Shown here piece by piece: positions 1 through 64,000 of a stretch of DNA of 64,000 nucleotides. Below the pieces are notes generated by a model. It ran no database searches. It was not told the DNA's origin and saw only the letters and a program-made list of their open reading frames with translations. Source of the DNA: Miscanthus floridulus (lineage: Eukaryota; Streptophyta; Magnoliopsida; Poales; Poaceae); NCBI RefSeq assembly GCF_019320115.1, contig NC_089584.1, forward strand, positions 57,532,852-57,596,851. The letters are read 5' to 3'. The first letter of the stretch is position 1. Every line of letters starts with the position of its first letter. The position numbers were made by a program, and so were the translations under genes.

Positions 1-236
1 ACATGGTTTGTAATAACCTTAATTCATACTCTGATGGATGAACTGTATTTGTGAACTTTATGTAACGCGTGACATGTATATTGAATCATCTACGATTTTG
101 GTTGTATGTTGGTTGAATCAAGACCCTTCATGGTACTCGACAGACTACCGAGTTTATATGGACTCAAGTATGACAGTGCGACCCTCGTGGGCTGCCATTG
201 TACTTGTGCTCTTATAAATTGGTTAGATCTGCTACA
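1..236 (+). mobile_element. 3' end of a Tekay-like LTR (fragment, left edge outside window)
   Basis: This stretch aligns by eye with the last 250 bases of the long LTR ending at 11530. It shares the order of landmarks, including a TTGGTTGTAT block, the ACTACCGAGTTTATATGG block and a terminal TTGTGCTCTTATAAATTGG block, but is much more diverged. It ends in CTACA at 236, as an LTR 3' end should, and is followed directly by Athila-type coding sequence rather than by a primer-binding site. It is therefore best read as the right end of an LTR (solo, or the 3' LTR of an element) inserted in the Athila-like element. The left part lies outside the window, so no target-site duplication can be checked. 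Confidence 0.7.
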
Positions 237-241
237 CCAAG

Positions 242-2988
242 GAAGTCATGTTGGTCTCACTATTCGAATCTCCTGAGTCGTCCTCAGAAAAAGATGCCAA
301 ACTCTTTATAGAAGGAGAGGACGACCTAGGCGAAACCATCGATCTTCCTCAAGAGGAAGCACCAACATGACCTCCCGTTGAACTAAAACCCCTACCCGCT
401 AGCCTACGTTATGCTTTCTTGAATGGTGATAAATAAACTCCTATAATCATAAGCGATAAGCTCACTGATGAGGAGACATCTAAACTCATTGCTATCCTAG
501 AGAAACATAGGTTAGTTTTTGGGTATTCACTCCATGACCTTCAGGGGATAAGTCCAATGCTTTGCACCCATCGTATCACAATTGACCCTTCAAGCACACC
601 ATCACATGAACCCCAACGTAGGCTCAATAACATGATGCGAGAAGTCATGAAAAAGGAAGTCCTAAAACTTCTTCATGTCAGGGATTATCTATCATGTACC
701 TCATAGTGACTGGGTTAGCCCCATCCAAGTGGTGCCCAAGAAAGGGGGCATGACGATCGTAGAAAACAATAAGAATGAATCAATCCCACAATGAACCATC
801 ACAGGGTGGAGGATGTGTATAGACTACCAAAAACTCAATGCGGTCACAAAGAAAGATCACTTCCCACTGCTCTTCATTGATGAAATATTAGAGCGGTTAG
901 TGAAGCACTCTTTCTTTTGTTTTCTCGATGGGTATTCGAGGTATCACCAAATTCCTATCCACCCCTGATGATCAAAGCAAGACTACTTTTACATGCCCAT
1001 ATGGAACATATGCATATAGACAAATGTCTTTTGGGATGCGTAATGCACCCACCTCTTTCCAAAGGTGCATGATGTCAATTTTCTCAAACATGATAGAAGA
1101 AATTATGGAGGTCTTCATGGCTGGTTTTTCAGTCTATGGAAAAACTTTTGATCATTGTCTAGAAAATTTAGGCAAAGTCTTGCAACGATGCCAGGAAAAG
1201 GATTTAGTGCTTAATTGGGAAAGTGTCATTTTATGGTTCGAGAGGGTATCATTCTTGGACACTTTGTGTCTGAGAGGAGGATTGAAGTTGATAAAGCAAA
1301 AATTGAAGTTATAGAACAACTACTAGCCCCTATGAACATAAAAGGAATCCATAGCTTTTTAGGACACGTAGGTTTCTACGGATGATTTATTATGGACTTC
1401 TCACAAATCTCTAGGCCATTGACGAACTTGCTAGCTAAGGATGTACCTTTTAAGTTCACTGATGAGTGCTTAAATGCTTTCCAAACATTCAAGAAAGCAC
1501 TCATCTCAGCACCAATCATCCAACCATCCCAATTGGTCGTGGCCATTTGAAATAATGTGTGATGCTAGTGATTATGTCGTTGGTGCAGTCTATGGCCAAA
1601 CCAAAGATAAAAAGCATCATACAATTGCCTATGCTAGCAAAACACTGATAGGAGCACAACTTAATTATGCCACCACTGGAAAAAGAACTTCTTACAGTTG
1701 TTTTTGCTATTGATAAATTTAGATCTTACTTAGTGGGAGCAAAAATAATTGTTTAGACCGATCATGCTGCACTTAAATATTTGCTCACTAAGAAAGATGC
1801 AAAACCATGCCTCATAAGATGGATTCTTCTACTCCAAGAATTTGACTTAGAAATAAAAGATAAAAGGGAGTAGAGAATATTGTTGCAGATCATCTATCAC
1901 TTATGCCAACCACTAACATGTAGGAACTACCAATCAATGACTTCCTACGTGATGACATGCTGCTAAGGGTGACCGATTCAAACCCGTGGTACGCGAACAT
2001 TGTCAATTTCATGGTTTTAGGGTATGTACCACCGAGTGAGAACAGGAAGAAGCTACAAACTAAAAGCAGACGTCACCTTTGGGATGACCCATCCTCTACT
2101 GGATATGTGCTGATGGCCTGTTAAGAAGGTGCATGCCAGCAGTAGAGGGGATATAAATCATCGAAAAATGCCATGTAGCTCCATACGAAGGCCACTATGG
2201 AGCATTCCGCACTCAAGCCAAAATCTGGTAGTGCGGATTCTTCTGGCCAATGATGTATGAAGACACTAAAGAATTCATCCAAAGGTGTCGAAAATTCTAG
2301 TTGCAAGGTGGCATCATGTCTCGCAATGCAATGCCCCTTAACTACAACCTTCAAATAGAAATGTTTGATGTGTGGGGCATTGACTTCATGGGGCCATTCC
2401 AAAAGTCCCAAGATTGCGAGTACATCCTTGTCGGCATCAACTATGTATCAAAATGGGTGGAAGCTTTGCCATGCCGAGCTGCTGGCGCCAAGAGTGCTAG
2501 GAGAATGTTTCACGAAGTGATCTTCCCTTGCTCTAGGAACACCAAGAATGGTAATAAGCGATGGGGGTCCCACTTCATCGATAAGACCTTTAGAGCCTTC
2601 CTAAGGGAACTTAGAGCCAAGCATAATGTGGCCACCCCATACCACCCATAGACCAGTGGCCAAGTAGAAACTGGTTTATGGAAAGAGCTACCACTTACCA
2701 ATTGAGCTTGAGCATCCAAGCTCACTGTGCAATCAAGAACTAGAACATGGATGTAAGGCTAGCTAGCAAGAACTGAACAAAAGCAAATCTCTAAGCTAGA
2801 AGAATGGCATGAGAAAGACTACCACAATGCCAGACTTTACAAAGAAAGAACCAAGAGATGGCATGACCACCGAATCCAATAGAAAGAATTCAAGGAGGGA
2901 GACAAGGTTTTACTATTTAACTCCTAAGTTAAGCTCTTCGGTAAAGGTAAGCTACATAGCAAATGGGAAGGACCATTCACCATTGTTG
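242..2988 (+). pseudogene. Athila-like Ty3/gypsy pol, left part (RT, RNase H, integrase), decayed
   Basis: Six-frame reading shows a broken pol of the Athila type. The pre-RT linker lies near 250-700 (LKPLPASLRYAFL), reverse transcriptase near 700-1320, RNase H near 1530-1900 (FEIMCDASDYVVGAV, then a [17 protein letters not shown] block) and integrase near 2100-2988 (VWGIDFMGPF, YVSKWVEALP). The RT catalytic box that should read FMDD reads FMAG near 1117-1128, so both metal-binding aspartates are lost. Several stops and frameshifts separate the blocks. The last residues before 2989 read KWEGPFTIV, and the frame resumes at 36128 with VVNSSMHNAI, so the Tat-like element split this gene near the integrase C-terminus. 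No function is expected. Assignment to the Athila lineage rests on recognised motifs, not on a search. Confidence 0.88.
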
Positions 2989-3460
2989 TGGGGGGTATGA
3001 CCCTGGATACCTATGGCAGACCACATGGGTTGCACCCCTAGGGGTGGCCTAGCCCACAAGACTGAAGCCTTACGGAGCATGGCACTGCTTGGCGCATCCC
3101 GCAAGACACTGGGAAGATATCCTAAAGATACTATGAGATCTGTTAGGATACGTATGATCCCATGATTCCTGTAATCAGTTATTACATTCTAGTTATCTCC
3201 TAGATCTAACCAACTTGTAACCCTACCGCCTAGACTATATAAGGCAAGCATGGACACTCTCCAAACACACACAATATCATATGATAGCCAATACAATCTA
3301 ACAAACCACAGGAGTAGGGTATTAAGTCATGCTGATAGACCAAACCTATCTAACTTGTGTGTCTATATTGCCTTCTTGTTCTCGATTAGATGCATCTCTG
3401 CCGATCAATCTACATTCGTAGGATACCCCTTAGAGGACTGTCGATGATATTCTATCGATA
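2989..3460 (+). repeat. 5' LTR of the Tat/RIRE2-like element
   Basis: The LTR is 472 bases and is matched along its length by 35657-36127. A TATA-like TATATAA lies at 3236-3242, about 220 bases before the LTR end, which is a plausible core promoter. Its start follows Athila integrase coding sequence directly, and a primer-binding site follows its end. Terminal dinucleotides are TG and TA (CA in the other copy). Confidence 0.9.
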
Positions 3461-3480
3461 GTTGGTGCACCAGGTAGGGG
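3461..3480 (+). other. Primer-binding site of the Tat/RIRE2-like element
   Basis: GTTGGTGCACCAGGTAGGGG follows the 5' LTR immediately. This non-iMet primer-binding site with a CCAGGTAGGGG core is characteristic of RIRE2-like grass Tat elements. I did not verify which tRNA it matches. Confidence 0.7.
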
Positions 3481-3508
3481 TGTGCGTGCTATTTTCATAT
3501 CGAACAAG

Positions 3509-5030
3509 ATGGTACATTTTGCAGGCTCTTCGTCCCTCCCATAGCCTAGCTAGATCTTCATGGTCGAATCGATCTCCTAGATCATCAACACTGATAGAGT
3601 CGGAGAGCTCATTGAGCCAGTGTAGATCAATACTACATTGATCAGCCCAACATCTATGACTATAGATCCGATCTTAGAACCGCCTCCGAGGTTGCCTTTG
3701 TCGATAATTCACCACCCACTCCCCCACTACCTAAGAAGGCTAATCAACAATGATGATCTGATCGCATCCATCAATTAGGTTGGCTAGAAGCTCAGCTGAT
3801 TGCCTCTCCATCGCATAATCAGCTCTGACCACTCTGGTCCAGTGCCGACCACCCTCCGATTCAGATCTATCAGAGGTGGATTAGGAAACTCTAGGGGTTA
3901 TGGCCCTACCCTTCGGGCTCACCAGCAGTTGCCACCACCTATCAAGATGCCCTAAGGGGCAAATTCACTGACCAGGTAGGGAGATATCCATCCTCTTACC
4001 GACTAGATCGTCGACCAGCTCTCGCTGGCTGTCAACATGCTACACAATCGGCCGACACCCCGAAGCATCCCTCTAAACCATCCTAGAGGAAAATCCAGAC
4101 TTCGAGTCCTAGGGCTCTATGGAGACTATCGCTGAAACCACCACCATACAACCTCCTTTCCCTCCCTTTATGGAGGCGGAATTTTCAATGTCAGCATCGA
4201 TAGCCCCCCATGGGACAGGGGAAACCAAGGAGGACCACTGCCGCCCAGTGTCAATAGGAACGCCAACCGTGCACAGCAGTAGAGCAAATGAAGCTGCCCT
4301 TGTGCTACCCGAGGCTACTCATAATGATCAGCTCGACTCGCAAGGAAGGACTCATAAGAAAGTGTTTACCGACAACTACATGGCTATATGTACTCGACCG
4401 GGCACCAAGCATGATCTGAACTGCATCTACCAGAAGCCGTCTGAACTCCTCCATAGCTACATCAGACACTTTTCCAAGATGAGGAATTCTATTCCAAATA
4501 TCATAGAAGCTGAGGTCATCACCGCCTTTGTCCGAGGACTCCATCACCGCGACCTCCACTCCAAGTTCAATCGCAAGCCACCCAAGGGGATCGGCGAGAT
4601 GATAACAACTATCGATCAGTACACCAACGCCGAAGAGGCCAAAGTACGCTTCAACAAGGATGCGGGTACTCATCATAGTGACGAGCGACCCGACGACCGG
4701 CGGCACAGTAACCACCGCTATGATGACCGCAGTCACCATCGGGACAGTGGCCGTGATTAGCTAGAAGGGTTCAAATCTGGTCAATATCGCCGCCGCCGAC
4801 TAGACCACATCATCGCTGTTGTTGACAAACCTCATGCCAAGCACAACTATGACGAGCAGTACAAGAAGATCCTCGAAGGCTTGTGCCCTCTCCACCAAAA
4901 CAGCAAGCATAAGATGAAGGACTACCTTGGCTTGGCTAAGGAGTTCTAGGCTAAAAAGGCAGACGACGACAACAATTATGTAGCTAGAGGCTGCTGACCA
5001 TCTAGGGGCAACAACTGATGCCTTCCAGGA
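3509..5030 (+). pseudogene. Tat-like gag (copy 1)
   Basis: The first plausible start is the ATG at 3509, soon after the primer-binding site, but the frame soon meets stops. The longest clean block is 4119-4760. It encodes the conserved gag core (SYIRHFSKMRNSIPNI, FVRGLHHRDLHSKFNRKPP) followed by a basic, histidine- and arginine-rich tail (HSDERPDDRRHSNHRYDDRS). The protein would package element RNA. Stops at about 4758 and beyond, and frameshifts, break it. The segment from 4319 onward is repeated at 17998-20431. Confidence 0.8.
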
Positions 5031-5217
5031 TCATGACAAAGTGGTCGCCACCATCTTTGGGGGCCTCACCACCGCTGAGAGCAGAAGAGATTAGAAGCTC
5101 GCCACCCACCGGGTGCTCGCCGTCAACACAAAAGACAGCCATCACCAACCCTAGCTCTCGCCCCTAGTCCGAGGTCCCCATCACCTTCAGTAGGGCCAAC
5201 CAATGGGCAAACATCCC

Positions 5218-6752
5218 TTACATAGGGCATTTCTCCCACATTCTTGATGCAACCATCAGGAAAGTGCTTTTCAAGAAAGTACTCATCGATGGCAAAAGCG
5301 CCCTAAACCTCCTCTTCACCGGAGCCCTAAAGGAGCTAGGAATCAGGATAGGAGACGTCACACCCTCTGAATCCTCCTTCTGGGGTCTCCTATCCCAACA
5401 TGGCAGGGCACCCAAACTGCTTGGAGAGATCACCCTCCCAATATAGTTCGACATGGCCAGCAACTACCGCATAGAGCACATCAACTTCTACATCGTGGAC
5501 TTCAACACTGCCTACCATGCCATACTTGGTTGGATAGCTCTGGCCAAGTTCATGGCCATACCGCACTATGCCTATCTAGTGCTAAAGATGCCTTTGCCTA
5601 TAGGAGTCCTAGCCCTATGGGCCAACCTCTCCATCACCTACGCCTACAAGATAAAGAGTCTCGCCCTCACCAAAGCCACCGACCTCTCCATCCAGATGGC
5701 TAGCGTGATCACCGATGCCAAGATGGTGCCCATCGATGACTTGGAGATCCTAGTGCTGGAGCCTCCACACGCCTCCACCAAGTCTAAAGAAACCAAGGAG
5801 GTTGGCCTTAGCCTCAACGACCCCTCCAAGACCATGAGGATTGGGTCTCACCTCGATCCCAAATAGGAAAGCATGCTCGTCTCCTTCCTATGTGCCAATG
5901 CCGATGTGTTTGCTTGGAAACTTGTAGACATGCTGGGGTACCACAGGAGAAGATCGAGCACTCCTTGAATGTCTCGCCGACCGCCAAACCGATCAAGCAG
6001 AAACTCCAATGATTTGTGCTAGACAAGAAGGAGGATATTAGGGTAGAAATAAAATGGCTCCTAGCTGCTAGATTTATTAAAGAAGTGTATCATCTAGAGT
6101 GGTTAGCAAACCCTGTTCTCATTCAAAAATAGAATAAAGAATGGAGAATGTACATTGATTACACTAATCTCAACAAACACTACCCTAAAGACCCCTTTAG
6201 TCTACCTTAGATAGATGAGGTTGTAGACTCCACCGCTGGCTGTGAACTGCTCTCCTTTCTCGATTGTTACTATAGATATCACCAGATATCCCTCAAGGAA
6301 AGACCAGATCAAGACAGTCGTTCATCACTCCTTTTGGTGTGTAATTGCTTTACCACCATGTCCTTTGGACTCAAGAACAGCTTAGGTGCAACCTACCAAA
6401 GGGCCATCTAGATGTGTCCTCAATCAACAGATAGGTCACAACATCAAAGCATACATCGATGATGTGGTCAGTCAAGTCCAAGACCATCGATAATCTCATT
6501 AGCCAACCTCGAAGAAACTTTCGCCAACCTAAAAAGGTACAGATGGAAGTTGAACCCTTCAAAGTGCATCTTTGGAGTTCCATCTAGCATACTCCTAGGC
6601 TACATTGTCAGTGCCTGTGGCATCGAGCCCAACCCCAACAAGGTCTCCTGCCATCACCAACATGAAACTGGCCAACCTACGTAAAGGACATATGGAAGCT
6701 TACAAGATGCATGGCTGCTCTCAGCCGCTTTATATCACGCCTTGGTGAAAAG
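5218..6752 (+). pseudogene. Tat-like protease and reverse transcriptase, N-terminal part (copy 1)
   Basis: The protease-like block at 5264-5446 has VLIDGKSALNLLF, where the family's usual glycine after DG is replaced by lysine. It is followed at 5453-5866 by a conserved linker (HINFYIVDFNTAYHAILGW) that leads into RT near 6000. RT motifs are readable in fragments: EWRMYIDYTNLNKHYPKDP, FLDCYYRYHQISLKE, and KLNPSKCIFGVPSSILLGY near 6551-6610. At least nine one- or two-base insertions relative to the second copy break the frame between 6315 and 6670. The coding sequence stops at RLGEK (6752), where the long LTR begins, and resumes as GLPFFKLLK at 28474. Confidence 0.85.
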
Positions 6753-9700
6753 TGTAACACCCTAGGTGTTTGGCTTCCATATTTGCACTTGCATTTCATG
6801 AACATGAGCATCATTCATTCATTCACAAGCTTATATCACATGAAACATGTCTTTGAAACATTGCAACGTATCATTATGTTTCATGTGTGTTGTTTCCTTT
6901 ATGAAATGAAAAGTGTGCAACACTTAAGTGCAACATGTGCCACTCACTTTAGTGAAACAAAGTTAGTTAATACTATGCAACAAGATCATGAAACATGTGA
7001 AACATGACTATGAAACATTTATAACATTTCATGTGTTTTTCATTGTTTCAGTACATCCCTTGCTTGATTCTTGTGTGACCTATGTATGGTGTGGCTAAAA
7101 ATTCTGTTAAGTAACTTAGTGACACCTAGAATGTCATTTGGGACATTGTTCATGTTGATCATTTTGACTAATTAGGTTCCCAAGTCATGGTTTGACCAAT
7201 TTTGACCCCTAAACCCTTTTGTTTCACTATTTAAAAAGTGTAGCTTAGGATGTTTGCATGTCTAAGCAACCTAAAACAAAGTTGTAGCAAATTTTATAAG
7301 CAACATACTTTGTTTAGAAGCCAAGTCATGAAAATGTGCACAACATGTTCAAAAAGGACCCACAAGTCAGAAGTGAAAGCTGATTCAACACTTGAAAATA
7401 TTTCTAAGTCCTAAATGCCATTTCAGTTTGATTGAGCCAACTTTGGCTTGATACAACTCTTGATCCATGGAGAACTGGCTATTGATTTCTAAAGCAAAGT
7501 TGTAGACCTAGCTTAACTCTACAACTTTCATGTTCATTGCTTCCACTAATACATCACGGTTTAGGAGCTAATCCCTGTCAAACATCGCCTGTCAGTCGGG
7601 TGATGGAGCACTGAATCAGCATTTTAGGCAGCTACAGTGTCTGTCCGTTTTCAAAAAACGAACGCCACATGGCGCCACTCGTCGCCGGTCGCCTAACACG
7701 CAGGCCATGCGCCATGGCCGTCCTGGCGCCGCTGGCCACTGACTTGAACTCACGCCCGCCTACCTGACGCACTCACCACTTTAGTTTCTCCACTCCAGTC
7801 ACCTTCCACTACGCAGCAAGCAAGCTCAGCTGCTCCGCCATTGCCGATCCAACTGCGCCATCATAGAGCTTGCTCACCGCTGCAAAAACGCGCACTATGT
7901 CTTCACTGTAGCTCCGCCGTGTTCTTCTTGACCTTCTCCACCTTCTAGCTGCGCCAATCATCCTTAGGTGAGGGCCTCCGGCCATTTCCACCACTGCCCG
8001 CCATAGCTGAGCTTCGCTAGAGTTGGCGCTCACCGTGGCTAGCGCACCACCACACCGCTCCTCCATCCCTAGCCTTCGTCTCGTCTTCTCTATCTTGTGT
8101 AGTTGCTCCTGTGAAGACGCTACCGACCACGCTAGTCCAGACATGCCGGAACCTAGCCGTGCACCGCCGTGCGCCATGGCTGAGCCGCTGTGCACCATGG
8201 CCAACGTGCTTAGGGGCCACTAGGGTCTAGGATTAGGGAGTCAATCGACGCGGGAGACTTTAGGGGAACACGCTGGTATCCATGGTTTCGCCGGAGGAGT
8301 CACCGTCGGAGAGCTCCACTGCTGCCGCGCCGTCACGTGCGCCTCCCCTATTTTGCTGTCGCTGACCAGTGGGTCCGGCTGACACCCGGGTCCCACGCGT
8401 TCAGTGACTGTTGTTCAAAGGGCTAGTTCAAAATTACTTATTTGAATGTTGTTTTGTGAATTTTGTAACTCCAAATGTGTAGATCCAAATGATATGATTC
8501 AAATTTTGTTAGACTCATAGTGAGGTCTAGTATTTAAGAAAAATATTATATGAGCATATGATGTAGAAATTTTGGATGAATTAAATAGGAACTTGAAAGG
8601 TGTTTTTGAATGCATGCAAACTTGTTTAAATCATATCTTGAGTTTCTGTGATCTAAAAATTGTGAAATTTTGTGGGTAAGCTAGTCTTGCTTAGTAGAAG
8701 CTCTGGTTAAAATTTGAGAGTCATTACATGTGTAGTTTTTTCAGTTATATATTTTCCTTTTATTATTGATGGATACTTGTATGAATTTTTGTAAATTATC
8801 TAGGAATCCTATGGCCATGAAACTTGGTGGGTAGTATCCTAGAACCTTAAGGATGCTAGAAAAAATATGAAATCTGTTGCTTGACACTTTTCACTAAGGT
8901 TTCCTAATTATGACATTTTAAGCCATTATGCCTTATCATTTTTGTGTAGTCTGTTATACTTACTCAAATGGTGTGAAATTTTTATGGTAGTCTACTTAGG
9001 TCATGTAGTATCTACTGTAATTTTGGTAGATTTAATGGTGTAGTTTTTATATATGTTTACCATTTCCTCTAATTAATTAAATAAATTAAGAAAGGTATTA
9101 AAAGAAATATTTTGGTGATGAACACCCTACTTTCTAGTGTTCTTGTGATATGTGTGATATATGAGTAGAGTTAGTTTTGTCCAATTATGTGTTTGCATCA
9201 TAAGTTATTAATTATTTCGTTTGCATTATGTCCCTCTGGATAGATCTGGGGACTTTAGGAAGTTCCCCATGATATTTTGGTTTTCTATGAATGTGATGAA
9301 TACAAGAGTTGTAGATAATTTATGTATCTAGCGCCTGTCAAAATTTGAGGGCATTTGGCCCTGTAGTTTAGAAACTACAGCTATTTAAAGTTAGGTACCA
9401 GTTTGGCTTACTCTCTGCCTTCAGAGGACAGAGTTCTGTTGATCTATGAATTTGACCTGGTAAAGGTTTGAATCATGCTTTGACATCTGAAAATGAATTG
9501 TAGATAATTTCATAATCTTTCCAGATTGTCTTGTTGCATGTCAATTGGATTTATAAATCTCTAGTTATGGCTAGTTTACTAGACCACTACAAAGTCTTCA
9601 TTTTGCTGAAATACAAATGCCTTGAGTGTATGCTTGCACAATGTTCTCGTTGATTGTTTAGGAGTTAGCCTAACTTGAGAATATGCTTAGGTGCAGGTGC

Positions 9701-11530
9701 TAGGTCATTAACTGAAGATAAGCAATTATACATTAGGTTGTATAAACTTGGTAAGTAAAGTGATTTGAATAGGGCTTAAGTCGGAATATGCAAACTACAG
9801 CGAACATACACATTCCCTGAGCATCCCTGACATTCGTTCATGTGTATCCATGATATTTATCTTGTGCATTCATGCAATAGGTGTGTCGGAGGGAGTGACA
9901 TTGCTGGAGTTCGAGGGAGCCAACCAGGAGGAGGAGCCCGAGGTGCAGGAAGCCGACGAAGCAGTCGCCGCGGAGGAATTGCCCGAGTGCCCTGACCACC
10001 AGCTTTCCTCGTTCCTGAAAGGCAAGCCCCGGAGCATATTAAGCCTCCCATGCTTTCATAAATACATTGAGTATCTTTTATTGTTGATGATGCATTAAGT
10101 AATAGGAATTGGTTGGAACCAATTGCTGCATTATATATCCTTCCTTGTCCAGATATCGCACTGGAATCCTATTTAAGTTCAGGACGGGTTAAATGCTTAG
10201 CCATGCTTAGTGCGGTAGAAGTCAGGTGATTTCCTATCACCTGTGAGCTTTAGGATGAGGTGGATCACAGGTTGGCTATATTTGCTATCAGTGGAAAAGA
10301 ACCATGTGAATAATGAATTAAGACCAGGGCGGGGTCTTGTGTAGGTTTGAACATAGTGACTCCGTCTGAGTCGTTTAAGGACCGATACGCTGTACGTCCT
10401 CATGTCATGTTGAACGCAGCCTAACACTTAGCTGGCCGAATAAGTCGTTCCGACCATGAAGCCTAGTAGCTCGACTTAGGCCGGGGACACGAGCAGTGGC
10501 GTGCATTCTGGAGGTAGTAAGGATGCGCAGGAGAGCCATTAGGCAGTAAGTCCAAGGCAGGGTTAGAGTCCCAAACAACCTTAGCAGAGTGGTTCTCTGA
10601 TAATGTCGATCTGTTCGGACTCGCGACTCCTGAATCGTACCAACTGGTGACTTGTTTGTGACCCTAACGGGGGAAGTAGGGTTTGTGTTTAGGAATACCC
10701 CTCCAGCTGGATAGGAATCGATTCGAATCGCCGTCTCTCCCAAATAGTGAGAACTTGACTAAGCAGCGGCAACATAGATTCAATTAATTTAACGATATGG
10801 TTAAATGGAAGACGATGATAAGGTTGCCACAATGAATACCTGATATGGTTATTAATGTTTGCACCCTAATAAAATGATTGCTTAGTACAGGTGCTAATAT
10901 AGTTGATAGGGTAATGGCCAAAAGTCACTGCTAGTTCAGGCTAAGAGTTTATCATTATTACTTATGCTTTTCCTCAAAAAGAAAGTGTCAGTCAGATCCA
11001 CTACATTAAGCTATGCATAATCCTTGGTGTCATATGTTTGGTTTTCGACGGGTAAGTCTAGCTAAGTACATTCTCGTACTCAGGGTTTATTCCCTCTTGT
11101 TGCAGATGACCTTCTATATCAGGGATTCTATAAGTATTGTCTCCACCCGGCGGGTGATGAAGACTAGATCATGGGCATGATCTTTGTTCTCTTATCTAAA
11201 TGCTTTTGCGGGCTATGATCAGCAAACTAGTATGTGTATTTGAACTCGGGTGTGTAAGTTAAACTATTTGCTTCTGCATGTTTTACAAGACTTGTTTTGT
11301 AATAACGATGACTCTGTGATGATGTAATTTATTTGCGAACGTCTGTGAAATGTCGTAACGTATGATATGTTATGTTGAATTACTGTGATCTTGGTTGTAT
11401 ACAAGTTGGTTTGAAATCCTTCGAGATTTCAGTTGACTACCGGGTTTATATGGGCTCAAGTTCGAGAATTTGATCGTTTCGGTGATTGTTTTTGTACTTG
11501 TGCTCTTATAAATTGGTCGGTTCTATGATA
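6753..11530 (+). repeat. Left long LTR (about 4.8 kb) of the Tekay/Del-like element
   Basis: The LTR starts TGTAACACCCTAGG and ends GTTCTATGATA, directly before an initiator-methionine-type primer-binding site. It is matched along its length by 20432-28472 once the RTE LINE there is removed. The first 285 bases differ at about six positions between copies, so roughly 2% there. It contains a GC-rich block at about 7560-8420 and a long AT-rich block at 8420-9850. A short acidic open frame lies at about 9880-10098. TGTAACACC starts and several-kilobase LTRs are typical of the Tekay/Del chromovirus lineage. Confidence 0.93.
9878..10098 (+). other. Short acidic open frame inside the left long LTR
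   Basis: After a pyrimidine- and A-rich stretch ending CATGCAATAG, the frame reads GVSEGVTLLEFEGANQEEEP and continues to a stop at 10096. It is rich in glutamate. The matching frame in the right LTR (about 23522-23740) carries a TAG within the acidic stretch. I do not recognise a domain. It could be a small exon of an LTR transcript, since the upstream CAATAG resembles a 3' splice site, or chance. Confidence 0.3.
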
Positions 11531-11532
11531 GC

Positions 11533-11544
11533 TGGCATCAGAGC
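11533..11544 (+). other. Primer-binding site of the Tekay-like element
   Basis: TGGCATCAGAGC lies two bases after the LTR end and matches the usual initiator-tRNA-Met site TGGTATCAGAGC at all but one position. It fixes the orientation of the element as plus strand. Confidence 0.9.
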
Positions 11545-12334
11545 TAGATTCAATATTAAACATGTCTTACGACTATTTAAAACAAAAGATTTTGTTGTAA
11601 AAACGGTTTTCCAACTTATAGTTATATATAAGTGTTCAAAAATCAAAATTTTTATGGTATACTAGTGATCACATCCCTTATAGCCCACTTAAGGACTTTT
11701 AGGTGGCTTATATATAATTACTAACTTGGGGGAATTGATTGTTTCTATTTAGTCGTCCATGCGGCGTGATATTGCATGGATGCTGTTCAGTTTGAATGGT
11801 AATGTATGGATCAATTGCCTCTACGCTAAGGTAAGTGTGAGTTGTGAGAGCATGACCGTCCAACCTGTTGGTCTAGGGGAGAGCTAGTTGTGGTTACTGG
11901 AGTATTTACATGTTGCATACATGTATATATGAAGGTACTTAATTGTGGGTACGTTTGTCAGGTAGTGTGGATATCGAAGTATATATATCGGGGGATGTAT
12001 ATATGGAGGGTATCTTAGTTACTACTTGTGATAATTAGCATTATATCTTGTTGGGTTGGGCTGTAATGAAGTTTCTGCATGTACGCTAACAATGCACCAG
12101 TGTAGATCGACTAGTTACCGCTAATTGAGAGAACGTATGTATGCCACCAGTATATTCCGCTAAAGCTTAAATTTTAATAGGTTTGTGAGGATGTACGAAA
12201 CGCGCATGCATCATGTTCACTCATGTCATTCATATTGCATTACTCCCTCCCTTATAATTGCTTATCCCAAGTGTAAAGTGCAATCTCTCAGCAAAGTAAT
12301 CCTCTCACATGAATTGCATCCCTTTTTGATACAG
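11545..12334 (+). other. Untranslated leader of the Tekay-like element
   Basis: No convincing coding frame is seen here. The sequence is AT-rich with several short upstream ATGs. It ends in TTTTTGATACAG just before the ATG at 12335, which resembles a 3' splice acceptor, so the following ORF might be reached by splicing. That is inference. Confidence 0.4.
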
Positions 12335-13406
12335 ATGGCCGTACCCGTGTTTCCTACTGGTAGCAGCACCTTTTTGGACCAGTTCGGTACTCCCACCTTG
12401 CTCTGGAGGGTGCTCGGTTCAGTTGGGTACCCGAAGGCACCTAGCTACATGTGGAGGCAGGTAGTACCATTAGGAGATGTACCATGGTACGTCGTGACCT
12501 TTGTAGTGCCGCAAAACCCCACAAGACCATTGTGGCATGGGTGGAGCATTAAGACTGATAGACGTAGCCCATGGGAAGCCGCTCAGGTTGCTACCCTGGA
12601 TGTGCTGATGGATATAGCACAGAGCTTCGGGGATGAGTTAGTGGGTGGACCTGCTTCATCCATTCCCTAAGTGTCTCCTACTAAGGCTGAGTGGACTCAG
12701 GACAGTTGGTCAGGCCTTGGTTCGAGGCCATGGCGAACAGTGTGCAGAGCGACAACTGCTGGAATGAGTGCTATGATGGCAGTCTTGAAGCTTTGTCAAG
12801 TCAGGCAAAACACCCTTTCTAGTGCGCTAGATGAAGCTGGCAAGGCAATGGAAGCCCAGCACAGGTTCAGGTTGCAGTGCCCACAAGTATCGTCGTAGGG
12901 CAGATGCATGTGGGAGAGCTTAGCAAGAAGTTGAGGAGATTCGTGGTATTGCAAATTATCGTCTACAACAGTGGGGTCATACAGCATGTGAGAGAGACGA
13001 GCTTCATAACCAGCTGATGAACCTCACTATTGAGAGAGATGAGGTTGCACAAGAATTGGATCGTGTGACCCATCACCGGGATGCAGCTTTAAAGTTAGCA
13101 GAAGAAAGACGTCGGGGTTGTATTTTGGCTAACCACAACGCCTTTCAAAGGGAGCAAGCACTACAAGAATAGCTTGAAGAGCTTTAGGTTGAGCACCATC
13201 AGCTGCACAACCGTCTATTTCCTATTCCTCGCCCCATACCAAGGTATCCAAATGTGGGTGGACCTCAAGTGATTGAGGCTGATGAGGAAGAAGAGGACGT
13301 ACAGATGGATGACAATGCAGTTGAGCCTACAGATGAAGAAGAAGAGGAAGACCCCGAAGAAGTCCAAGGTGTCTCCGATGTGGACAACGATCACTTCGAC
13401 GAGTAG
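12335..13406 (+). pseudogene. Additional ORF between 5' LTR and gag of the Tekay-like element, function unknown
   Basis: The ATG at 12335 opens MAVPVFPTGSSTFLDQFGTP. A compact, folded-looking domain follows, ending near SPWEAAQVATLDVLMDIAQS. A TAA at 12668-12670 interrupts it, but the same frame continues to 12898. After a frameshift near 12900-12935 the reading continues as a charged, probably coiled-coil stretch (ERDELHNQLMNLTIERDEVA), with two TAG codons near 13170-13187. It ends with a very acidic tail (ADEEEEDVQMDDNAVEPTDE) at the TAG at 13404-13406. The order globular domain, coiled coil, acidic tail is what the sequence shows. It is not gag, which follows at 13760. Extra ORFs upstream of gag are known in some plant gypsy elements; I cannot assign a function. 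Confidence 0.65.
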
Positions 13407-13759
13407 TTCGTTACCAAGTCTCACTAGTTAAGCTTTTGTAGTCATTGATGTAATGAACTTAAGTATGAAGACTGATGTTGGATGTACCCTGTTAAATTTG
13501 AACTCGGCATGTAATGTACTTTAATTCGCTCCCTTCGGGATGCGTATCATAATGGTTAAGTTTAAAACTTGTCATGTTGGAATGCACTGCGTATGGCGCT
13601 AGTAATTTACTTGATGATGTGGTGATTAGAGAATGAATTATTGCCTCTGTTTATTGTATGAAGTTTTCATTCTCATCAGTAAACTCAGTTTGGCACGATT
13701 ATATTGTTCCTCTCCAATGTGCTAACATCATCAATAATTACTGGTTGCGCATTGTGCAG
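13407..13759 (+). other. Spacer between additional ORF and gag
   Basis: No convincing gene is present. The sequence resembles an untranslated spacer, with a possible 3' splice-site-like ATTGTGCAG directly before the gag ATG at 13760. Confidence 0.4.
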
Positions 13760-14832
13760 ATGCCTTGTACTCATTCCACCGGTGCGGGTGATGATGATGA
13801 TCTTCCGCCACCACCACCCACACCAATGGAATTAATAGCAATGCTTGCGGAAGGACAGCGCACTATGGCTGAGGCCCTCCGTACGATTACGAATCGTGAT
13901 GGCTGTGGTCCATGCCAAGGACCGGAACCAAATCAATATAGTGATTTCAAGGATTTCCTTGACACGAAACCCCCGATCTTTAAGGAGGCTGAGGAGCCTC
14001 TACAAGCTGATGAGTGGTTGAATACTCTCAAGCCGAAGTTCCATCTATTCCGCTTGACTGAGGTGTTGAAGACTGAGTATGCATCTCACCAACTGCATGG
14101 GCCAGCTGGCATTTGGTGGAGTCATCATCGGTTCACTATGCCCGCTAATGCCCAAATCACTTGGGATCAGTTCAAGTCTGCTTTCAGGGGAAATTACATT
14201 CCTCCTAGTCTCATGGCGATCAAGCATACAAAGTTCATGAAGCTGACCCAGGGGAACAAGAGCCTGAACGAATACCTGCAAGCTTTCAACAACCTTGCAA
14301 GGTATGCTACTGAGTTTGTGGACACCGATGCCAAGAAGATTGCTAGCTTCAAGCAGGGGACTTAGCCCCTAAACTGATGAAGACCATAGGGAAATTAGCA
14401 AGTGTGCTCATTTTAATGAGTTTGTGAGTGATGCTTTATCGCAAGAGAACAACAATGCTGTGTATGCTGCTTCAAAAAGTTGAAAGAGGGCCTATGAGGC
14501 GGGTGCCTCACAATCTAAGGCTCCTATCACACAGAGGGCACCATTCCATCCTCCAGCGATGGCCGCTAAGTTTTGCCCACCACTGAAGAAGAATCTCGCC
14601 AAGACTGGGTTTCGCAAGGCATTTACAGTTGCTCTTCCCAAGGGCACTACCAGTCAGGGCAGTTCTAGGGCTCCTCCAAGCAACATGCCATGCTGGAACT
14701 GCAACAAGATAGGCCACTGTGCAAGGGAGTGCCCTTACCCTAAGAAGAATAACTACCAAGATGGCTGTCAGGGACAAGTGAACCACACTAATATTACTAA
14801 GATTCCTTCAGGAGAGGTAGTAACTGCCAGTA
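13760..14832 (+). pseudogene. Tekay-like gag with CCHC zinc knuckle
   Basis: The ATG at 13760 gives MPCTHSTGAGDDDDLPPPPP, chosen because the in-frame upstream ATG at 13658 lies in spacer sequence. The retrotransposon gag domain spans about residues 75-195: AEEPLQADEWLNTLKPKF, AGIWWSHHRFT, LNEYLQAFNNLARYA. A TAG at 14363-14365 and a frameshift separate this from the nucleocapsid part. There the zinc knuckle CWNCNKIGHCARECP is encoded at 14691-14735, with correct C-x2-C-x4-H-x4-C spacing. The protein would form particles and package RNA. The broken frame makes the copy non-functional. Confidence 0.88.
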
Positions 14833-17800
14833 AGTTTCTGATTGATCAACACCCTGCAGTTGTACTATTTGATTCAGGTGCCTCACATTCCTTTATTAGT
14901 CTAGCATTTGCATCCAAGTTTATGTAGAAAACATATACTGTTGAGGGTGAGGGTTATTGTATTAGGGCTGCCAGTGGTATTATCCCAACCAAGCTGGTAG
15001 TTGGGGACATACAATTTGAGATAGAGGGGCAAAGTTATCAGGTTGATCTGGTAGTTTTACCAGGGCTAGGTATCGATGTGATATTGGGAATGAATTGGAT
15101 GAGCCGTCATGGAGTGCTTATTGATACATCGACTAGGGTAGTCATGCTCAGAGATCCTAGTAATCAGGAGGGTTTTCTAGTACAATTACCTAGGGACATC
15201 AATCTTTCTTGCATGACCGATGCGGTGCAAGCAAAGTCTCTGGCAGATATCCCTATTGTGTGTGACTTTCTAGATGTTTTTCCTGATGATTTACTTGGAT
15301 TGCCCCCAGATCAGGAAGTGGAGTTCAAGATAGAGTTGCTTCCTAGCACAGCTCCTATCTCTAGAAGGCCATAAGAATGCCTCCCAATGAACTAGCTAAC
15401 TTAAGACCTAGTTGAATGAACTTCTAAAGAAAGGCCTTATCCATCCTAGTTCATCTCCGTGGGGGTGCCTAGCTATCTTTGTGAAGAAGGATCAATCCCT
15501 ACGCATGTGTGTAGATTATAGACCCTCGAATGCAGTTACAATCAAGAATAAGTACCCTTTGCCACGCATAGATATCTTATTTGATCAGTTGTCTAAAGCA
15601 AAAGTCTTTTCCAAGATTGATTTGAGATCTAGGTATCATCAAATCAAAATTCGGCCTGAGGATGTCCCAAAAACCGCATTCTCTACAAGATATGGTCTGT
15701 ATGAGTACCTTGTTATGTCTTTTGGATTAATCAATGCCCCTGCACATTTTATGTATCTAATGAATTCGGTGTTTATGCCCGAGTTGGACAAATTTGTGGT
15801 GGTATTTATAGATGATATCCTGGTCTATTCTGAGAATGAAGAAGATCATGTTGAACATTTATGGGTGGTTCTCACTAGATTGCGGGAACACCAGCTGTAT
15901 GCAAAGTTCAGCAAATGTGAATTTTGGCTTCATGAGGTACCTTTTCTTGGACACGTGTTGTCCAATGGTGGAATTATGGTTGATCCCACCAAGGTGCAAG
16001 AAGTATTGAACTGGAAGGCTCACATCTCGTTGCATGGGGTTCAAAGTTTTCTGGGGTTGGCTGGCTATTATCGTCGCTTCATCCCGGATTTCTCTAAAAT
16101 AGCCAAGCCTATGACTCGGTTGTTGCAAAAAGACATGAAGTTTGTTTGGACTCCTGAGTGTGATGTGGCTTTCCATACCCTGCGAACTCTTCTAACATCG
16201 GCTCCGGTTTTGGCACAACCGGATATCGAGAAACCGTTTGATGTGTTCTATGATGCATCAGGTATTGGGTTAGGAGGTGTTCTTATGCAAGAGGGTAGAG
16301 TCATTGCTTATACCTCTCGCCAACTTCAAAAGCATGAAGTGAATTATCCAATGCATGACTTGGAACTCGCTGCTGTTGTTCATGCTTTGAAGGCCTGGAG
16401 ACATTATTTACTTGGCAATGTGTGCAATATCTACACTGATCATAAAAGTCTCAAGTACATCTTCACTCAACTAGAGTTAAATATGCGTCAGAGAAGATGG
16501 CTCGAGTTGATCAAGGATTATAACCTCTAAGTGCACTATCACCCTGGCAAGGCAAACGTCGTCATAGATGCCTTAAGCAGGAAGTCTCATTGCCACTCAT
16601 TGATTGAGAGTGATGTCCATTTGTCAAAGCTCCTTCATCCTACAGTCCTTCACAACATCACTGTTAATTGTACTCTATAGATTCGAATTATCGAGCTATA
16701 GAAGACAGATGTCGGTGTGTTTCACATCAAGCGCAAGATGAAAGAGCAAGAAACTAAACATTTTCGAGTTGATGAGGAAGGCATGTTATGGTTCAAGGAT
16801 AGGTTGGTAGTTCCAAAGGATAGAGAGCTTAGAAATCAAATCATATCTGAAGCTCATTCCTCTAAATTATCTATTCATCCTAGTAGTAGTAAAATGTATC
16901 ATGATTTGAAGCCTCGATTTTGGTGGACCAAAATGAAGAAAGAGATAGCCGCTTATGTGGCTAGATGTGACACTTGTTGTCGGGTCAAGGCTATGCACAT
17001 GAAAGCTGGCTTACTTCAGCCACTGTCTATTCCAGGTTGGAAATGGGAGGAGATAAGTATGGATTTTATAGTTGGACTCCCTACTACGCAAAGGAATTTT
17101 AACTCAATTTGGGTGATTGTAGACCTGACTGACCAAGTTTGCACACTTCATTCCTGTCCGCATAGACTTTCGCCCAACTGACTATGCAAAGTTGTACTTC
17201 AATCAAATAGTCCAACTTCATGGGATCCCTCATACTATTGTCTTGGATAGAGGACCACAGTTCACTACTCGCTTTTAGGAGCACTTACATGGATTATTAG
17301 GAACTAAGCTAGTAAGAAGTTCTGCCTATCATCCACAAACCAATGGGCAAACTAAACGAGTGAATCAAATCTTAGAAGATATGTTGAGAGCATGTGTCAT
17401 CTCGGCTAAGGGCTCCTGGGAAAAATGGTTGCCCCTAGCTAAATTCTCGTACAATAACAGTTATCAAGAGAGTATAAAGATGGCACCGTTTGAAGCTTTG
17501 TATGGCCGGAAGTGTAGAACCCCGTTGAACTGGGTAGAAGCCAATGAAAGGAGATATTATGGAATTGATTTTGTTCAAGAAGCCGAAGAACAAGTCCATA
17601 CTATCCAAACCCACATGGTCGTAGCTCAAGCTAGGCAGAAAAGTTATGCTGATCAACGTAGAAAATCTATTGAGTTCGAAGTTGGAGACTTCATTTATCT
17701 AAAAGTCTCACCTATGAAGAGTGTCCAACTGCTTTGGTGTGAAGCAAAAGCTTGCGCCAAGATATGTTAGTCCGTTTGAAATCATTGGACAAAGTGGTAA

Positions 17801-17997
17801 GGTGGCGTACAAGATTCAATTACCTCTAGAGATGAGTGCTATCTTCAATGTCTTTCATGTATCCCAATTGAAGAAATGTCTTCGCGTCCCTAAAGAGAGA
17901 GTTCCATTGGGGGATATCGAGTTAAAATCTGATTTGACCTTTGAAGAAAAGATGGTTTGAGTGATTGACACTCGTGAGCGAGTGGCTCAAAGTGAGG
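14833..17997 (+). pseudogene. Tekay-like pol (protease, RT, RNase H, integrase), truncated before the chromodomain
   Basis: Domain order is clear. Protease has LFDSGASHSFISLAF near 14868-14910. RT spans 15412-16160 with [31 protein letters not shown] and an intact FIDD box ([12 protein letters not shown]). RNase H has [14 protein letters not shown] and a [10 protein letters not shown] block. Integrase has a zinc-binding HHCC region ending CDTC, then MDFIVGLPTT and a broken core. The post-integrase tail (LAPRYVSPFEIIGQSGKVAY) runs to 17960. In-frame stops lie at about 14925, 15372, 16528 and 17278, with frameshifts near 17131 and 17770. At 17997 the sequence switches to Tat-like gag, so the chromodomain, 3' end and polypurine tract are missing. 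Confidence 0.9.
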
Positions 17998-20431
17998 TCA
18001 TAATGATCAGCTTGACTCACAAGGAAGGACTCATAAGAAAGTGTTTACCGACAACTACATGGCTACGTGTACTCGGCCGAGCACCAAGCATGATCTAAAC
18101 CTCATCTACCTAGAAGCCATCTAAACTCCTCTGTAGCTACATCAGACACTTTTCCAAGATGAGGAATTCTATTCCAAATATCATGGAAGCTGAGGTCATC
18201 ACCGCCTTCATTCCGAGGACTCCATCACCGTGACCTCCAGCTCCAAGTTCAATCGCAAACCGCCTAAGGGGATCGGCGAGATGATAACAACTATCGATCA
18301 GTACACCAACGCCGAAGAGGCCAAAGTACGCTTCAACGAGGATGTGGGTACTCATCACCCAACTCATCACAGTGACGAGCAGGCGGCACAGCAACCGCCG
18401 CTATAATGACCGCAGTCACCATCAGGACAGTGGCCGTGATCGGCCAGAAGGGTTCAAATCTGGTCAATATCACCGCCGTCGACCAGACCACGTCATCGCT
18501 GTCGTTGACGAAACCTTACGCTAAGCGCAACTATGATGAGTAGTACAAGAAGATCATCGAAGGCTCGTGCCCTCTCCACAAAAACAGCAAGCATAAGATG
18601 AAGGACTACCTTGGCATGGCTAAGAGTTCTAGGCTAAAAAGCTAGACGACGACAACAATTATGTAGCTAGAGGCTGCTGACCATCTAGGGGCAACAACGA
18701 CTGCCTTCCAGGATCATGACAAGTGGTCGCCACCATCTTTGGGGGCCTCACCACTACCGAGAGCAGAAGAGATTAGAAGCTCGCCACCCACCGGGTGCTC
18801 GCCGTCAATGCGAAAGACGCCATCACCAACCCCAGCTCTCGCCCCTAGTTCGAGGTCCCCATCACCTTCAACAGGGCCAACCAATGGGCAAACATCCCTT
18901 ACATAGGGCATTTCTCCCTCATTCTTGATGCAACCATCAGGAAAGTGCTTTTCAAGAAAGTACTCATCGATGGCGGAAAGCGCCCTGAACCTCCTCTTCA
19001 CCGGAGCCCTAATGGAGCTAGGAATCGGGATAGGAGACCTCGCACCCTCTGAATCCTCCTTCTGGGGTGCAAGGTCTCCTATCCCAACATGGTAGGGTAC
19101 CCAAACTGCTTGGAGAGATCACCCTCCCAATATAGTTCGACATGGCCAGCAACTACAACATAGAGCACATCAACTTCTACATCGTGGACTTCAACACTGC
19201 CTACCATGCCATACTTGGTTGGACAGCTCTAGCCAAGTTCATGGCCATACCGCACTACGCCTATCTGGTGCTAAAGATGCCTTTGCCTATAGGAGTCCTA
19301 GCCCTGTGGGCCAACCTCTCCATCACCTACGCCTACAAGATAAAGAGTCTCGCCCTCACCAAAGCCACCGACCTCTCCATCCAGATGGCTAGCGTGATCA
19401 CCGATGCCAAGATGGTGCCCATCGATGACTTGGAGATCCTAGTGCTGGAGCCTCCACACGCATCCGCCAAGTCTAAAGAAACCAAGGAGGTTGGCCTTAG
19501 CCTCAACGACCCCTCCAAGACCATGAAGATTGGGTCTCACCTCGATCCCAAATAGGAAAGCGTGCTCGTCTCCTTCCTATGTGCCAACGCCGATGTGTTT
19601 GCTTGGAAACTTGTAGACATGCTGGGGTACCACAGGAGAAGATCGAGCACTCCTTGAATGTCTCGCCGACCGCTAAACCAATCAAGCAGAAACTCCAATG
19701 ATTTGTGCCAGACAAGAAGGAGGATATTAGGGTAGAAATAAAACGGCTCCTAGCTGCCAGATTTATTAAAGAAGTGTATCATCTAGAGTGGTTAGCAAAC
19801 CCTGTTCTCATTCAAAAATAGAATAAAGAATGGAGAATGTACATTGATTACACTGATTTCAACAAACACTACCCTAAAGACCCCTTTAGTATACCTTAGA
19901 TAGATGAGGTTGTAGACTCCACCGCTGGCTGTGAACTGCTCTCCTTTCTCGATTGTTACTCTAGATATCACCAGATATCCCTCAAGGAAAGACCAGATCA
20001 AGACGTCATTCATCACTCCTTTTGGTGTGTAATGCTTTACCACCATGTCCTTCAGACTCAAGAACGCTTGGGTGACCTACCAAAGGGCCATCTAGATGTG
20101 CCTCAATCAACAGATAGGTCACAACATCAAAGCATACATCGATGATGTGGTCGTCAAGTCCAAGACCATCAATAATCTCATTGCCAACCTCGAAGAAACT
20201 TTCGCCAACCTAAAAAGGTACAGATGGAAGTTGAACCCTTCAAAGTGCATCTTTGGAGTTCCATCTGGCATACTCCTAGGCTACATCGTCAGCGCCTGTG
20301 GCATCGAGCCCAACCCCAACAAGGTCTCTGCCATCACCAACATGAAACGGCCAACCTACGTAAAGGACATATGGAAGCTTACAAGATGCATGGCTGCTCT
20401 CAGCCGCTTTATATCACGCCTCGGTGAAAAG
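17998..20431 (+). pseudogene. Second copy of the Tat-like gag-PR-RT segment (duplicate of 4319-6752)
   Basis: This segment is collinear with 4319-6752 and both are 2434 bases long, with small compensating indels. The left edge of identity is at TCATAATGATCAG; the sequence to its left is Tekay-like pol here and Tat-like gag in the other copy. It contains the gag core (frameshifted), the protease/linker block 19142-19555 and the RT block 20096-20431. In the RT block the catalytic box is intact (AYIDDVVVKSKT), as is KLNPSKCIFGVPSGILLGY. It ends with the same LGEK codons directly abutting an LTR. Compared with copy 1, the RT part is more intact and the gag part more frameshifted. Confidence 0.93.
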
Positions 20432-23400
20432 TGTAACACCCCAGGTGTTTGGCTTCCACATTTGCACTTGCATTTCATGAACACGAGCATCATTCATTCA
20501 TTCACAAGCTTATATCACATGAAACATGTCTTTGAAACATTGCAACATATCGTTATGTTTCATGTGTGTTGTTTCCTTTATGAAATGAAAAGTGTGCAAC
20601 ACTTAAGTGCAACATGTGCCACTCACTTTAGTGAAACAAAGTTAGTTAATACTATGCAACAAGATCATGAAACATGTGAAACATGACTATGAAACATTTG
20701 TAACATTTCATGTGTTTTTCATTGTTTCAGTACATCCCTTGCTTGATTCTTGTGTGACCTATGTATGGTGTGGCTAAAAATTCTTTTAAGTAACTTAGTT
20801 ACACCTAGAATGTCATTTGGGACATTGTTCATGTTGATCATTTTGACTAATTAGGTTCCCAAGTCATGGTTTGGCCAATTTTGACCCCTAAACCCTTTTG
20901 TTTGACTGTTTAAAAAGTGTAGCTTAGGATGTTTACATGTCTGTGCAACCTAAAACAAAGTTGTAGCAAATTTTATAAGGAACAAACTTTGTTTAGAAGC
21001 CAAGTCATGAAAAGGTGCACAACATGTTCAAAAAGGACCCACAAGTCAGAAGTGAAAGCTGATTCAACACTTGAAAATATTTCTAAGTCCTAAATGCCAT
21101 TTCAGTTTGATTGAGCCAACTTTGGCTTGATACAACTCTTGATCCATGGAGAACTGGCTGTTGATTTCTAAAGCAAAGTTGTAGACCTAGCTTAACTCTA
21201 TAACTTTCATGTTCATTGCTTCCACTAATACATCATAGTTTAGGAACTAATCCCTGTCAAACATCGCCTATCAGTCGGGTGATGGAGCACTAAATCAGCG
21301 TTTCACGCAGCTACAGTGTCTGTCTATTTTCATAAAATGAACGCCATGTGGCGCCACTCGTCGCCGGTCGCCTAATGCGCAGGCCACGTGCCACGGCCGT
21401 CCTAGCGCCGCTGGCCATGACTTGAACTCGTGCCCGCCTGCCTGACACACTTGCCACTTCAGTTTCTCCACTCCAGTTGCCTTCCACCACGCAGCAAGCA
21501 AGCTCAGCCGCTCTGCCAATGCTGATCCAACTGCACCATCGTAGAGCTTGCTCACCGCTGCAAAAACGCACACTACGTCTTCACCGTAGCTCCACCATGT
21601 TCTTCTCGACCTTCTCCACCTTCTAGCTGAGCCAATCGTCCTTAGGTGAGGGCCTCTGGCCGTTTCCACCACCACCCGCCATGGCTGAGCTTCGCCGGAG
21701 TTGGCGCTCACCGTGGCCAGCACACCACCGCACTGCTCCTCCATCCCTAGCCTTCGTCTCATCTTCTCTATCTTGTGTAGTTGCTCCTATGAAGACGCTA
21801 CCAACCACGCCGGTCCGGACATGTCGGAACGCGGTCGCGCACTGCCATGCGCCATGGCCAAAGTGCTTAGGGGGCGCTAGGGTCTAGGATTAGGGAGTCA
21901 ATCGACGTGGGAGACTTTGGGGAACACGCTGGTAGCTGTGGTTTTGCCGGAGGAGTCGCCGTCGGTGAGCACCACCGCTGCCGCGCCGTCGTGTGCACCT
22001 CCCCTGTTTCGCTGTCGCTGACCAATGGGTCCGGCTGACACCCGGGTCCCATGCGTCAGTGACTATTGTTCAAAGGGCTAGTTCAAAATTGCTGATTTGA
22101 ATGCTGTTTTGTGAATTTGGTAACTCCAAATGTGTAGATCCAAATGATGTGATTCAAATTTTGTTAGACTCACAGTGAGGTCTAGTATTTAAGAAAAATA
22201 TGATATGAGCATATGATGTAGAAATTTTGGATAAATTAAATAGGAACTTGAAAGGTGTTTTTGAATGCATGCAAATTTGTTTAAATCATATCTTGAGTTT
22301 CTGTGATCCAAAAATTGTGAAATTTTGTGGGTAAGCTAGTCTTGCTTAGTAGAAGCTCTGGTTAAAATTTGAGAGTCATTGCATGTGTAGTTTTTGAGTT
22401 ATATATTTTCCTTTTATTATTGATGGATACTTGTATGAATTTTTGTAAATTATCTAGGAATCCTATGGCCATGAAACTAGGTGGGTAGTATCCTAGTACC
22501 TTAAGGATGCTAGGAAAAATATGAAATCTGTTGCTTGACACTTTTCACTAAGGTTTCCTAATTATGCCATTTTAAGTCATTATGCCTTATCATTTTTGTG
22601 TAGGCTGTTATACTTACTCAAATGGTGTGAAATTTTTATGATAGTCTATTTAGGGCACGTAGTATCTACTATAATTTTTGTAGATTTAATGGTGTAGTTT
22701 TCATATATGTTTACCATTTCCTCTAATTAATTAAATAAATTAAGAAAGGTATTAAAAGAAATGTTTTGGTGATGAACACCCTACTTTCTAGTGTTCTTGT
22801 GATATGTGTGATATGTGAGTAGAGTTAGTTTTGTCCAATTATGTGTTTACATCATAAGTTATTAATTATTTCGTTTGCATTATGTCCCTCTGGACAGATC
22901 TGGGGACTTTAGGAAGTTCCCCATGATATTTTTATGTGATGAATACAAGAGTTGTAGAAAATTTATGTATCTAGCTCCTGTCAAAATTTGAGGGCATTTG
23001 GCCTCATAGTTTAAAAACTACAGCTGTTTAAATTTAGGTACCAGTTTGGCTTACTCTCTGCCTTGGGAGGATAGAGTTATGTTGATCTATGAATTTGACC
23101 TAGTAAAGGTTTGAATCATGCTTTGAGGTCTGAAAATGAATTGTAGACAATTTCATAAGCTTTCCAGATTGTCTTGTTGCATGTCAATTGGATTTATAAA
23201 TCTCCAGTTATGGCTAGTTTACTATACCGCTATATAGTCTTCATTTTGCTGAAATACAAATGCTTGAGTGTATGCTTGTGCAATGTTCTCGTTGATTATT
23301 TAGGAGTTAGCCTAACTTGAGAATATGCTTAGGTGCAGGTGCTAGGTCATTAATTGAAGATGAGCAATTATACATTAGGTTGTATAAACTTGGTAAGTAA

Positions 23401-24495
23401 AGTGATTTGAATAGGGCTTAAGTCAGAATATGCAAACTACAGCGAACATGCGTATTCCCCGAGCATCCCTGACATTCATTCATGTGCATCCATGATATTT
23501 ATCTTGCGCATTCATGCAATAGGTGTGCCAGAGGGAGTGACATTGCTGGAGTTTGAGGGAGCCAACCAGGAGGAGAAGCCTGAGGTGTAGGAAGCCAACG
23601 AAGCAGTCACAGCGGAGGAATTGCTCGAGTGTCCTGACCACCAGCCTTTCTCGTTCCTGAAAGGCAAGCCCCAGAGCATATTAAGCCTCCCATGCTTTCA
23701 CATATACATTGAGTATCTTTTATTGTTGATGATGCATTAAGTATGGGAATTGGTTGGAACCAATTGCTGCATTATATATCCTTCCTTGTCCAGATATCAC
23801 ACTAGAATCCTATTTAAGTTCAGGATGGGTTAAATGTTTAGCCATACTTAGTGTGGTAGAAGTCAGGTGATTTCCTATCACCTGCGAGCTTGAGGATGAG
23901 GTGGATCACGGTTGGCTATATTTGCTATCGTGGAAAAGAACCATGTGAATAATGAATTAAGACCGGGCAGGGTCTTGTGTAGGTTTGAACATAGTGACTC
24001 TGTCTGAGTCGTTTAAGGACTGATACGCTATATGTCCTCATGTCATGTTGAACGTAGCTTAACACTTAGCTGGCCGGATAAGTCATTCTGACCACGAAGC
24101 CTAGTAGCTCGACTCAGGCCAGGGACGCGAGCAGTGGCGTGCATTCTGGAGGTAGTAAGGATGTGCGGAGAGCCATTGGCATAAGTCCAAGGTGGGTTAG
24201 AGTCCCAAACAACCTTGGCAGAGTGGTTCTCTGAGAAAGTCGATCTGTTCAGACTCGTGACTCCTAAATCGTACCAACGGTGACTTGTTTGTGACCCTGA
24301 TGGGGGAAGCAAGGTTTGTGTTTAGGAATACCCCTCCAGCTAGATAGGAATTGATTCGAATCGCCGTCTCTCTCGGATAGTGAGAACTTGACTGAGCAGC
24401 GGCAACATAGATTCAATTAATTTAACGATATGGTTAAATGGAAGGCGATGATAAGGTTGCCACAATGAATACCTGATATGGTTATTAATGTTTGC

Positions 24496-27400
24496 AACAA
24501 CAACAACAACAACAAAGCCTTTAAGTCCCAAACAAGTTGGGGTAGGCTAGAGTTGAAACCCAACAGAAGCAATCAAGGTTCAGGCACGTGAATAGCTGTC
24601 TTCCAAGCACTCCTATCTAAGGCTAAGTCTTTGGGTATATTCCATCCTTTCAAGTCTCCTTTTATTGCCTCTACCCAAGTCAACTTTGGTCTTCCTCTAC
24701 CTCTCTTTACGTTACTATCCTGACTTAGGATTCCACTACGCACCAGTGCATCTAGAGGTCTCCGTTGCACATGTCCAAACCATCTCAACCAGTATTGGAC
24801 AAGCTTTTCTTCAATTGGTGCTACCCCTAATCTCTCACGTATATCATCGTTCCGAACTCGATCCCTTCTTGTATGACTGCAAATCCAACACAACATACGC
24901 ATTTCCACGACACTTAGCTGTTAAATATGTCATCTTTTCGTAGGCCAACATTCTGCACCATACAACATAGCAGGTCTAATCATTGTCCTATAAAACTTGC
25001 CTTTTAGCTTCTGTGGTACCCTTTTGTCACATAGGACACCAGACGCTTGCCGCCACTTCATCCACCCTGCTTTGATTCTATGGCTAACATCTTCATCAAT
25101 ATCCCCGTCCCTGTGTAGTATTGATCCTAAATATCGAAAGGTATCCTTCCTAGGCACTACTTGACCTTCTAAACTAACATCTTCCTCTTCCCGAGTAGTA
25201 GTGCCGAAGTCACATCTCATATACCTAGTTTTAGTTCTACTAAGTCTAAAACCTTTGGACTCCAAAGTCTCCTGCCATAACTCCAGTTTCTGATTCACTC
25301 CTGTCCAGCTTTCATCAACTAGCACTACATCATCCGCAAAAAGCATACACCAAGGGATGTCCCCTTGTATGTCCCTTGTGACCTCATCCATCACTAAAGC
25401 AAACAAATAAGGGCTCAAAGCTGACCCTTGATGTAGTCCTATCCTAATCGAGAAGTCATCCATGTCTCCATCGCTTGTTCAAACTCTAGTCACAACATTG
25501 ATGTACATGTCCTTAATGAGCCCAACGTACTTCATTGGGACTTTATGTTTGTCCAAAGACCACCACATAACATTCCTTGGTATTTTATCATAAGCCTTCT
25601 CCAAGTCAATAAAAACCATATGTAGGTCCTTCTTCTTCTCCCTATACCGCTCCATAACTTGTCTTATTAAGAAAATGGCTTCCATGGTTGACCTTCCGGG
25701 CATGAAACCAAATTGGTTCATAGAGACCCGCGTTATTGCTCTTAAGCGATGCTCGATAACTCTCTCCCATAGCTTCATAGTATGGCTCATCAACTTAATT
25801 CCCCGATAATTTGTACAACTTTGAATATCCCCTTTATTCTTGTAGATCGGTACCAATATACTTCTCCTCCACTCATCAGGCATCTTGTTCGATCGAAAAA
25901 TATGGTTGAACAGCTTGGTTAACCATACTACAGCTATGTCCCCGAGGCATCTCCACACCTCGATTGGGATACCATCCGGTCCCATCGCCTTACCTCCTTT
26001 CATCCTTTTCAACGCCTCTCTGACCTCAGATTCTTGGATTCTCCACACAAAGCGCCTATTGGTGTCATCAAAAGAGTCATCCAACTAAAAGGTTGTGTCC
26101 ATATTCTCACCATTGAACAATTTGTCAAAATACTCTTGCCATCGATGTCGGATCTCATCCTCCTTTACCAAGAGATGCTCCCTTTCATCCTTAATGCACT
26201 TAACTTGGTTGAAGTCCCGTGTCTTTCTCTCATGAACCCTAGCCATCCTATAAATGTTCTTCTCTCCTTCCTTCGTACTCCAATGTTGGTAAAGATCCTC
26301 GTACGCTCTACCCTTTGCCACACTTACAGCTCGCTTTGCAGTCTTCTTTGTCACCTTGTACTTCTCTATGTTGTCCACACTCCTGTCATGGTACAAGCGT
26401 CTATAGCATTCTTTCTTCTCCTTAATAGCCCTTTGGACTTCCTCGTTCCACCACCAAGTATCTTTAGCCTCGTGTCCCCTTCCTTTGGTTACTCCACACA
26501 CCTCTGAGGCTACCTTCCGAATGTTGGTTGCCATCTTGTCCCACATATTGTTTATGTCGTCTTCTTCCTTCCAAGAGCCCTCTTTGATAACTCTTTCCCT
26601 AAATACCTCTGACGTCTCCCCTTTCAGTTTCCACTACTTTATTCTTTCAATCTTAGCTTGTTTATCCCTACGGGCACGCACCTGAAAATGAAAATCTACC
26701 ACCAAAAGCTTATGTTGAGAAACAACACACTCCCCTGGTATCACCTTGCAATCCAAGCATGCTCATTTGTCCTTTCTTCTTGCGAGGACAAAGTCAATCT
26801 GGCTATAGTGTTGTCCGCTACTGAAGGTCACTAGATAAGATTCTCTCTTTCTAAAGAAAGTGTTGGCTATCATCAGGTCAAAAGCTACCGCAAAGTCTAG
26901 AACTTCCTCCACCTCCTGATTCCTACTACCATACCCAAAACCTCCATGAACTGCCTCGAAATCTGCGCTTGTAGTACCTACATGCCCATTAAGATCTCCT
27001 CCTATAAAAAGCTTCTTACTACTAGGTATAGCTCTAACCAGACCATCTAAGTCTTCCTAGAACTGTCTCTTAGCACTCTCGTCGAGGCCTACTTGGGGGG
27101 CATACGCACTAATTACGTTCAAGACCATATCACCAACGACAAGCTTGACTAAGATAATCCTATCTCCTTGCCTTCTCACTCCCACCACACCATTCTTGAG
27201 GCTCTTATCAATCAAAACTCCTACTCCATTTCTATTCACAACTGTCCCTGTGTACCAAAGCTTGAAACATGTATTGTCCACCTCCTTCGCCTTCTGACCC
27301 TTCCATTTAGTCTCTTGAACGCATAATATATTTACACGCCTTCTAGTCATGGTATCAACTAATTCTCTTAACTTACCTATAAGTGACCCTACATTCCAAC

Positions 27401-27809
27401 TACCTAAACAGATCCTAGTTGGTTCGAATAGCTTCCTTACCCTTCGCACCCGTCGACTCTGATGCAAAGACCCTTGCTCATTTTTCACTACACCCGGGCG
27501 CCGATGTAGCGCGCCACTAAGGAAGCAACGACCCGATCCTTGGTTACTTGACACCATGCCTAGATCATGACACAGCGCGTCATGGGGGTGACGACCCGGC
27601 CCTTGCCCATTTAACACCATACCCGGGTTCTGATATGGTGCGTCGCTAAGAGGGTTACGCCCCAATGATTTTCTTTCGGGTTTCATCTCCATTTAAGTGG
27701 CTAGGTTTTTACATTGGCTCGCCATGCCTAACACAACCCTCCTCCTTTACCAGGGCTTGGGACCTGCTATGCTAGGACACCAAAGGCGCCCCACCATAGG
27801 CGGAGTTTG
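24496..27809 (-). mobile_element. RTE-clade non-LTR retrotransposon (LINE), near full length
   Basis: The 3314-base insertion lies in the right long LTR, in minus orientation. It is flanked by perfect 15-bp target duplications GTTATTAATGTTTGC (24481-24495 and 27810-27824). The uninterrupted left LTR shows the empty site at about 10849. The 3' end is a short (TTG)n tail, seen on the plus strand as (CAA)n at 24496-24514. RTE elements are known for a single endonuclease-RT ORF and short microsatellite tails. The length and the 5' sequence before the ORF suggest a full-length copy. Confidence 0.95.
24573..27692 (-). pseudogene. RTE LINE endonuclease-reverse transcriptase ORF, one frame with six stops
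   Basis: A single frame of about 1040 codons runs from the ATG at 27692 to 24573 without any frameshift. The N-terminal part has an apurinic endonuclease-like domain (LGSWNVGSLIGKLREL, ILCVQETKWKGQKAKE, VISAYAPQVG). The RT domain has [49 protein letters not shown] and an intact FADD box ([14 protein letters not shown]). A conserved C-terminal segment with LRWFGHVQRRPLDA follows. In-frame stops are at 27057-27059, 26634-26636, 26085-26087, 25479-25481, 24930-24932 and 24921-24923. It would nick target DNA and copy its own RNA. As it stands the ORF is dead, but only lightly decayed. Confidence 0.94.
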
Positions 27810-28472
27810 GTTATTAATGTTTGCACCCTAATAAAATGATTGCTTAGTACAGGTGCTAATATAGTTAACAGGGTAATGGCTAAAAGTCACTGCTAGTTCA
27901 GGCTAAGAGTTGATCATTATTACTTATGCTTTTCTGCAAAAAGAAAGTGTCAGCCAGATCCACTACATTAAGCTATGCATAATCCTTGGTGTCATTTGTT
28001 TGGTTTTCAATGGGTAAGTCTAGCTGAGTACATTCTCATACTCAGGGTTTATTCCCTCTTGTTGCAGATGACCTTCTATATCAGGGATTCGGCAGGTGAT
28101 GAAGACTAGATCATGGGCATGATCTCTGTTCTCTTATCTGAATGCTTTTGCGGGCTGTGATCAGCAAACCAGTATGTGTATTTGAACTCGGGTGTGTAAG
28201 TTAAACTATTTGCTTCCGCATGTTTTACAAGACTTGTTTTGTAATAACGATGACTCTGTGATGATGTAATTTATTTGTGAACGTCTATGAAATGTTGTAG
28301 TGTATGATATGTTATGTTGAATAACTGTGATCTTGGTTGTATACAAGTTGGTTTGAAATCCTTCGAGATTTCAGTTGACTACCGGGTTTATATGGGCTCA
28401 AGTTCAAGAATTTGATCATTTCGGCGATTGTTTTTGTACTTGTGCTCTTATAAATTGGTCAGTTCTGTGATA

Positions 28473-29600
28473 GGGACTACCGTTCTTCAAACTCCTTAAG
28501 GCCTCCGAGTGCTTTCTCTTGGTCAGAGGTGGCAGATACAGCTTTTGAGCAGCTTAAGTTATTTCTAACAAAGCCTATGATCATGACAGCGCCTCGACCA
28601 GACGAAACACTATTGATCTACATCGCCACCACTTCTCGCGTTGTTAGCACAGCTATCATCATCAAACACGAGGAGGCTGGGCACGCCTATAAGGTGCAAT
28701 GTTTGGTCTACTTCATCAGCGAGATCCTTAATGAGCCCAAAACTCATTATCCTCAATTTCAGAAACTGCTATATGCTATTCTGAATCACATCATGAAAGC
28801 TCTGCCATTACTTTGAGTATTATAAGATAGCTGTGGTCACCGAGTTCCCTCTAGGGGACATCCTCCACAACAAAGAGGCCAACGGCCGCATCATCAAGTG
28901 GCTGTTGAGCTTGGCACTTACTCCATTGAATTCAGAAGCAGGCCTACCATCAAGTCACAGGTGCTTGCTAACTTCGTCAGCTGACTGGACCGAGATCCAA
29001 GAGCCCATCCCTGCTACTTGCCCCAAGCACTAGGTGATGTACTTCAATGGTGCCTTTAACACCTAACGATGCTAGTGCTGGCATTTTATTCATTACGTCG
29101 ACCAAAGACAAGCTCTGATATGTTCTCCGAATACATTTTCCTAGCCACCAACAACGTCGCCGAATATGAAGCATGTCTCCACGGACTCCAGTATAGCTGT
29201 TGAGCTCAGCGTCAAACACCTCATGGTATACAAAGACTCAGCACTAGTCATCAACCAGCTCAACAAAGACTGGTCCTGCTCTAGTGAGAAGATGGACACA
29301 TTGCACCAAAATCAGGAAACTCAAAGGGAAGTTCTATGGTATCGAGTACCACCACATGGTACGAGATCAAAATCAGCTCATCGACCACCTATCTAAAATA
29401 GGCTCTTCTCACGCTGTGATTCCATCGAGGGTCTTCGTTCAAGACCTCTTTATGTCATCTATTAAGGAAGAGAAGGAAGTTCAAGAAATTCCCCCCGCGC
29501 GAGCAGTTGGTACTTATAGTACCTTCGATGGCCAGCCGACTAGAGGGAGTAGTTCATCAAGTACCTCACCAGCACCGACGTACCCACCGACAAGACTAAA
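28473..29600 (+). pseudogene. Tat-like pol continuation: RNase H and additional archaeal-type RNase H
   Basis: The frame resumes at 28474 with GLPFFKLLK, completing the sequence cut at 6752. RNase H follows at about 28529-28816 (FEQLKLFLTKPMIM, RPDETLLIYIATTSRVVSTA), with the usual aspartate of the YIA block not evident. A second RNase H-like region at about 29035-29400 has VMYFNGAF, where the family normally has an aspartate instead of asparagine. Further motifs are NNVAEYEACLHGLQ, KHLMVYKDSALVINQLNKDW and KFYGIEYHHMVRDQNQLIDH. Dual RNase H is diagnostic of the Tat lineage. Multiple stops and frameshifts are present. Confidence 0.85.
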
Positions 29601-30783
29601 ATTGAACGCCTAATCCATCAAAGCAAGCATTACATGCTAGTAGATGGGAACTTGGTGAGGAAAAGTGTCAAGGAAGTGATACTGCAGAAATGCGTCACCC
29701 AAGAAGAGGGAGCGAAACTACTTCTCAAAATTTACTCTGGTTCCTGTGGCGACCATTGCGGCCTTGAGAAACCTAGTTGGCAAAACCTTCTGAGCTAGTT
29801 TTTACTGTCCCACGACCATCACCGATGTAGAAGACCTTGTCTGACAGTTGTGAAGGATGCCAGTTTTTTGCCAAGTAGATACACATGCCAGCACAAGAAC
29901 TGTAGACCATCCTAGCTTCCTAGCCTTTCAGCATGCTAGAGACTAGACATGATCGAGCCTTTTAAGCCAGCGCTAGGTGGTTTCCTGGTATGTGTACATT
30001 GCCATTAACAAGTTCTCCAAGTGGATCGAATACAAACCGCTTGTTTTGGCTACTACAAAGAAGGCAGTCGAGCTCTTCGAAGAAATCATCCATAGATTCG
30101 ATCTCCCGAATAGCATTATCATCGACCTTGGAACTACATTCACTTGTCATCATTTTTGGGACTTCTATGAAGACCAATGCATCTCCGTCAAATACTGCCT
30201 CCATTGTCCATCCTAGAGCCAACAGTTAGGTTTAACGGGCAAACGACATGATCCTTGATGCCCTCAAAAAGAGGTTATATCAGAAAGAGGAAAAGCATCC
30301 AGGCAGATGGCTCAAAGAGCTACCAGCCGTGGTCTAGGGACTGTGCACTCAAGCTAGTCACAGCACCGGTGTGTCTCCATATTTCTTGGTCTATAGCTCA
30401 TAAGCCATACTACCAGCGGACATTGCCTTCCTAGCACCTAGGGTGGAATATTATAATGAAGAGCAAGCCATAGCTGTTCGGACAGAGGATGTTGATAGGG
30501 CCAAAGAAGAACGCCTGATCACTTGCATCCACATAGCCAAATACCTAGAAGGCTTGCAGAGATACTACAATAGCAACATCAAAGGTCGTTCATTTGCTAT
30601 CAGCGACCTCGTTCTCCATAGAAAACAAAAAACTAAAGGGATGCACAAACTCTCCTCCCCCTAGGAAGGGTCTTATGTGGTCAAAGAGGCTACCCGACCA
30701 AGGTCTTACTGGCTATGTGACTTAGATGGAATCGATATTCCCAATTCATGGCACATTGAGCACCTAATACGTTTCTATCCTTG
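29601..30783 (+). pseudogene. Tat-like integrase, decayed
   Basis: Readable blocks are HYMLVDGNLVRKSVKEVILQ with LLLKIYSGSCGDHCG (zinc-binding region, about 29625-29760), then INKFSKWIEYKPL and IIHRFDLPNSIIIDLGTTFT (catalytic core, about 30005-30140). The C-terminal blocks are VEYYNEEQAIAVRTEDVDRA, AISDLVLHR and WLCDLDGIDIPNSWHIEHL. The gene ends at the TGA at 30782-30784, just after FYP. Stops and frameshifts break the core. The enzyme would insert element cDNA into the host genome. Confidence 0.8.
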
Positions 30784-31389
30784 AAACGCTCCAGATATGT
30801 ACTCTTTAGTCCATAATGAATGAAGTTTTTGTCGCCATAATTTGTCTCCATTATTTCTCCATTATAGTTTAATCTCCATTTGCGGTCACCAGCTCTAAGC
30901 TACTCCTTAACAAACTCCAATACGTGATCTCCATAAATGCTCTGCCACATTTCTCCATATCTCCAAGATACTTCACCAACCGCCAAGCAACACATGTTCT
31001 ACTCTATGCTCTTTGGAGAAGACTCAGTCTTTGATCTCTCCCGACATGGGCTACAGGCTCTGCGCTCTACATTATGGGTGGTCGGCTATGGTTCCTTGGT
31101 CACGCCTATTCCTTCTACACGTGCATGGGCTCCGTGCCCAATATTATGGAATACAGGCTAGCCAAGGCCAAGAGCCCAGTAAAGAACTAACTGCTCTGAT
31201 GCTACTTATACCACATATAATTGCGTTAGGGTTAACACTACAACAATTTTTCACCAAAATACTGGCAAACTGCATAAACATGCTCATGTCACTTTACAAC
31301 ATTTATACACATACATAAATGTTTATTTGTGCCCTCACATGTTTTAACTATCCTCTCCAGCTGTTATAGATTACCCTCCAAGCAGGTCA
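30784..31389. other. Spacer after Tat-like pol
   Basis: Mostly AT-rich 3' untranslated-like sequence between the pol stop and the C-terminal end of the antisense gene. I see no gene or clear repeat in it. Confidence 0.5.
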
Positions 31390-34300
31390 TTATGTCTGGC
31401 CCTCTCTGTCCACCTCACCGAACAGGTCGACGTCTCTCACCAGCCTCTTCGCCACGTCCTCCACCTCACCTTCCTGCTCCTGCTGCTTCGTCGCACCAGT
31501 GCCTTTGCCAAATCTGACTCCTATCGCTTGTAGATCGATGGTAGGGTAATGAAACTGAACTACTGCAAGATCATGGGTCATGGCGGAGATAGTGGCATCG
31601 CGATTGAAGCTTTTGATGTTCTCCCACGCTGCCTTGCACCTATCGATGATGGTGTCCGGATGAGGCAGCCTATCATCAGGCTGAGGAACTGCCTCCATGT
31701 TGATGCAATCAAGCATCGACCTGACTTCAGCCACCACGGCGTTGAGCTTTTGCCTTTGGGTCTGCGCCTCCTGCTCCAAACAAAGAAGTCACTTCAACAA
31801 TAACTCCGACCACAAAGTACTCACCTTTCAGCTCTTTGGCCAGCTTCTCTGCCCACCCAGACGCTTTCTTCTCCTCTCCTGGAGTTGGCCAACTACTTGG
31901 TGCAACTGACCGAGCTCTGCATCTTGCCCTACAAGTAAAACGGTCATCAGCAACAATAAGACTGTTCAACAATGCAAAGCAAATTCACCGATCCGCCATA
32001 CCATTTCTCTTCTTGGAGGTGTTTCTCAGTTGTTCAGATTTGTGCTTCATCTGCTTGGAAAGACTTGTCAGCTGCTCAAAGCTATGTTCTAGCTGCTCAG
32101 AGCTGCCCTGCAACTGCTCGGACATGGTCGCTAGCTGCTCGGAAAGGATGCCTTCTGGTATTCTAGATCCCGCACGTTGGATTCGGCAAGGTCATGCTCA
32201 CGTTGGGCCCTCTAGATGTTTTTTCCATAAGCTTCACTGCCTCCTTCAATTTTTCATTCTCCTTGGTGAGGGGTTCCATTCTCTTGATCAGCTATCACCG
32301 TTGTTCGGTAGTTCATGCTATGCCCTGCAAAAGAAACAAGATTATGAAGAACCCCAATCTCCGACGACACAAACAGACATTGTCGCCGCAATACTAATCT
32401 TGATCTGCTTCATCGCCATGGAAAGGGTGGACTTACTTCCCTAGTGGTGTCCTCTTCCACCACCACAACTTCATCGCCCTGCTTGTAGAGGATCCAGACA
32501 GCTTGAGGGCAAGCTTCCTCATGCTCAATCACTTCCACTTCATCCTCCTCCATAGCTAGGGGCACCACCAGGGGGCTTGGTGGCCACACAGCATGTCTGA
32601 CCACGCCCTCCGATGCCTCAGGGAGCGTCATTTGCTCCTCTGGCACCACTGGCTTCTCCACTCTAGACTCTGGCATGGCGCCGGCAACTCTAGCATCCGC
32701 ATTCGAAGACCCAGCAGCTCCCACCATTGCCCCGGGCACCACCGTCGGCTTGTCCACTGTCGATGCCAACTGTTCTCCGTCGCCAAGTTCATCAACAGTG
32801 GCGGTTGACTCCTTCGCAGGATGCCGAGCACCCAAGCACTCTAGGATAGGGTCTGCTGGCATTGCTTCCATGCCAGGACCAACCCCCGATTGCTCACTGG
32901 TCTGGATGGATGGATTTAGATCCTCCGTATGCCTCGCTCTGCATCAGATTAGCTCATCAGTCGCCACAAAGATAAGGATCTGATAGCAAAATAAGTCCAA
33001 GGTAAGGATACTTACACATCAGCCTCCTAGTACACTTTTTTGAACCAGCGATGCCTACCTAAGCCCCTAGGCGTTGCCCTGGGGTCGACCCACGCGCCCT
33101 CCACCGTTGGCCTCTATTCCGCCTACTGACTCCCTTCATCTACTACTCGGGGACTCCCTTTGCCTGCTGCTCGGGGACTACCTCCCCTTCTTTTGATTGC
33201 ACCTCCACACGTGTGCTGCGCGGAGGCACTTTAGTGCTTGGTGGAGGAGCCACTGGAGCCCCATCATCACCTGACCACTCAGACATCACCACACTTTGCA
33301 TCTGAGTGGTCTGGTCACCGCCAAGCGAGATGCCGCTCGGCTTATGGGGAATAGCACCCGCCATCTTCCTCTTCTTTTGGGACAGCTCATCTGCCGCTGC
33401 CTCTTCCCCTAGACTTTCTCTGACACCAGAAGGTACTCTCCGTTTGACCAGCGTTCATGCCTCTAGACTCTGATGAGGCACTGACGGCACCTTCCTCAGG
33501 CTGAGTTGTTGGCTAGGCGTCCACTGCCTTTGGCCAATCACTCCTTGGCACCCTGAGAAGTACGCCGCTCGTTCCTGTGAATGGATCTTTCCATAAGTGA
33601 ATTAGTTCACTACTTGGCAACACTACAAGATAAAAAGGATAAGGAACAAGCAACTAAGATGTTTACCTAAGGAGGCGGGTTCATATAGTTGAAGGGACTG
33701 GTCTGCCTTGACATGCTGAACGAGGCATTTAGAGCAAATAGCTCTACGGCCCGCTCTAGCACGTCATCCCACGATAGCCTCTCTGTCCTCTCTCGGGTGT
33801 CGTCGGTGTCCCCCTTGAAGTTAAAGCCCGTGTAGGCTCTCTCCTTGCAGGGCTAGACGCGGTGCACTATGAAGCTCGCTGCCACCAGTCTACCGTTGGT
33901 CTTCATGCCCTTTATTAGGCTGAGGAGCTCCCTCACCTACTCCATATCGTCACTGCTTGGCTTCTCGGACTAGCTCTTCTAGTTCTCTAGGACATGGTCG
34001 ACATCACAATGGATGGTAGGATGGCTTTGCTTCATGTAGAACCACCTAGCGTTCCACCCCTTTAGTGATGTGTTCAGCGGTATAGTGAGGTACTCATCTA
34101 CCATCCCATCATGGAGTTGCAGATACACACCACCGAGCACCCTAGAACCACCGCCACCCTTCTTCTTTAGCCAGAATAGATGATGGAAGAGGTTGAAGTG
34201 GGGAAGAACTCTGAGATACGCCTCATAGAAATGGATAAAGATAGAGATGTGTAAGATGGTGTTTGGGTGGAGGTTACAAGACTAAATCTCTAGAACTCCA

Positions 34301-34565
34301 GCAGATCCCTCAAGAAAGGATGGATGGGAAATCTTATTCTGTGCCAGAAGTAATCCTCAAAAACTATAGCTTCGTCGATATGAGGCATTGGGTAGGGCTC
34401 ACCACTGGCTGGCCGCCATCCAGCAGTGACACAGTCTGGTAGAACGCCTGCCTCCACCATCCTGTTGATCTCTGCCTCCCCCATGAGTGATGGCACCCAC
34501 TCATTGTCATGGTTGGCTTCGGCGGCCGCCTTCTTTAGGTTTCCAACTCCCCTCTTCGGCGCCAT
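31390..34565 (-). pseudogene. Antisense gene of the Tat-like element ('putative gypsy-type transposon' protein), decayed
   Basis: Reading the minus strand from the ATG at 34565 gives MAPKRGVGNLKKAAAEANHD, then GWRPASGEPYPMPHIDEAIV and HRIRFPIHPFLRDLLEF. This resembles the N-terminus of the plant 'putative gypsy type transposon' family (PF04195-like, from memory of the family). Further minus-strand blocks follow: low-complexity linkers at 33364-33143 and 32871-32410, a lysine/glutamate-rich probable coiled coil near 32280-32000, and a C-terminal block at 31779-31390 (EQEAQTQRQKLNAVVAEVRS). Stops and frameshifts separate the blocks; introns are not excluded. Antisense ORFs in this position are known in Tat elements. 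Its role is unknown. Confidence 0.7.
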
Positions 34566-35037
34566 CTCTTAGATCTAGTTTGGGATTAGCGGCGGAAGCG
34601 CGTGTGAATCTATAAGTGCGAGGGCTGAGGACAAAGATGAAGTAGCAAAGTGGCAAAGGTGGGAGCACAGGGTATGGTGGCACAGTTATAAAGCACTCCC
34701 CCCACCTTTCGCATTCGAGGGTTTTTGGGATACCGCTCCACGATTTGTGCCTCTCTGAATTCTTTGAAATGGTGTGGTTGGCCGTTACTTGGGCTTTTGT
34801 GCAATTGCAACCCATATCGCCCATTTTTCATCGTGATTTGTTATTGCTCATCGAATATTTGCCGACTTCTCTATAATCCATTAAGGCTTAGTAACTCCTA
34901 CTGGACAGCCGTTACTTTGGTTTTTTCTCCATGATTTGTTTTCTCCAAGATTTCCACTTGTGGCTCAAGGACTACATCATCAATACGATTTGGTTCCTCA
35001 CCGCACCGGGGACTTTTTCTATTGACTGTTGTTTCTG

Positions 35038-35268
35038 ACCCTAGCACCACGTGACAACGTCACCTACTATTAGGCTCGGGGACTAAGTGGGCATACTTCA
35101 CCTTGTGGTGAATGTGCTTTTCTCATCTTAGGGCTACACCTGGGGACTGGCTGCCTGCTCGGCTGGTCTTCTATTTTTCTTCTACTTTGGACCTTGACAC
35201 CACGTGACTACATTACCTACTGTCAAGCTCGGGGACTAAGTGGGCACACTTCACCTTATGGTGATTGT
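35038..35268 (+). repeat. Direct repeat pair (about 78 bp each) in Tat-like 3' spacer
   Basis: Copies at 35038-35115 and 35190-35268 share ACCACGTGAC, GCTCGGGGACTAAGTGGGCA and ACTTCACCTT in the same order and spacing. A third partial echo (AAGTGGGCATACTT) is near 35344. The GCTCGGGGACTAAGTGGGC block is a typical tandem-repeat motif of this part of the element. Confidence 0.8.
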
Positions 35269-35429
35269 GTTTGCTTTAATCTAGAAGACTCCGCGCCTCC
35301 TAAAGTTGGAGAAGACTATCTCCCTTTCTCGTGGACGGACTTTAAGTGGGCATACTTGGTCCACTACGAGGAAATTTTTGATTTTGGACTTGAGCTCCTT
35401 ACATCCTTATGGCAAGCCTAACTTGGGAT

Positions 35430-35560
35430 ATATTGCTCGACGACGGTTCACACTGCTCGGCGATAGTTCACACTACTCGACGATGGTTCACAGCTGCTCA
35501 ACGATGGTTCATACTGCTCGGCGATGGTTCATAACTGCTCGGCAACTCATCACGGTGGTC
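35430..35560 (+). repeat. Short tandem array, unit about 20-22 bp
   Basis: About six imperfect copies of TGCTCGGCGATGGTTCACAC follow one another, for example at 35432, 35452, 35473, 35494 and 35515. They vary at the CGACGA or CGGCGA positions. There are no spacers. Confidence 0.8.
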
Positions 35561-35656
35561 GAACCATGAGTTTGTCTGCTCGACTTTGTTCGCACCTGCT
35601 TGGACAAGCTCAAGATGGTGTTGCACAATGGATACAAGGCGCTAGGGGACTAGCTA

Positions 35657-36127
35657 TGGGGGGTATGACCCTGGATACCCATGGCAGACCACATGGATTG
35701 CGCCCCTAGGGGTGGCCTAGCCCACAAGACGAAGCCATGCGGAACACGGTGCTGCTCGGCACATCCTGCAAGACACCAGGAAAATATCCTGAAGATACTA
35801 CGAGATCTGTTAGGATACATATGATCCCATGATTCCTATAATCAGTTATTACTTTCTAGTTATCTCCCAGATCTAATCGACTTGTAACCTTGCCTCCCAG
35901 ACTATATAAGGCGAGCAAAGACCCCCTCCAAACGCATGCAATATCATATGATAGTCAATACAATCCAACAGACCATAGGAGTAGGGTATTATATCATGCT
36001 GACGGCCTAAACCTGTCTAACTCATGTGTCTCTGTTGCCTTCTTGTTCTCGATTACATGCTTCTCTGCCAGTCAATCTATCTTCATGGGATACCCCTCGG
36101 AGAACTGCCGATGATATTCTATCGACA
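35657..36127 (+). repeat. 3' LTR of the Tat/RIRE2-like element
   Basis: Length 471 bases, collinear with 2989-3460. TATA-like TATATAA at 35903-35909. Ends ATCGACA; Athila pol coding sequence resumes directly after it. Confidence 0.9.
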
Positions 36128-36298
36128 GTCGTCAACTCGTCAATGCACAACGCGATCACCATTCAAGATAATGACGGTAACACTTTTAAAGTTAATGGTG
36201 AAAGATTTAAAGCTTTCTTACAATCTTCTCATGATATAAATCAAGAAATTGATGAAATAAACCTAGTCTTTTTTGATGAATTCATTGCAAATCTATGA
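36128..36298 (+). pseudogene. Athila-like pol, C-terminal end
   Basis: The frame from 36128 reads VVNSSMHNAITIQDNDG, then NTFKVNGERFKAFLQSS, and stops at TGA 36296-36298. The NTFKVNG block is the conserved end of the Athila integrase region and continues from KWEGPFTIV at 2988. The two halves prove insertion of the Tat-like element into this gene. Confidence 0.85.
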
Positions 36299-38674
36299 AA
36301 ATGCAAATATCTCTAACATGTTCTTTCATTGAACAATGTTACTCACATACACTTCTCATTCACAATCATACACTATGTGAAAATAATACTTTGCTTATGT
36401 CTTATTTAAGAAAATAACATATAAAATTGTCAATTTTGTTTAAAACTTGAGGATAAAAATAGAACACTATAGGGATAGATATTCATACATGTAAGAATGT
36501 CTAGAAGGAAGCATAGTTAGGGCAGCGCTCCTCAGGGGCTAGGCGACCCCTAGGAGCGGGCCCCCTCCTGGCTCCTCTCACGCGCTGTCTGCTAGGATAG
36601 CTTCTTTTGACCAAGTACATTATGATCATGTAGGGTTTAGCACCGAAATATCTTTCCCTCACGCTATACCTAAGCCTATATAAGGGACCCTACAACCTCC
36701 TCCTATTCTACACCAAAGGGCATTCCTTCCCTTTAGCATTGATCCAAAGCATCCTAGTGAGCCATGGACAATAGAGAGCTCACTCTATGCACCGGCTCCA
36801 ACTCCACCTTCAACCTAGGGGAGATTCCACAGCCCATCAACCCAACACCTAAAAACACCTATGTGAGAGAGGAAGCATGCGTTGTTACAATGGCTCCACT
36901 TGCCGTCATGCCTCCACTCCGTAGTGGGGCAAGTGGCAGCACGAGCGTGCGGTCCATGGCTAGGATCACCTCGTTGAAAATAAGATTGTAAACCTACATG
37001 AGGACGTTTGAATCCTCAAAGGACAGCTAGATGATAGCAACATTAGAGCGACAAGCCTTGAGCACTAGTTAAATGTATGCATCTTTAGCTTCAGGCGTAG
37101 TCTGGCCAAGGTGGCAAGAGCGGCACATGTAGAACACGTCCTTGAATAGGCGCATGCTCTATTTTTAAGTGCATGCTATGTTTTCTTAGGCGCATATTCC
37201 AAATCTTAATTCTTTCATTCCAAATTATTTTGTTTTGTTTCCAATCATGTAATGCGCCTACCAGTTTAATGATGAAATAAAGAAATATCTGTCTAGACTT
37301 GTCTCTTGGATCCTTTTTGTTGTCGAATGTGAAATAAAGATAGGTACAAGTGTGGGGGAGGCGCCACAATCACCTCCAACTTTGCACAAATAAACAACAC
37401 ATGCAAAAATCATGGTCTGTGCAACTCTCTCTCGCCTCATTAATAAGAATTCTAAAACTGAATTCAAACAAATTAAAATAAAAAATGATGCTCCATCTCC
37501 ATAATCTTCCTATGATTAAAAGTTTGTATACCTTTTATTCCCTGCTAATATTCTAAAAAAACTTGTGAACACTCATCATAGGGAAACCACTTTATCTAAG
37601 TAATTAATGAATGAGATATAGTAGAATGATATGACACTTACATATTCCTGCAGAGTACTTGGGATTTATTTTACAAAACAAAATTTTAAATAGTATGTTC
37701 CTTGAATGACATACAAATACCTACCAAGGCCATATATGTTAATACATGACAAAAACCTCCCACATATGCCTCTTACTTTGTGTTGAGTTCGGTTGATTTT
37801 TGTGACCCGTGTTGAGAGATGTTTCATGCTATCAAGATCAAAACTCACGTACATGTCACAAATAAACAGTTGTTCCTACACTGGGAATACGCTAAAGCAT
37901 GCTTCCATTACCCACAAATAAATACACCATGCTCTAAAAAAATGATCTCCCTAGCATATTTTTAGAAAAAAGACATGGAAGCTATGCATTGAAAAATATA
38001 TAGGGACACATGAAGGCCCCAAAAGCATTCAAACACTTGAAAGACATGGAGGCTCATATATATGATAGCCATATCTCTAAATAAAAAAACTAGAAAAAGG
38101 AGATCATATAGAAATATATATATATATATGATAGCCATATCTCTAAATAAAAAAACTAGAAAAGGAGATCATATCAAATAGAGGAGTATGATTCCACCAA
38201 AAATTCCACAAACTTGCACTGTTTTGATCAAAGAGTATAATGCTTCTCTCTGGTGAGGTCCAAGATTCGACTTTACAACATATGCAAGGTAAGTGTGTCC
38301 CACAATATTCATCACCACCTAAAGCTCCATATAAGCCTTATAGAAGTAGGATGATCAAAAGGAAGGCAAGAACTTTCAAATATGTCTTGGTAAGGAACCA
38401 CTTACAAATTTGAGTGACCTGAGCAAATCATTCAAGGAACAAAAGTTATCTTTATGTTTTCAAAATCATGCAAAAACCCAAGTTTCTAAGCATGAATAAC
38501 GTAAGGAGATTTGAATCCAAGCTATTCCGTTTTTCAATTACCCAAGACCTTGGAAGTTCACAAGCTATGGTGAAGCTTGGAATAACTTGTATATAGATTT
38601 CAAATCAAGGAGATGAACCCACTTAGTCCTTAAAACTTTACTCGATGACATTTCAAATCAAGTGTGGGGGAGCT
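36299..38674 (+). other. Long 3' region of the Athila-like element, no recognised gene
   Basis: About 2.4 kb of AT-rich sequence separates pol from the 3' LTR, as is usual in Athila elements, which carry a long 3' region sometimes with an env-like ORF. The only notable frame is 36764-36991 (MDNRELTLCTGSNSTFNLGE), which I cannot assign. No env-like signal peptide or transmembrane pattern is visible. The region ends in a purine-rich AAGTGTGGGGGAG, probably the polypurine tract (38660-38672). Confidence 0.6.
38056..38174 (+). repeat. Tandem duplication with (AT)n between copies
   Basis: Two copies of a roughly 52-base unit (about 38056-38109 and 38125-38174) share GATAGCCATATCTCTAAAT and AAAAAAACTAGAAAA, and both end GGAGATCATAT. 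They are separated by a short run of AT dinucleotides. Slippage or a recent local duplication would explain it. Confidence 0.85.
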
Positions 38675-39921
38675 TGTTGGCGATGCTTAACTTATAATCC
38701 TACCGCCAACATTTAAACAAAAATAAGCAAATGTAAACACCAAAACTTAGAATTAGGGGTTTTTACTCACACTTTCCATGAGTTTTGGAACAAGCATGTT
38801 TTGCAGGTCACAAACATAAAATGCATAGAGAAATTCATCGAAAGGCACGTTCTAACGCTGAATTGCGCAAAGGAACGACAAAGGCGCCTACCAACTCAAC
38901 TCAAATGGAGCAAAGCACCACCGGGAAGCGATCTAGGTCCAGCCCAAAGCACGCCACGTGAAGGTGGTGGCCATAGGCGATGGTCAAGGGGCGGCCGACC
39001 CCCTCTGGGTGCCTCCTTGCCTCTCCTTGCTCTGGCGGTGGCATGCCACCATGCTAAGGTGGTGCAACCCTGACCTCGCGCCAAGAATAGCTTTAAGCAC
39101 CGCCATCCTCCTTGTATAAATAGAGGGGTAGGGCTCCCCTCTACAACAAACAACAAAGAGAGCAAAGAAGAGAGGGAGTGTCTCATTTTTACTTAGCTTC
39201 AGCTAAAATAAGAGTGGAGTGAGTGAGGAAAGAGTTGGAGAAGTGCCAGAGTTGTCGACAACCTGTCCTAGTGTACTCGTTACACTGAGCGAAAGCGTGT
39301 CGGAGCTAGCACTCCTTCGCTTGTACATCTACGAGCGTCTTACTACTTGGAGTAAGAAGTTCACATTTAACTTCTGCATTGATATACTAAGAAAGCTATC
39401 TTTGCCCATTATAAACTTGTGGGTTCATCATCCATCCTTTTGGCGGTTGCTCTAGTAGAAGGGCCCTAATAGAGACGGATAACCCTTACATGCATGCTAG
39501 AGTAATAGTCAATAGTGTAGACGTGGTGTCTAGGCTAGAAGCTATCTTTGTTTACCTTGTTCCCCACAATTGAGGGCTAGGCAGCAGGTGGTGACAACCC
39601 TGTCTGTCCCTCATATTCCCCCATGTTTGGGTTTGACGTACGCTACAAGCCGGTATCGCTTTGCTTGGTAGACCAGGTGCGCTCCTATGCCCAAAGCAAG
39701 TCTATAGTGCCAAAGTTATCTTTGCTTAAGATATCTATCCTTAGAAAAACCTCACTACCCAAGCTACCTCTCTCTTGTTTTCTTTAGGTGAACTAGCTAA
39801 AGAGACTTACACATCCGTTTCTTTGGTAAAATACGATACCCTGAATATCTCCGGGTGAAGTGCTACAATAGTGTATCCGTGCGCTTGCAGATTCCTTTGC
39901 TTACGCTAAGAAACACCAACA
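38675..39921 (+). repeat. 3' LTR of the Athila-like element (about 1.25 kb)
   Basis: The LTR begins TGTTGGCGATGC after a purine-rich tract and ends CACCAACA, giving inverted ends TGTTGG/CCAACA. A TATA box-like TATAAATA lies at 39115-39122. The 5' LTR is outside the window, so ends are inferred from terminal motifs and from the tract. The first 5 bases after it (ATGAC) would be the right target duplication. Confidence 0.75.
39115..39122 (+). promoter_or_regulatory. TATA box of the Athila-like LTR
   Basis: TATAAATA within CTTGTATAAATAGAGGGG lies about 440 bases into the LTR. It is followed by a CT/AAC-rich stretch typical of a transcription start region. Activity is inference. Confidence 0.55.
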
Positions 39922-39926
39922 ATGAC

Positions 39927-41981
39927 ATTACATGAAGTATAAATGAAAGAGATGGGGCGCAACATGAGAGGGACTCATGTGGTTCAACTCTTGTGAATGC
40001 GAAGTGCAACATATAAACATAATGCTTGATGAGTACAATGCATAAAGTAAATGGTATGAGATGATATGTATTGATGTTACCTGATTAGAGTCTAACCATA
40101 TATGTTATGTGTAGGTTGCATAGGGTACATGTGTTGTCGAACTAGGTTGACGGATACTCCGCCATTGGCAACGTACAGTCCAGTAGTGATGGTACTTAGT
40201 GGATTTCATGTTGTTGGATCTCACAGATCATCCGACATTGGTCGCGGACACTGTCAAATCCAGACAGGGTCTAGCTATCCTTGGGTTTCAATCTTATCAA
40301 TTAGTGGACCCTCCATGGAGAATCACGGACACTCCAGTGAACTATAAAGACTTAGCATCTCTTGGTGGTCAAGTTGATATATGATTGACAGACACTTTGT
40401 GCTAGGTGACGGATGCTCCGTCAATAAATAGGTGCTCTCGGGTTCTCTAGAAATAATCTCACTGATGCTCCGCCAAGGATGGCAGACTCTCCGTCAGTTA
40501 TTCAGTGTTTGGTTTTAAGTGTGTGAGGTATAAAGGACATGTCATAGGCATAATTGAGATGAGATGATGCACACAAATATGTCTCCCAGATAGCACATGC
40601 TTAAAGAAGGCTAACAAAATAAGTTTCATGATTTTTGGACATCTAGAGACTAAGTTATGCATTTTATAAATTAAAATGCATTATTTTAAGTCAAAATTAA
40701 AATATATTTTTGGTGTCAAATTTATGTTTAGATGATAGGTAATATTCTAAGTAACATAACAAAACTTGTTTCACAATTTTTGAGGTTTAAATGAATTTTC
40801 TATGGATTTTACAAGGTTGCATTATGCTGCTATGAATCAGCAGATAGTCCGCGCAGTTGGGTGGATAGTCCGCTAGGGACGAACGTAGGCGTGTGGAGCG
40901 TTCCGCTGGGACGAACACTAGCACTGACGGACATTCCGTGAAAATGACGGATAGTTCGGTAAACGAAGAATAACATGGGTGCAAAATGTCGAAGATGATT
41001 CCTTGGGCATCTGGACTCCAAATCAAGTGCGGTTTATTTCTATGGCTTTCTAGGTTTGTGAGGAAGCGTCTCAAAGTGCTAGATGTGTCATGCATGGCCT
41101 GTGGTGAGCTCGAGCTTATCCATGGTGATGGGTGCCATGGATAGACCTAGAGCTGAATGGGATTGATGGTAGGGATGGGGAGGATGAAGATGGGTCTTTG
41201 GGGGAGTCTCACCATGCCATGCCTTGGGGACGCTCCATGTGCAGCAGCTCACCTTGGAACGACCCGGGGAAGAAGATTGAGCTTCGGGCACCTCTATGGC
41301 TTGAGGTTGAAGATAACCTTGGGGAAGCCGTCTTGTTCTATTCCAGCGAGGATGGGGGCGTGGGGGAGGTGCCGTAGCGTGTCAGCAGCCTCCTCTTCTT
41401 TCTCTTCCTGTTCCTCTTCCTCCTCTCCTTCTCTTCTTTCTCTCCTTTATTCTCCTCCCTTTCTCTTCTTCTCCTGCTCTGTATGCTGAACTTGAGTGTG
41501 TGAGAATAAGCGAGGGAGAGAGGTGAGGTAGCTACTGGAGAGGATGTATATATGTGTATGAGTGAGTATGATATGTGGGCTCAGAGTGGATGAGGGAGAG
41601 ATAGCACATCATCTGCATGTTATAGCTGTCGACATGTTTTGAGAGACAGTCCGTCAGAAGTGGTGGACAGTCTGCTAATGCTCGACCGTGCTTGACAGAC
41701 TGACTGACTGTGCAAGGTTTCTAACGGACGCTCCGCTGTTCTCTAGCGGACACTCCGCTAATGCACGAGTTGGTAAAAATTATTCTAAGTCTGTGAGATG
41801 TCTTGACAGATGGTCCAGTGGTAATGATGGATGATCCGCCAAAATAGGCGGTGCTCGATTTTGGTTAGCCTAAGCACAAGTTTAGAAGTAACATGCAAGA
41901 TTTTTTGATTATTGAAAATTTTAGATGCATTTTATTCTCAAGGTGCTTGCAAAAAATTATAACGACTTTTGGGTCGTTACA
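39927..41981 (+). mobile_element. Partial long LTR with repeated CGGA-N3-TCCG palindromes
   Basis: There is no coding frame of note. The region ends in GGGTCGTTACA, the right end expected of LTRs that begin TGTAACGACC, and it contains many degenerate copies of a CGGA-N3-TCCG palindrome. Such motifs are common in LTRs of maize-type gypsy elements. Its left part is not in the window; the likeliest reading is that the Athila-like element inserted into it. A pyrimidine-rich tract lies at 41379-41480. Confidence 0.55.
41379..41480 (+). repeat. Pyrimidine-rich (CT) tract
   Basis: A nearly pure C/T stretch dominated by CTTCT, CCTCCT and CTCTT words. On the minus strand it would be a GA-rich tract. 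Confidence 0.8.
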
Positions 41982-42520
41982 GACCAAACTGAACCATTAG
42001 GGTTCTCAGCATATTTGTCACCAAACTAGATTGACATAAAATGAAAATCGAACCTTATTTAACTTAAACTCATAGCAATAGAGAGGACAGGGAGACGCGG
42101 AGGGAGGGAGGCGCGACAGAGAAAGGTATGGAGAAGCGGAGTTGGCCGGGGCTCGCGGGGGCTGCAGCGGCGGAGGCAACAGCGTAGGGCGGTGTCGTGG
42201 CGGGCGTGCGACGGGAGCGGGTTTTCTTTGGGCCTCTCCGTAGCTGCCTGGGGGTTGGTGGGACGAGGATGTCCTAGAAGCTTCGTGGCTATGGTCATCT
42301 GGTGGCCGTCGATGCAAAAGCGCAAGGCGAGAAAAAGAAGGTGCCGTGGTGCAACGTGGGAACAAAAAATGTTGTATATAAACCAGGGTAACGGTAGATT
42401 ACAAACTTTTGTAATGGACACGTGGAAAAACTTCTTTGCCAGCGACTACAGTGTGCGGATCTGAACATGGTGTTTGATCCAGAGACTAAAGCTTAGAAAG
42501 TGTCACATTGGTGTCATATC
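41982..42520. other. Intergenic DNA upstream of the MITE pair
   Basis: It contains a GC-rich patch (about 42080-42360) with open frames on both strands, none of which I recognise. A promoter or first-exon remnant is possible, but nothing supports a gene. Confidence 0.4.
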
Positions 42521-42769
42521 GGGTGTTTGATACTAATCATTAAACTAATTACAGAAGCTGTTACTAATTCATGAGACGAATCTATTAAGACTAATTAATC
42601 TATCATTAGCATATGCTTATTGTAGCACGACATTATCAAGTTATGGACTAATTAAACTTAATAGATTTGTCTCATAAATTAGTTTTAAACTGTACAATTA
42701 ATTTTATAATTAGTCTATATTTAATACTGTAAATTAGTCTAAAACATCTGATGTGATAGCCGAACACCC
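42521..42769. mobile_element. MITE-like palindromic element 1
   Basis: The ends are inverted repeats GGGTGTTTG / CGAACACCC. The interior is nearly palindromic: GAGACGAATCTATTAAG in the left arm pairs with CTTAATAGATTTGTCTC in the right. There is no ORF. Sequences of this kind (forms of GATTCGTCTC and AATATAGACTAATTA) are very common short elements in grass genomes. No clear target duplication was seen, so the superfamily is left open. Confidence 0.75.
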
Positions 42770-42776
42770 AAGTAAA

Positions 42777-43046
42777 GGTGTTTGGTTGCCCCTTCTAAAT
42801 TTTAGTCGCTGTCCTATCGAATATTTGGACATATGCATGGAGTATTAAATATAGACTAATTACGAAACTAATTACATAGTTTGCGACTAATTTACGAGAT
42901 GAATCTTTTAAGCCTAATTAGTTCATGATTTGACAATATTTTGCTACAGTAAACATGTGCTGATGACAGATTAATTAAGCTTAAAAAATTCATCTCATAA
43001 AATACAACGGATTATATAATTTATTTTTTTATTAATATCCGAACAC
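42777..43046. mobile_element. MITE-like palindromic element 2, related to element 1
   Basis: Ends GTGTTTGG / CCGAACAC. It shares with the reverse complement of element 1 the blocks AGTATTAAATATAGACTAATTA and ACGAGATGAATCTTTTAAG (diverged). It lies 7 bases from element 1 and about 130 bases upstream of the cyclin-T start codon, so it may lie in the promoter or 5' UTR. Confidence 0.7.
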
Positions 43047-43176
43047 TTTATGCAATAATCTCCGGACACGCCTACTAGATACCTTGGAAAAAAAAAACGT
43101 GACCTTCACGCCTGGTTCTCCACACGCCCTCTTCTCCTCGGATCCTCCACCGTAGTCTCCCGGCGACGCCGCCGCC

Positions 43177-44993
43177 ATGTCTTCCCAGTCTTCTGGAGGA
43201 GGTCCGGCGATCCATCATCCCCGCCCCAATTACTACCCGTACACCTTTCAGCATGACCCTCCTCTCCACTCCAGTTCCCGCCGTCGCCGCCGCGACGATG
43301 ACGACCCCTATGAACCCTATCTGCCTCTGCCCCACGCGCACTCCTACGGAGCCACCGCCGTCGTCACCGGCACCGTTCCCTGCCATGTCCCCCGGAATCC
43401 ACTCGTGCTCTCACACCTCCAAGAGTGCCTCTTTCCGCCTCTCCCTCAACCTCACCCGGCCGCGGGTCCACCACCGACGAAGCGGGCCCGCCGGGCGCCA
43501 GATACTCGGTGGGATCCGCCGCCGCCAACGCTGCAGCCGGCACTTGTCCCGGTGGCGCCAGAGAGGCCTCGGGATGTAGGAGCTTCCGCCGGGGCGTTGC
43601 TTTCGCGGGACGAGATCGAGAGGCGGTCTCCATCAAGGAGGGACGGGATCGATTCCGCGCTTGAGGCCAGGCTGCGTGCGTCCTACTGCGCATACCTGCG
43701 CTGCCTCGGCATCCGGCTCGGGCTGTAAGTTCTCTCTATCTTTTAATTGGTTTTGGTGATTTTCGGGCTGTAAGTTCTCTGTACCGTTTAATCGGTTTTG
43801 GTGATTTGTTTATTGAACTGTTTTCTTGCCAATCTTGTTGCTTATGTTTGGTGCAGGCCGCAGACAACAATTGCGACGGCTGTGGTGTTCTGCCATCGGT
43901 TCTTCTTCCACAGATCTCACGCCTACCATGATAGATTTGTTAGTTGTCTAGTCTTCTACAAGAATTTGCTAGCTGTGCAACTTAATAATTCTGTTAGGTG
44001 GCCATCAGATCAATTTATTTCAACTCAGATGAATAAGTTGAAACTGTATCTAGATACCATCAAAAGCACATTCATTCATTTATTTAAATTTGCAACTTAG
44101 TGGCTTGAAGGTGTAGATTGGAAGACCCCAAAATTTGTTCTTTTTAATATATATACAAGCTGCAACACTGTTTATTCTGAAATGTCTAGCACACCCCACC
44201 ACATGATGACATAATCTGAGTATACTCAACTTCATATAGCCTTGATGGATATATTTTCTTGGTCATGGTGCTAACCCAGCACTGTTTCATGTTCATGTGG
44301 ATCTTGTAACTTGGCACATGAAGGCTTTTGTAGTGTATGCCTTTCTGGCTAATGTCCCATAAATTATTTACTGTTCTCTTAAAGATACTGTTGTCGAATG
44401 AGCATTTGATTTGATTTGACTTGCTCTTCATTATAACCATAATATAAAGTATCTTTGCAATGTTGATTTCTGCTGTTATACGCTTATCTGCGTAATATGT
44501 TGAGTCTGATTTTGTTGTTTTCATGATGACCAAAGTTTCTTTAAACTTCGCAGTTGGTTGCGACCGCAGCCTTGTTCCTGGCAGCAAAGTCAGAAGAAAC
44601 AGCATGCCTTTTGAATACTGTTCTTAGGGCTTCATGTGAGATTTCTCAAAATCAAGAATTTAATCTGCTTCCTTACATACTACGTGGTGTAAGTATACTT
44701 TATTGATGTACTTCAGTGTTGTGTTTAGTGTGTTCTTTTGTTCTAAACTATACAGTCATGAGCTATATAAGGAACTGCCATTTGCTAATAGTTTGCATCT
44801 TTCTCTTTCTTCAGCAGGACTGGTTTGAACAGTACAGAGAGAGTGTAATACAGACAGAGCAAATGATACTTACAACACTTGATTTTGAACTTGAAGTAGC
44901 CCACCCATATGCTGCCCTATCCTCTGCTTTGGGCAAACTGGGACTCTCCCATACTGTTCTATTTAATGTGGCTTGGAATCTGATCAATGAAGG
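43177..44993 (+). CDS. Cyclin-T (CYCT1-type) gene, exons 1-4; rest outside window
   Basis: Cyclin T is the partner of CDK9/CDKC in the P-TEFb kinase, which phosphorylates the RNA polymerase II C-terminal domain in the nucleus. Exons read 43177-43724, 43857-43938, 44554-44688 and 44815-44993, all with GT...AG introns and matching phases, giving 314 codons plus two bases. The N-terminus is poorly conserved and proline-rich. The cyclin box starts at LLSRDEIERRSPSRRDGID and continues with LRASYCAYLRCLG, PQTTIATAVVFCHRFFFHRS, LVATAALFLAAKSEETA, DWFEQYRESVIQTEQMILTT and HPYAALSSALGKLGLSHTVL. The start ATG has a good context (GCCGCCATG). The exon 4 acceptor could be 44814 or 44817 (one glutamine more or less). 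No later exon is recognisable up to 64000. The frame is clean, so the gene may be functional; truncation cannot be excluded. Confidence 0.9.
43719..43808 (+). repeat. 45-bp tandem duplication spanning the exon 1 splice donor
   Basis: Units 43719-43763 and 43764-43808 both begin CGGGCTGTAAGTTCTCT and differ at about five positions. Each contains the donor GGCT|GTAAGT, at 43725 and 43770. Use of the second donor would retain 45 bases, beginning with an in-frame TAA. Confidence 0.92.
43725..43856 (+). other. Cyclin-T intron 1
   Basis: GTAAGT donor and TTGGTGCAG acceptor; 132 bases, phase 2. It joins CT to G to restore a leucine codon ahead of PQTTIATA. Confidence 0.88.
43939..44553 (+). other. 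Cyclin-T intron 2
   Basis: Donor GTTAGT after CATGATAGATTT and acceptor AACTTCGCAG before TTGGTTGCG; 615 bases, phase 0. I see no gene or repeat in it. Confidence 0.85.
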
Positions 44994-46713
44994 GTAAGTA
45001 TTTCTATTTCTTAATAATGCATTGGTTGATCATTACTTACTAACGTATTTCCTTTTCATATAGTTATTATAGAAAACAGCCAAGTTATCTTGTAAAACTT
45101 TCACTCTAGTTGACACCATGAGAATTTTGATACACATGAGCTTTGTCATATTGCAATCTCCGCTGTTTGGATAGCTTCTCTAAATACTGTACCTGGGCAC
45201 TATACTTGGGTCTTTATATAACAATCTTTCAAATTTTTAGATGGCACTGCACCATATGTGGTTCTTAGTGTTTTGTGGCCATCAATGCTGTTCCAGTCTG
45301 GCACAAAGACAAAAGAAAGGAACGTTCAGACAAAAAATTTGTGGACCTGTAGTTAGTTGGACTGGAAAGAAGTTATAATACATGGTTCATAGTATCACAT
45401 TTTACCCACTAACCACATCTGAAGGACTGCATATTGGTTGTTCTTTCTGCACTCTGCACTTCCAGACTAGATTGTGGCCCGTGCAATGCTGGGTGACATT
45501 GGATGAAGTAAATGCTTATAGATTTTAAGGGTGGTTTGACTATAATGTGAGATCAAATTATTTTCAAGAATATAATATCCGCGTTGTTCACTCCACTTGT
45601 CACAGAATAAGTGCCTATGAATATCTTCAACTCTGTCAACCAACACAGAGTAACTAGTTACTTGTGGTTTGCTCAATTGCTGTCGGTGCCAGCTTGCAGT
45701 GTTTTCTTGTTGGTGTTGGCGTGTACGAAAATATGTATGGAACTTCTTGCAAAACTCACTGAAGTTTTGTAACAGGTTTTCCGGATTTGGTCTTTGTGTA
45801 TTCTTCATCTACACTTTTTAATTCATACAATAGTTTTGTCTATCCTGATGTACCTGTACCTTTCATGATTAATAAAAAGTATGTTTTCCACTGTATGAAG
45901 ATTTATCCAACTGCAGTGAGAATATTAAATTATTAATTCCTGAGTTCTCTTTCTTACTATGCTCTACTCCCTCCGTCCCTAAATAACTGTTGTTTTTTGT
46001 TTCCATGCTGTAAGTTTAGGAAAATGCGTGCAACATTTGTATCTCCAAATAAATTTATTATTAAAATAGATTCAACGATCTATCTAATATTAATTTTGTA
46101 GTGTAAATATTAATATTTTTTATATATTTTTAGTCAAAGTTGTTTCTCGGTAAGCGAAAACGACAGTTATTTAGGGATGGAGGGAGTATGTTCCATTGTG
46201 ATGTGAATCTCAAACTTTACAGAACAACGAATTCACCTACAAAAGACAACACTGCTTCTCATTGAAATCTTTCATGGGGATGTTGCTCTTTTGATGGTGC
46301 GGGTATTGTAGTAAATGAAGTTGCAAATAAAATTGATTATTATTAGGGGAGATGCATATTAAGAAATTGCTGGAATTCATATCAAATCATAGAAGGTGTT
46401 CAGGAGCAAACTGAAAAAGCTAGAAAGGTATACATTTGGGAGAAGTGACAATGTATTTGGATGCAAATTTGCTAAGCTTGCATGTCATATGCACTTCTAA
46501 TTTTGTGCAACATTCATCTTCAGGGGTAACTAACTTCTTCATCTGATATGTAATTGCATTTTTTGACGTGATTACAAAGTTTGCGAACATGGCAAAATAT
46601 TGATGGGGCTGTACTCTTTTGATAGTAATAAGATTTTTAAATAATGTCAATTGACAGATGCACTGCTAGATATTAGAAAAACACTGCTGGGCTTTTCATG
46701 TGTCAGCTTCAAG
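44994..46713 (+). other. Start of cyclin-T intron 4 (continues beyond the window)
   Basis: Donor GGGTAAGTA at 44993/44994. The region is AT-rich and non-coding apart from a Stowaway MITE at 45967-46186. The L1 LINE begins at 46714. No reading frame matching the next part of the cyclin fold was found here or at 62872-64000. Confidence 0.7.
45967..46186. mobile_element. Stowaway MITE
   Basis: Classic Stowaway ends CTCCCTCCGTCCCTAAATAA / TTATTTAGGGATGGAGGGAG, flanked by TA target duplications (45965-45966 and 46187-46188). It is 220 bases long, AT-rich inside, with no ORF. It lies inside cyclin-T intron 4. Confidence 0.96.
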
Positions 46714-47652
46714 TTTTTTTTTCTCGAAAACGCAGGAGAGCTGCGCTTGATTATATTAAGAAGAAAGAAAGGGGCTAGAGCCCTACAACACACGCCACAC
46801 ACAACCCCACACAATTTAGAGATTACATTCGCGCCCGAAAATAGAAATGGAAGCGACCAAAAAGACTAGCACTAAGCTAACCACCGAGAGGTGCTGTCAA
46901 AGAGGACAGACCCTTAGCTCCTGCTAGACTCCACAGCCGGCGCTCTTCTCCAGCAAGGGTAAGTGCACCACCAAGGCTGGGGACAATACCATAAAAAACG
47001 CAATGGTTCTGATGGTTCCAAAGAGTCCATGCCCCGAGCACAATGAGAGAGTTGAGACCTTTTTGCATCAATCCGCTCGTTGCTCCAATAACTTGTTCCC
47101 ACCAGCTGTCAAAAGAAGTGTCTGAAGGTTGTGGTGACAAGGAATGGAGACCAACCCGCCTTAAAAAGTAATACCAGAATTGCCTAGCAAAGACACAGGA
47201 GACTAGAAGGTGGTTGATAGTCTCATCTTCCTGGTCATAGAGAGGGCACTGTTCAGGATGAGGCGCCCACGTCGCGCGAGGCGATCCGCCGTCCAGCTCC
47301 GATTGTGGGCCACCAACCAAAGGAAAAAGCGGCATTTGAGCGGTGGCCAGGTTCTCCAAATCCTCTCATACAGTCCAAACTGAGTAGATCCCATGAAGAA
47401 ACTCTCATAAGCAGACTTGGCTGAGTATTGCCCACTATTTGATAGCCGCCAAATGTGGACATCTTCGACATCAGGCTCTAGTTCAAAGTTGTACAACATT
47501 TCCCAGAGATGAAGTCCACAATAACACCAACCGTGAGGGCTCCCTTGATATCCAAAACCCAGCTGTGATCAGTAAGGGCTTCCTGGACAGTACGCGTTTC
47601 AGCCTTCTCTTTGGGATGGCTTCTAGTAGTCGAGGTGCAAGATCAGCGATAC

Positions 47653-47994
47653 TGTTGGAGTACGTCAGGGGCCTATTGGGCCTGGGTTGGCTATATAGCC
47701 CATTAGTGTTAGGGTTAATTAGAGATAAGGGTCGTTTACTTAAGGGTCAAGTAAGCCTGGCTTGGGAGTCAAGTAAACCTCTCTATATAAGGAGAGGAGA
47801 TGTATCAATCTAATTAAGCAAGAATTAAGAAGGAAAACCCTTCCCTCTTGCCCGGCCGTGGGCAAACGCCCCGCGGCCGGCTCTCTCTCTCACCCCCGCA
47901 GCCCTAGCCATGAACAGTACTCGCGGCACTGTAGCGCTGCAGCCGCTGTCGCTACCCTCGACTCTCTTCACTCAATCCTAGCAACCACATAACA
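47653..47994 (+). repeat. 5' LTR of the non-autonomous element
   Basis: TG...CA ends. A TATA-like TATATAA is at 47784-47790. Matched by 54159-54500. Confidence 0.95.
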
Positions 47995-48022
47995 TCTGGT
48001 ATCAGAGATCTCTGGTTCGATC

Positions 48023-48205
48023 ATGTGGTTCGATCATGTCCACCCCCTGCCATCAATGCCAGCGCCGTCGGCCGCGTCGGGGTTGTCGTCCGCATCCTCG
48101 GGAGCGCCCTTGATGTTGGAATCTTTGGCCGCCGACGTGGCTGCGATTGCCCGCGGCATGGCGGCCATGCAGGCGACCCTGGCCGCCCTCATCCCACCAC
48201 CTCTC
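48023..48205 (+). pseudogene. gag N-terminus of the non-autonomous element (first half)
   Basis: The frame starts at the ATG at 48023 (or 48053) and encodes a small, alanine-rich stretch (ESLAADVAAIARGMAAMQAT). It reaches ALIPPPL at 48205, where the chromovirus is inserted. It continues in frame at 53307 once the chromovirus and one CTCTC are removed. Confidence 0.75.
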
Positions 48206-48580
48206 TGTCAAGGGCCTCAAACCCCTGACTGGCCAGACCTTGGCTGCGTAGCTCGTAGCCGCCGTCCGTCACGCCGGCGAGGTTATGCCCCTCGGCCGTC
48301 GGCTTAAGAGAGAAAGAGAGATTAGGGATAACTTCTTTGTTGATCTCAATTGTCCCAGCGTACATGCATATATGGCCCGTGGCCTAACAGATGGAGAAGG
48401 CTCTCCTTGATTGTAGGACTAATCCAACAAGGAAGCAACTAATCAGCTAGCTAACTTTCCTCCTAGCCACTCGCCTGCCCTTCCTGTGCCCGGGCTGCTC
48501 GCTCGGCCGTTGCTCGCTCGGCCGCCCGGCGCACGTCGCGGGCTCTCCTGCGCCTGGCGTATGTGCGACCGCACATGACA
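48206..48580 (-). repeat. 3' LTR of the chromovirus
   Basis: 375 bases, longer than the other copy by a 15-base duplication (GCTCGCTCGGCCGTT region, about 48498-48525) and by two bases in an AG run. Confidence 0.93.
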
Positions 48581-48693
48581 TCTCTCCTGCCGTCGAAGAC
48601 CAGCTCGTCCTCGAGCTGAAAAGTGGGAAAGCGAGCACGGAAGTCGTCGAAGTCCTCCCAGCTCGCAGATGCCGCCGGCTCGTCTTTCCACTA
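48463..48693 (-). pseudogene. Chromodomain region of the chromovirus, cut off by a TAG
   Basis: Downstream of the TAG at 48691-48693 the same frame continues: WKDEPAASASWEDFDDFRAR and FPTFQLEDELVFDGRRDVM, a typical chromodomain end. It then runs as an arginine-rich tail into the 3' LTR to a TAG at 48463-48465. Chromodomains guide integration by binding histone marks. QVLV-stop-WKDE fits a single CAG-to-TAG change. Confidence 0.85.
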
Positions 48694-51600
48694 GACCAGC
48701 ACCTGTCGCACTCCGCGTGCCAGCCGGGCAGCGGTGATCTTGTCAGGCGCCAGCACCACGGCGCCGTTGTGGGTTGGTGGCAGTGCCGGGGGCGTGGCTG
48801 GGGGCGTGCCGACAAACTTCTTGAGCACCCCAACGTGGAACACATCATGGAGGCGGGCCCCCTGGGGAAGCTGCAGCCGGACAGCCACGTCGTTGATGAC
48901 CTCCTCGACGCAGTACGGCCCGACGAAACGTGGCTTGAGCTTGCCGGCGGTGGTACGTGGCAGGGATGCCGCTGGGCGCTGCCGGAGACGAAGGAGTACC
49001 CAGTCACCTACTTGGTACGCCACCGGGCGATGATGCTGGTCGTAGACACGCTTCTGGACCGCCTGTGCTTGTTCGAGGCGATAGCGGACGTCGTCGAGGA
49101 AGGCTGCGCGGTCCTCCATCTCCTGGGCAACAGCAGCCACGCGCGTCTCGCCGAGCTCATACGAGCGGATGGTCGGCGGGTCACGGCCATAGACCACGCG
49201 GAACGGTGTCTCCCGGAGTGACGATTGGAAGGCGGTGTTGTAGGTGTACTCGGCCCACGGGAGCCAACGGAGCCACTGCCGAGGACGGTCGCCGGTGAAG
49301 CAGCGGAGGTACATGACGATCACCCGGTTGGCGGCCTTCGTCTGGCCATCCGTTTGCGGATGAAATGCCGACGACATGAAGAGCTTGGTGCCGGTGAGGC
49401 GCATGAGTTCGGTCCAGAACGCGGACGTGAACACCGGGTCGCGGTCCGAGACGATGGACTGCGGAACGCCATGAAGGCGGACGATGTCGGCGAAGAAAGC
49501 TTGGGCGACGGTCTCGGCAGTGTAGGGGTGCGCCAGCGGGATGAAGTGGCAGTACTTGCTGAAGCGGTCGACGACGGAGAGGATGACCGTCTTGCCCTGC
49601 ACCCGTGGCAGCGCCTCAATGAAGTCGATGCCGATGTCGGCCCAAACGCTGGAAGGGATTGGCAGCGGCTGGAGCAGACCGGCTGGCCTCAAGTGGTCTG
49701 ACTTGTACTTCTGGCATGTGGCGCACGCCTTCACAAATTCCTGCACCAAACGACGCATGTTGGGGAAATGAAAGTCACGCCGTAGACGGTGCAGCGTGCG
49801 GTGGACGCCTTCATGGCCGTCGTCGTGGACCGCGGCCAGGATCTCCTGAAGGAGTGGCGATGCGGCTGGGATGTAGAGGCGGCCCTCCAGGGCGACCATG
49901 CCGTCGGTGATGGTCCACGGTGCGGTGCGGGTTTCCGCACGGAGCTCGTCGTGGATGGCGACCAGCGCTGGATCAGTGGCCTGGGCGTGGCGGAGGCGCT
50001 CGATGAAGTCGAACCGGGGCGCCGAGATGGCCAGCAGCTCGCCCTCGTTGTCGCGGCGGGAGAGAGCGTCGGCGACGGTGTTCGTGGCGCCCGAGCGGTA
50101 CTCCACCGTGAAGTCGAAGCCCAGGAGCTTGCCGACCCAGTGGTGCTGCGGTATCGTGGCGAGGCGTTGGTCGAGGAGGTATTTCAGACTGTAGTGGTCC
50201 GTCTTGACGAGAAAGCGGCGCCCCCACAAGTAGGGCCTCCAGTGCCGGACCGCCTGAACGAGGCCAATGAGCTCGCGCTCGTAGGCGGCCAGGACGCGGT
50301 GACGTGGTGCCACTGGCCGGCTGAAGTAGGCCACCGGGTGTCCCTCCTGGACGAGAACGGCCCCAAAGCCGAACGTCGACGCGTCGCACTCCACGACGAA
50401 CAGCTTGGCGAAGTCGGGCATGGCGAGGACGGGGGCCGACGTGACCGCCGCCATGAGTGCCGAGAACGCCGCGGCAGCTGCGTCGTCCCACGAGAAGCCA
50501 TCCTTCTTGAGAAGCGCAGTCAGGGGCGCAACCACCGTGCCATAATTATGCACGAACTTGCGGTAGTACCCCGCGAGCCCGAGGAAGCCACGAACAGCAC
50601 GGGCGGAGCAAGGAGCCGGCCAGTCACGAATGGCCTGCACCTTGGCCGGATCCATGGCGACGCCCGCAGCGGAGATGATGTGGCCAAGGTAGGCGACGGC
50701 GGGGGCACCAAAGGAGCATTTGGTGTGCTTGACGAAGAGCTGGTGGCGGCGGAGCTTGTCGAGGACAGCACGAAGATGGCGCAGATGATCCGCCCATGTC
50801 TTGCTGTAAATCAAAATATCGTCAAAAAATACCAAGGCGAAGCGGCGGAGGAACGACCGGAGTACGTCGTTCATCAAGGCTTGGAATGTGGCCGGCGCGT
50901 TGCAGAGTCCGAACGCCATGACCAAGAACTCGTACAGGCCGTCATGCGTGCGGAACGCCGTTTTGTGGACGTCCTCGGACCGCATGCGGACCTGGTGGTA
51001 CCCCGACTGCAGATCCAGCTTGGAGAAGAATTTGGCGCCATTGAGCTCGTCCAGCAACTCATCCACCACCGGTATCGGGAAGGCGTCCTTGACCGTCATC
51101 GCGTTCAGGGCCCGGTAGTCGACGCAGAAGCGCCATGAACCGTCGGGCTTCTTGACGAGGAGGACCGGCGACGAGAACGGCGAGTCGCTGCGGCGGACGA
51201 TCCCATGTTCAATCATGGCGGCACATTGCCACTCCAATTCGTCCTTGTGGGCAGCCGGGTACCGGTAGGGGCGTACGGCTACCGGCTGCGCATCGGGCTT
51301 CAGCAAGATGCGGTGGTCGTGGGCGCGCTTGGGGGGTAGGCCGGTCGGTGTGGCGAAGACCCCCGCAAACGCGTCTAGGAGGGCCTCCAGAAGGGGCTCG
51401 CCAGCTGCCAGGGCACTCAAGGCGGGGCCCGCCGCGGTGGGCACGCCAGCCCAAGAGACGGTGCGGCCCTCGCGTTGGAATGACATGCGCCGGTTGGCCA
51501 GGTCCCAGACAATGGGCCCCAGCGCTCCGAGCCACTTGGTGCCGAGGACGATGTCGTACCCAGCCAGGGGCATGACGAAGAGGTCCACCGGGAACGGGTC

Positions 51601-51831
51601 ACCGGCGATGAGCAGTGGCGCGTCGCGGATGACGCCGGCGCAGGTGATCCTCTCGCCATTGGCGACCATGGCCGTGAGGCGGGGCCGCTGACGGAGAGGC
51701 AGTCCGGACCGCCGCGCTGCCTCCTCGGAGATGAAATTGTGGGTGCTGCCGGAGTCGAGGAGGGCGACGAGCGAGGCAGCCCCCAGCGCCACCGCGAGCT
51801 GCATGGTGTTCGCCATGGACACGCCGGCCAC
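48691..51831 (-). CDS. Chromovirus pol (1046 aa open): protease, RT, RNase H, integrase; integrase Glu replaced by Lys
   Basis: Residue numbering from the ATG at 51831. Protease has DSGSTHNF at 26-33. RT covers about 160-400, with YHQVRMRSEDVHKTAF and an intact FFDD at 335-338. RNase H covers about 470-590 (VVECDASTFGFGAVL, KTDHYSLKYLLDQ). Integrase has a zinc-binding HHCC (H669, H673, C703, C706), then catalytic D736 (GIDFIEAL) and D796 (VSDRDPVF). The third catalytic residue, expected 35 residues after D796, is K832 (codon AAG at 49336-49338) instead of glutamate. The stop at 48691-48693 (TAG) cuts the ORF before the chromodomain. Apart from these the ORF is fully open. The natural start would be the gag ATG. 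Confidence 0.95.
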   Translation of the reverse strand: MAGVSMANTMQLAVALGAASLVALLDSGSTHNFISEEAARRSGLPLRQRPRLTAMVANGERITCAGVIRDAPLLIAGDPFPVDLFVMPLAGYDIVLGTKWLGALGPIVWDLANRRMSFQREGRTVSWAGVPTAAGPALSALAAGEPLLEALLDAFAGVFATPTGLPPKRAHDHRILLKPDAQPVAVRPYRYPAAHKDELEWQCAAMIEHGIVRRSDSPFSSPVLLVKKPDGSWRFCVDYRALNAMTVKDAFPIPVVDELLDELNGAKFFSKLDLQSGYHQVRMRSEDVHKTAFRTHDGLYEFLVMAFGLCNAPATFQALMNDVLRSFLRRFALVFFDDILIYSKTWADHLRHLRAVLDKLRRHQLFVKHTKCSFGAPAVAYLGHIISAAGVAMDPAKVQAIRDWPAPCSARAVRGFLGLAGYYRKFVHNYGTVVAPLTALLKKDGFSWDDAAAAAFSALMAAVTSAPVLAMPDFAKLFVVECDASTFGFGAVLVQEGHPVAYFSRPVAPRHRVLAAYERELIGLVQAVRHWRPYLWGRRFLVKTDHYSLKYLLDQRLATIPQHHWVGKLLGFDFTVEYRSGATNTVADALSRRDNEGELLAISAPRFDFIERLRHAQATDPALVAIHDELRAETRTAPWTITDGMVALEGRLYIPAASPLLQEILAAVHDDGHEGVHRTLHRLRRDFHFPNMRRLVQEFVKACATCQKYKSDHLRPAGLLQPLPIPSSVWADIGIDFIEALPRVQGKTVILSVVDRFSKYCHFIPLAHPYTAETVAQAFFADIVRLHGVPQSIVSDRDPVFTSAFWTELMRLTGTKLFMSSAFHPQTDGQTKAANRVIVMYLRCFTGDRPRQWLRWLPWAEYTYNTAFQSSLRETPFRVVYGRDPPTIRSYELGETRVAAVAQEMEDRAAFLDDVRYRLEQAQAVQKRVYDQHHRPVAYQVGDWVLLRLRQRPAASLPRTTAGKLKPRFVGPYCVEEVINDVAVRLQLPQGARLHDVFHVGVLKKFVGTPPATPPALPPTHNGAVVLAPDKITAARLARGVRQVLV

Positions 51832-51834
51832 GGC

Positions 51835-52809
51835 CTATAGCGAGAAGCAGGGAGCCTCCTTGTCCCCCGCTTCAGCGGCGTCGTCGGTGTCGTCGATCTC
51901 CACACCGTATACGAAGAAGATCCGCTTGCAAAACCTGTTATGGCCACGAGAGTACTTTTCATCACAGTTAAAACATAGGCCAACGCGACGACGTTCCGCC
52001 TGCTCCGCCGTGGAGAGGCGCCGCTGGTTGCCCTCGCGGCGTCCCTGGTCGGCACCCGCCGGTGGCGCGGGCAGCGCCAGCTGCTGGGGCGGCGCAGGAA
52101 GAACCGGGCGAGGCGGCGGCGACGGCAGCAGACCACGCGCGGCGGGCCGAGCCGGGGCCTGGGCCTGCCTGTCGATCTCCATGAGCTCCACCTGGCGCGC
52201 CAAACTCATCGCGTTGGCGTGTGTCTCGGGGTTGTGGATGCGCACCGCATGACTCAGAGGCGGAAGGAGGCCGCCGGTGTAGAGCTGGACCCGTCGGATC
52301 TCGTCAAGCCGGCCGACGCGGGGAAGGAGTGCTTGGAACCGATTGGAGTACTCCTCCACCATCCCGGTACGCCGGCACTCCGAGAGCTCGAACAGGGGGG
52401 CCGATCGGAGAGGAGGGCCAAACCGCAAATGGAGGAGTTCCTTGAATCGACCCCAGCGCGGCGTGCCTTCATCCTCCTGGAGCTGGACGTACCACAGCTG
52501 GGCCACGTCTTCGAGATTGAACGAGGCCATCCATACCTTCTCTTCCGGCATGGTTCTCTGTTGGTGAAAGTAGGACTCACATCGGTTGATGAAGATCAGC
52601 GGATCGGATTTGCCGTCGAAGCGCGGGAAGTCCATCTTCTGGAACCGCGGTGGCCGGTCGTTGTGATGGATGCCGTCGGTGGGCCCGGCACCCGCCGAGG
52701 AAGAGCTCGACTTGTCCTTCAGGGATGCCAGGTCGGCCTTCATGGTCGCCATATCCGCGGACAGATCCTGGAGCATCTTGGTGAGGTCGGCGATGGCTTG
52801 TTCCCCCAT
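51835..52809 (-). CDS. Chromovirus gag (324 aa), followed by an in-frame TAG and pol
   Basis: The ATG at 52809 gives MGEQAIADLTKMLQDLSADM, a short coiled-coil leader. The gag domain spans about residues 55-200 (DFPRFDGKSDPLIFINRCES, FNLEDVAQLWYVQLQEDEG, YSNRFQALLPRVGRLDEIRR). A proline/alanine-rich linker and one zinc knuckle (CFNCDEKYSRGHNRFC, near residue 290) follow. It would form the particle and bind element RNA. The TAG at 51835-51837 is in the same frame as pol, and the coding sense continues directly after it (AVAGVSMAN). Either this stop is a CAG-to-TAG mutation or gag ends here naturally; the former is likelier because this lineage usually has one gag-pol ORF. Confidence 0.9.
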   Translation of the reverse strand: MGEQAIADLTKMLQDLSADMATMKADLASLKDKSSSSSAGAGPTDGIHHNDRPPRFQKMDFPRFDGKSDPLIFINRCESYFHQQRTMPEEKVWMASFNLEDVAQLWYVQLQEDEGTPRWGRFKELLHLRFGPPLRSAPLFELSECRRTGMVEEYSNRFQALLPRVGRLDEIRRVQLYTGGLLPPLSHAVRIHNPETHANAMSLARQVELMEIDRQAQAPARPAARGLLPSPPPRPVLPAPPQQLALPAPPAGADQGRREGNQRRLSTAEQAERRRVGLCFNCDEKYSRGHNRFCKRIFFVYGVEIDDTDDAAEAGDKEAPCFSL

Positions 52810-52943
52810 GATCGGCTGGGCAGCGGTGGATGCGGTGGAGGAAGACGGGGATGGCGGTGGTGAGGATGGTGGTGCGGCGGCGGTGGATAGGCTGGTGGAG
52901 CGGGAGCGAGGCGGCGAAGTTCGCCGGACTCGTGATACCAGGT

Positions 52944-53301
52944 TGTCAAGGGCCTCAAACCCCTAACTGGCCGGACCTCGGCTACGTAGCTCGTAGCCGC
53001 CGTCCGTCACGCCGGCGAGGTTATGCCCCTCGGCCGTCGGCTTAAGAGAGAAAGAGATTAGGGATAACTTCTTCGTTGATCTCAATTGTCCCAGCGTACA
53101 TGCATATATGGCCCGTGGCCTAACAGATGGAGAATGCTCTCCTTGATTGTAGGACTAATCCAACAAGGAAGCAACTAATCAGCTAGCTAACTTTCCTCCT
53201 AGCCACTCGCCTGCCCTTCCTGCGCCCTGGCTGCTCGCTCGGCCGCTTGGCGCACGTCGCGAGCTCTCCTGCGCCTGGCGTATGTGCGACCGCACATGAC
53301 A
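52944..53301 (-). repeat. 5' LTR of the chromovirus
   Basis: 358 bases, followed on the minus strand after three bases by the primer-binding site. Confidence 0.93.
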
Positions 53302-53306
53302 CTCTC

Positions 53307-53754
53307 CCTCCACAACAGCCGGCACCACCACCACCTCCACAGTCGTGGCAGCCGCAGGCGATCTTTCCCTACGGCATGCCCCAGACCAGCGGGACGGGGG
53401 TGCCCCTCCACTTGCTGCGGTCCCAGGGCGTCCCCATCCAGCAGATCAGGTTCCCGTCGTCGCCGTCACTGCTTCCGGCTTTGGATCGCTGGTTCGTCGA
53501 AACCCATCTACACGGCGCCAGTACCCAGCCGCACCTACCACCGCTCCCGACCACCGGGGTTGTCATGGCGCGGCGCCCTGGCTCCGGGCGTCCTCGACGG
53601 CGGGGTGGACGGCCCCTTGTTCCACGGCGGCAGCCTGATGCCGACGCTCTCCGCCGCGTCGCCCTCGCTGGACAGCACGGGCGCGGCGCCCTCGGCCGCT
53701 GCACAGGACCCGCCGCCCAAGTTTTACAAGTTGGAGTTCGCCACATACGGTTGA
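53307..53754 (+). pseudogene. gag of the non-autonomous element (second half, truncated)
   Basis: The frame reads PPQQPAPPPPPQSWQPQAIF, then PYGMPQTSGTGVPL and VPIQQIRFPSSPSLLPALDR, a proline-rich gag leader. After a frameshift near 53565 it reaches DPPPKFYKLEFATYG, the beginning of a gag core domain, then stops at TGA 53752-53754. Everything downstream of this point in a normal gag-pol is deleted. Confidence 0.75.
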
Positions 53755-54158
53755 GGAGGCACATCCCTCCACCTCGTTCTCCATAGAAAGTCCTCCGCTC
53801 TTCTCCGTGCGGTGCAAACCAGCAGCCGTCTGGCGGGGAGAAGGCGCCACTGGCCGTGAGGGCGCCTCCGCTGGTCGCTGTTGCGACCACTTCCAGGTGG
53901 CCATACACATGCACCCCTTGCGTCTACATGGTGTCCATGGGATCCAGGAGGATGTATACATGCAGGTTTGGCGAGTGGATGGTGTCCACCTTATGTTCAG
54001 GAGTCAAAAATAAAGAGTCCCAGTCTATTTTAGGTTGAGAATAATAAAATAAGCCAAGATGTAAAAGGCTTGTTTTTTAGGTGTTAGGAGTCGAGTCAGC
54101 GTTATAAGTTCGTTAGGTTGCAGCTCGAGGACGAGTTGCATGTCCAGGTGGGGTGTAG
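53755..54158 (+). other. 3' region of the non-autonomous element
   Basis: Non-coding sequence between the truncated gag and the 3' LTR. Near 54118-54140 the words CAGCTCGAGGACGAG resemble the end of a gypsy pol (QLEDEL), so the deletion removed the middle of an originally autonomous element. Confidence 0.55.
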
Positions 54159-54500
54159 TGTTGGAGTACGTCAGGGGCCTATTGGGCCTGGGATGGCTGT
54201 ATAGCCCATTAGTGTTAGGGTTAATTAGAGATAAGGGCCCTTTACTTAAGGGTCAAGTAAGCCTGGCTTGGGAGTCAAGTAAACCTCTCTATATAAGGAG
54301 AGGAGATGTATCAATCTAATCAAGCAAGAATTAAGAAGGAAAACCCTTCCCTCTTGCCCGGCCGTGGGCAAACGCCCCGCGGCCGGCTCTCTCTCTCACC
54401 CCTGCAGCCCTAGCCATGAACAGTACCCGCGGTACTGTAGCGTGGCAGCCGCCGTCACTACCCTCGACTCTCTCCTCTCAATCCTAGCAACCACATAACA
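54159..54500 (+). repeat. 3' LTR of the non-autonomous element
   Basis: Same length as the 5' copy. It is preceded by the purine-rich AGGTGGGGTGTAG, a likely polypurine tract. Confidence 0.95.
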
Positions 54501-57500
54501 GATACACTGTCCATGGATCCAACGATCAGTCCAAAACAACGTGCGATTCCCATTGCCTACTTTCGATACAACAGCCACCGAGAAGAAGGCATTAACTTGG
54601 TCCGGGATCTGAATAGGAAGGGCTGCCCAAGGGCGGTGAGGTTCAGTTTTTTTCAGCCAAACCCACCTCATCCTTAGTGCCCAGCCGAGATGTTTGAGAT
54701 CAGAAATTCCAAGTCCACCATGCTGAGGGGGGCGGGTGACCTTTCCCCAAGCCACAAGACAATGTCCTCCACGGGCATCTTTGCGGCCCCTCCAAAGAAA
54801 ACTTCTCCGAAGCTTGTCCACGGCTTTAATAGCCCATGGTGGGAAATCAATCGCCATCGCCAGATAAATAAGCATGGCAGTGAGAACAAACTGCACCTGA
54901 ATTCTTCGTCCTGCCCGTGTCATGAGATTTGCTTTCCATCCTGGTAGCTGATCAGCAATTCTATCTATAATAGGTTGGACTTGTTCTTTAGTTAACTTCT
55001 TGAGGGAGAGAGGCAGCCCCAAATACTTGCAAGGAAAATTCATGACAGCACAAGGGAGAAGTTCCTGTACCAATGCCAATTCTGTATCCCCACACCTGAT
55101 TGGTAACACATTGCTTTTCTGCAAATTGGTTTTGAGGCCTGAAGCTTCACCAAAAAGTTGGAGGATGCTCATTATGACATTTATATCCATTGCTTCCAGG
55201 CGGAGAAAAAGAACCACGTCGTCCGCATAGAGGGAAATGCGATGTTGGAGAGCTCGAGATGAAAGTGGCTGCAACATACCATCAGCGGCTGCCTTGGCTA
55301 CCATATGCCCCAACACATCCATAACTAGAATAAAAAGCATGGGCGATAACGGGTCACCTTGTCTTAATCCTCGCCGGTGAGTAATACGCTCCCCAGGTAT
55401 CCCATTCAACAGCACTTGAGTAGAACAGGAGGAGAGTAACCCACTGATTATGTCCCTCCAAATTTGGCCATAGCCTAAGTGCTGCAAGACCTCTAGCAAA
55501 AAGGGCCAAGAAACTGAATCAAAAGCCTTCGAGATATCTAATTTTAAAAGGATTCTGGTTTGCTTTTGTTGATTGAGAAATCTTGCTGTTTGCTGAACTA
55601 GCATGAAGTTGTCCTGAATGAAGCATCCCTTTATAAATGCACTTTGATTAGGAGACACCATCTGCTGCAGCCGGCATGCAAGTCGATTCGCCAACAATTT
55701 AGTGTTCAACTTAGCAAAACTATGAACCAGGCTGATAGGCCAAAAATCTCTTGGCTGCTCTGCTTCCTCTTTCTTAGGTAGAAGGGTGATGTAGGCTGCA
55801 TTAAGCACTTCAAAACCTGCAAATCTCCTACTCCACACAGCAGAAACTGCAGCCATGATATCACTCTTTATGATCGGCCAGCAGACCTTGTAAAACCGAC
55901 CAGTAAACCCATCTGGACCGGGCGCTTTATCTGGAGGCAGCTGCTTGATTGTGTTCCACACCTCTTCCTCTGTAAAAGGGAGCTCAAGGGCGGCCAGATC
56001 GTGGGGGAGGATTCCCAGCTCATCAAGGTTGATGGTGCGCTCTCTGTCCAGGGTGGTTCCAAGTAAATTCTCATAGAAATCATCAACCAATCTTGCTTTG
56101 TCTTCATGTTTGGTGTAGATTTGGTCTCCTGAAACAAGCTTGCCAATGAAATTCTTCCTCTTGCGGTGACGGGCATGGAGTTGGAAAAGTTTTGTTTTGG
56201 CGTCCCCATCACGTACCCAGTCAATTCTTGAGCGAAGACGAGTAATAGTCCGCTTGAGGGATGCAAGAGCAAGGCTGTGCTTCTTAAGACTGATTTTCAG
56301 CCAGTTTTCCCTTGGTGAGAGGGTGTGACTGTCTTGTGCGATCACCAATTGATGGAGGATTTCATGGGCAAGGGGTAGCTGAGAGTTAACATGACCAACA
56401 GTTTTATCACTACAACTCTGTAAAGCTTTAGTAGCAGCTTTGAACTTGAAGTCCAAGGTGAGAAAAGGACAAGGACCAGCCTGCACTGAAGCCCAAGCAT
56501 CTGCTATGGTGTCCTGATACCCCTCAAACTTAGGCCAAAAAGATTCGAAATGGAAGCGTCTACGGCCCAATTTATTATCCTGAAGTCCAAGCAAAAGAGG
56601 GCAATGGTCTGAGTCTTCCGAAGCCATGCTTTGCAGTAAACAATTTGGGAAAAGGTCCTCCCAGTCCACTGAACAAAACACCCTGTCCAACTTAACCAAA
56701 GTAGGATTCGTTTGCTGATTTGACCATGTATATTTCCAACCATGCAGGGGAATTTCCTTGATAGCTAGGGTCATTAATTAGACGACGTCTGAAACGACCC
56801 ATCATTGCCCGATTGTAGTTATCGTTATTTTTGTCTTCCTCTTTGTAAATCAGGTTGAAATCTCCTGCTAGAACCCATGGTCCAGGACAACCCCCTCGGA
56901 TATCTCTTAGCTCCTGAAGAAACTGAATCTTTCATCCATGCCCTGAGGACCATACACACAGGTTAACCACCAGGAAACTCCATTAGTCGGGCAGAACTGA
57001 ATGGTCATGCTGTTGGCATTCACGTGGCAAGCTCCTGCATTACCAAGATGATGACACCAAGCAACGAGAATTCCACCACTAGCACCTACAGAAGGGAGCT
57101 CAGCAAACTCTGAGAAATCTGTCCCCAGAGCAGATAGGAGCACTCGCCTGGAGGATGTAGAGATTTTCGTTTCCTGGATGTACACAATATCTGACCGGGA
57201 GGCTTCCACAAGAGTACGAAGAGAATCTTGCCTTGCTGTAGAATTGAGGCCTGTTACATTCCAAATTAAAATTTTGGCTGGATCCATTGGAGCAGCTCAT
57301 GCTACCACTACATCCTCACAAAACTCAGGGATGGACCAATTGAACAAGGCGGCCAAACCAAGCAGATATCAGAAAGCGGGTTCTTAAACAGCTTACTGTA
57401 TTCATCTTCAGCCTGCTGATTGACACCATTCTGCTCAATAATGATTTCCAGCGAGTGCGTGACCTTCTTCGATCGTCGTGCCCAGTCCGCCGGCTGGAGC

Positions 57501-57839
57501 TCAGGCACAGCACCCGCAAGGTGTCGACTGCGCCGTGGGGTCTCACCCGGTGGCAGTGTTTTTTTGCGACGTTTGCTGATGGCGGGGACAGGCAGCAGAC
57601 CTGCTGTCCGACGGGAGAGCTTGCTGATGAAGGCGTCGTGGTTCGAAGGCGTCACAGCTGGGGACGGAGCCGGAGCTGCCACATCCCCCGCCGGGACGCA
57701 CGGAGATTTGGGGATGGCCTCAGGTTCCAGCTCTGTTGTCAGCACTGTTGTGGTGGCCTCTGGGTGAGTAGCCCCGCGTCGGCGAGAGCGGCAACGAGAG
57801 TAGACTTGTAACGGCTTCGCAGAGCGTTTGCCCAACCCT

Positions 57840-58140
57840 GGCGACCTTGGGGGATTTCCTTCGGTGGCCAAAATTGAGGTGGGAAGCAGCGGCAAGCATG
57901 GTGAGGCCGTCAAGACTAGGGGATGCCCCTCCGTTGCCTCACCATGGCTTCCTTCAGTGGCTATGCTTGAGGTGGGATGTGGCAGCGAGCATAGTGAGGC
58001 CGGCAAGACTAGGGGATTCCCCTCCGTTGCCTCACCATGGCTTCCCTCAGCGGCCATGCTTGAGGTGGGATGCGGCGGCAAGCATGGTGAGGCCGACAAG
58101 ACTAGGGGATTCCCCTCCGTTGCCTCACCATGGCCCACGG
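57840..58140 (-). repeat. Tandem repeat in L1 ORF1 (unit about 84 bp)
   Basis: Three to four in-frame copies encode variants of GSHGEATEGNPLVLSASPCL. They differ by a few residues (ATEGNPLVLPASLC, ATEGHPLVLTASPC). On the plus strand the units share AGACTAGGGGATTCCCCTCC. Variable repeats in the ORF1 tail would change linker length without breaking the frame. Confidence 0.88.
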
Positions 58141-59480
58141 CGAAAGTGTCAGCGATTGGGCCATGTGTCTCTACAGGTCCAGAAACATCCCTGTCCATCG
58201 GCCCAGAAAGAGCAGCATTTGATGGGCTGGGCTGGGCTGGACAAGATCAGACTTCAAATCAGTCCAGGAATCCTTCATCTGCCCAAGGGAGGCCAACCCA
58301 TCGTCAACCTCAAACCTCACGAGGGTGGGCGAGATAACCGAAGGGCCAGCCTCGTTAGGCACAACAGCAGCAGCAATGACTGGGCTCCCCTCATTAAGAT
58401 CCATTGAGCCGTTAGCAGGAACAGCCGCTGTCGAATCGAGCACGGGTGTCTCCTCGGAAATCAACCTGAGGGGGCCAAGTTCAATGTGATGGCTGTCTGG
58501 GGGCGCGCGTGCAGCCTCCTGGGCATTGGCGCACGGTTCTAGCGTAATCGTCGTAGAGGATACCGTCACGTGTATTGCACACGAAGCAGGCGGGCCCACA
58601 CGTTCATGAACCGACCGGCGCTGCGAACCCATCGAGCCGTCAGCCGCTCTGTTGGCCGCCGTCCCGGAGTTAGGCCGCATCGAGGGAGAGCGAAGCCGGT
58701 GCCGCCGCCTAGCAGATGCATCCTCATCACTGCCGTCCCCAGGAGGAGGGGTAGGAGGAGGCCTAGGAGTAGTCCCATGGGGTCCGAGAATCGTCGTAGA
58801 GCGGACGTTGATCGGGTACGCCAACAACCGCGTCACTGGAGGGTCTTCCACGACGGCGACGGGTGGCTCAGCGGCCCAAAGATCCTTAGCTGTTAATTGC
58901 AGAGGGATCCAAGCACCAGGCCGAACATCGGAAGGGATATAGATCCACCAAATTCACAGTATCAGGATGAACTTGTTGAATCCAAGCGTGAGGGCTCAAG
59001 AACTATTCCACTGTAGACGTTTCCCAGACATGAGCGGGGATACCAAAGAGCTCCAGGTCGACCAAACATGGAAGCACCCTTCATGCTGCGCCGGCTTGAC
59101 GTGTCCACCGTTGGCAAAGTAGACTGAGCCCCTGTGAGCGAAGCGGTTGCCGCAGCCCTCGTAGACTCTCAACCAAGGCAGTGTTAGGGAAGACCATCAA
59201 GTATCTTGAAGAGGAGGCACGACGGAGGACCAGAGAGGCAATCAGAGCTGCCACTTCATCGACCCGATCACTGTGACGATCACTGCATGAGCCAAGTCTT
59301 CCTCTGGCTTGGCAATGCAGTCACTCCAATCAATGATGCATGGGAGGGGTCTCGCAACTTCCAGGGCAACATCTGGAGTGGTAGTAGAGACAACCTCCAG
59401 TGAACGTTCAGCCGCCGGAGGGGAGCCATCAAGGCCCTGATTTGGTCGTTGATGACAGCGCGGCTTTCTTCGCTGGCACC

Positions 59481-61262
59481 TCATGCCCTGGCTAGATTTA
59501 GGACGCCGCCCATCATGATCACCGTGTTGGCGATAAGACGACCACGCCGGTCCCAGATACGGAGCACTCCATGATCAATCTCCACCCTGGAGCCTCCTTC
59601 GTCGAGCTGTCCCAAACTCATAATCGAGTTCCGGAGCGCTGGGATGTAGAAGACGCCATGGAGGACGCGCTGCTCCCCGTTCTTGGCCTGGAAGACGATG
59701 GAGCCGGTCCCCTTGATCTCCACTCGAGACGAGTCGCCGAAACGCACCGTGCCGCGCGCCGTGGTGTCGAGCTCGGCGAAGAGCTCCTGGCGGCCGGTCA
59801 TGTGAAGCGTGGTCCCGCTGTCGAGGTACCAGCCGTCGAGCGCCTCCTCGTTGGCCCTGGTGTTGAGGAAGACACGCGCGCGCGGCTCGTTGATGTCGAG
59901 GGAAGTCGTGGCCTTGGAGCAGACGGCTTCGGCCTTCTCATCCAGCTCGAGGAAGCCATGGGCGAGGAACAGAGCACCATCATCGTCCTCGGCTTCTGCG
60001 ACGTGCGCAGCACCGCCACGCCCACCACCGCGCCGTCCACCTCGATCACCTCCAACACGGTTGCCTCCTCCGCGGTCACCACCACTGCGATTGCCTCCTC
60101 CGCCTTGGTTGCCACTGTCGCCGCCGCGGTCACCACCACCACGGCGCAGCTGGCGGCAGTCGCGCGCCCAGTGGCCGCGATCACCACAGTTGAGGCAGGT
60201 GTCGTCGTCTGCCCCGCGATCGTCGCCACCGCCTCTGTCTCCTCCGCCGCGATTGCCCTTCCCGCGCTGCTTCTTGCCGCCGCGTGGACGACGTCGCGGT
60301 TCCTTGCCTGCTGCGGAAGCGGCAGCCTCCTTCTCCTTGGCATGCCACTGCTCCCTTGTCAGCAGCAGGCTGCTGATGGCGGCCGGTTCCACGGCCAGCG
60401 CCTCCATGTCGTCCACCGTCTTCAAACGCCCAGACACCTCGATGGTGAGGTCCTGGAAGTTGAGAAGCGTCTCGATGGCGATCCGGAGCTGGGCGTACTT
60501 CGGCGGCACGGCGCGCAGGAGCCTCTCCACCGCGCGCTCTTCATCGATGTCGTTGTCACCGTGGAGAAGAAGCTGCTGCTTCAGGGCCATCAAGCGAAGA
60601 GTGAAGTCCTCGATCTGCTCACCCGGACGGAAGGCGAGCTTCTCCCAGTCGCTGTGGAGTCGCTGGAGCGTGGCACGGCGCACCCGATCGACGTCGATCC
60701 GTGCGGCGGCGATGGAGTCCCAGGCCTCCTTGGCTGATCCCTTCTTGGACAGCGGCATCTGCATCTCCTGTGGCACGGCGGCGATGATCGCCTCCACCGT
60801 GCGCCTGTCCTCATGGTACGGCAGGTCCTGGTACTCGATCGCGTCCCAGAGTTGCCGCGCTTGGAGCTTCAGCTTCATGATCGAGGCCCACTCATGGTAG
60901 TTTGACTTGGTGAGCATCGGCCAGGTGGAGCTTGAGCCAGAATCCTTGTATACGGTTTGGATCACCGGCGAGCAGCCCCTGGCCCGTCCGCGGTGGCAAT
61001 CCTGATTCCGATTGGGCGACCGCGTCTGCCTGCGCTCGCGCTCCGGGCTCCTCCGTGGACGCGGGCGGCGATCGCGCGGCGGATCCTCCGCCAACTCTCG
61101 ACGCAGAGCCGCGGCCGTGGCGGCCGCGTTCCGAGCTGCTGTTGTTGCGGCCTCCGCGGCCTGCTGCACTTGCGTGGCTGCGGCCTCTGCCGCGGCCAGA
61201 CGCTGCGCACGCTGCTCGGCGGCGGCGGCGGCTGCTGCTGCTCGTTCTGCGGTGGTGGCCAT
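59481..61262 (-). CDS. Copia-type gag-protease fragment, intact 593-codon ORF
   Basis: The ATG at 61262, just after the primer-binding site, was chosen because upstream in-frame sequence belongs to the 5' repeat. The N-terminus is an alanine-rich helical stretch, then an arginine/serine-rich segment. A UBN2-type gag domain follows at about residues 115-320 (WPMLTKSNYHEWASIMKLKL, LQRLHSDWEKLAFRPGEQIE, VERLLRAVPPKYAQLRIAIE). A glycine/arginine-rich zone holds one zinc knuckle (CLNCGDRGHWARDC). The C-terminal part lies in the 3' repeat and has the protease start GWYLDSGTTLHMTG, in which the usual alanine after DSG is threonine. It ends near IWDRRGRLIANT, runs 44 bases into the LINE and stops. 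No internal stop is present. It would make a particle protein but no replication enzymes. Confidence 0.9.
   Translation of the reverse strand: MATTAERAAAAAAAAEQRAQRLAAAEAAATQVQQAAEAATTAARNAAATAAALRRELAEDPPRDRRPRPRRSPERERRQTRSPNRNQDCHRGRARGCSPVIQTVYKDSGSSSTWPMLTKSNYHEWASIMKLKLQARQLWDAIEYQDLPYHEDRRTVEAIIAAVPQEMQMPLSKKGSAKEAWDSIAAARIDVDRVRRATLQRLHSDWEKLAFRPGEQIEDFTLRLMALKQQLLLHGDNDIDEERAVERLLRAVPPKYAQLRIAIETLLNFQDLTIEVSGRLKTVDDMEALAVEPAAISSLLLTREQWHAKEKEAAASAAGKEPRRRPRGGKKQRGKGNRGGGDRGGGDDRGADDDTCLNCGDRGHWARDCRQLRRGGGDRGGDSGNQGGGGNRSGGDRGGGNRVGGDRGGRRGGGRGGAAHVAEAEDDDGALFLAHGFLELDEKAEAVCSKATTSLDINEPRARVFLNTRANEEALDGWYLDSGTTLHMTGRQELFAELDTTARGTVRFGDSSRVEIKGTGSIVFQAKNGEQRVLHGVFYIPALRNSIMSLGQLDEGGSRVEIDHGVLRIWDRRGRLIANTVIMMGGVLNLARA
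59525..60114 (-). repeat. 3' terminal repeat ('neo-LTR') of the copia-type element
   Basis: In frame with the gag ORF, so the coding sequence runs through it. It ends TCGCCAACA, directly against L1 ORF1 sequence. Confidence 0.88.
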
Positions 61263-61303
61263 GCCTCTCCCTTTCTCTCTCAACCCCGTGCTCTGATGCC
61301 AAT

Positions 61304-61891
61304 TGTTGGCGATAAGACGACCACGCCGGTCCCAGATACGGAGCACTCCATGATCAATCTCCACCCTGGAGCCTCCTTCGTCGAGCTGCCCCAAACTCAT
61401 AATCGAGTTCCGGAGCGCTGGGATGTAGAAGACGCCATGGAGGACGCGCTGCTCCCCGTTCTTGGCCTGGAAGACGATGGAGCCGGTCCCCTTGATCTCC
61501 ACTCGAGACAAGTCGCCGAAACGCACCGTGCTGCGCGCCGTGGTGTCGAGCTCGGCGAAGAGCTCACGGCGGCCGGTCATGTGATGCGTGGCCCTGCTGT
61601 CGAGGTACCAGCCGTCGAGCGCCTCCTTGTTGGCGCTGGTGTTGAGGAAGACGCGCGCGCGGCTCGTTGATGTCGAGGGAAGCCGTGGCCTTGGAGCAGA
61701 CGGCTTCGGCCTTCTCATCCAGCTCGAGGAAGCCATGGGCGAGGAATATAGCACCATCATCGTCCTCTGCTTCTGCGATGTGCGCAGCACCGCCATGCCC
61801 ACCACCGCGCTGTCCACCTCGATCACCTCCAACGCGGTTGCCTCCTCCGCGGTCACCACCACCGCGATTGCCTCCTCCGCCTTGGTTGCCA
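61304..61891 (-). repeat. 5' terminal repeat ('neo-LTR') of the copia-type element
   Basis: Carries a frameshifted copy of the gag tail and protease start (GWYLDSRATHHMTG). It directly precedes the primer-binding site. A 2-base deletion in a CG run relative to the other copy shifts the frame. Confidence 0.88.
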
Positions 61892-62871
61892 CCGCCTCAC
61901 CACTTCCGTCGATTCAGGACGCTGTCCCTCATGAACACCGCTCACCACACCCGTCGGAAGAGGCCGTTGCGGGGGAGCAGCTTCTGCAGGGGTAAGCCGC
62001 CGCCAAACCGGAAGCAGTGGCTGTGGACGTTGCGCCGCGCCATCACCGCTCACCAAAACCGCCGGAGGAGACCGTCGCAGGGGAGTAGCTTCAGCGGGAT
62101 GCATAGGCCTCGGGCTATTCCGCCTCCAGACTGATAGACGACGCTGAGGGCACTGCACCACATCGCCGCCCGCCAAACCCGCCGGGGGAGGTCGTTGCTG
62201 GCCAGCAGGACGACGAGGCCCCGAGCGAACCCCGCCACCACCACCAGCCACGCTCAGGCACTTGTAGGTTGGATGGCCTAAAGCGTGGCAGAGGAAGCAG
62301 CGGGTCTTCTGACGGCACAGGGCAGCTGTGTGCGAGGCGGAGAAGCAATTGAAGCATTTGCCAGTAAGGTCGACGGGAACCGGACGTCGTGGATTAGCCG
62401 CCTTGCGCCGCCGTTGCCTGGTGCACCGCCGTTCAAACCTCTGCCAGCCATCCGAATCCGTGCGACAGGCAACGTGCGGTCCACCGGAACCGCGTCACCC
62501 AGGAGCCTGACGGAGGAGGATGATCTTGGCAACGTTGTAGGCCACCGCCGCCGCCGTTGTGTTCCTAGCCATCTCAGCGGGCACAGCACCAGCAGCCGAG
62601 GTAGCCGAACCAGCCGAGGAAGCCGAACCAGCCGCCCCCGACGCTTCGGGAGATCCGACCTTAGGACGACGTCGCGGAAGGAAGGCGAGCTTCTTTCGCT
62701 CCAGCGCTCCTGCTTTGAGCGGCCACGAGCGGCGTGAAGAGGCAAGGAGGAGGCGGAGGGGGAAACCGCCGCCTTTGAGGGGGAGGAGGATGTGGCCGCC
62801 GGGATCGGGATGATCTCCGGTGCGGGGCTGGTGGAAGGCGAAACGTCGGGAGGGGAAGCGACGGGAGCCAT

Positions 62872-63170
62872 ACTTTTAGAAGGGTGTTTTTTAAATATTC
62901 TACAGCCATTGACGTTGTATTTCACTGCTACTTTACTAAATGTCCACTGTAATTTAATTTACTACATTTTGGGGCAATGAGCGTTTGCATGCGGACCATT
63001 ATTTTTCATTTATGAAAATCAATATAAAACAAATAATAGATAATTACATTTGATAATAATTAGTCTATCAATGCCATTCTCAAATATCAAGTGACAAATT
63101 TGAATACTTTCATGTATAATGATAATGAAGTAGTGGTAGGAATTTTAAAGTTTGACTATATATGCATTTT
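62872..63170. other. AT-rich intron-like DNA right of the L1 LINE
   Basis: No gene or clear repeat is seen. It is presumably a continuation of cyclin-T intron 4, since the LINE lies between it and exon 4; this depends on the gene continuing beyond the window. Confidence 0.4.
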
Positions 63171-63538
63171 GGGTTTATTTGGTTGCCTGCATATTTGCAT
63201 AACCCATTATCCAGGCCCCCGCAGTGCAATTCGTCCCTGTTTGGATACCTTCACAGGTCCATATGCAGGCTAGCACTGTCCTCAAAGCAAGGTCAACCCG
63301 CATGCCACTATTCAGCCAAATCCTGCATATCCAGCTATGCACCCTTCCTCTTGCACCCGCACTGCAGCCCAAGACACAGTCCAGCCACTTATGCAGGAAA
63401 CCAATCACACATAGCATTGTACAGCTTCCTATCTCGGCAAACCAAACAACATCAAATTGCATTGCATTGTCCAGGTTAAGAGTATGATGCGTAACCTCTA
63501 ATGCAATGTAATACTAATGCGAGTTACCAATCAGACCC
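63171..63538. mobile_element. MITE-like element
   Basis: The ends are imperfect inverted repeats, GGGTTTATTTGGTTGCCTGC and the complement of GTTACCAATCAGACCC. The interior contains repeated TGCAT/ATGCA words and no convincing ORF. A GGGTCTGTTTGGTT-like end is common among grass hAT-type MITEs. No matching target duplication was found, so the family is open. Confidence 0.55.
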
Positions 63539-63756
63539 TATGAGATCCATTTTGGACGGACATGGTATAAAATATTCATGATTCACATATTGTGTTGTTG
63601 GGTATCTGTCATTTTAGTTATTGGATTTTTGTAGCATACCACATTATTATTCTTTTTGGTGTTTCTATCTACAGCTTTGTCACTTCGCAGAAATTCTCTT
63701 AGGGCTAGGTGGACATTGTTGTCCTTAAATTTTCTGGTTAATTTGATTCGTTGTAT

Positions 63757-63931
63757 TGAAGCGCTGGCCTGGTGCTAGTGGTAGAGTCTTACCGTCTGTG
63801 ACCGGAAGGTCCCGGGTTCGTGTCGTGGTCTTCTCGCATTGCACATGCGAGGGTAAGGTTTGCCACTGACATCCTTCCCCAGACCCCGCACAGAGCGGGA
63901 GCTCTCTGCACTGGGTACGCCCTTTTTTTTT
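63757..63931 (+). mobile_element. Au-like SINE
   Basis: A tRNA-derived head has box A-like TGCTAGTGGTAGAG (63772-63785) and box B-like GGGTTCGTGTC (63814-63824). The body reads GACCGGAAGGTC, CCCCAGACCCCGCACAGAGC, GGGAGCTCTCTGCACTGGG, and it ends in a T run. This is the known layout of the Au SINE family of plants. A perfect 11-bp target duplication ATTCGTTGTAT flanks it (63746-63756 and 63932-63942). RNA polymerase III transcription is possible but unproven. Confidence 0.93.
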
Positions 63932-64000
63932 ATTCGTTGTATCACAACCATTTCCTTTCATGGTGTCTGAGATGCAAACCCTGAAACTAATTTTACTTTA

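Follow-up and report, generated by a model that had tools for sequence, protein, structure and literature searches.

On the minus strand of a 64,000-nt stretch of Miscanthus floridulus DNA (hereafter the window; NC_089584.1, forward strand 57,532,852-57,596,851, with all coordinates below given as window positions), we identified what reads as a copia-type jumping gene bounded by its own gag-protease sequence and devoid of normal terminal repeats. This element is probably a copia deletion derivative that gained new LTRs in a single accident. We are largely confident that aberrant reverse transcription was responsible: an early jump of the minus strand, internal priming of the plus strand and a second transfer would have built the new LTRs from coding sequence before integration.

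Two repeat comparisons within the window, together with a global alignment, revealed a pair of ~96.4% identical direct repeats on the minus strand, a 5' copy at 61891-61304 and a 3' copy at 60114-59525. The alignment spans 588 sites with 19 substitutions (14 transitions and 5 transversions) and one 2-nt gap in the 5' copy, which corresponds to a K80 distance of 0.033. Both candidate LTRs consist of gag-tail and protease coding sequence. The 5' copy extends from TGGCAACC to CGCCAACA, the latter also being the terminus of the 3' copy, and each repeat opens with TG and closes with CA, as expected of terminal repeats; the left TG may overlap the target duplication described below. Between the repeats lie, on the same strand, an AT spacer (61302..61303), a primer-binding site, TGGCATCAGAGC (61290..61301), a short leader and a gag-protease frame.

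The terminus of the upstream repeat thus reads CCAACA-AT-TGGCATCAGAGC, that is, an LTR/primer-binding-site junction, with the primer-binding site directly 3' of the 5' repeat at a distance of 2 nt, as in LTR elements. This junction, CCAACAATTGGCATCAGAGC, occurs once in the window and in none of 100 shuffles. The primer-binding site has four near-matches in the window, three of which fall at most 3 nt from the 3' end of a two-copy repeat; the fourth (31193) is not near the 3' end of any. The site matches TGGTATCAGAGC, which presumably pairs with the plant initiator tRNA-Met, at 11 of 12 positions; the single mismatch to this consensus, whether inherited or due to later mutation, is uninformative. 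A tRNA scan of the whole window detected no tRNA. PMC3977881 prints TGGTATCAGAGC for both Tos17 and Lullaby, whose primer-binding site is accordingly similar to that of the element described here.

The open gag-protease frame (P0002; 59525..61262, minus strand) comprises 579 codons from an ATG at 61262, runs through the whole 3' repeat and extends 14 codons beyond it into the flank. The initial annotation had reported direct repeats of ~590 bp around a gag frame, with TG starts and CCAACA ends on the minus strand, a primer-binding site after the upstream copy, ordinary gag-tail and protease content with the gag frame unbroken into the 3' repeat, and ~3% divergence between the copies; all of this held up in our comparisons. 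Pfam matches in the long frame (Pol_BBD, DUF4219, Retrotran_gag_2 and zf-CCHC), along with relatives that are copia polyproteins, place the gag and protease region in Ty1/copia. In the frame occupying the element, domain searches found no integrase, reverse transcriptase (RT) or RNase H domain; the element is therefore a copia deletion derivative and not an autonomous member. Indeed, grass Ty1/copia elements, such as those represented by P0005 (Paspalum), P0008 (Festuca) and P0014 (Eleusine), share the same gag, zinc knuckle and protease-adjacent domains, but full-length copia relatives continue beyond the repeat end into integrase, whereas the element has nothing past the protease and, unlike these relatives, carries repeats that are coding.

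A search with residues 218-796 of the long frame, in which 7987 candidates were scored, recovered at least 39 relatives, the best among the matches listed being 60% identical. An organism was named for 15 of the 39, namely 14 grasses and one Tagetes, and no relative among the matches listed appears close enough to represent a further copy of the element. When viral contigs were scanned with the gag-protease protein, with the LTR/primer-binding-site junction in two forms and with one full-length relative, no relative was confirmed; an alignment of 11 relatives out of the 39 likewise confirmed none in viral or in prokaryote genome contigs. Rfam models at gathering thresholds gave no match in 54501-64000.

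We then inspected the letters at which the repeats end. Both copies read GCC-AAC-A at this point, AAC encoding asparagine. In the alignment of all 39 relatives, the 36 that have a residue at this position show lysine (30), arginine (4), methionine (1) or proline (1, from a poorly aligned protein) and never asparagine, and the next position is valine in 32 of 35. By comparison with these proteins, the parental protease most likely read GCC-AAR-GTN, and the CA that closes the repeats is, because of this lysine-valine consensus, most likely not protease sequence. Nor does the CA of the 3' copy belong to the target, since an intact unit of the same L1-like element has AG before CGGTG. In the 5' copy, CA adjoins AT and the primer-binding site and is thus best read as the parental LTR end. 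The terminal CA of both copies would then most likely be foreign to protease and target alike, and derived from beside the primer-binding site, with the final AACA of the 3' repeat (59525..59528, minus strand; a lysine codon in 30 of the 36 relatives) as the presumed trace of the minus-strand jump. This foreign tract is only 2 nt long, could be mimicked by two point changes in the parent, and is recognized from the proteins of relatives and not from the parental sequence. The jump had originally been proposed to land on an internal CCAACA of the protease gene. Its early timing agrees with our data, but since relatives mostly have lysine-valine there, the jump probably landed on CCAA with different letters behind it; the sequence shared at the jump would probably amount to ~4 nt, if the parental LTR ends in CCAACA.

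The flanks of the insertion belong to an L1-type element, as evidenced by an ORF2-like frame at 54399-56777 with an RVT_1 match (9.5e-33); a weak endonuclease match at 56907-57296 (E 0.009) lies below the cut-off. The pieces next to the insertion have no Pfam match, and their naming as ORF1 therefore rests on position, on what we take to be a zinc-knuckle-like pattern and on relatives. A search with the L1 pieces returned 7 proteins among 7991 scored, the best of which is a hypothetical protein, P0042. Residues 1-68 of P0042 align with the upstream side of the insertion (61901..62104, minus strand) at 87% and residues 71-158 with the downstream side (59260..59523, minus strand) at 75%. With an alternative tblastn setting, the first match covers residues 1-95 at 70%, is gapped and extends into the element, which renders the left break less sharp. 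By our reading, residues 69-70 would be supplied by GTG-AG from the left and C from the right; the uninterrupted gene would therefore read through once, leaving GCGG plus TG on the left as surplus.

At the DNA level, an intact 45-nt L1 unit adjoining the insertion (61912..61956, minus strand) provides a paralogous empty site. The right flank aligns with this unit over 30 ungapped nt, 25 of them identical, and starts exactly at CGGTG; none of 5000 letter shuffles reached the same score. The right target-site copy, CGGTG, is whole (59520..59524, minus strand), whereas the left one (61890..61894, minus strand) has its last two letters in common with the repeat TG and is preceded by one extra G, which is absent from the neighboring intact unit and unexplained. 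The duplication originally annotated as CACCG (CGGTG on the minus strand) is hence complete on the right and holds on the left only if it overlaps the repeat TG; three nucleotides, CGG, are duplicated with certainty, and all five, CGGTG, only if two were lost or shared. Matches of 5 nt are not rare locally, since 56 of 2980 shifts of the left boundary and 34 of 2980 shifts of the right boundary do equally well; taken by itself, the duplication is therefore weak evidence, and it is the two empty sites that bear the weight. An empty site in L1 ORF1 relatives was what the initial annotation had suggested looking for, and P0042 and the intact unit both span the site; the adverse outcome it had envisaged, no insertion site in related L1 copies, did not materialize, as related L1 sequence continues through this position. 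Between the ORF1-like and ORF2-like parts, we also noted three 93-nt tandem units (57856-58134; 86% and 89% identical to the first) within an open minus-strand frame.

These observations would fit the following course of events. Synthesis primed by the tRNA at the primer-binding site would have made only ~4-8 nt (the complement of CA-AT or CCAACA-AT), and this stub would have left its template and annealed through ~4 letters (CCAA) to the protease gene instead of the R region. From there, minus-strand synthesis would have returned across protease and gag as far as the primer-binding site, omitting integrase, RT and both normal LTRs. The plus strand may have been started at TGGCAACC or to its left, inside the gag tail, and reached the tRNA end, whereupon second-strand transfer at the primer-binding site would have duplicated the stretch from the plus-strand start to the jump, yielding two identical LTRs made of coding sequence. 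Integrase would finally have joined the normal-looking CCAACA end, and the TGG end less cleanly, to an L1 copy, a short stretch of the target being duplicated. The expected products of protease annealing, back-copying and duplication by the second transfer are legible in the DNA, as is the insertion site; from them we infer what the parent read, in which order the steps took place, where the plus strand began and that integrase acted. Second transfer is described in PMC5371799 as proceeding either through the copied tRNA end, in retroviruses, or through recycled priming, in Ty1 and Ty3. The primer-binding-site route would fit better here, since recycled priming needs shared LTR-end sequence, of which only CCAACA-AT could remain.

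A coding-derived LTR arising through an early jump, internal priming and second transfer had already been put forward from the letters alone and is the best-supported mechanism, but its purine-rich priming site fared poorly. The 12 nt preceding TGGCAACC are 67% purine, a level that 32% of the 12-nt windows across the examined stretch attain, and thus no polypurine tract stands before the 3' repeat. Upstream of TGGCAACC, purine runs of 13, 8 and 8 nt begin at distances of 224, 149 and 131 nt; none immediately precedes it, and better runs elsewhere in the element went unused as a start. Past its TG, the left end is unlike the TGTT-type starts quoted for several LTR groups in PMC3601003, and the left junction is irregular, with the extra G and no full CGGTG-TG. 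The plus strand could have started from an ordinary RNase H remnant or further upstream, with subsequent trimming and joining via GTG, and the central claim survives under either option. The latter, in which integrase acted on the CCAACA end alone and the trimmed left end was end-joined through GTG, is a variant compatible with the core of our explanation, and we consider it a reasonable though less probable course. It would make use of the purine runs 131-224 nt upstream, account for the GTG common to target and element at the junction, where the left CGGTG would be complete with no TG lost, and accommodate the extra G; on the other hand, it turns the TG at the repeat start, needed by integrase, into a 1 in 16 coincidence. 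Within the leader, just upstream of the gag ATG, an 18-nt pure purine run (61264-61281) makes a better polypurine tract than the site where the plus strand presumably started.

The history of the two copies since insertion was read from their substitutions. These are distributed 8/5/6 over the codon positions (chi-square p 0.69 against equality). In the 5' copy, the DSGA motif lacks its conserved glycine and further conserved residues are gone, and the 3' copy has lost different ones; both copies look to have decayed neutrally since insertion. Their K80 of 0.033 is intermediate between the values for two further LTR pairs of the window (0.045 and 0.031). At a substitution rate of 1.3e-8 per site per year, the insertion would be about 1.3 million years old. 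The last 165 aligned sites hold only 1 of the 19 substitutions (p 0.016, with the boundary picked after seeing the data), which may reflect gene conversion or chance and counts against a uniform clock.

Other elements reside in the window. An ordinary small LTR insertion at 47648-54505 (TGTTGG...ATAACA, primer-binding site TGGTATCAGAGA, 5-bp duplication GATAC) adjoins the L1 ORF2 frame and contains a reversed gypsy-type element with repeats at 48206-48587 and 52944-53307 and an ORF at 48694-51834. A 6.5-kb stretch is repeated at 4319-10863 and 17998-24496 with 94% identity and adjoins an LTR-like pair (10846-11531 / 27808-28473); the primer-binding-site match of this pair, at 11533, has the TGGC variant in common with the element bounded by gag-protease repeats.

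Three further origins were weighed against aberrant reverse transcription. That the element is a copy of an established non-autonomous family with coding-derived LTRs, and not the product of a one-off accident, seems improbable to us: its intact gag frame and LTR-like ends would suit such a family, but the best relative among the matches listed stops at 60% identity and the window harbors no second copy. Even less credit is due to a tandem duplication, at the DNA level, of a truncated primer-binding-site-gag-protease fragment resident in L1, one copy of which was then truncated. Such an event can yield direct repeats around gag, and L1 holds other local tandem repeats, but the break would have to fall precisely at the boundary of repeat and primer-binding site, and the scenario leaves unexplained both the CA of the 3' copy, which is unlike the protease relatives and the intact target unit, and the lossless resumption of L1 on the other side. 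Reverse transcription is favored over this alternative because of the foreign CA, the read-through of L1, and the unbiased codon positions and LTR-like divergence of the repeats. It is more improbable still that the element is the remains of a head-to-tail array in which a deletion fused protease to the end of a middle LTR and the outer ends were lost later. Copia complexes of this kind do occur in grasses (PMC1950507); however, the ending of the 3' copy at the very letter of the internal deletion, next to a short target duplication, would have to be chance, and since the L1 match resumes ~10 nt from the left end and 1 nt from the right end, there is no room for other remains of an array. The tandem duplication and the decayed array are both disfavored by the presence of the same apparently foreign CA twice, next to an empty site across which L1 reads on uninterrupted. 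We discarded autointegration of a normal cDNA by reasoning alone, as LTR ends would then abut the downstream side of the protease, and a protease/CCAACA-AT-primer-binding-site arrangement would not result.

Aberrant transfer in grass copia elements has been described for the template-switching complexes of Triticeae, rice and maize (Sabot and Schulman 2007, PMC1950507). As proposed for the element reported here, these arose by aberrant strand transfer within one round of reverse transcription and subsequent insertion, in their case with a 5-bp target duplication; they differ in that the switch took place at the normal R and left three normal LTRs, whereas here it would have preceded R and the LTR was replaced. 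TRIMs, according to PMC4717578, are derivatives of internally deleted LTR elements, mostly copia, and resemble our element in being short, non-autonomous and the outcome of internal deletion. However, they keep the LTR type of the larger element, whereas ours lost its LTRs and gained new ones; with an open gag-protease frame and repeats of gag-protease sequence, it departs from TRIMs, which have no coding region and carry the LTRs of a larger element. Template switching has likewise changed LTR content in asymmetric-LTR HIV-1 proviruses and in the hybrid LTRs of Onsen, but these altered LTRs (PMC9278108, PMC5668417) are still derived from LTRs, unlike the coding-derived repeats of our element. 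LTRs made of coding sequence were not mentioned in the titles and abstract openings among the matches listed by our literature search, the coverage of which leaves out most subscription journals, and a search for minus-strand strong-stop DNA with microhomology returned no match.

The origin of new LTRs is an open question in retrotransposon evolution. If read as we propose, this insertion records a strand transfer from a stub of ~4-8 nt, and second-strand transfer and integration can use terminal repeats without LTR ancestry. More speculatively, and with the odds rather against it, jumps within the first few nucleotides might in a single step turn any internal stretch into working LTRs and thereby seed non-autonomous families with unrelated LTRs. 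Events of this kind would leave a searchable signature, namely paired LTRs whose sequence corresponds to the coding interior of an element family and which bear a foreign CA end beside the primer-binding site.
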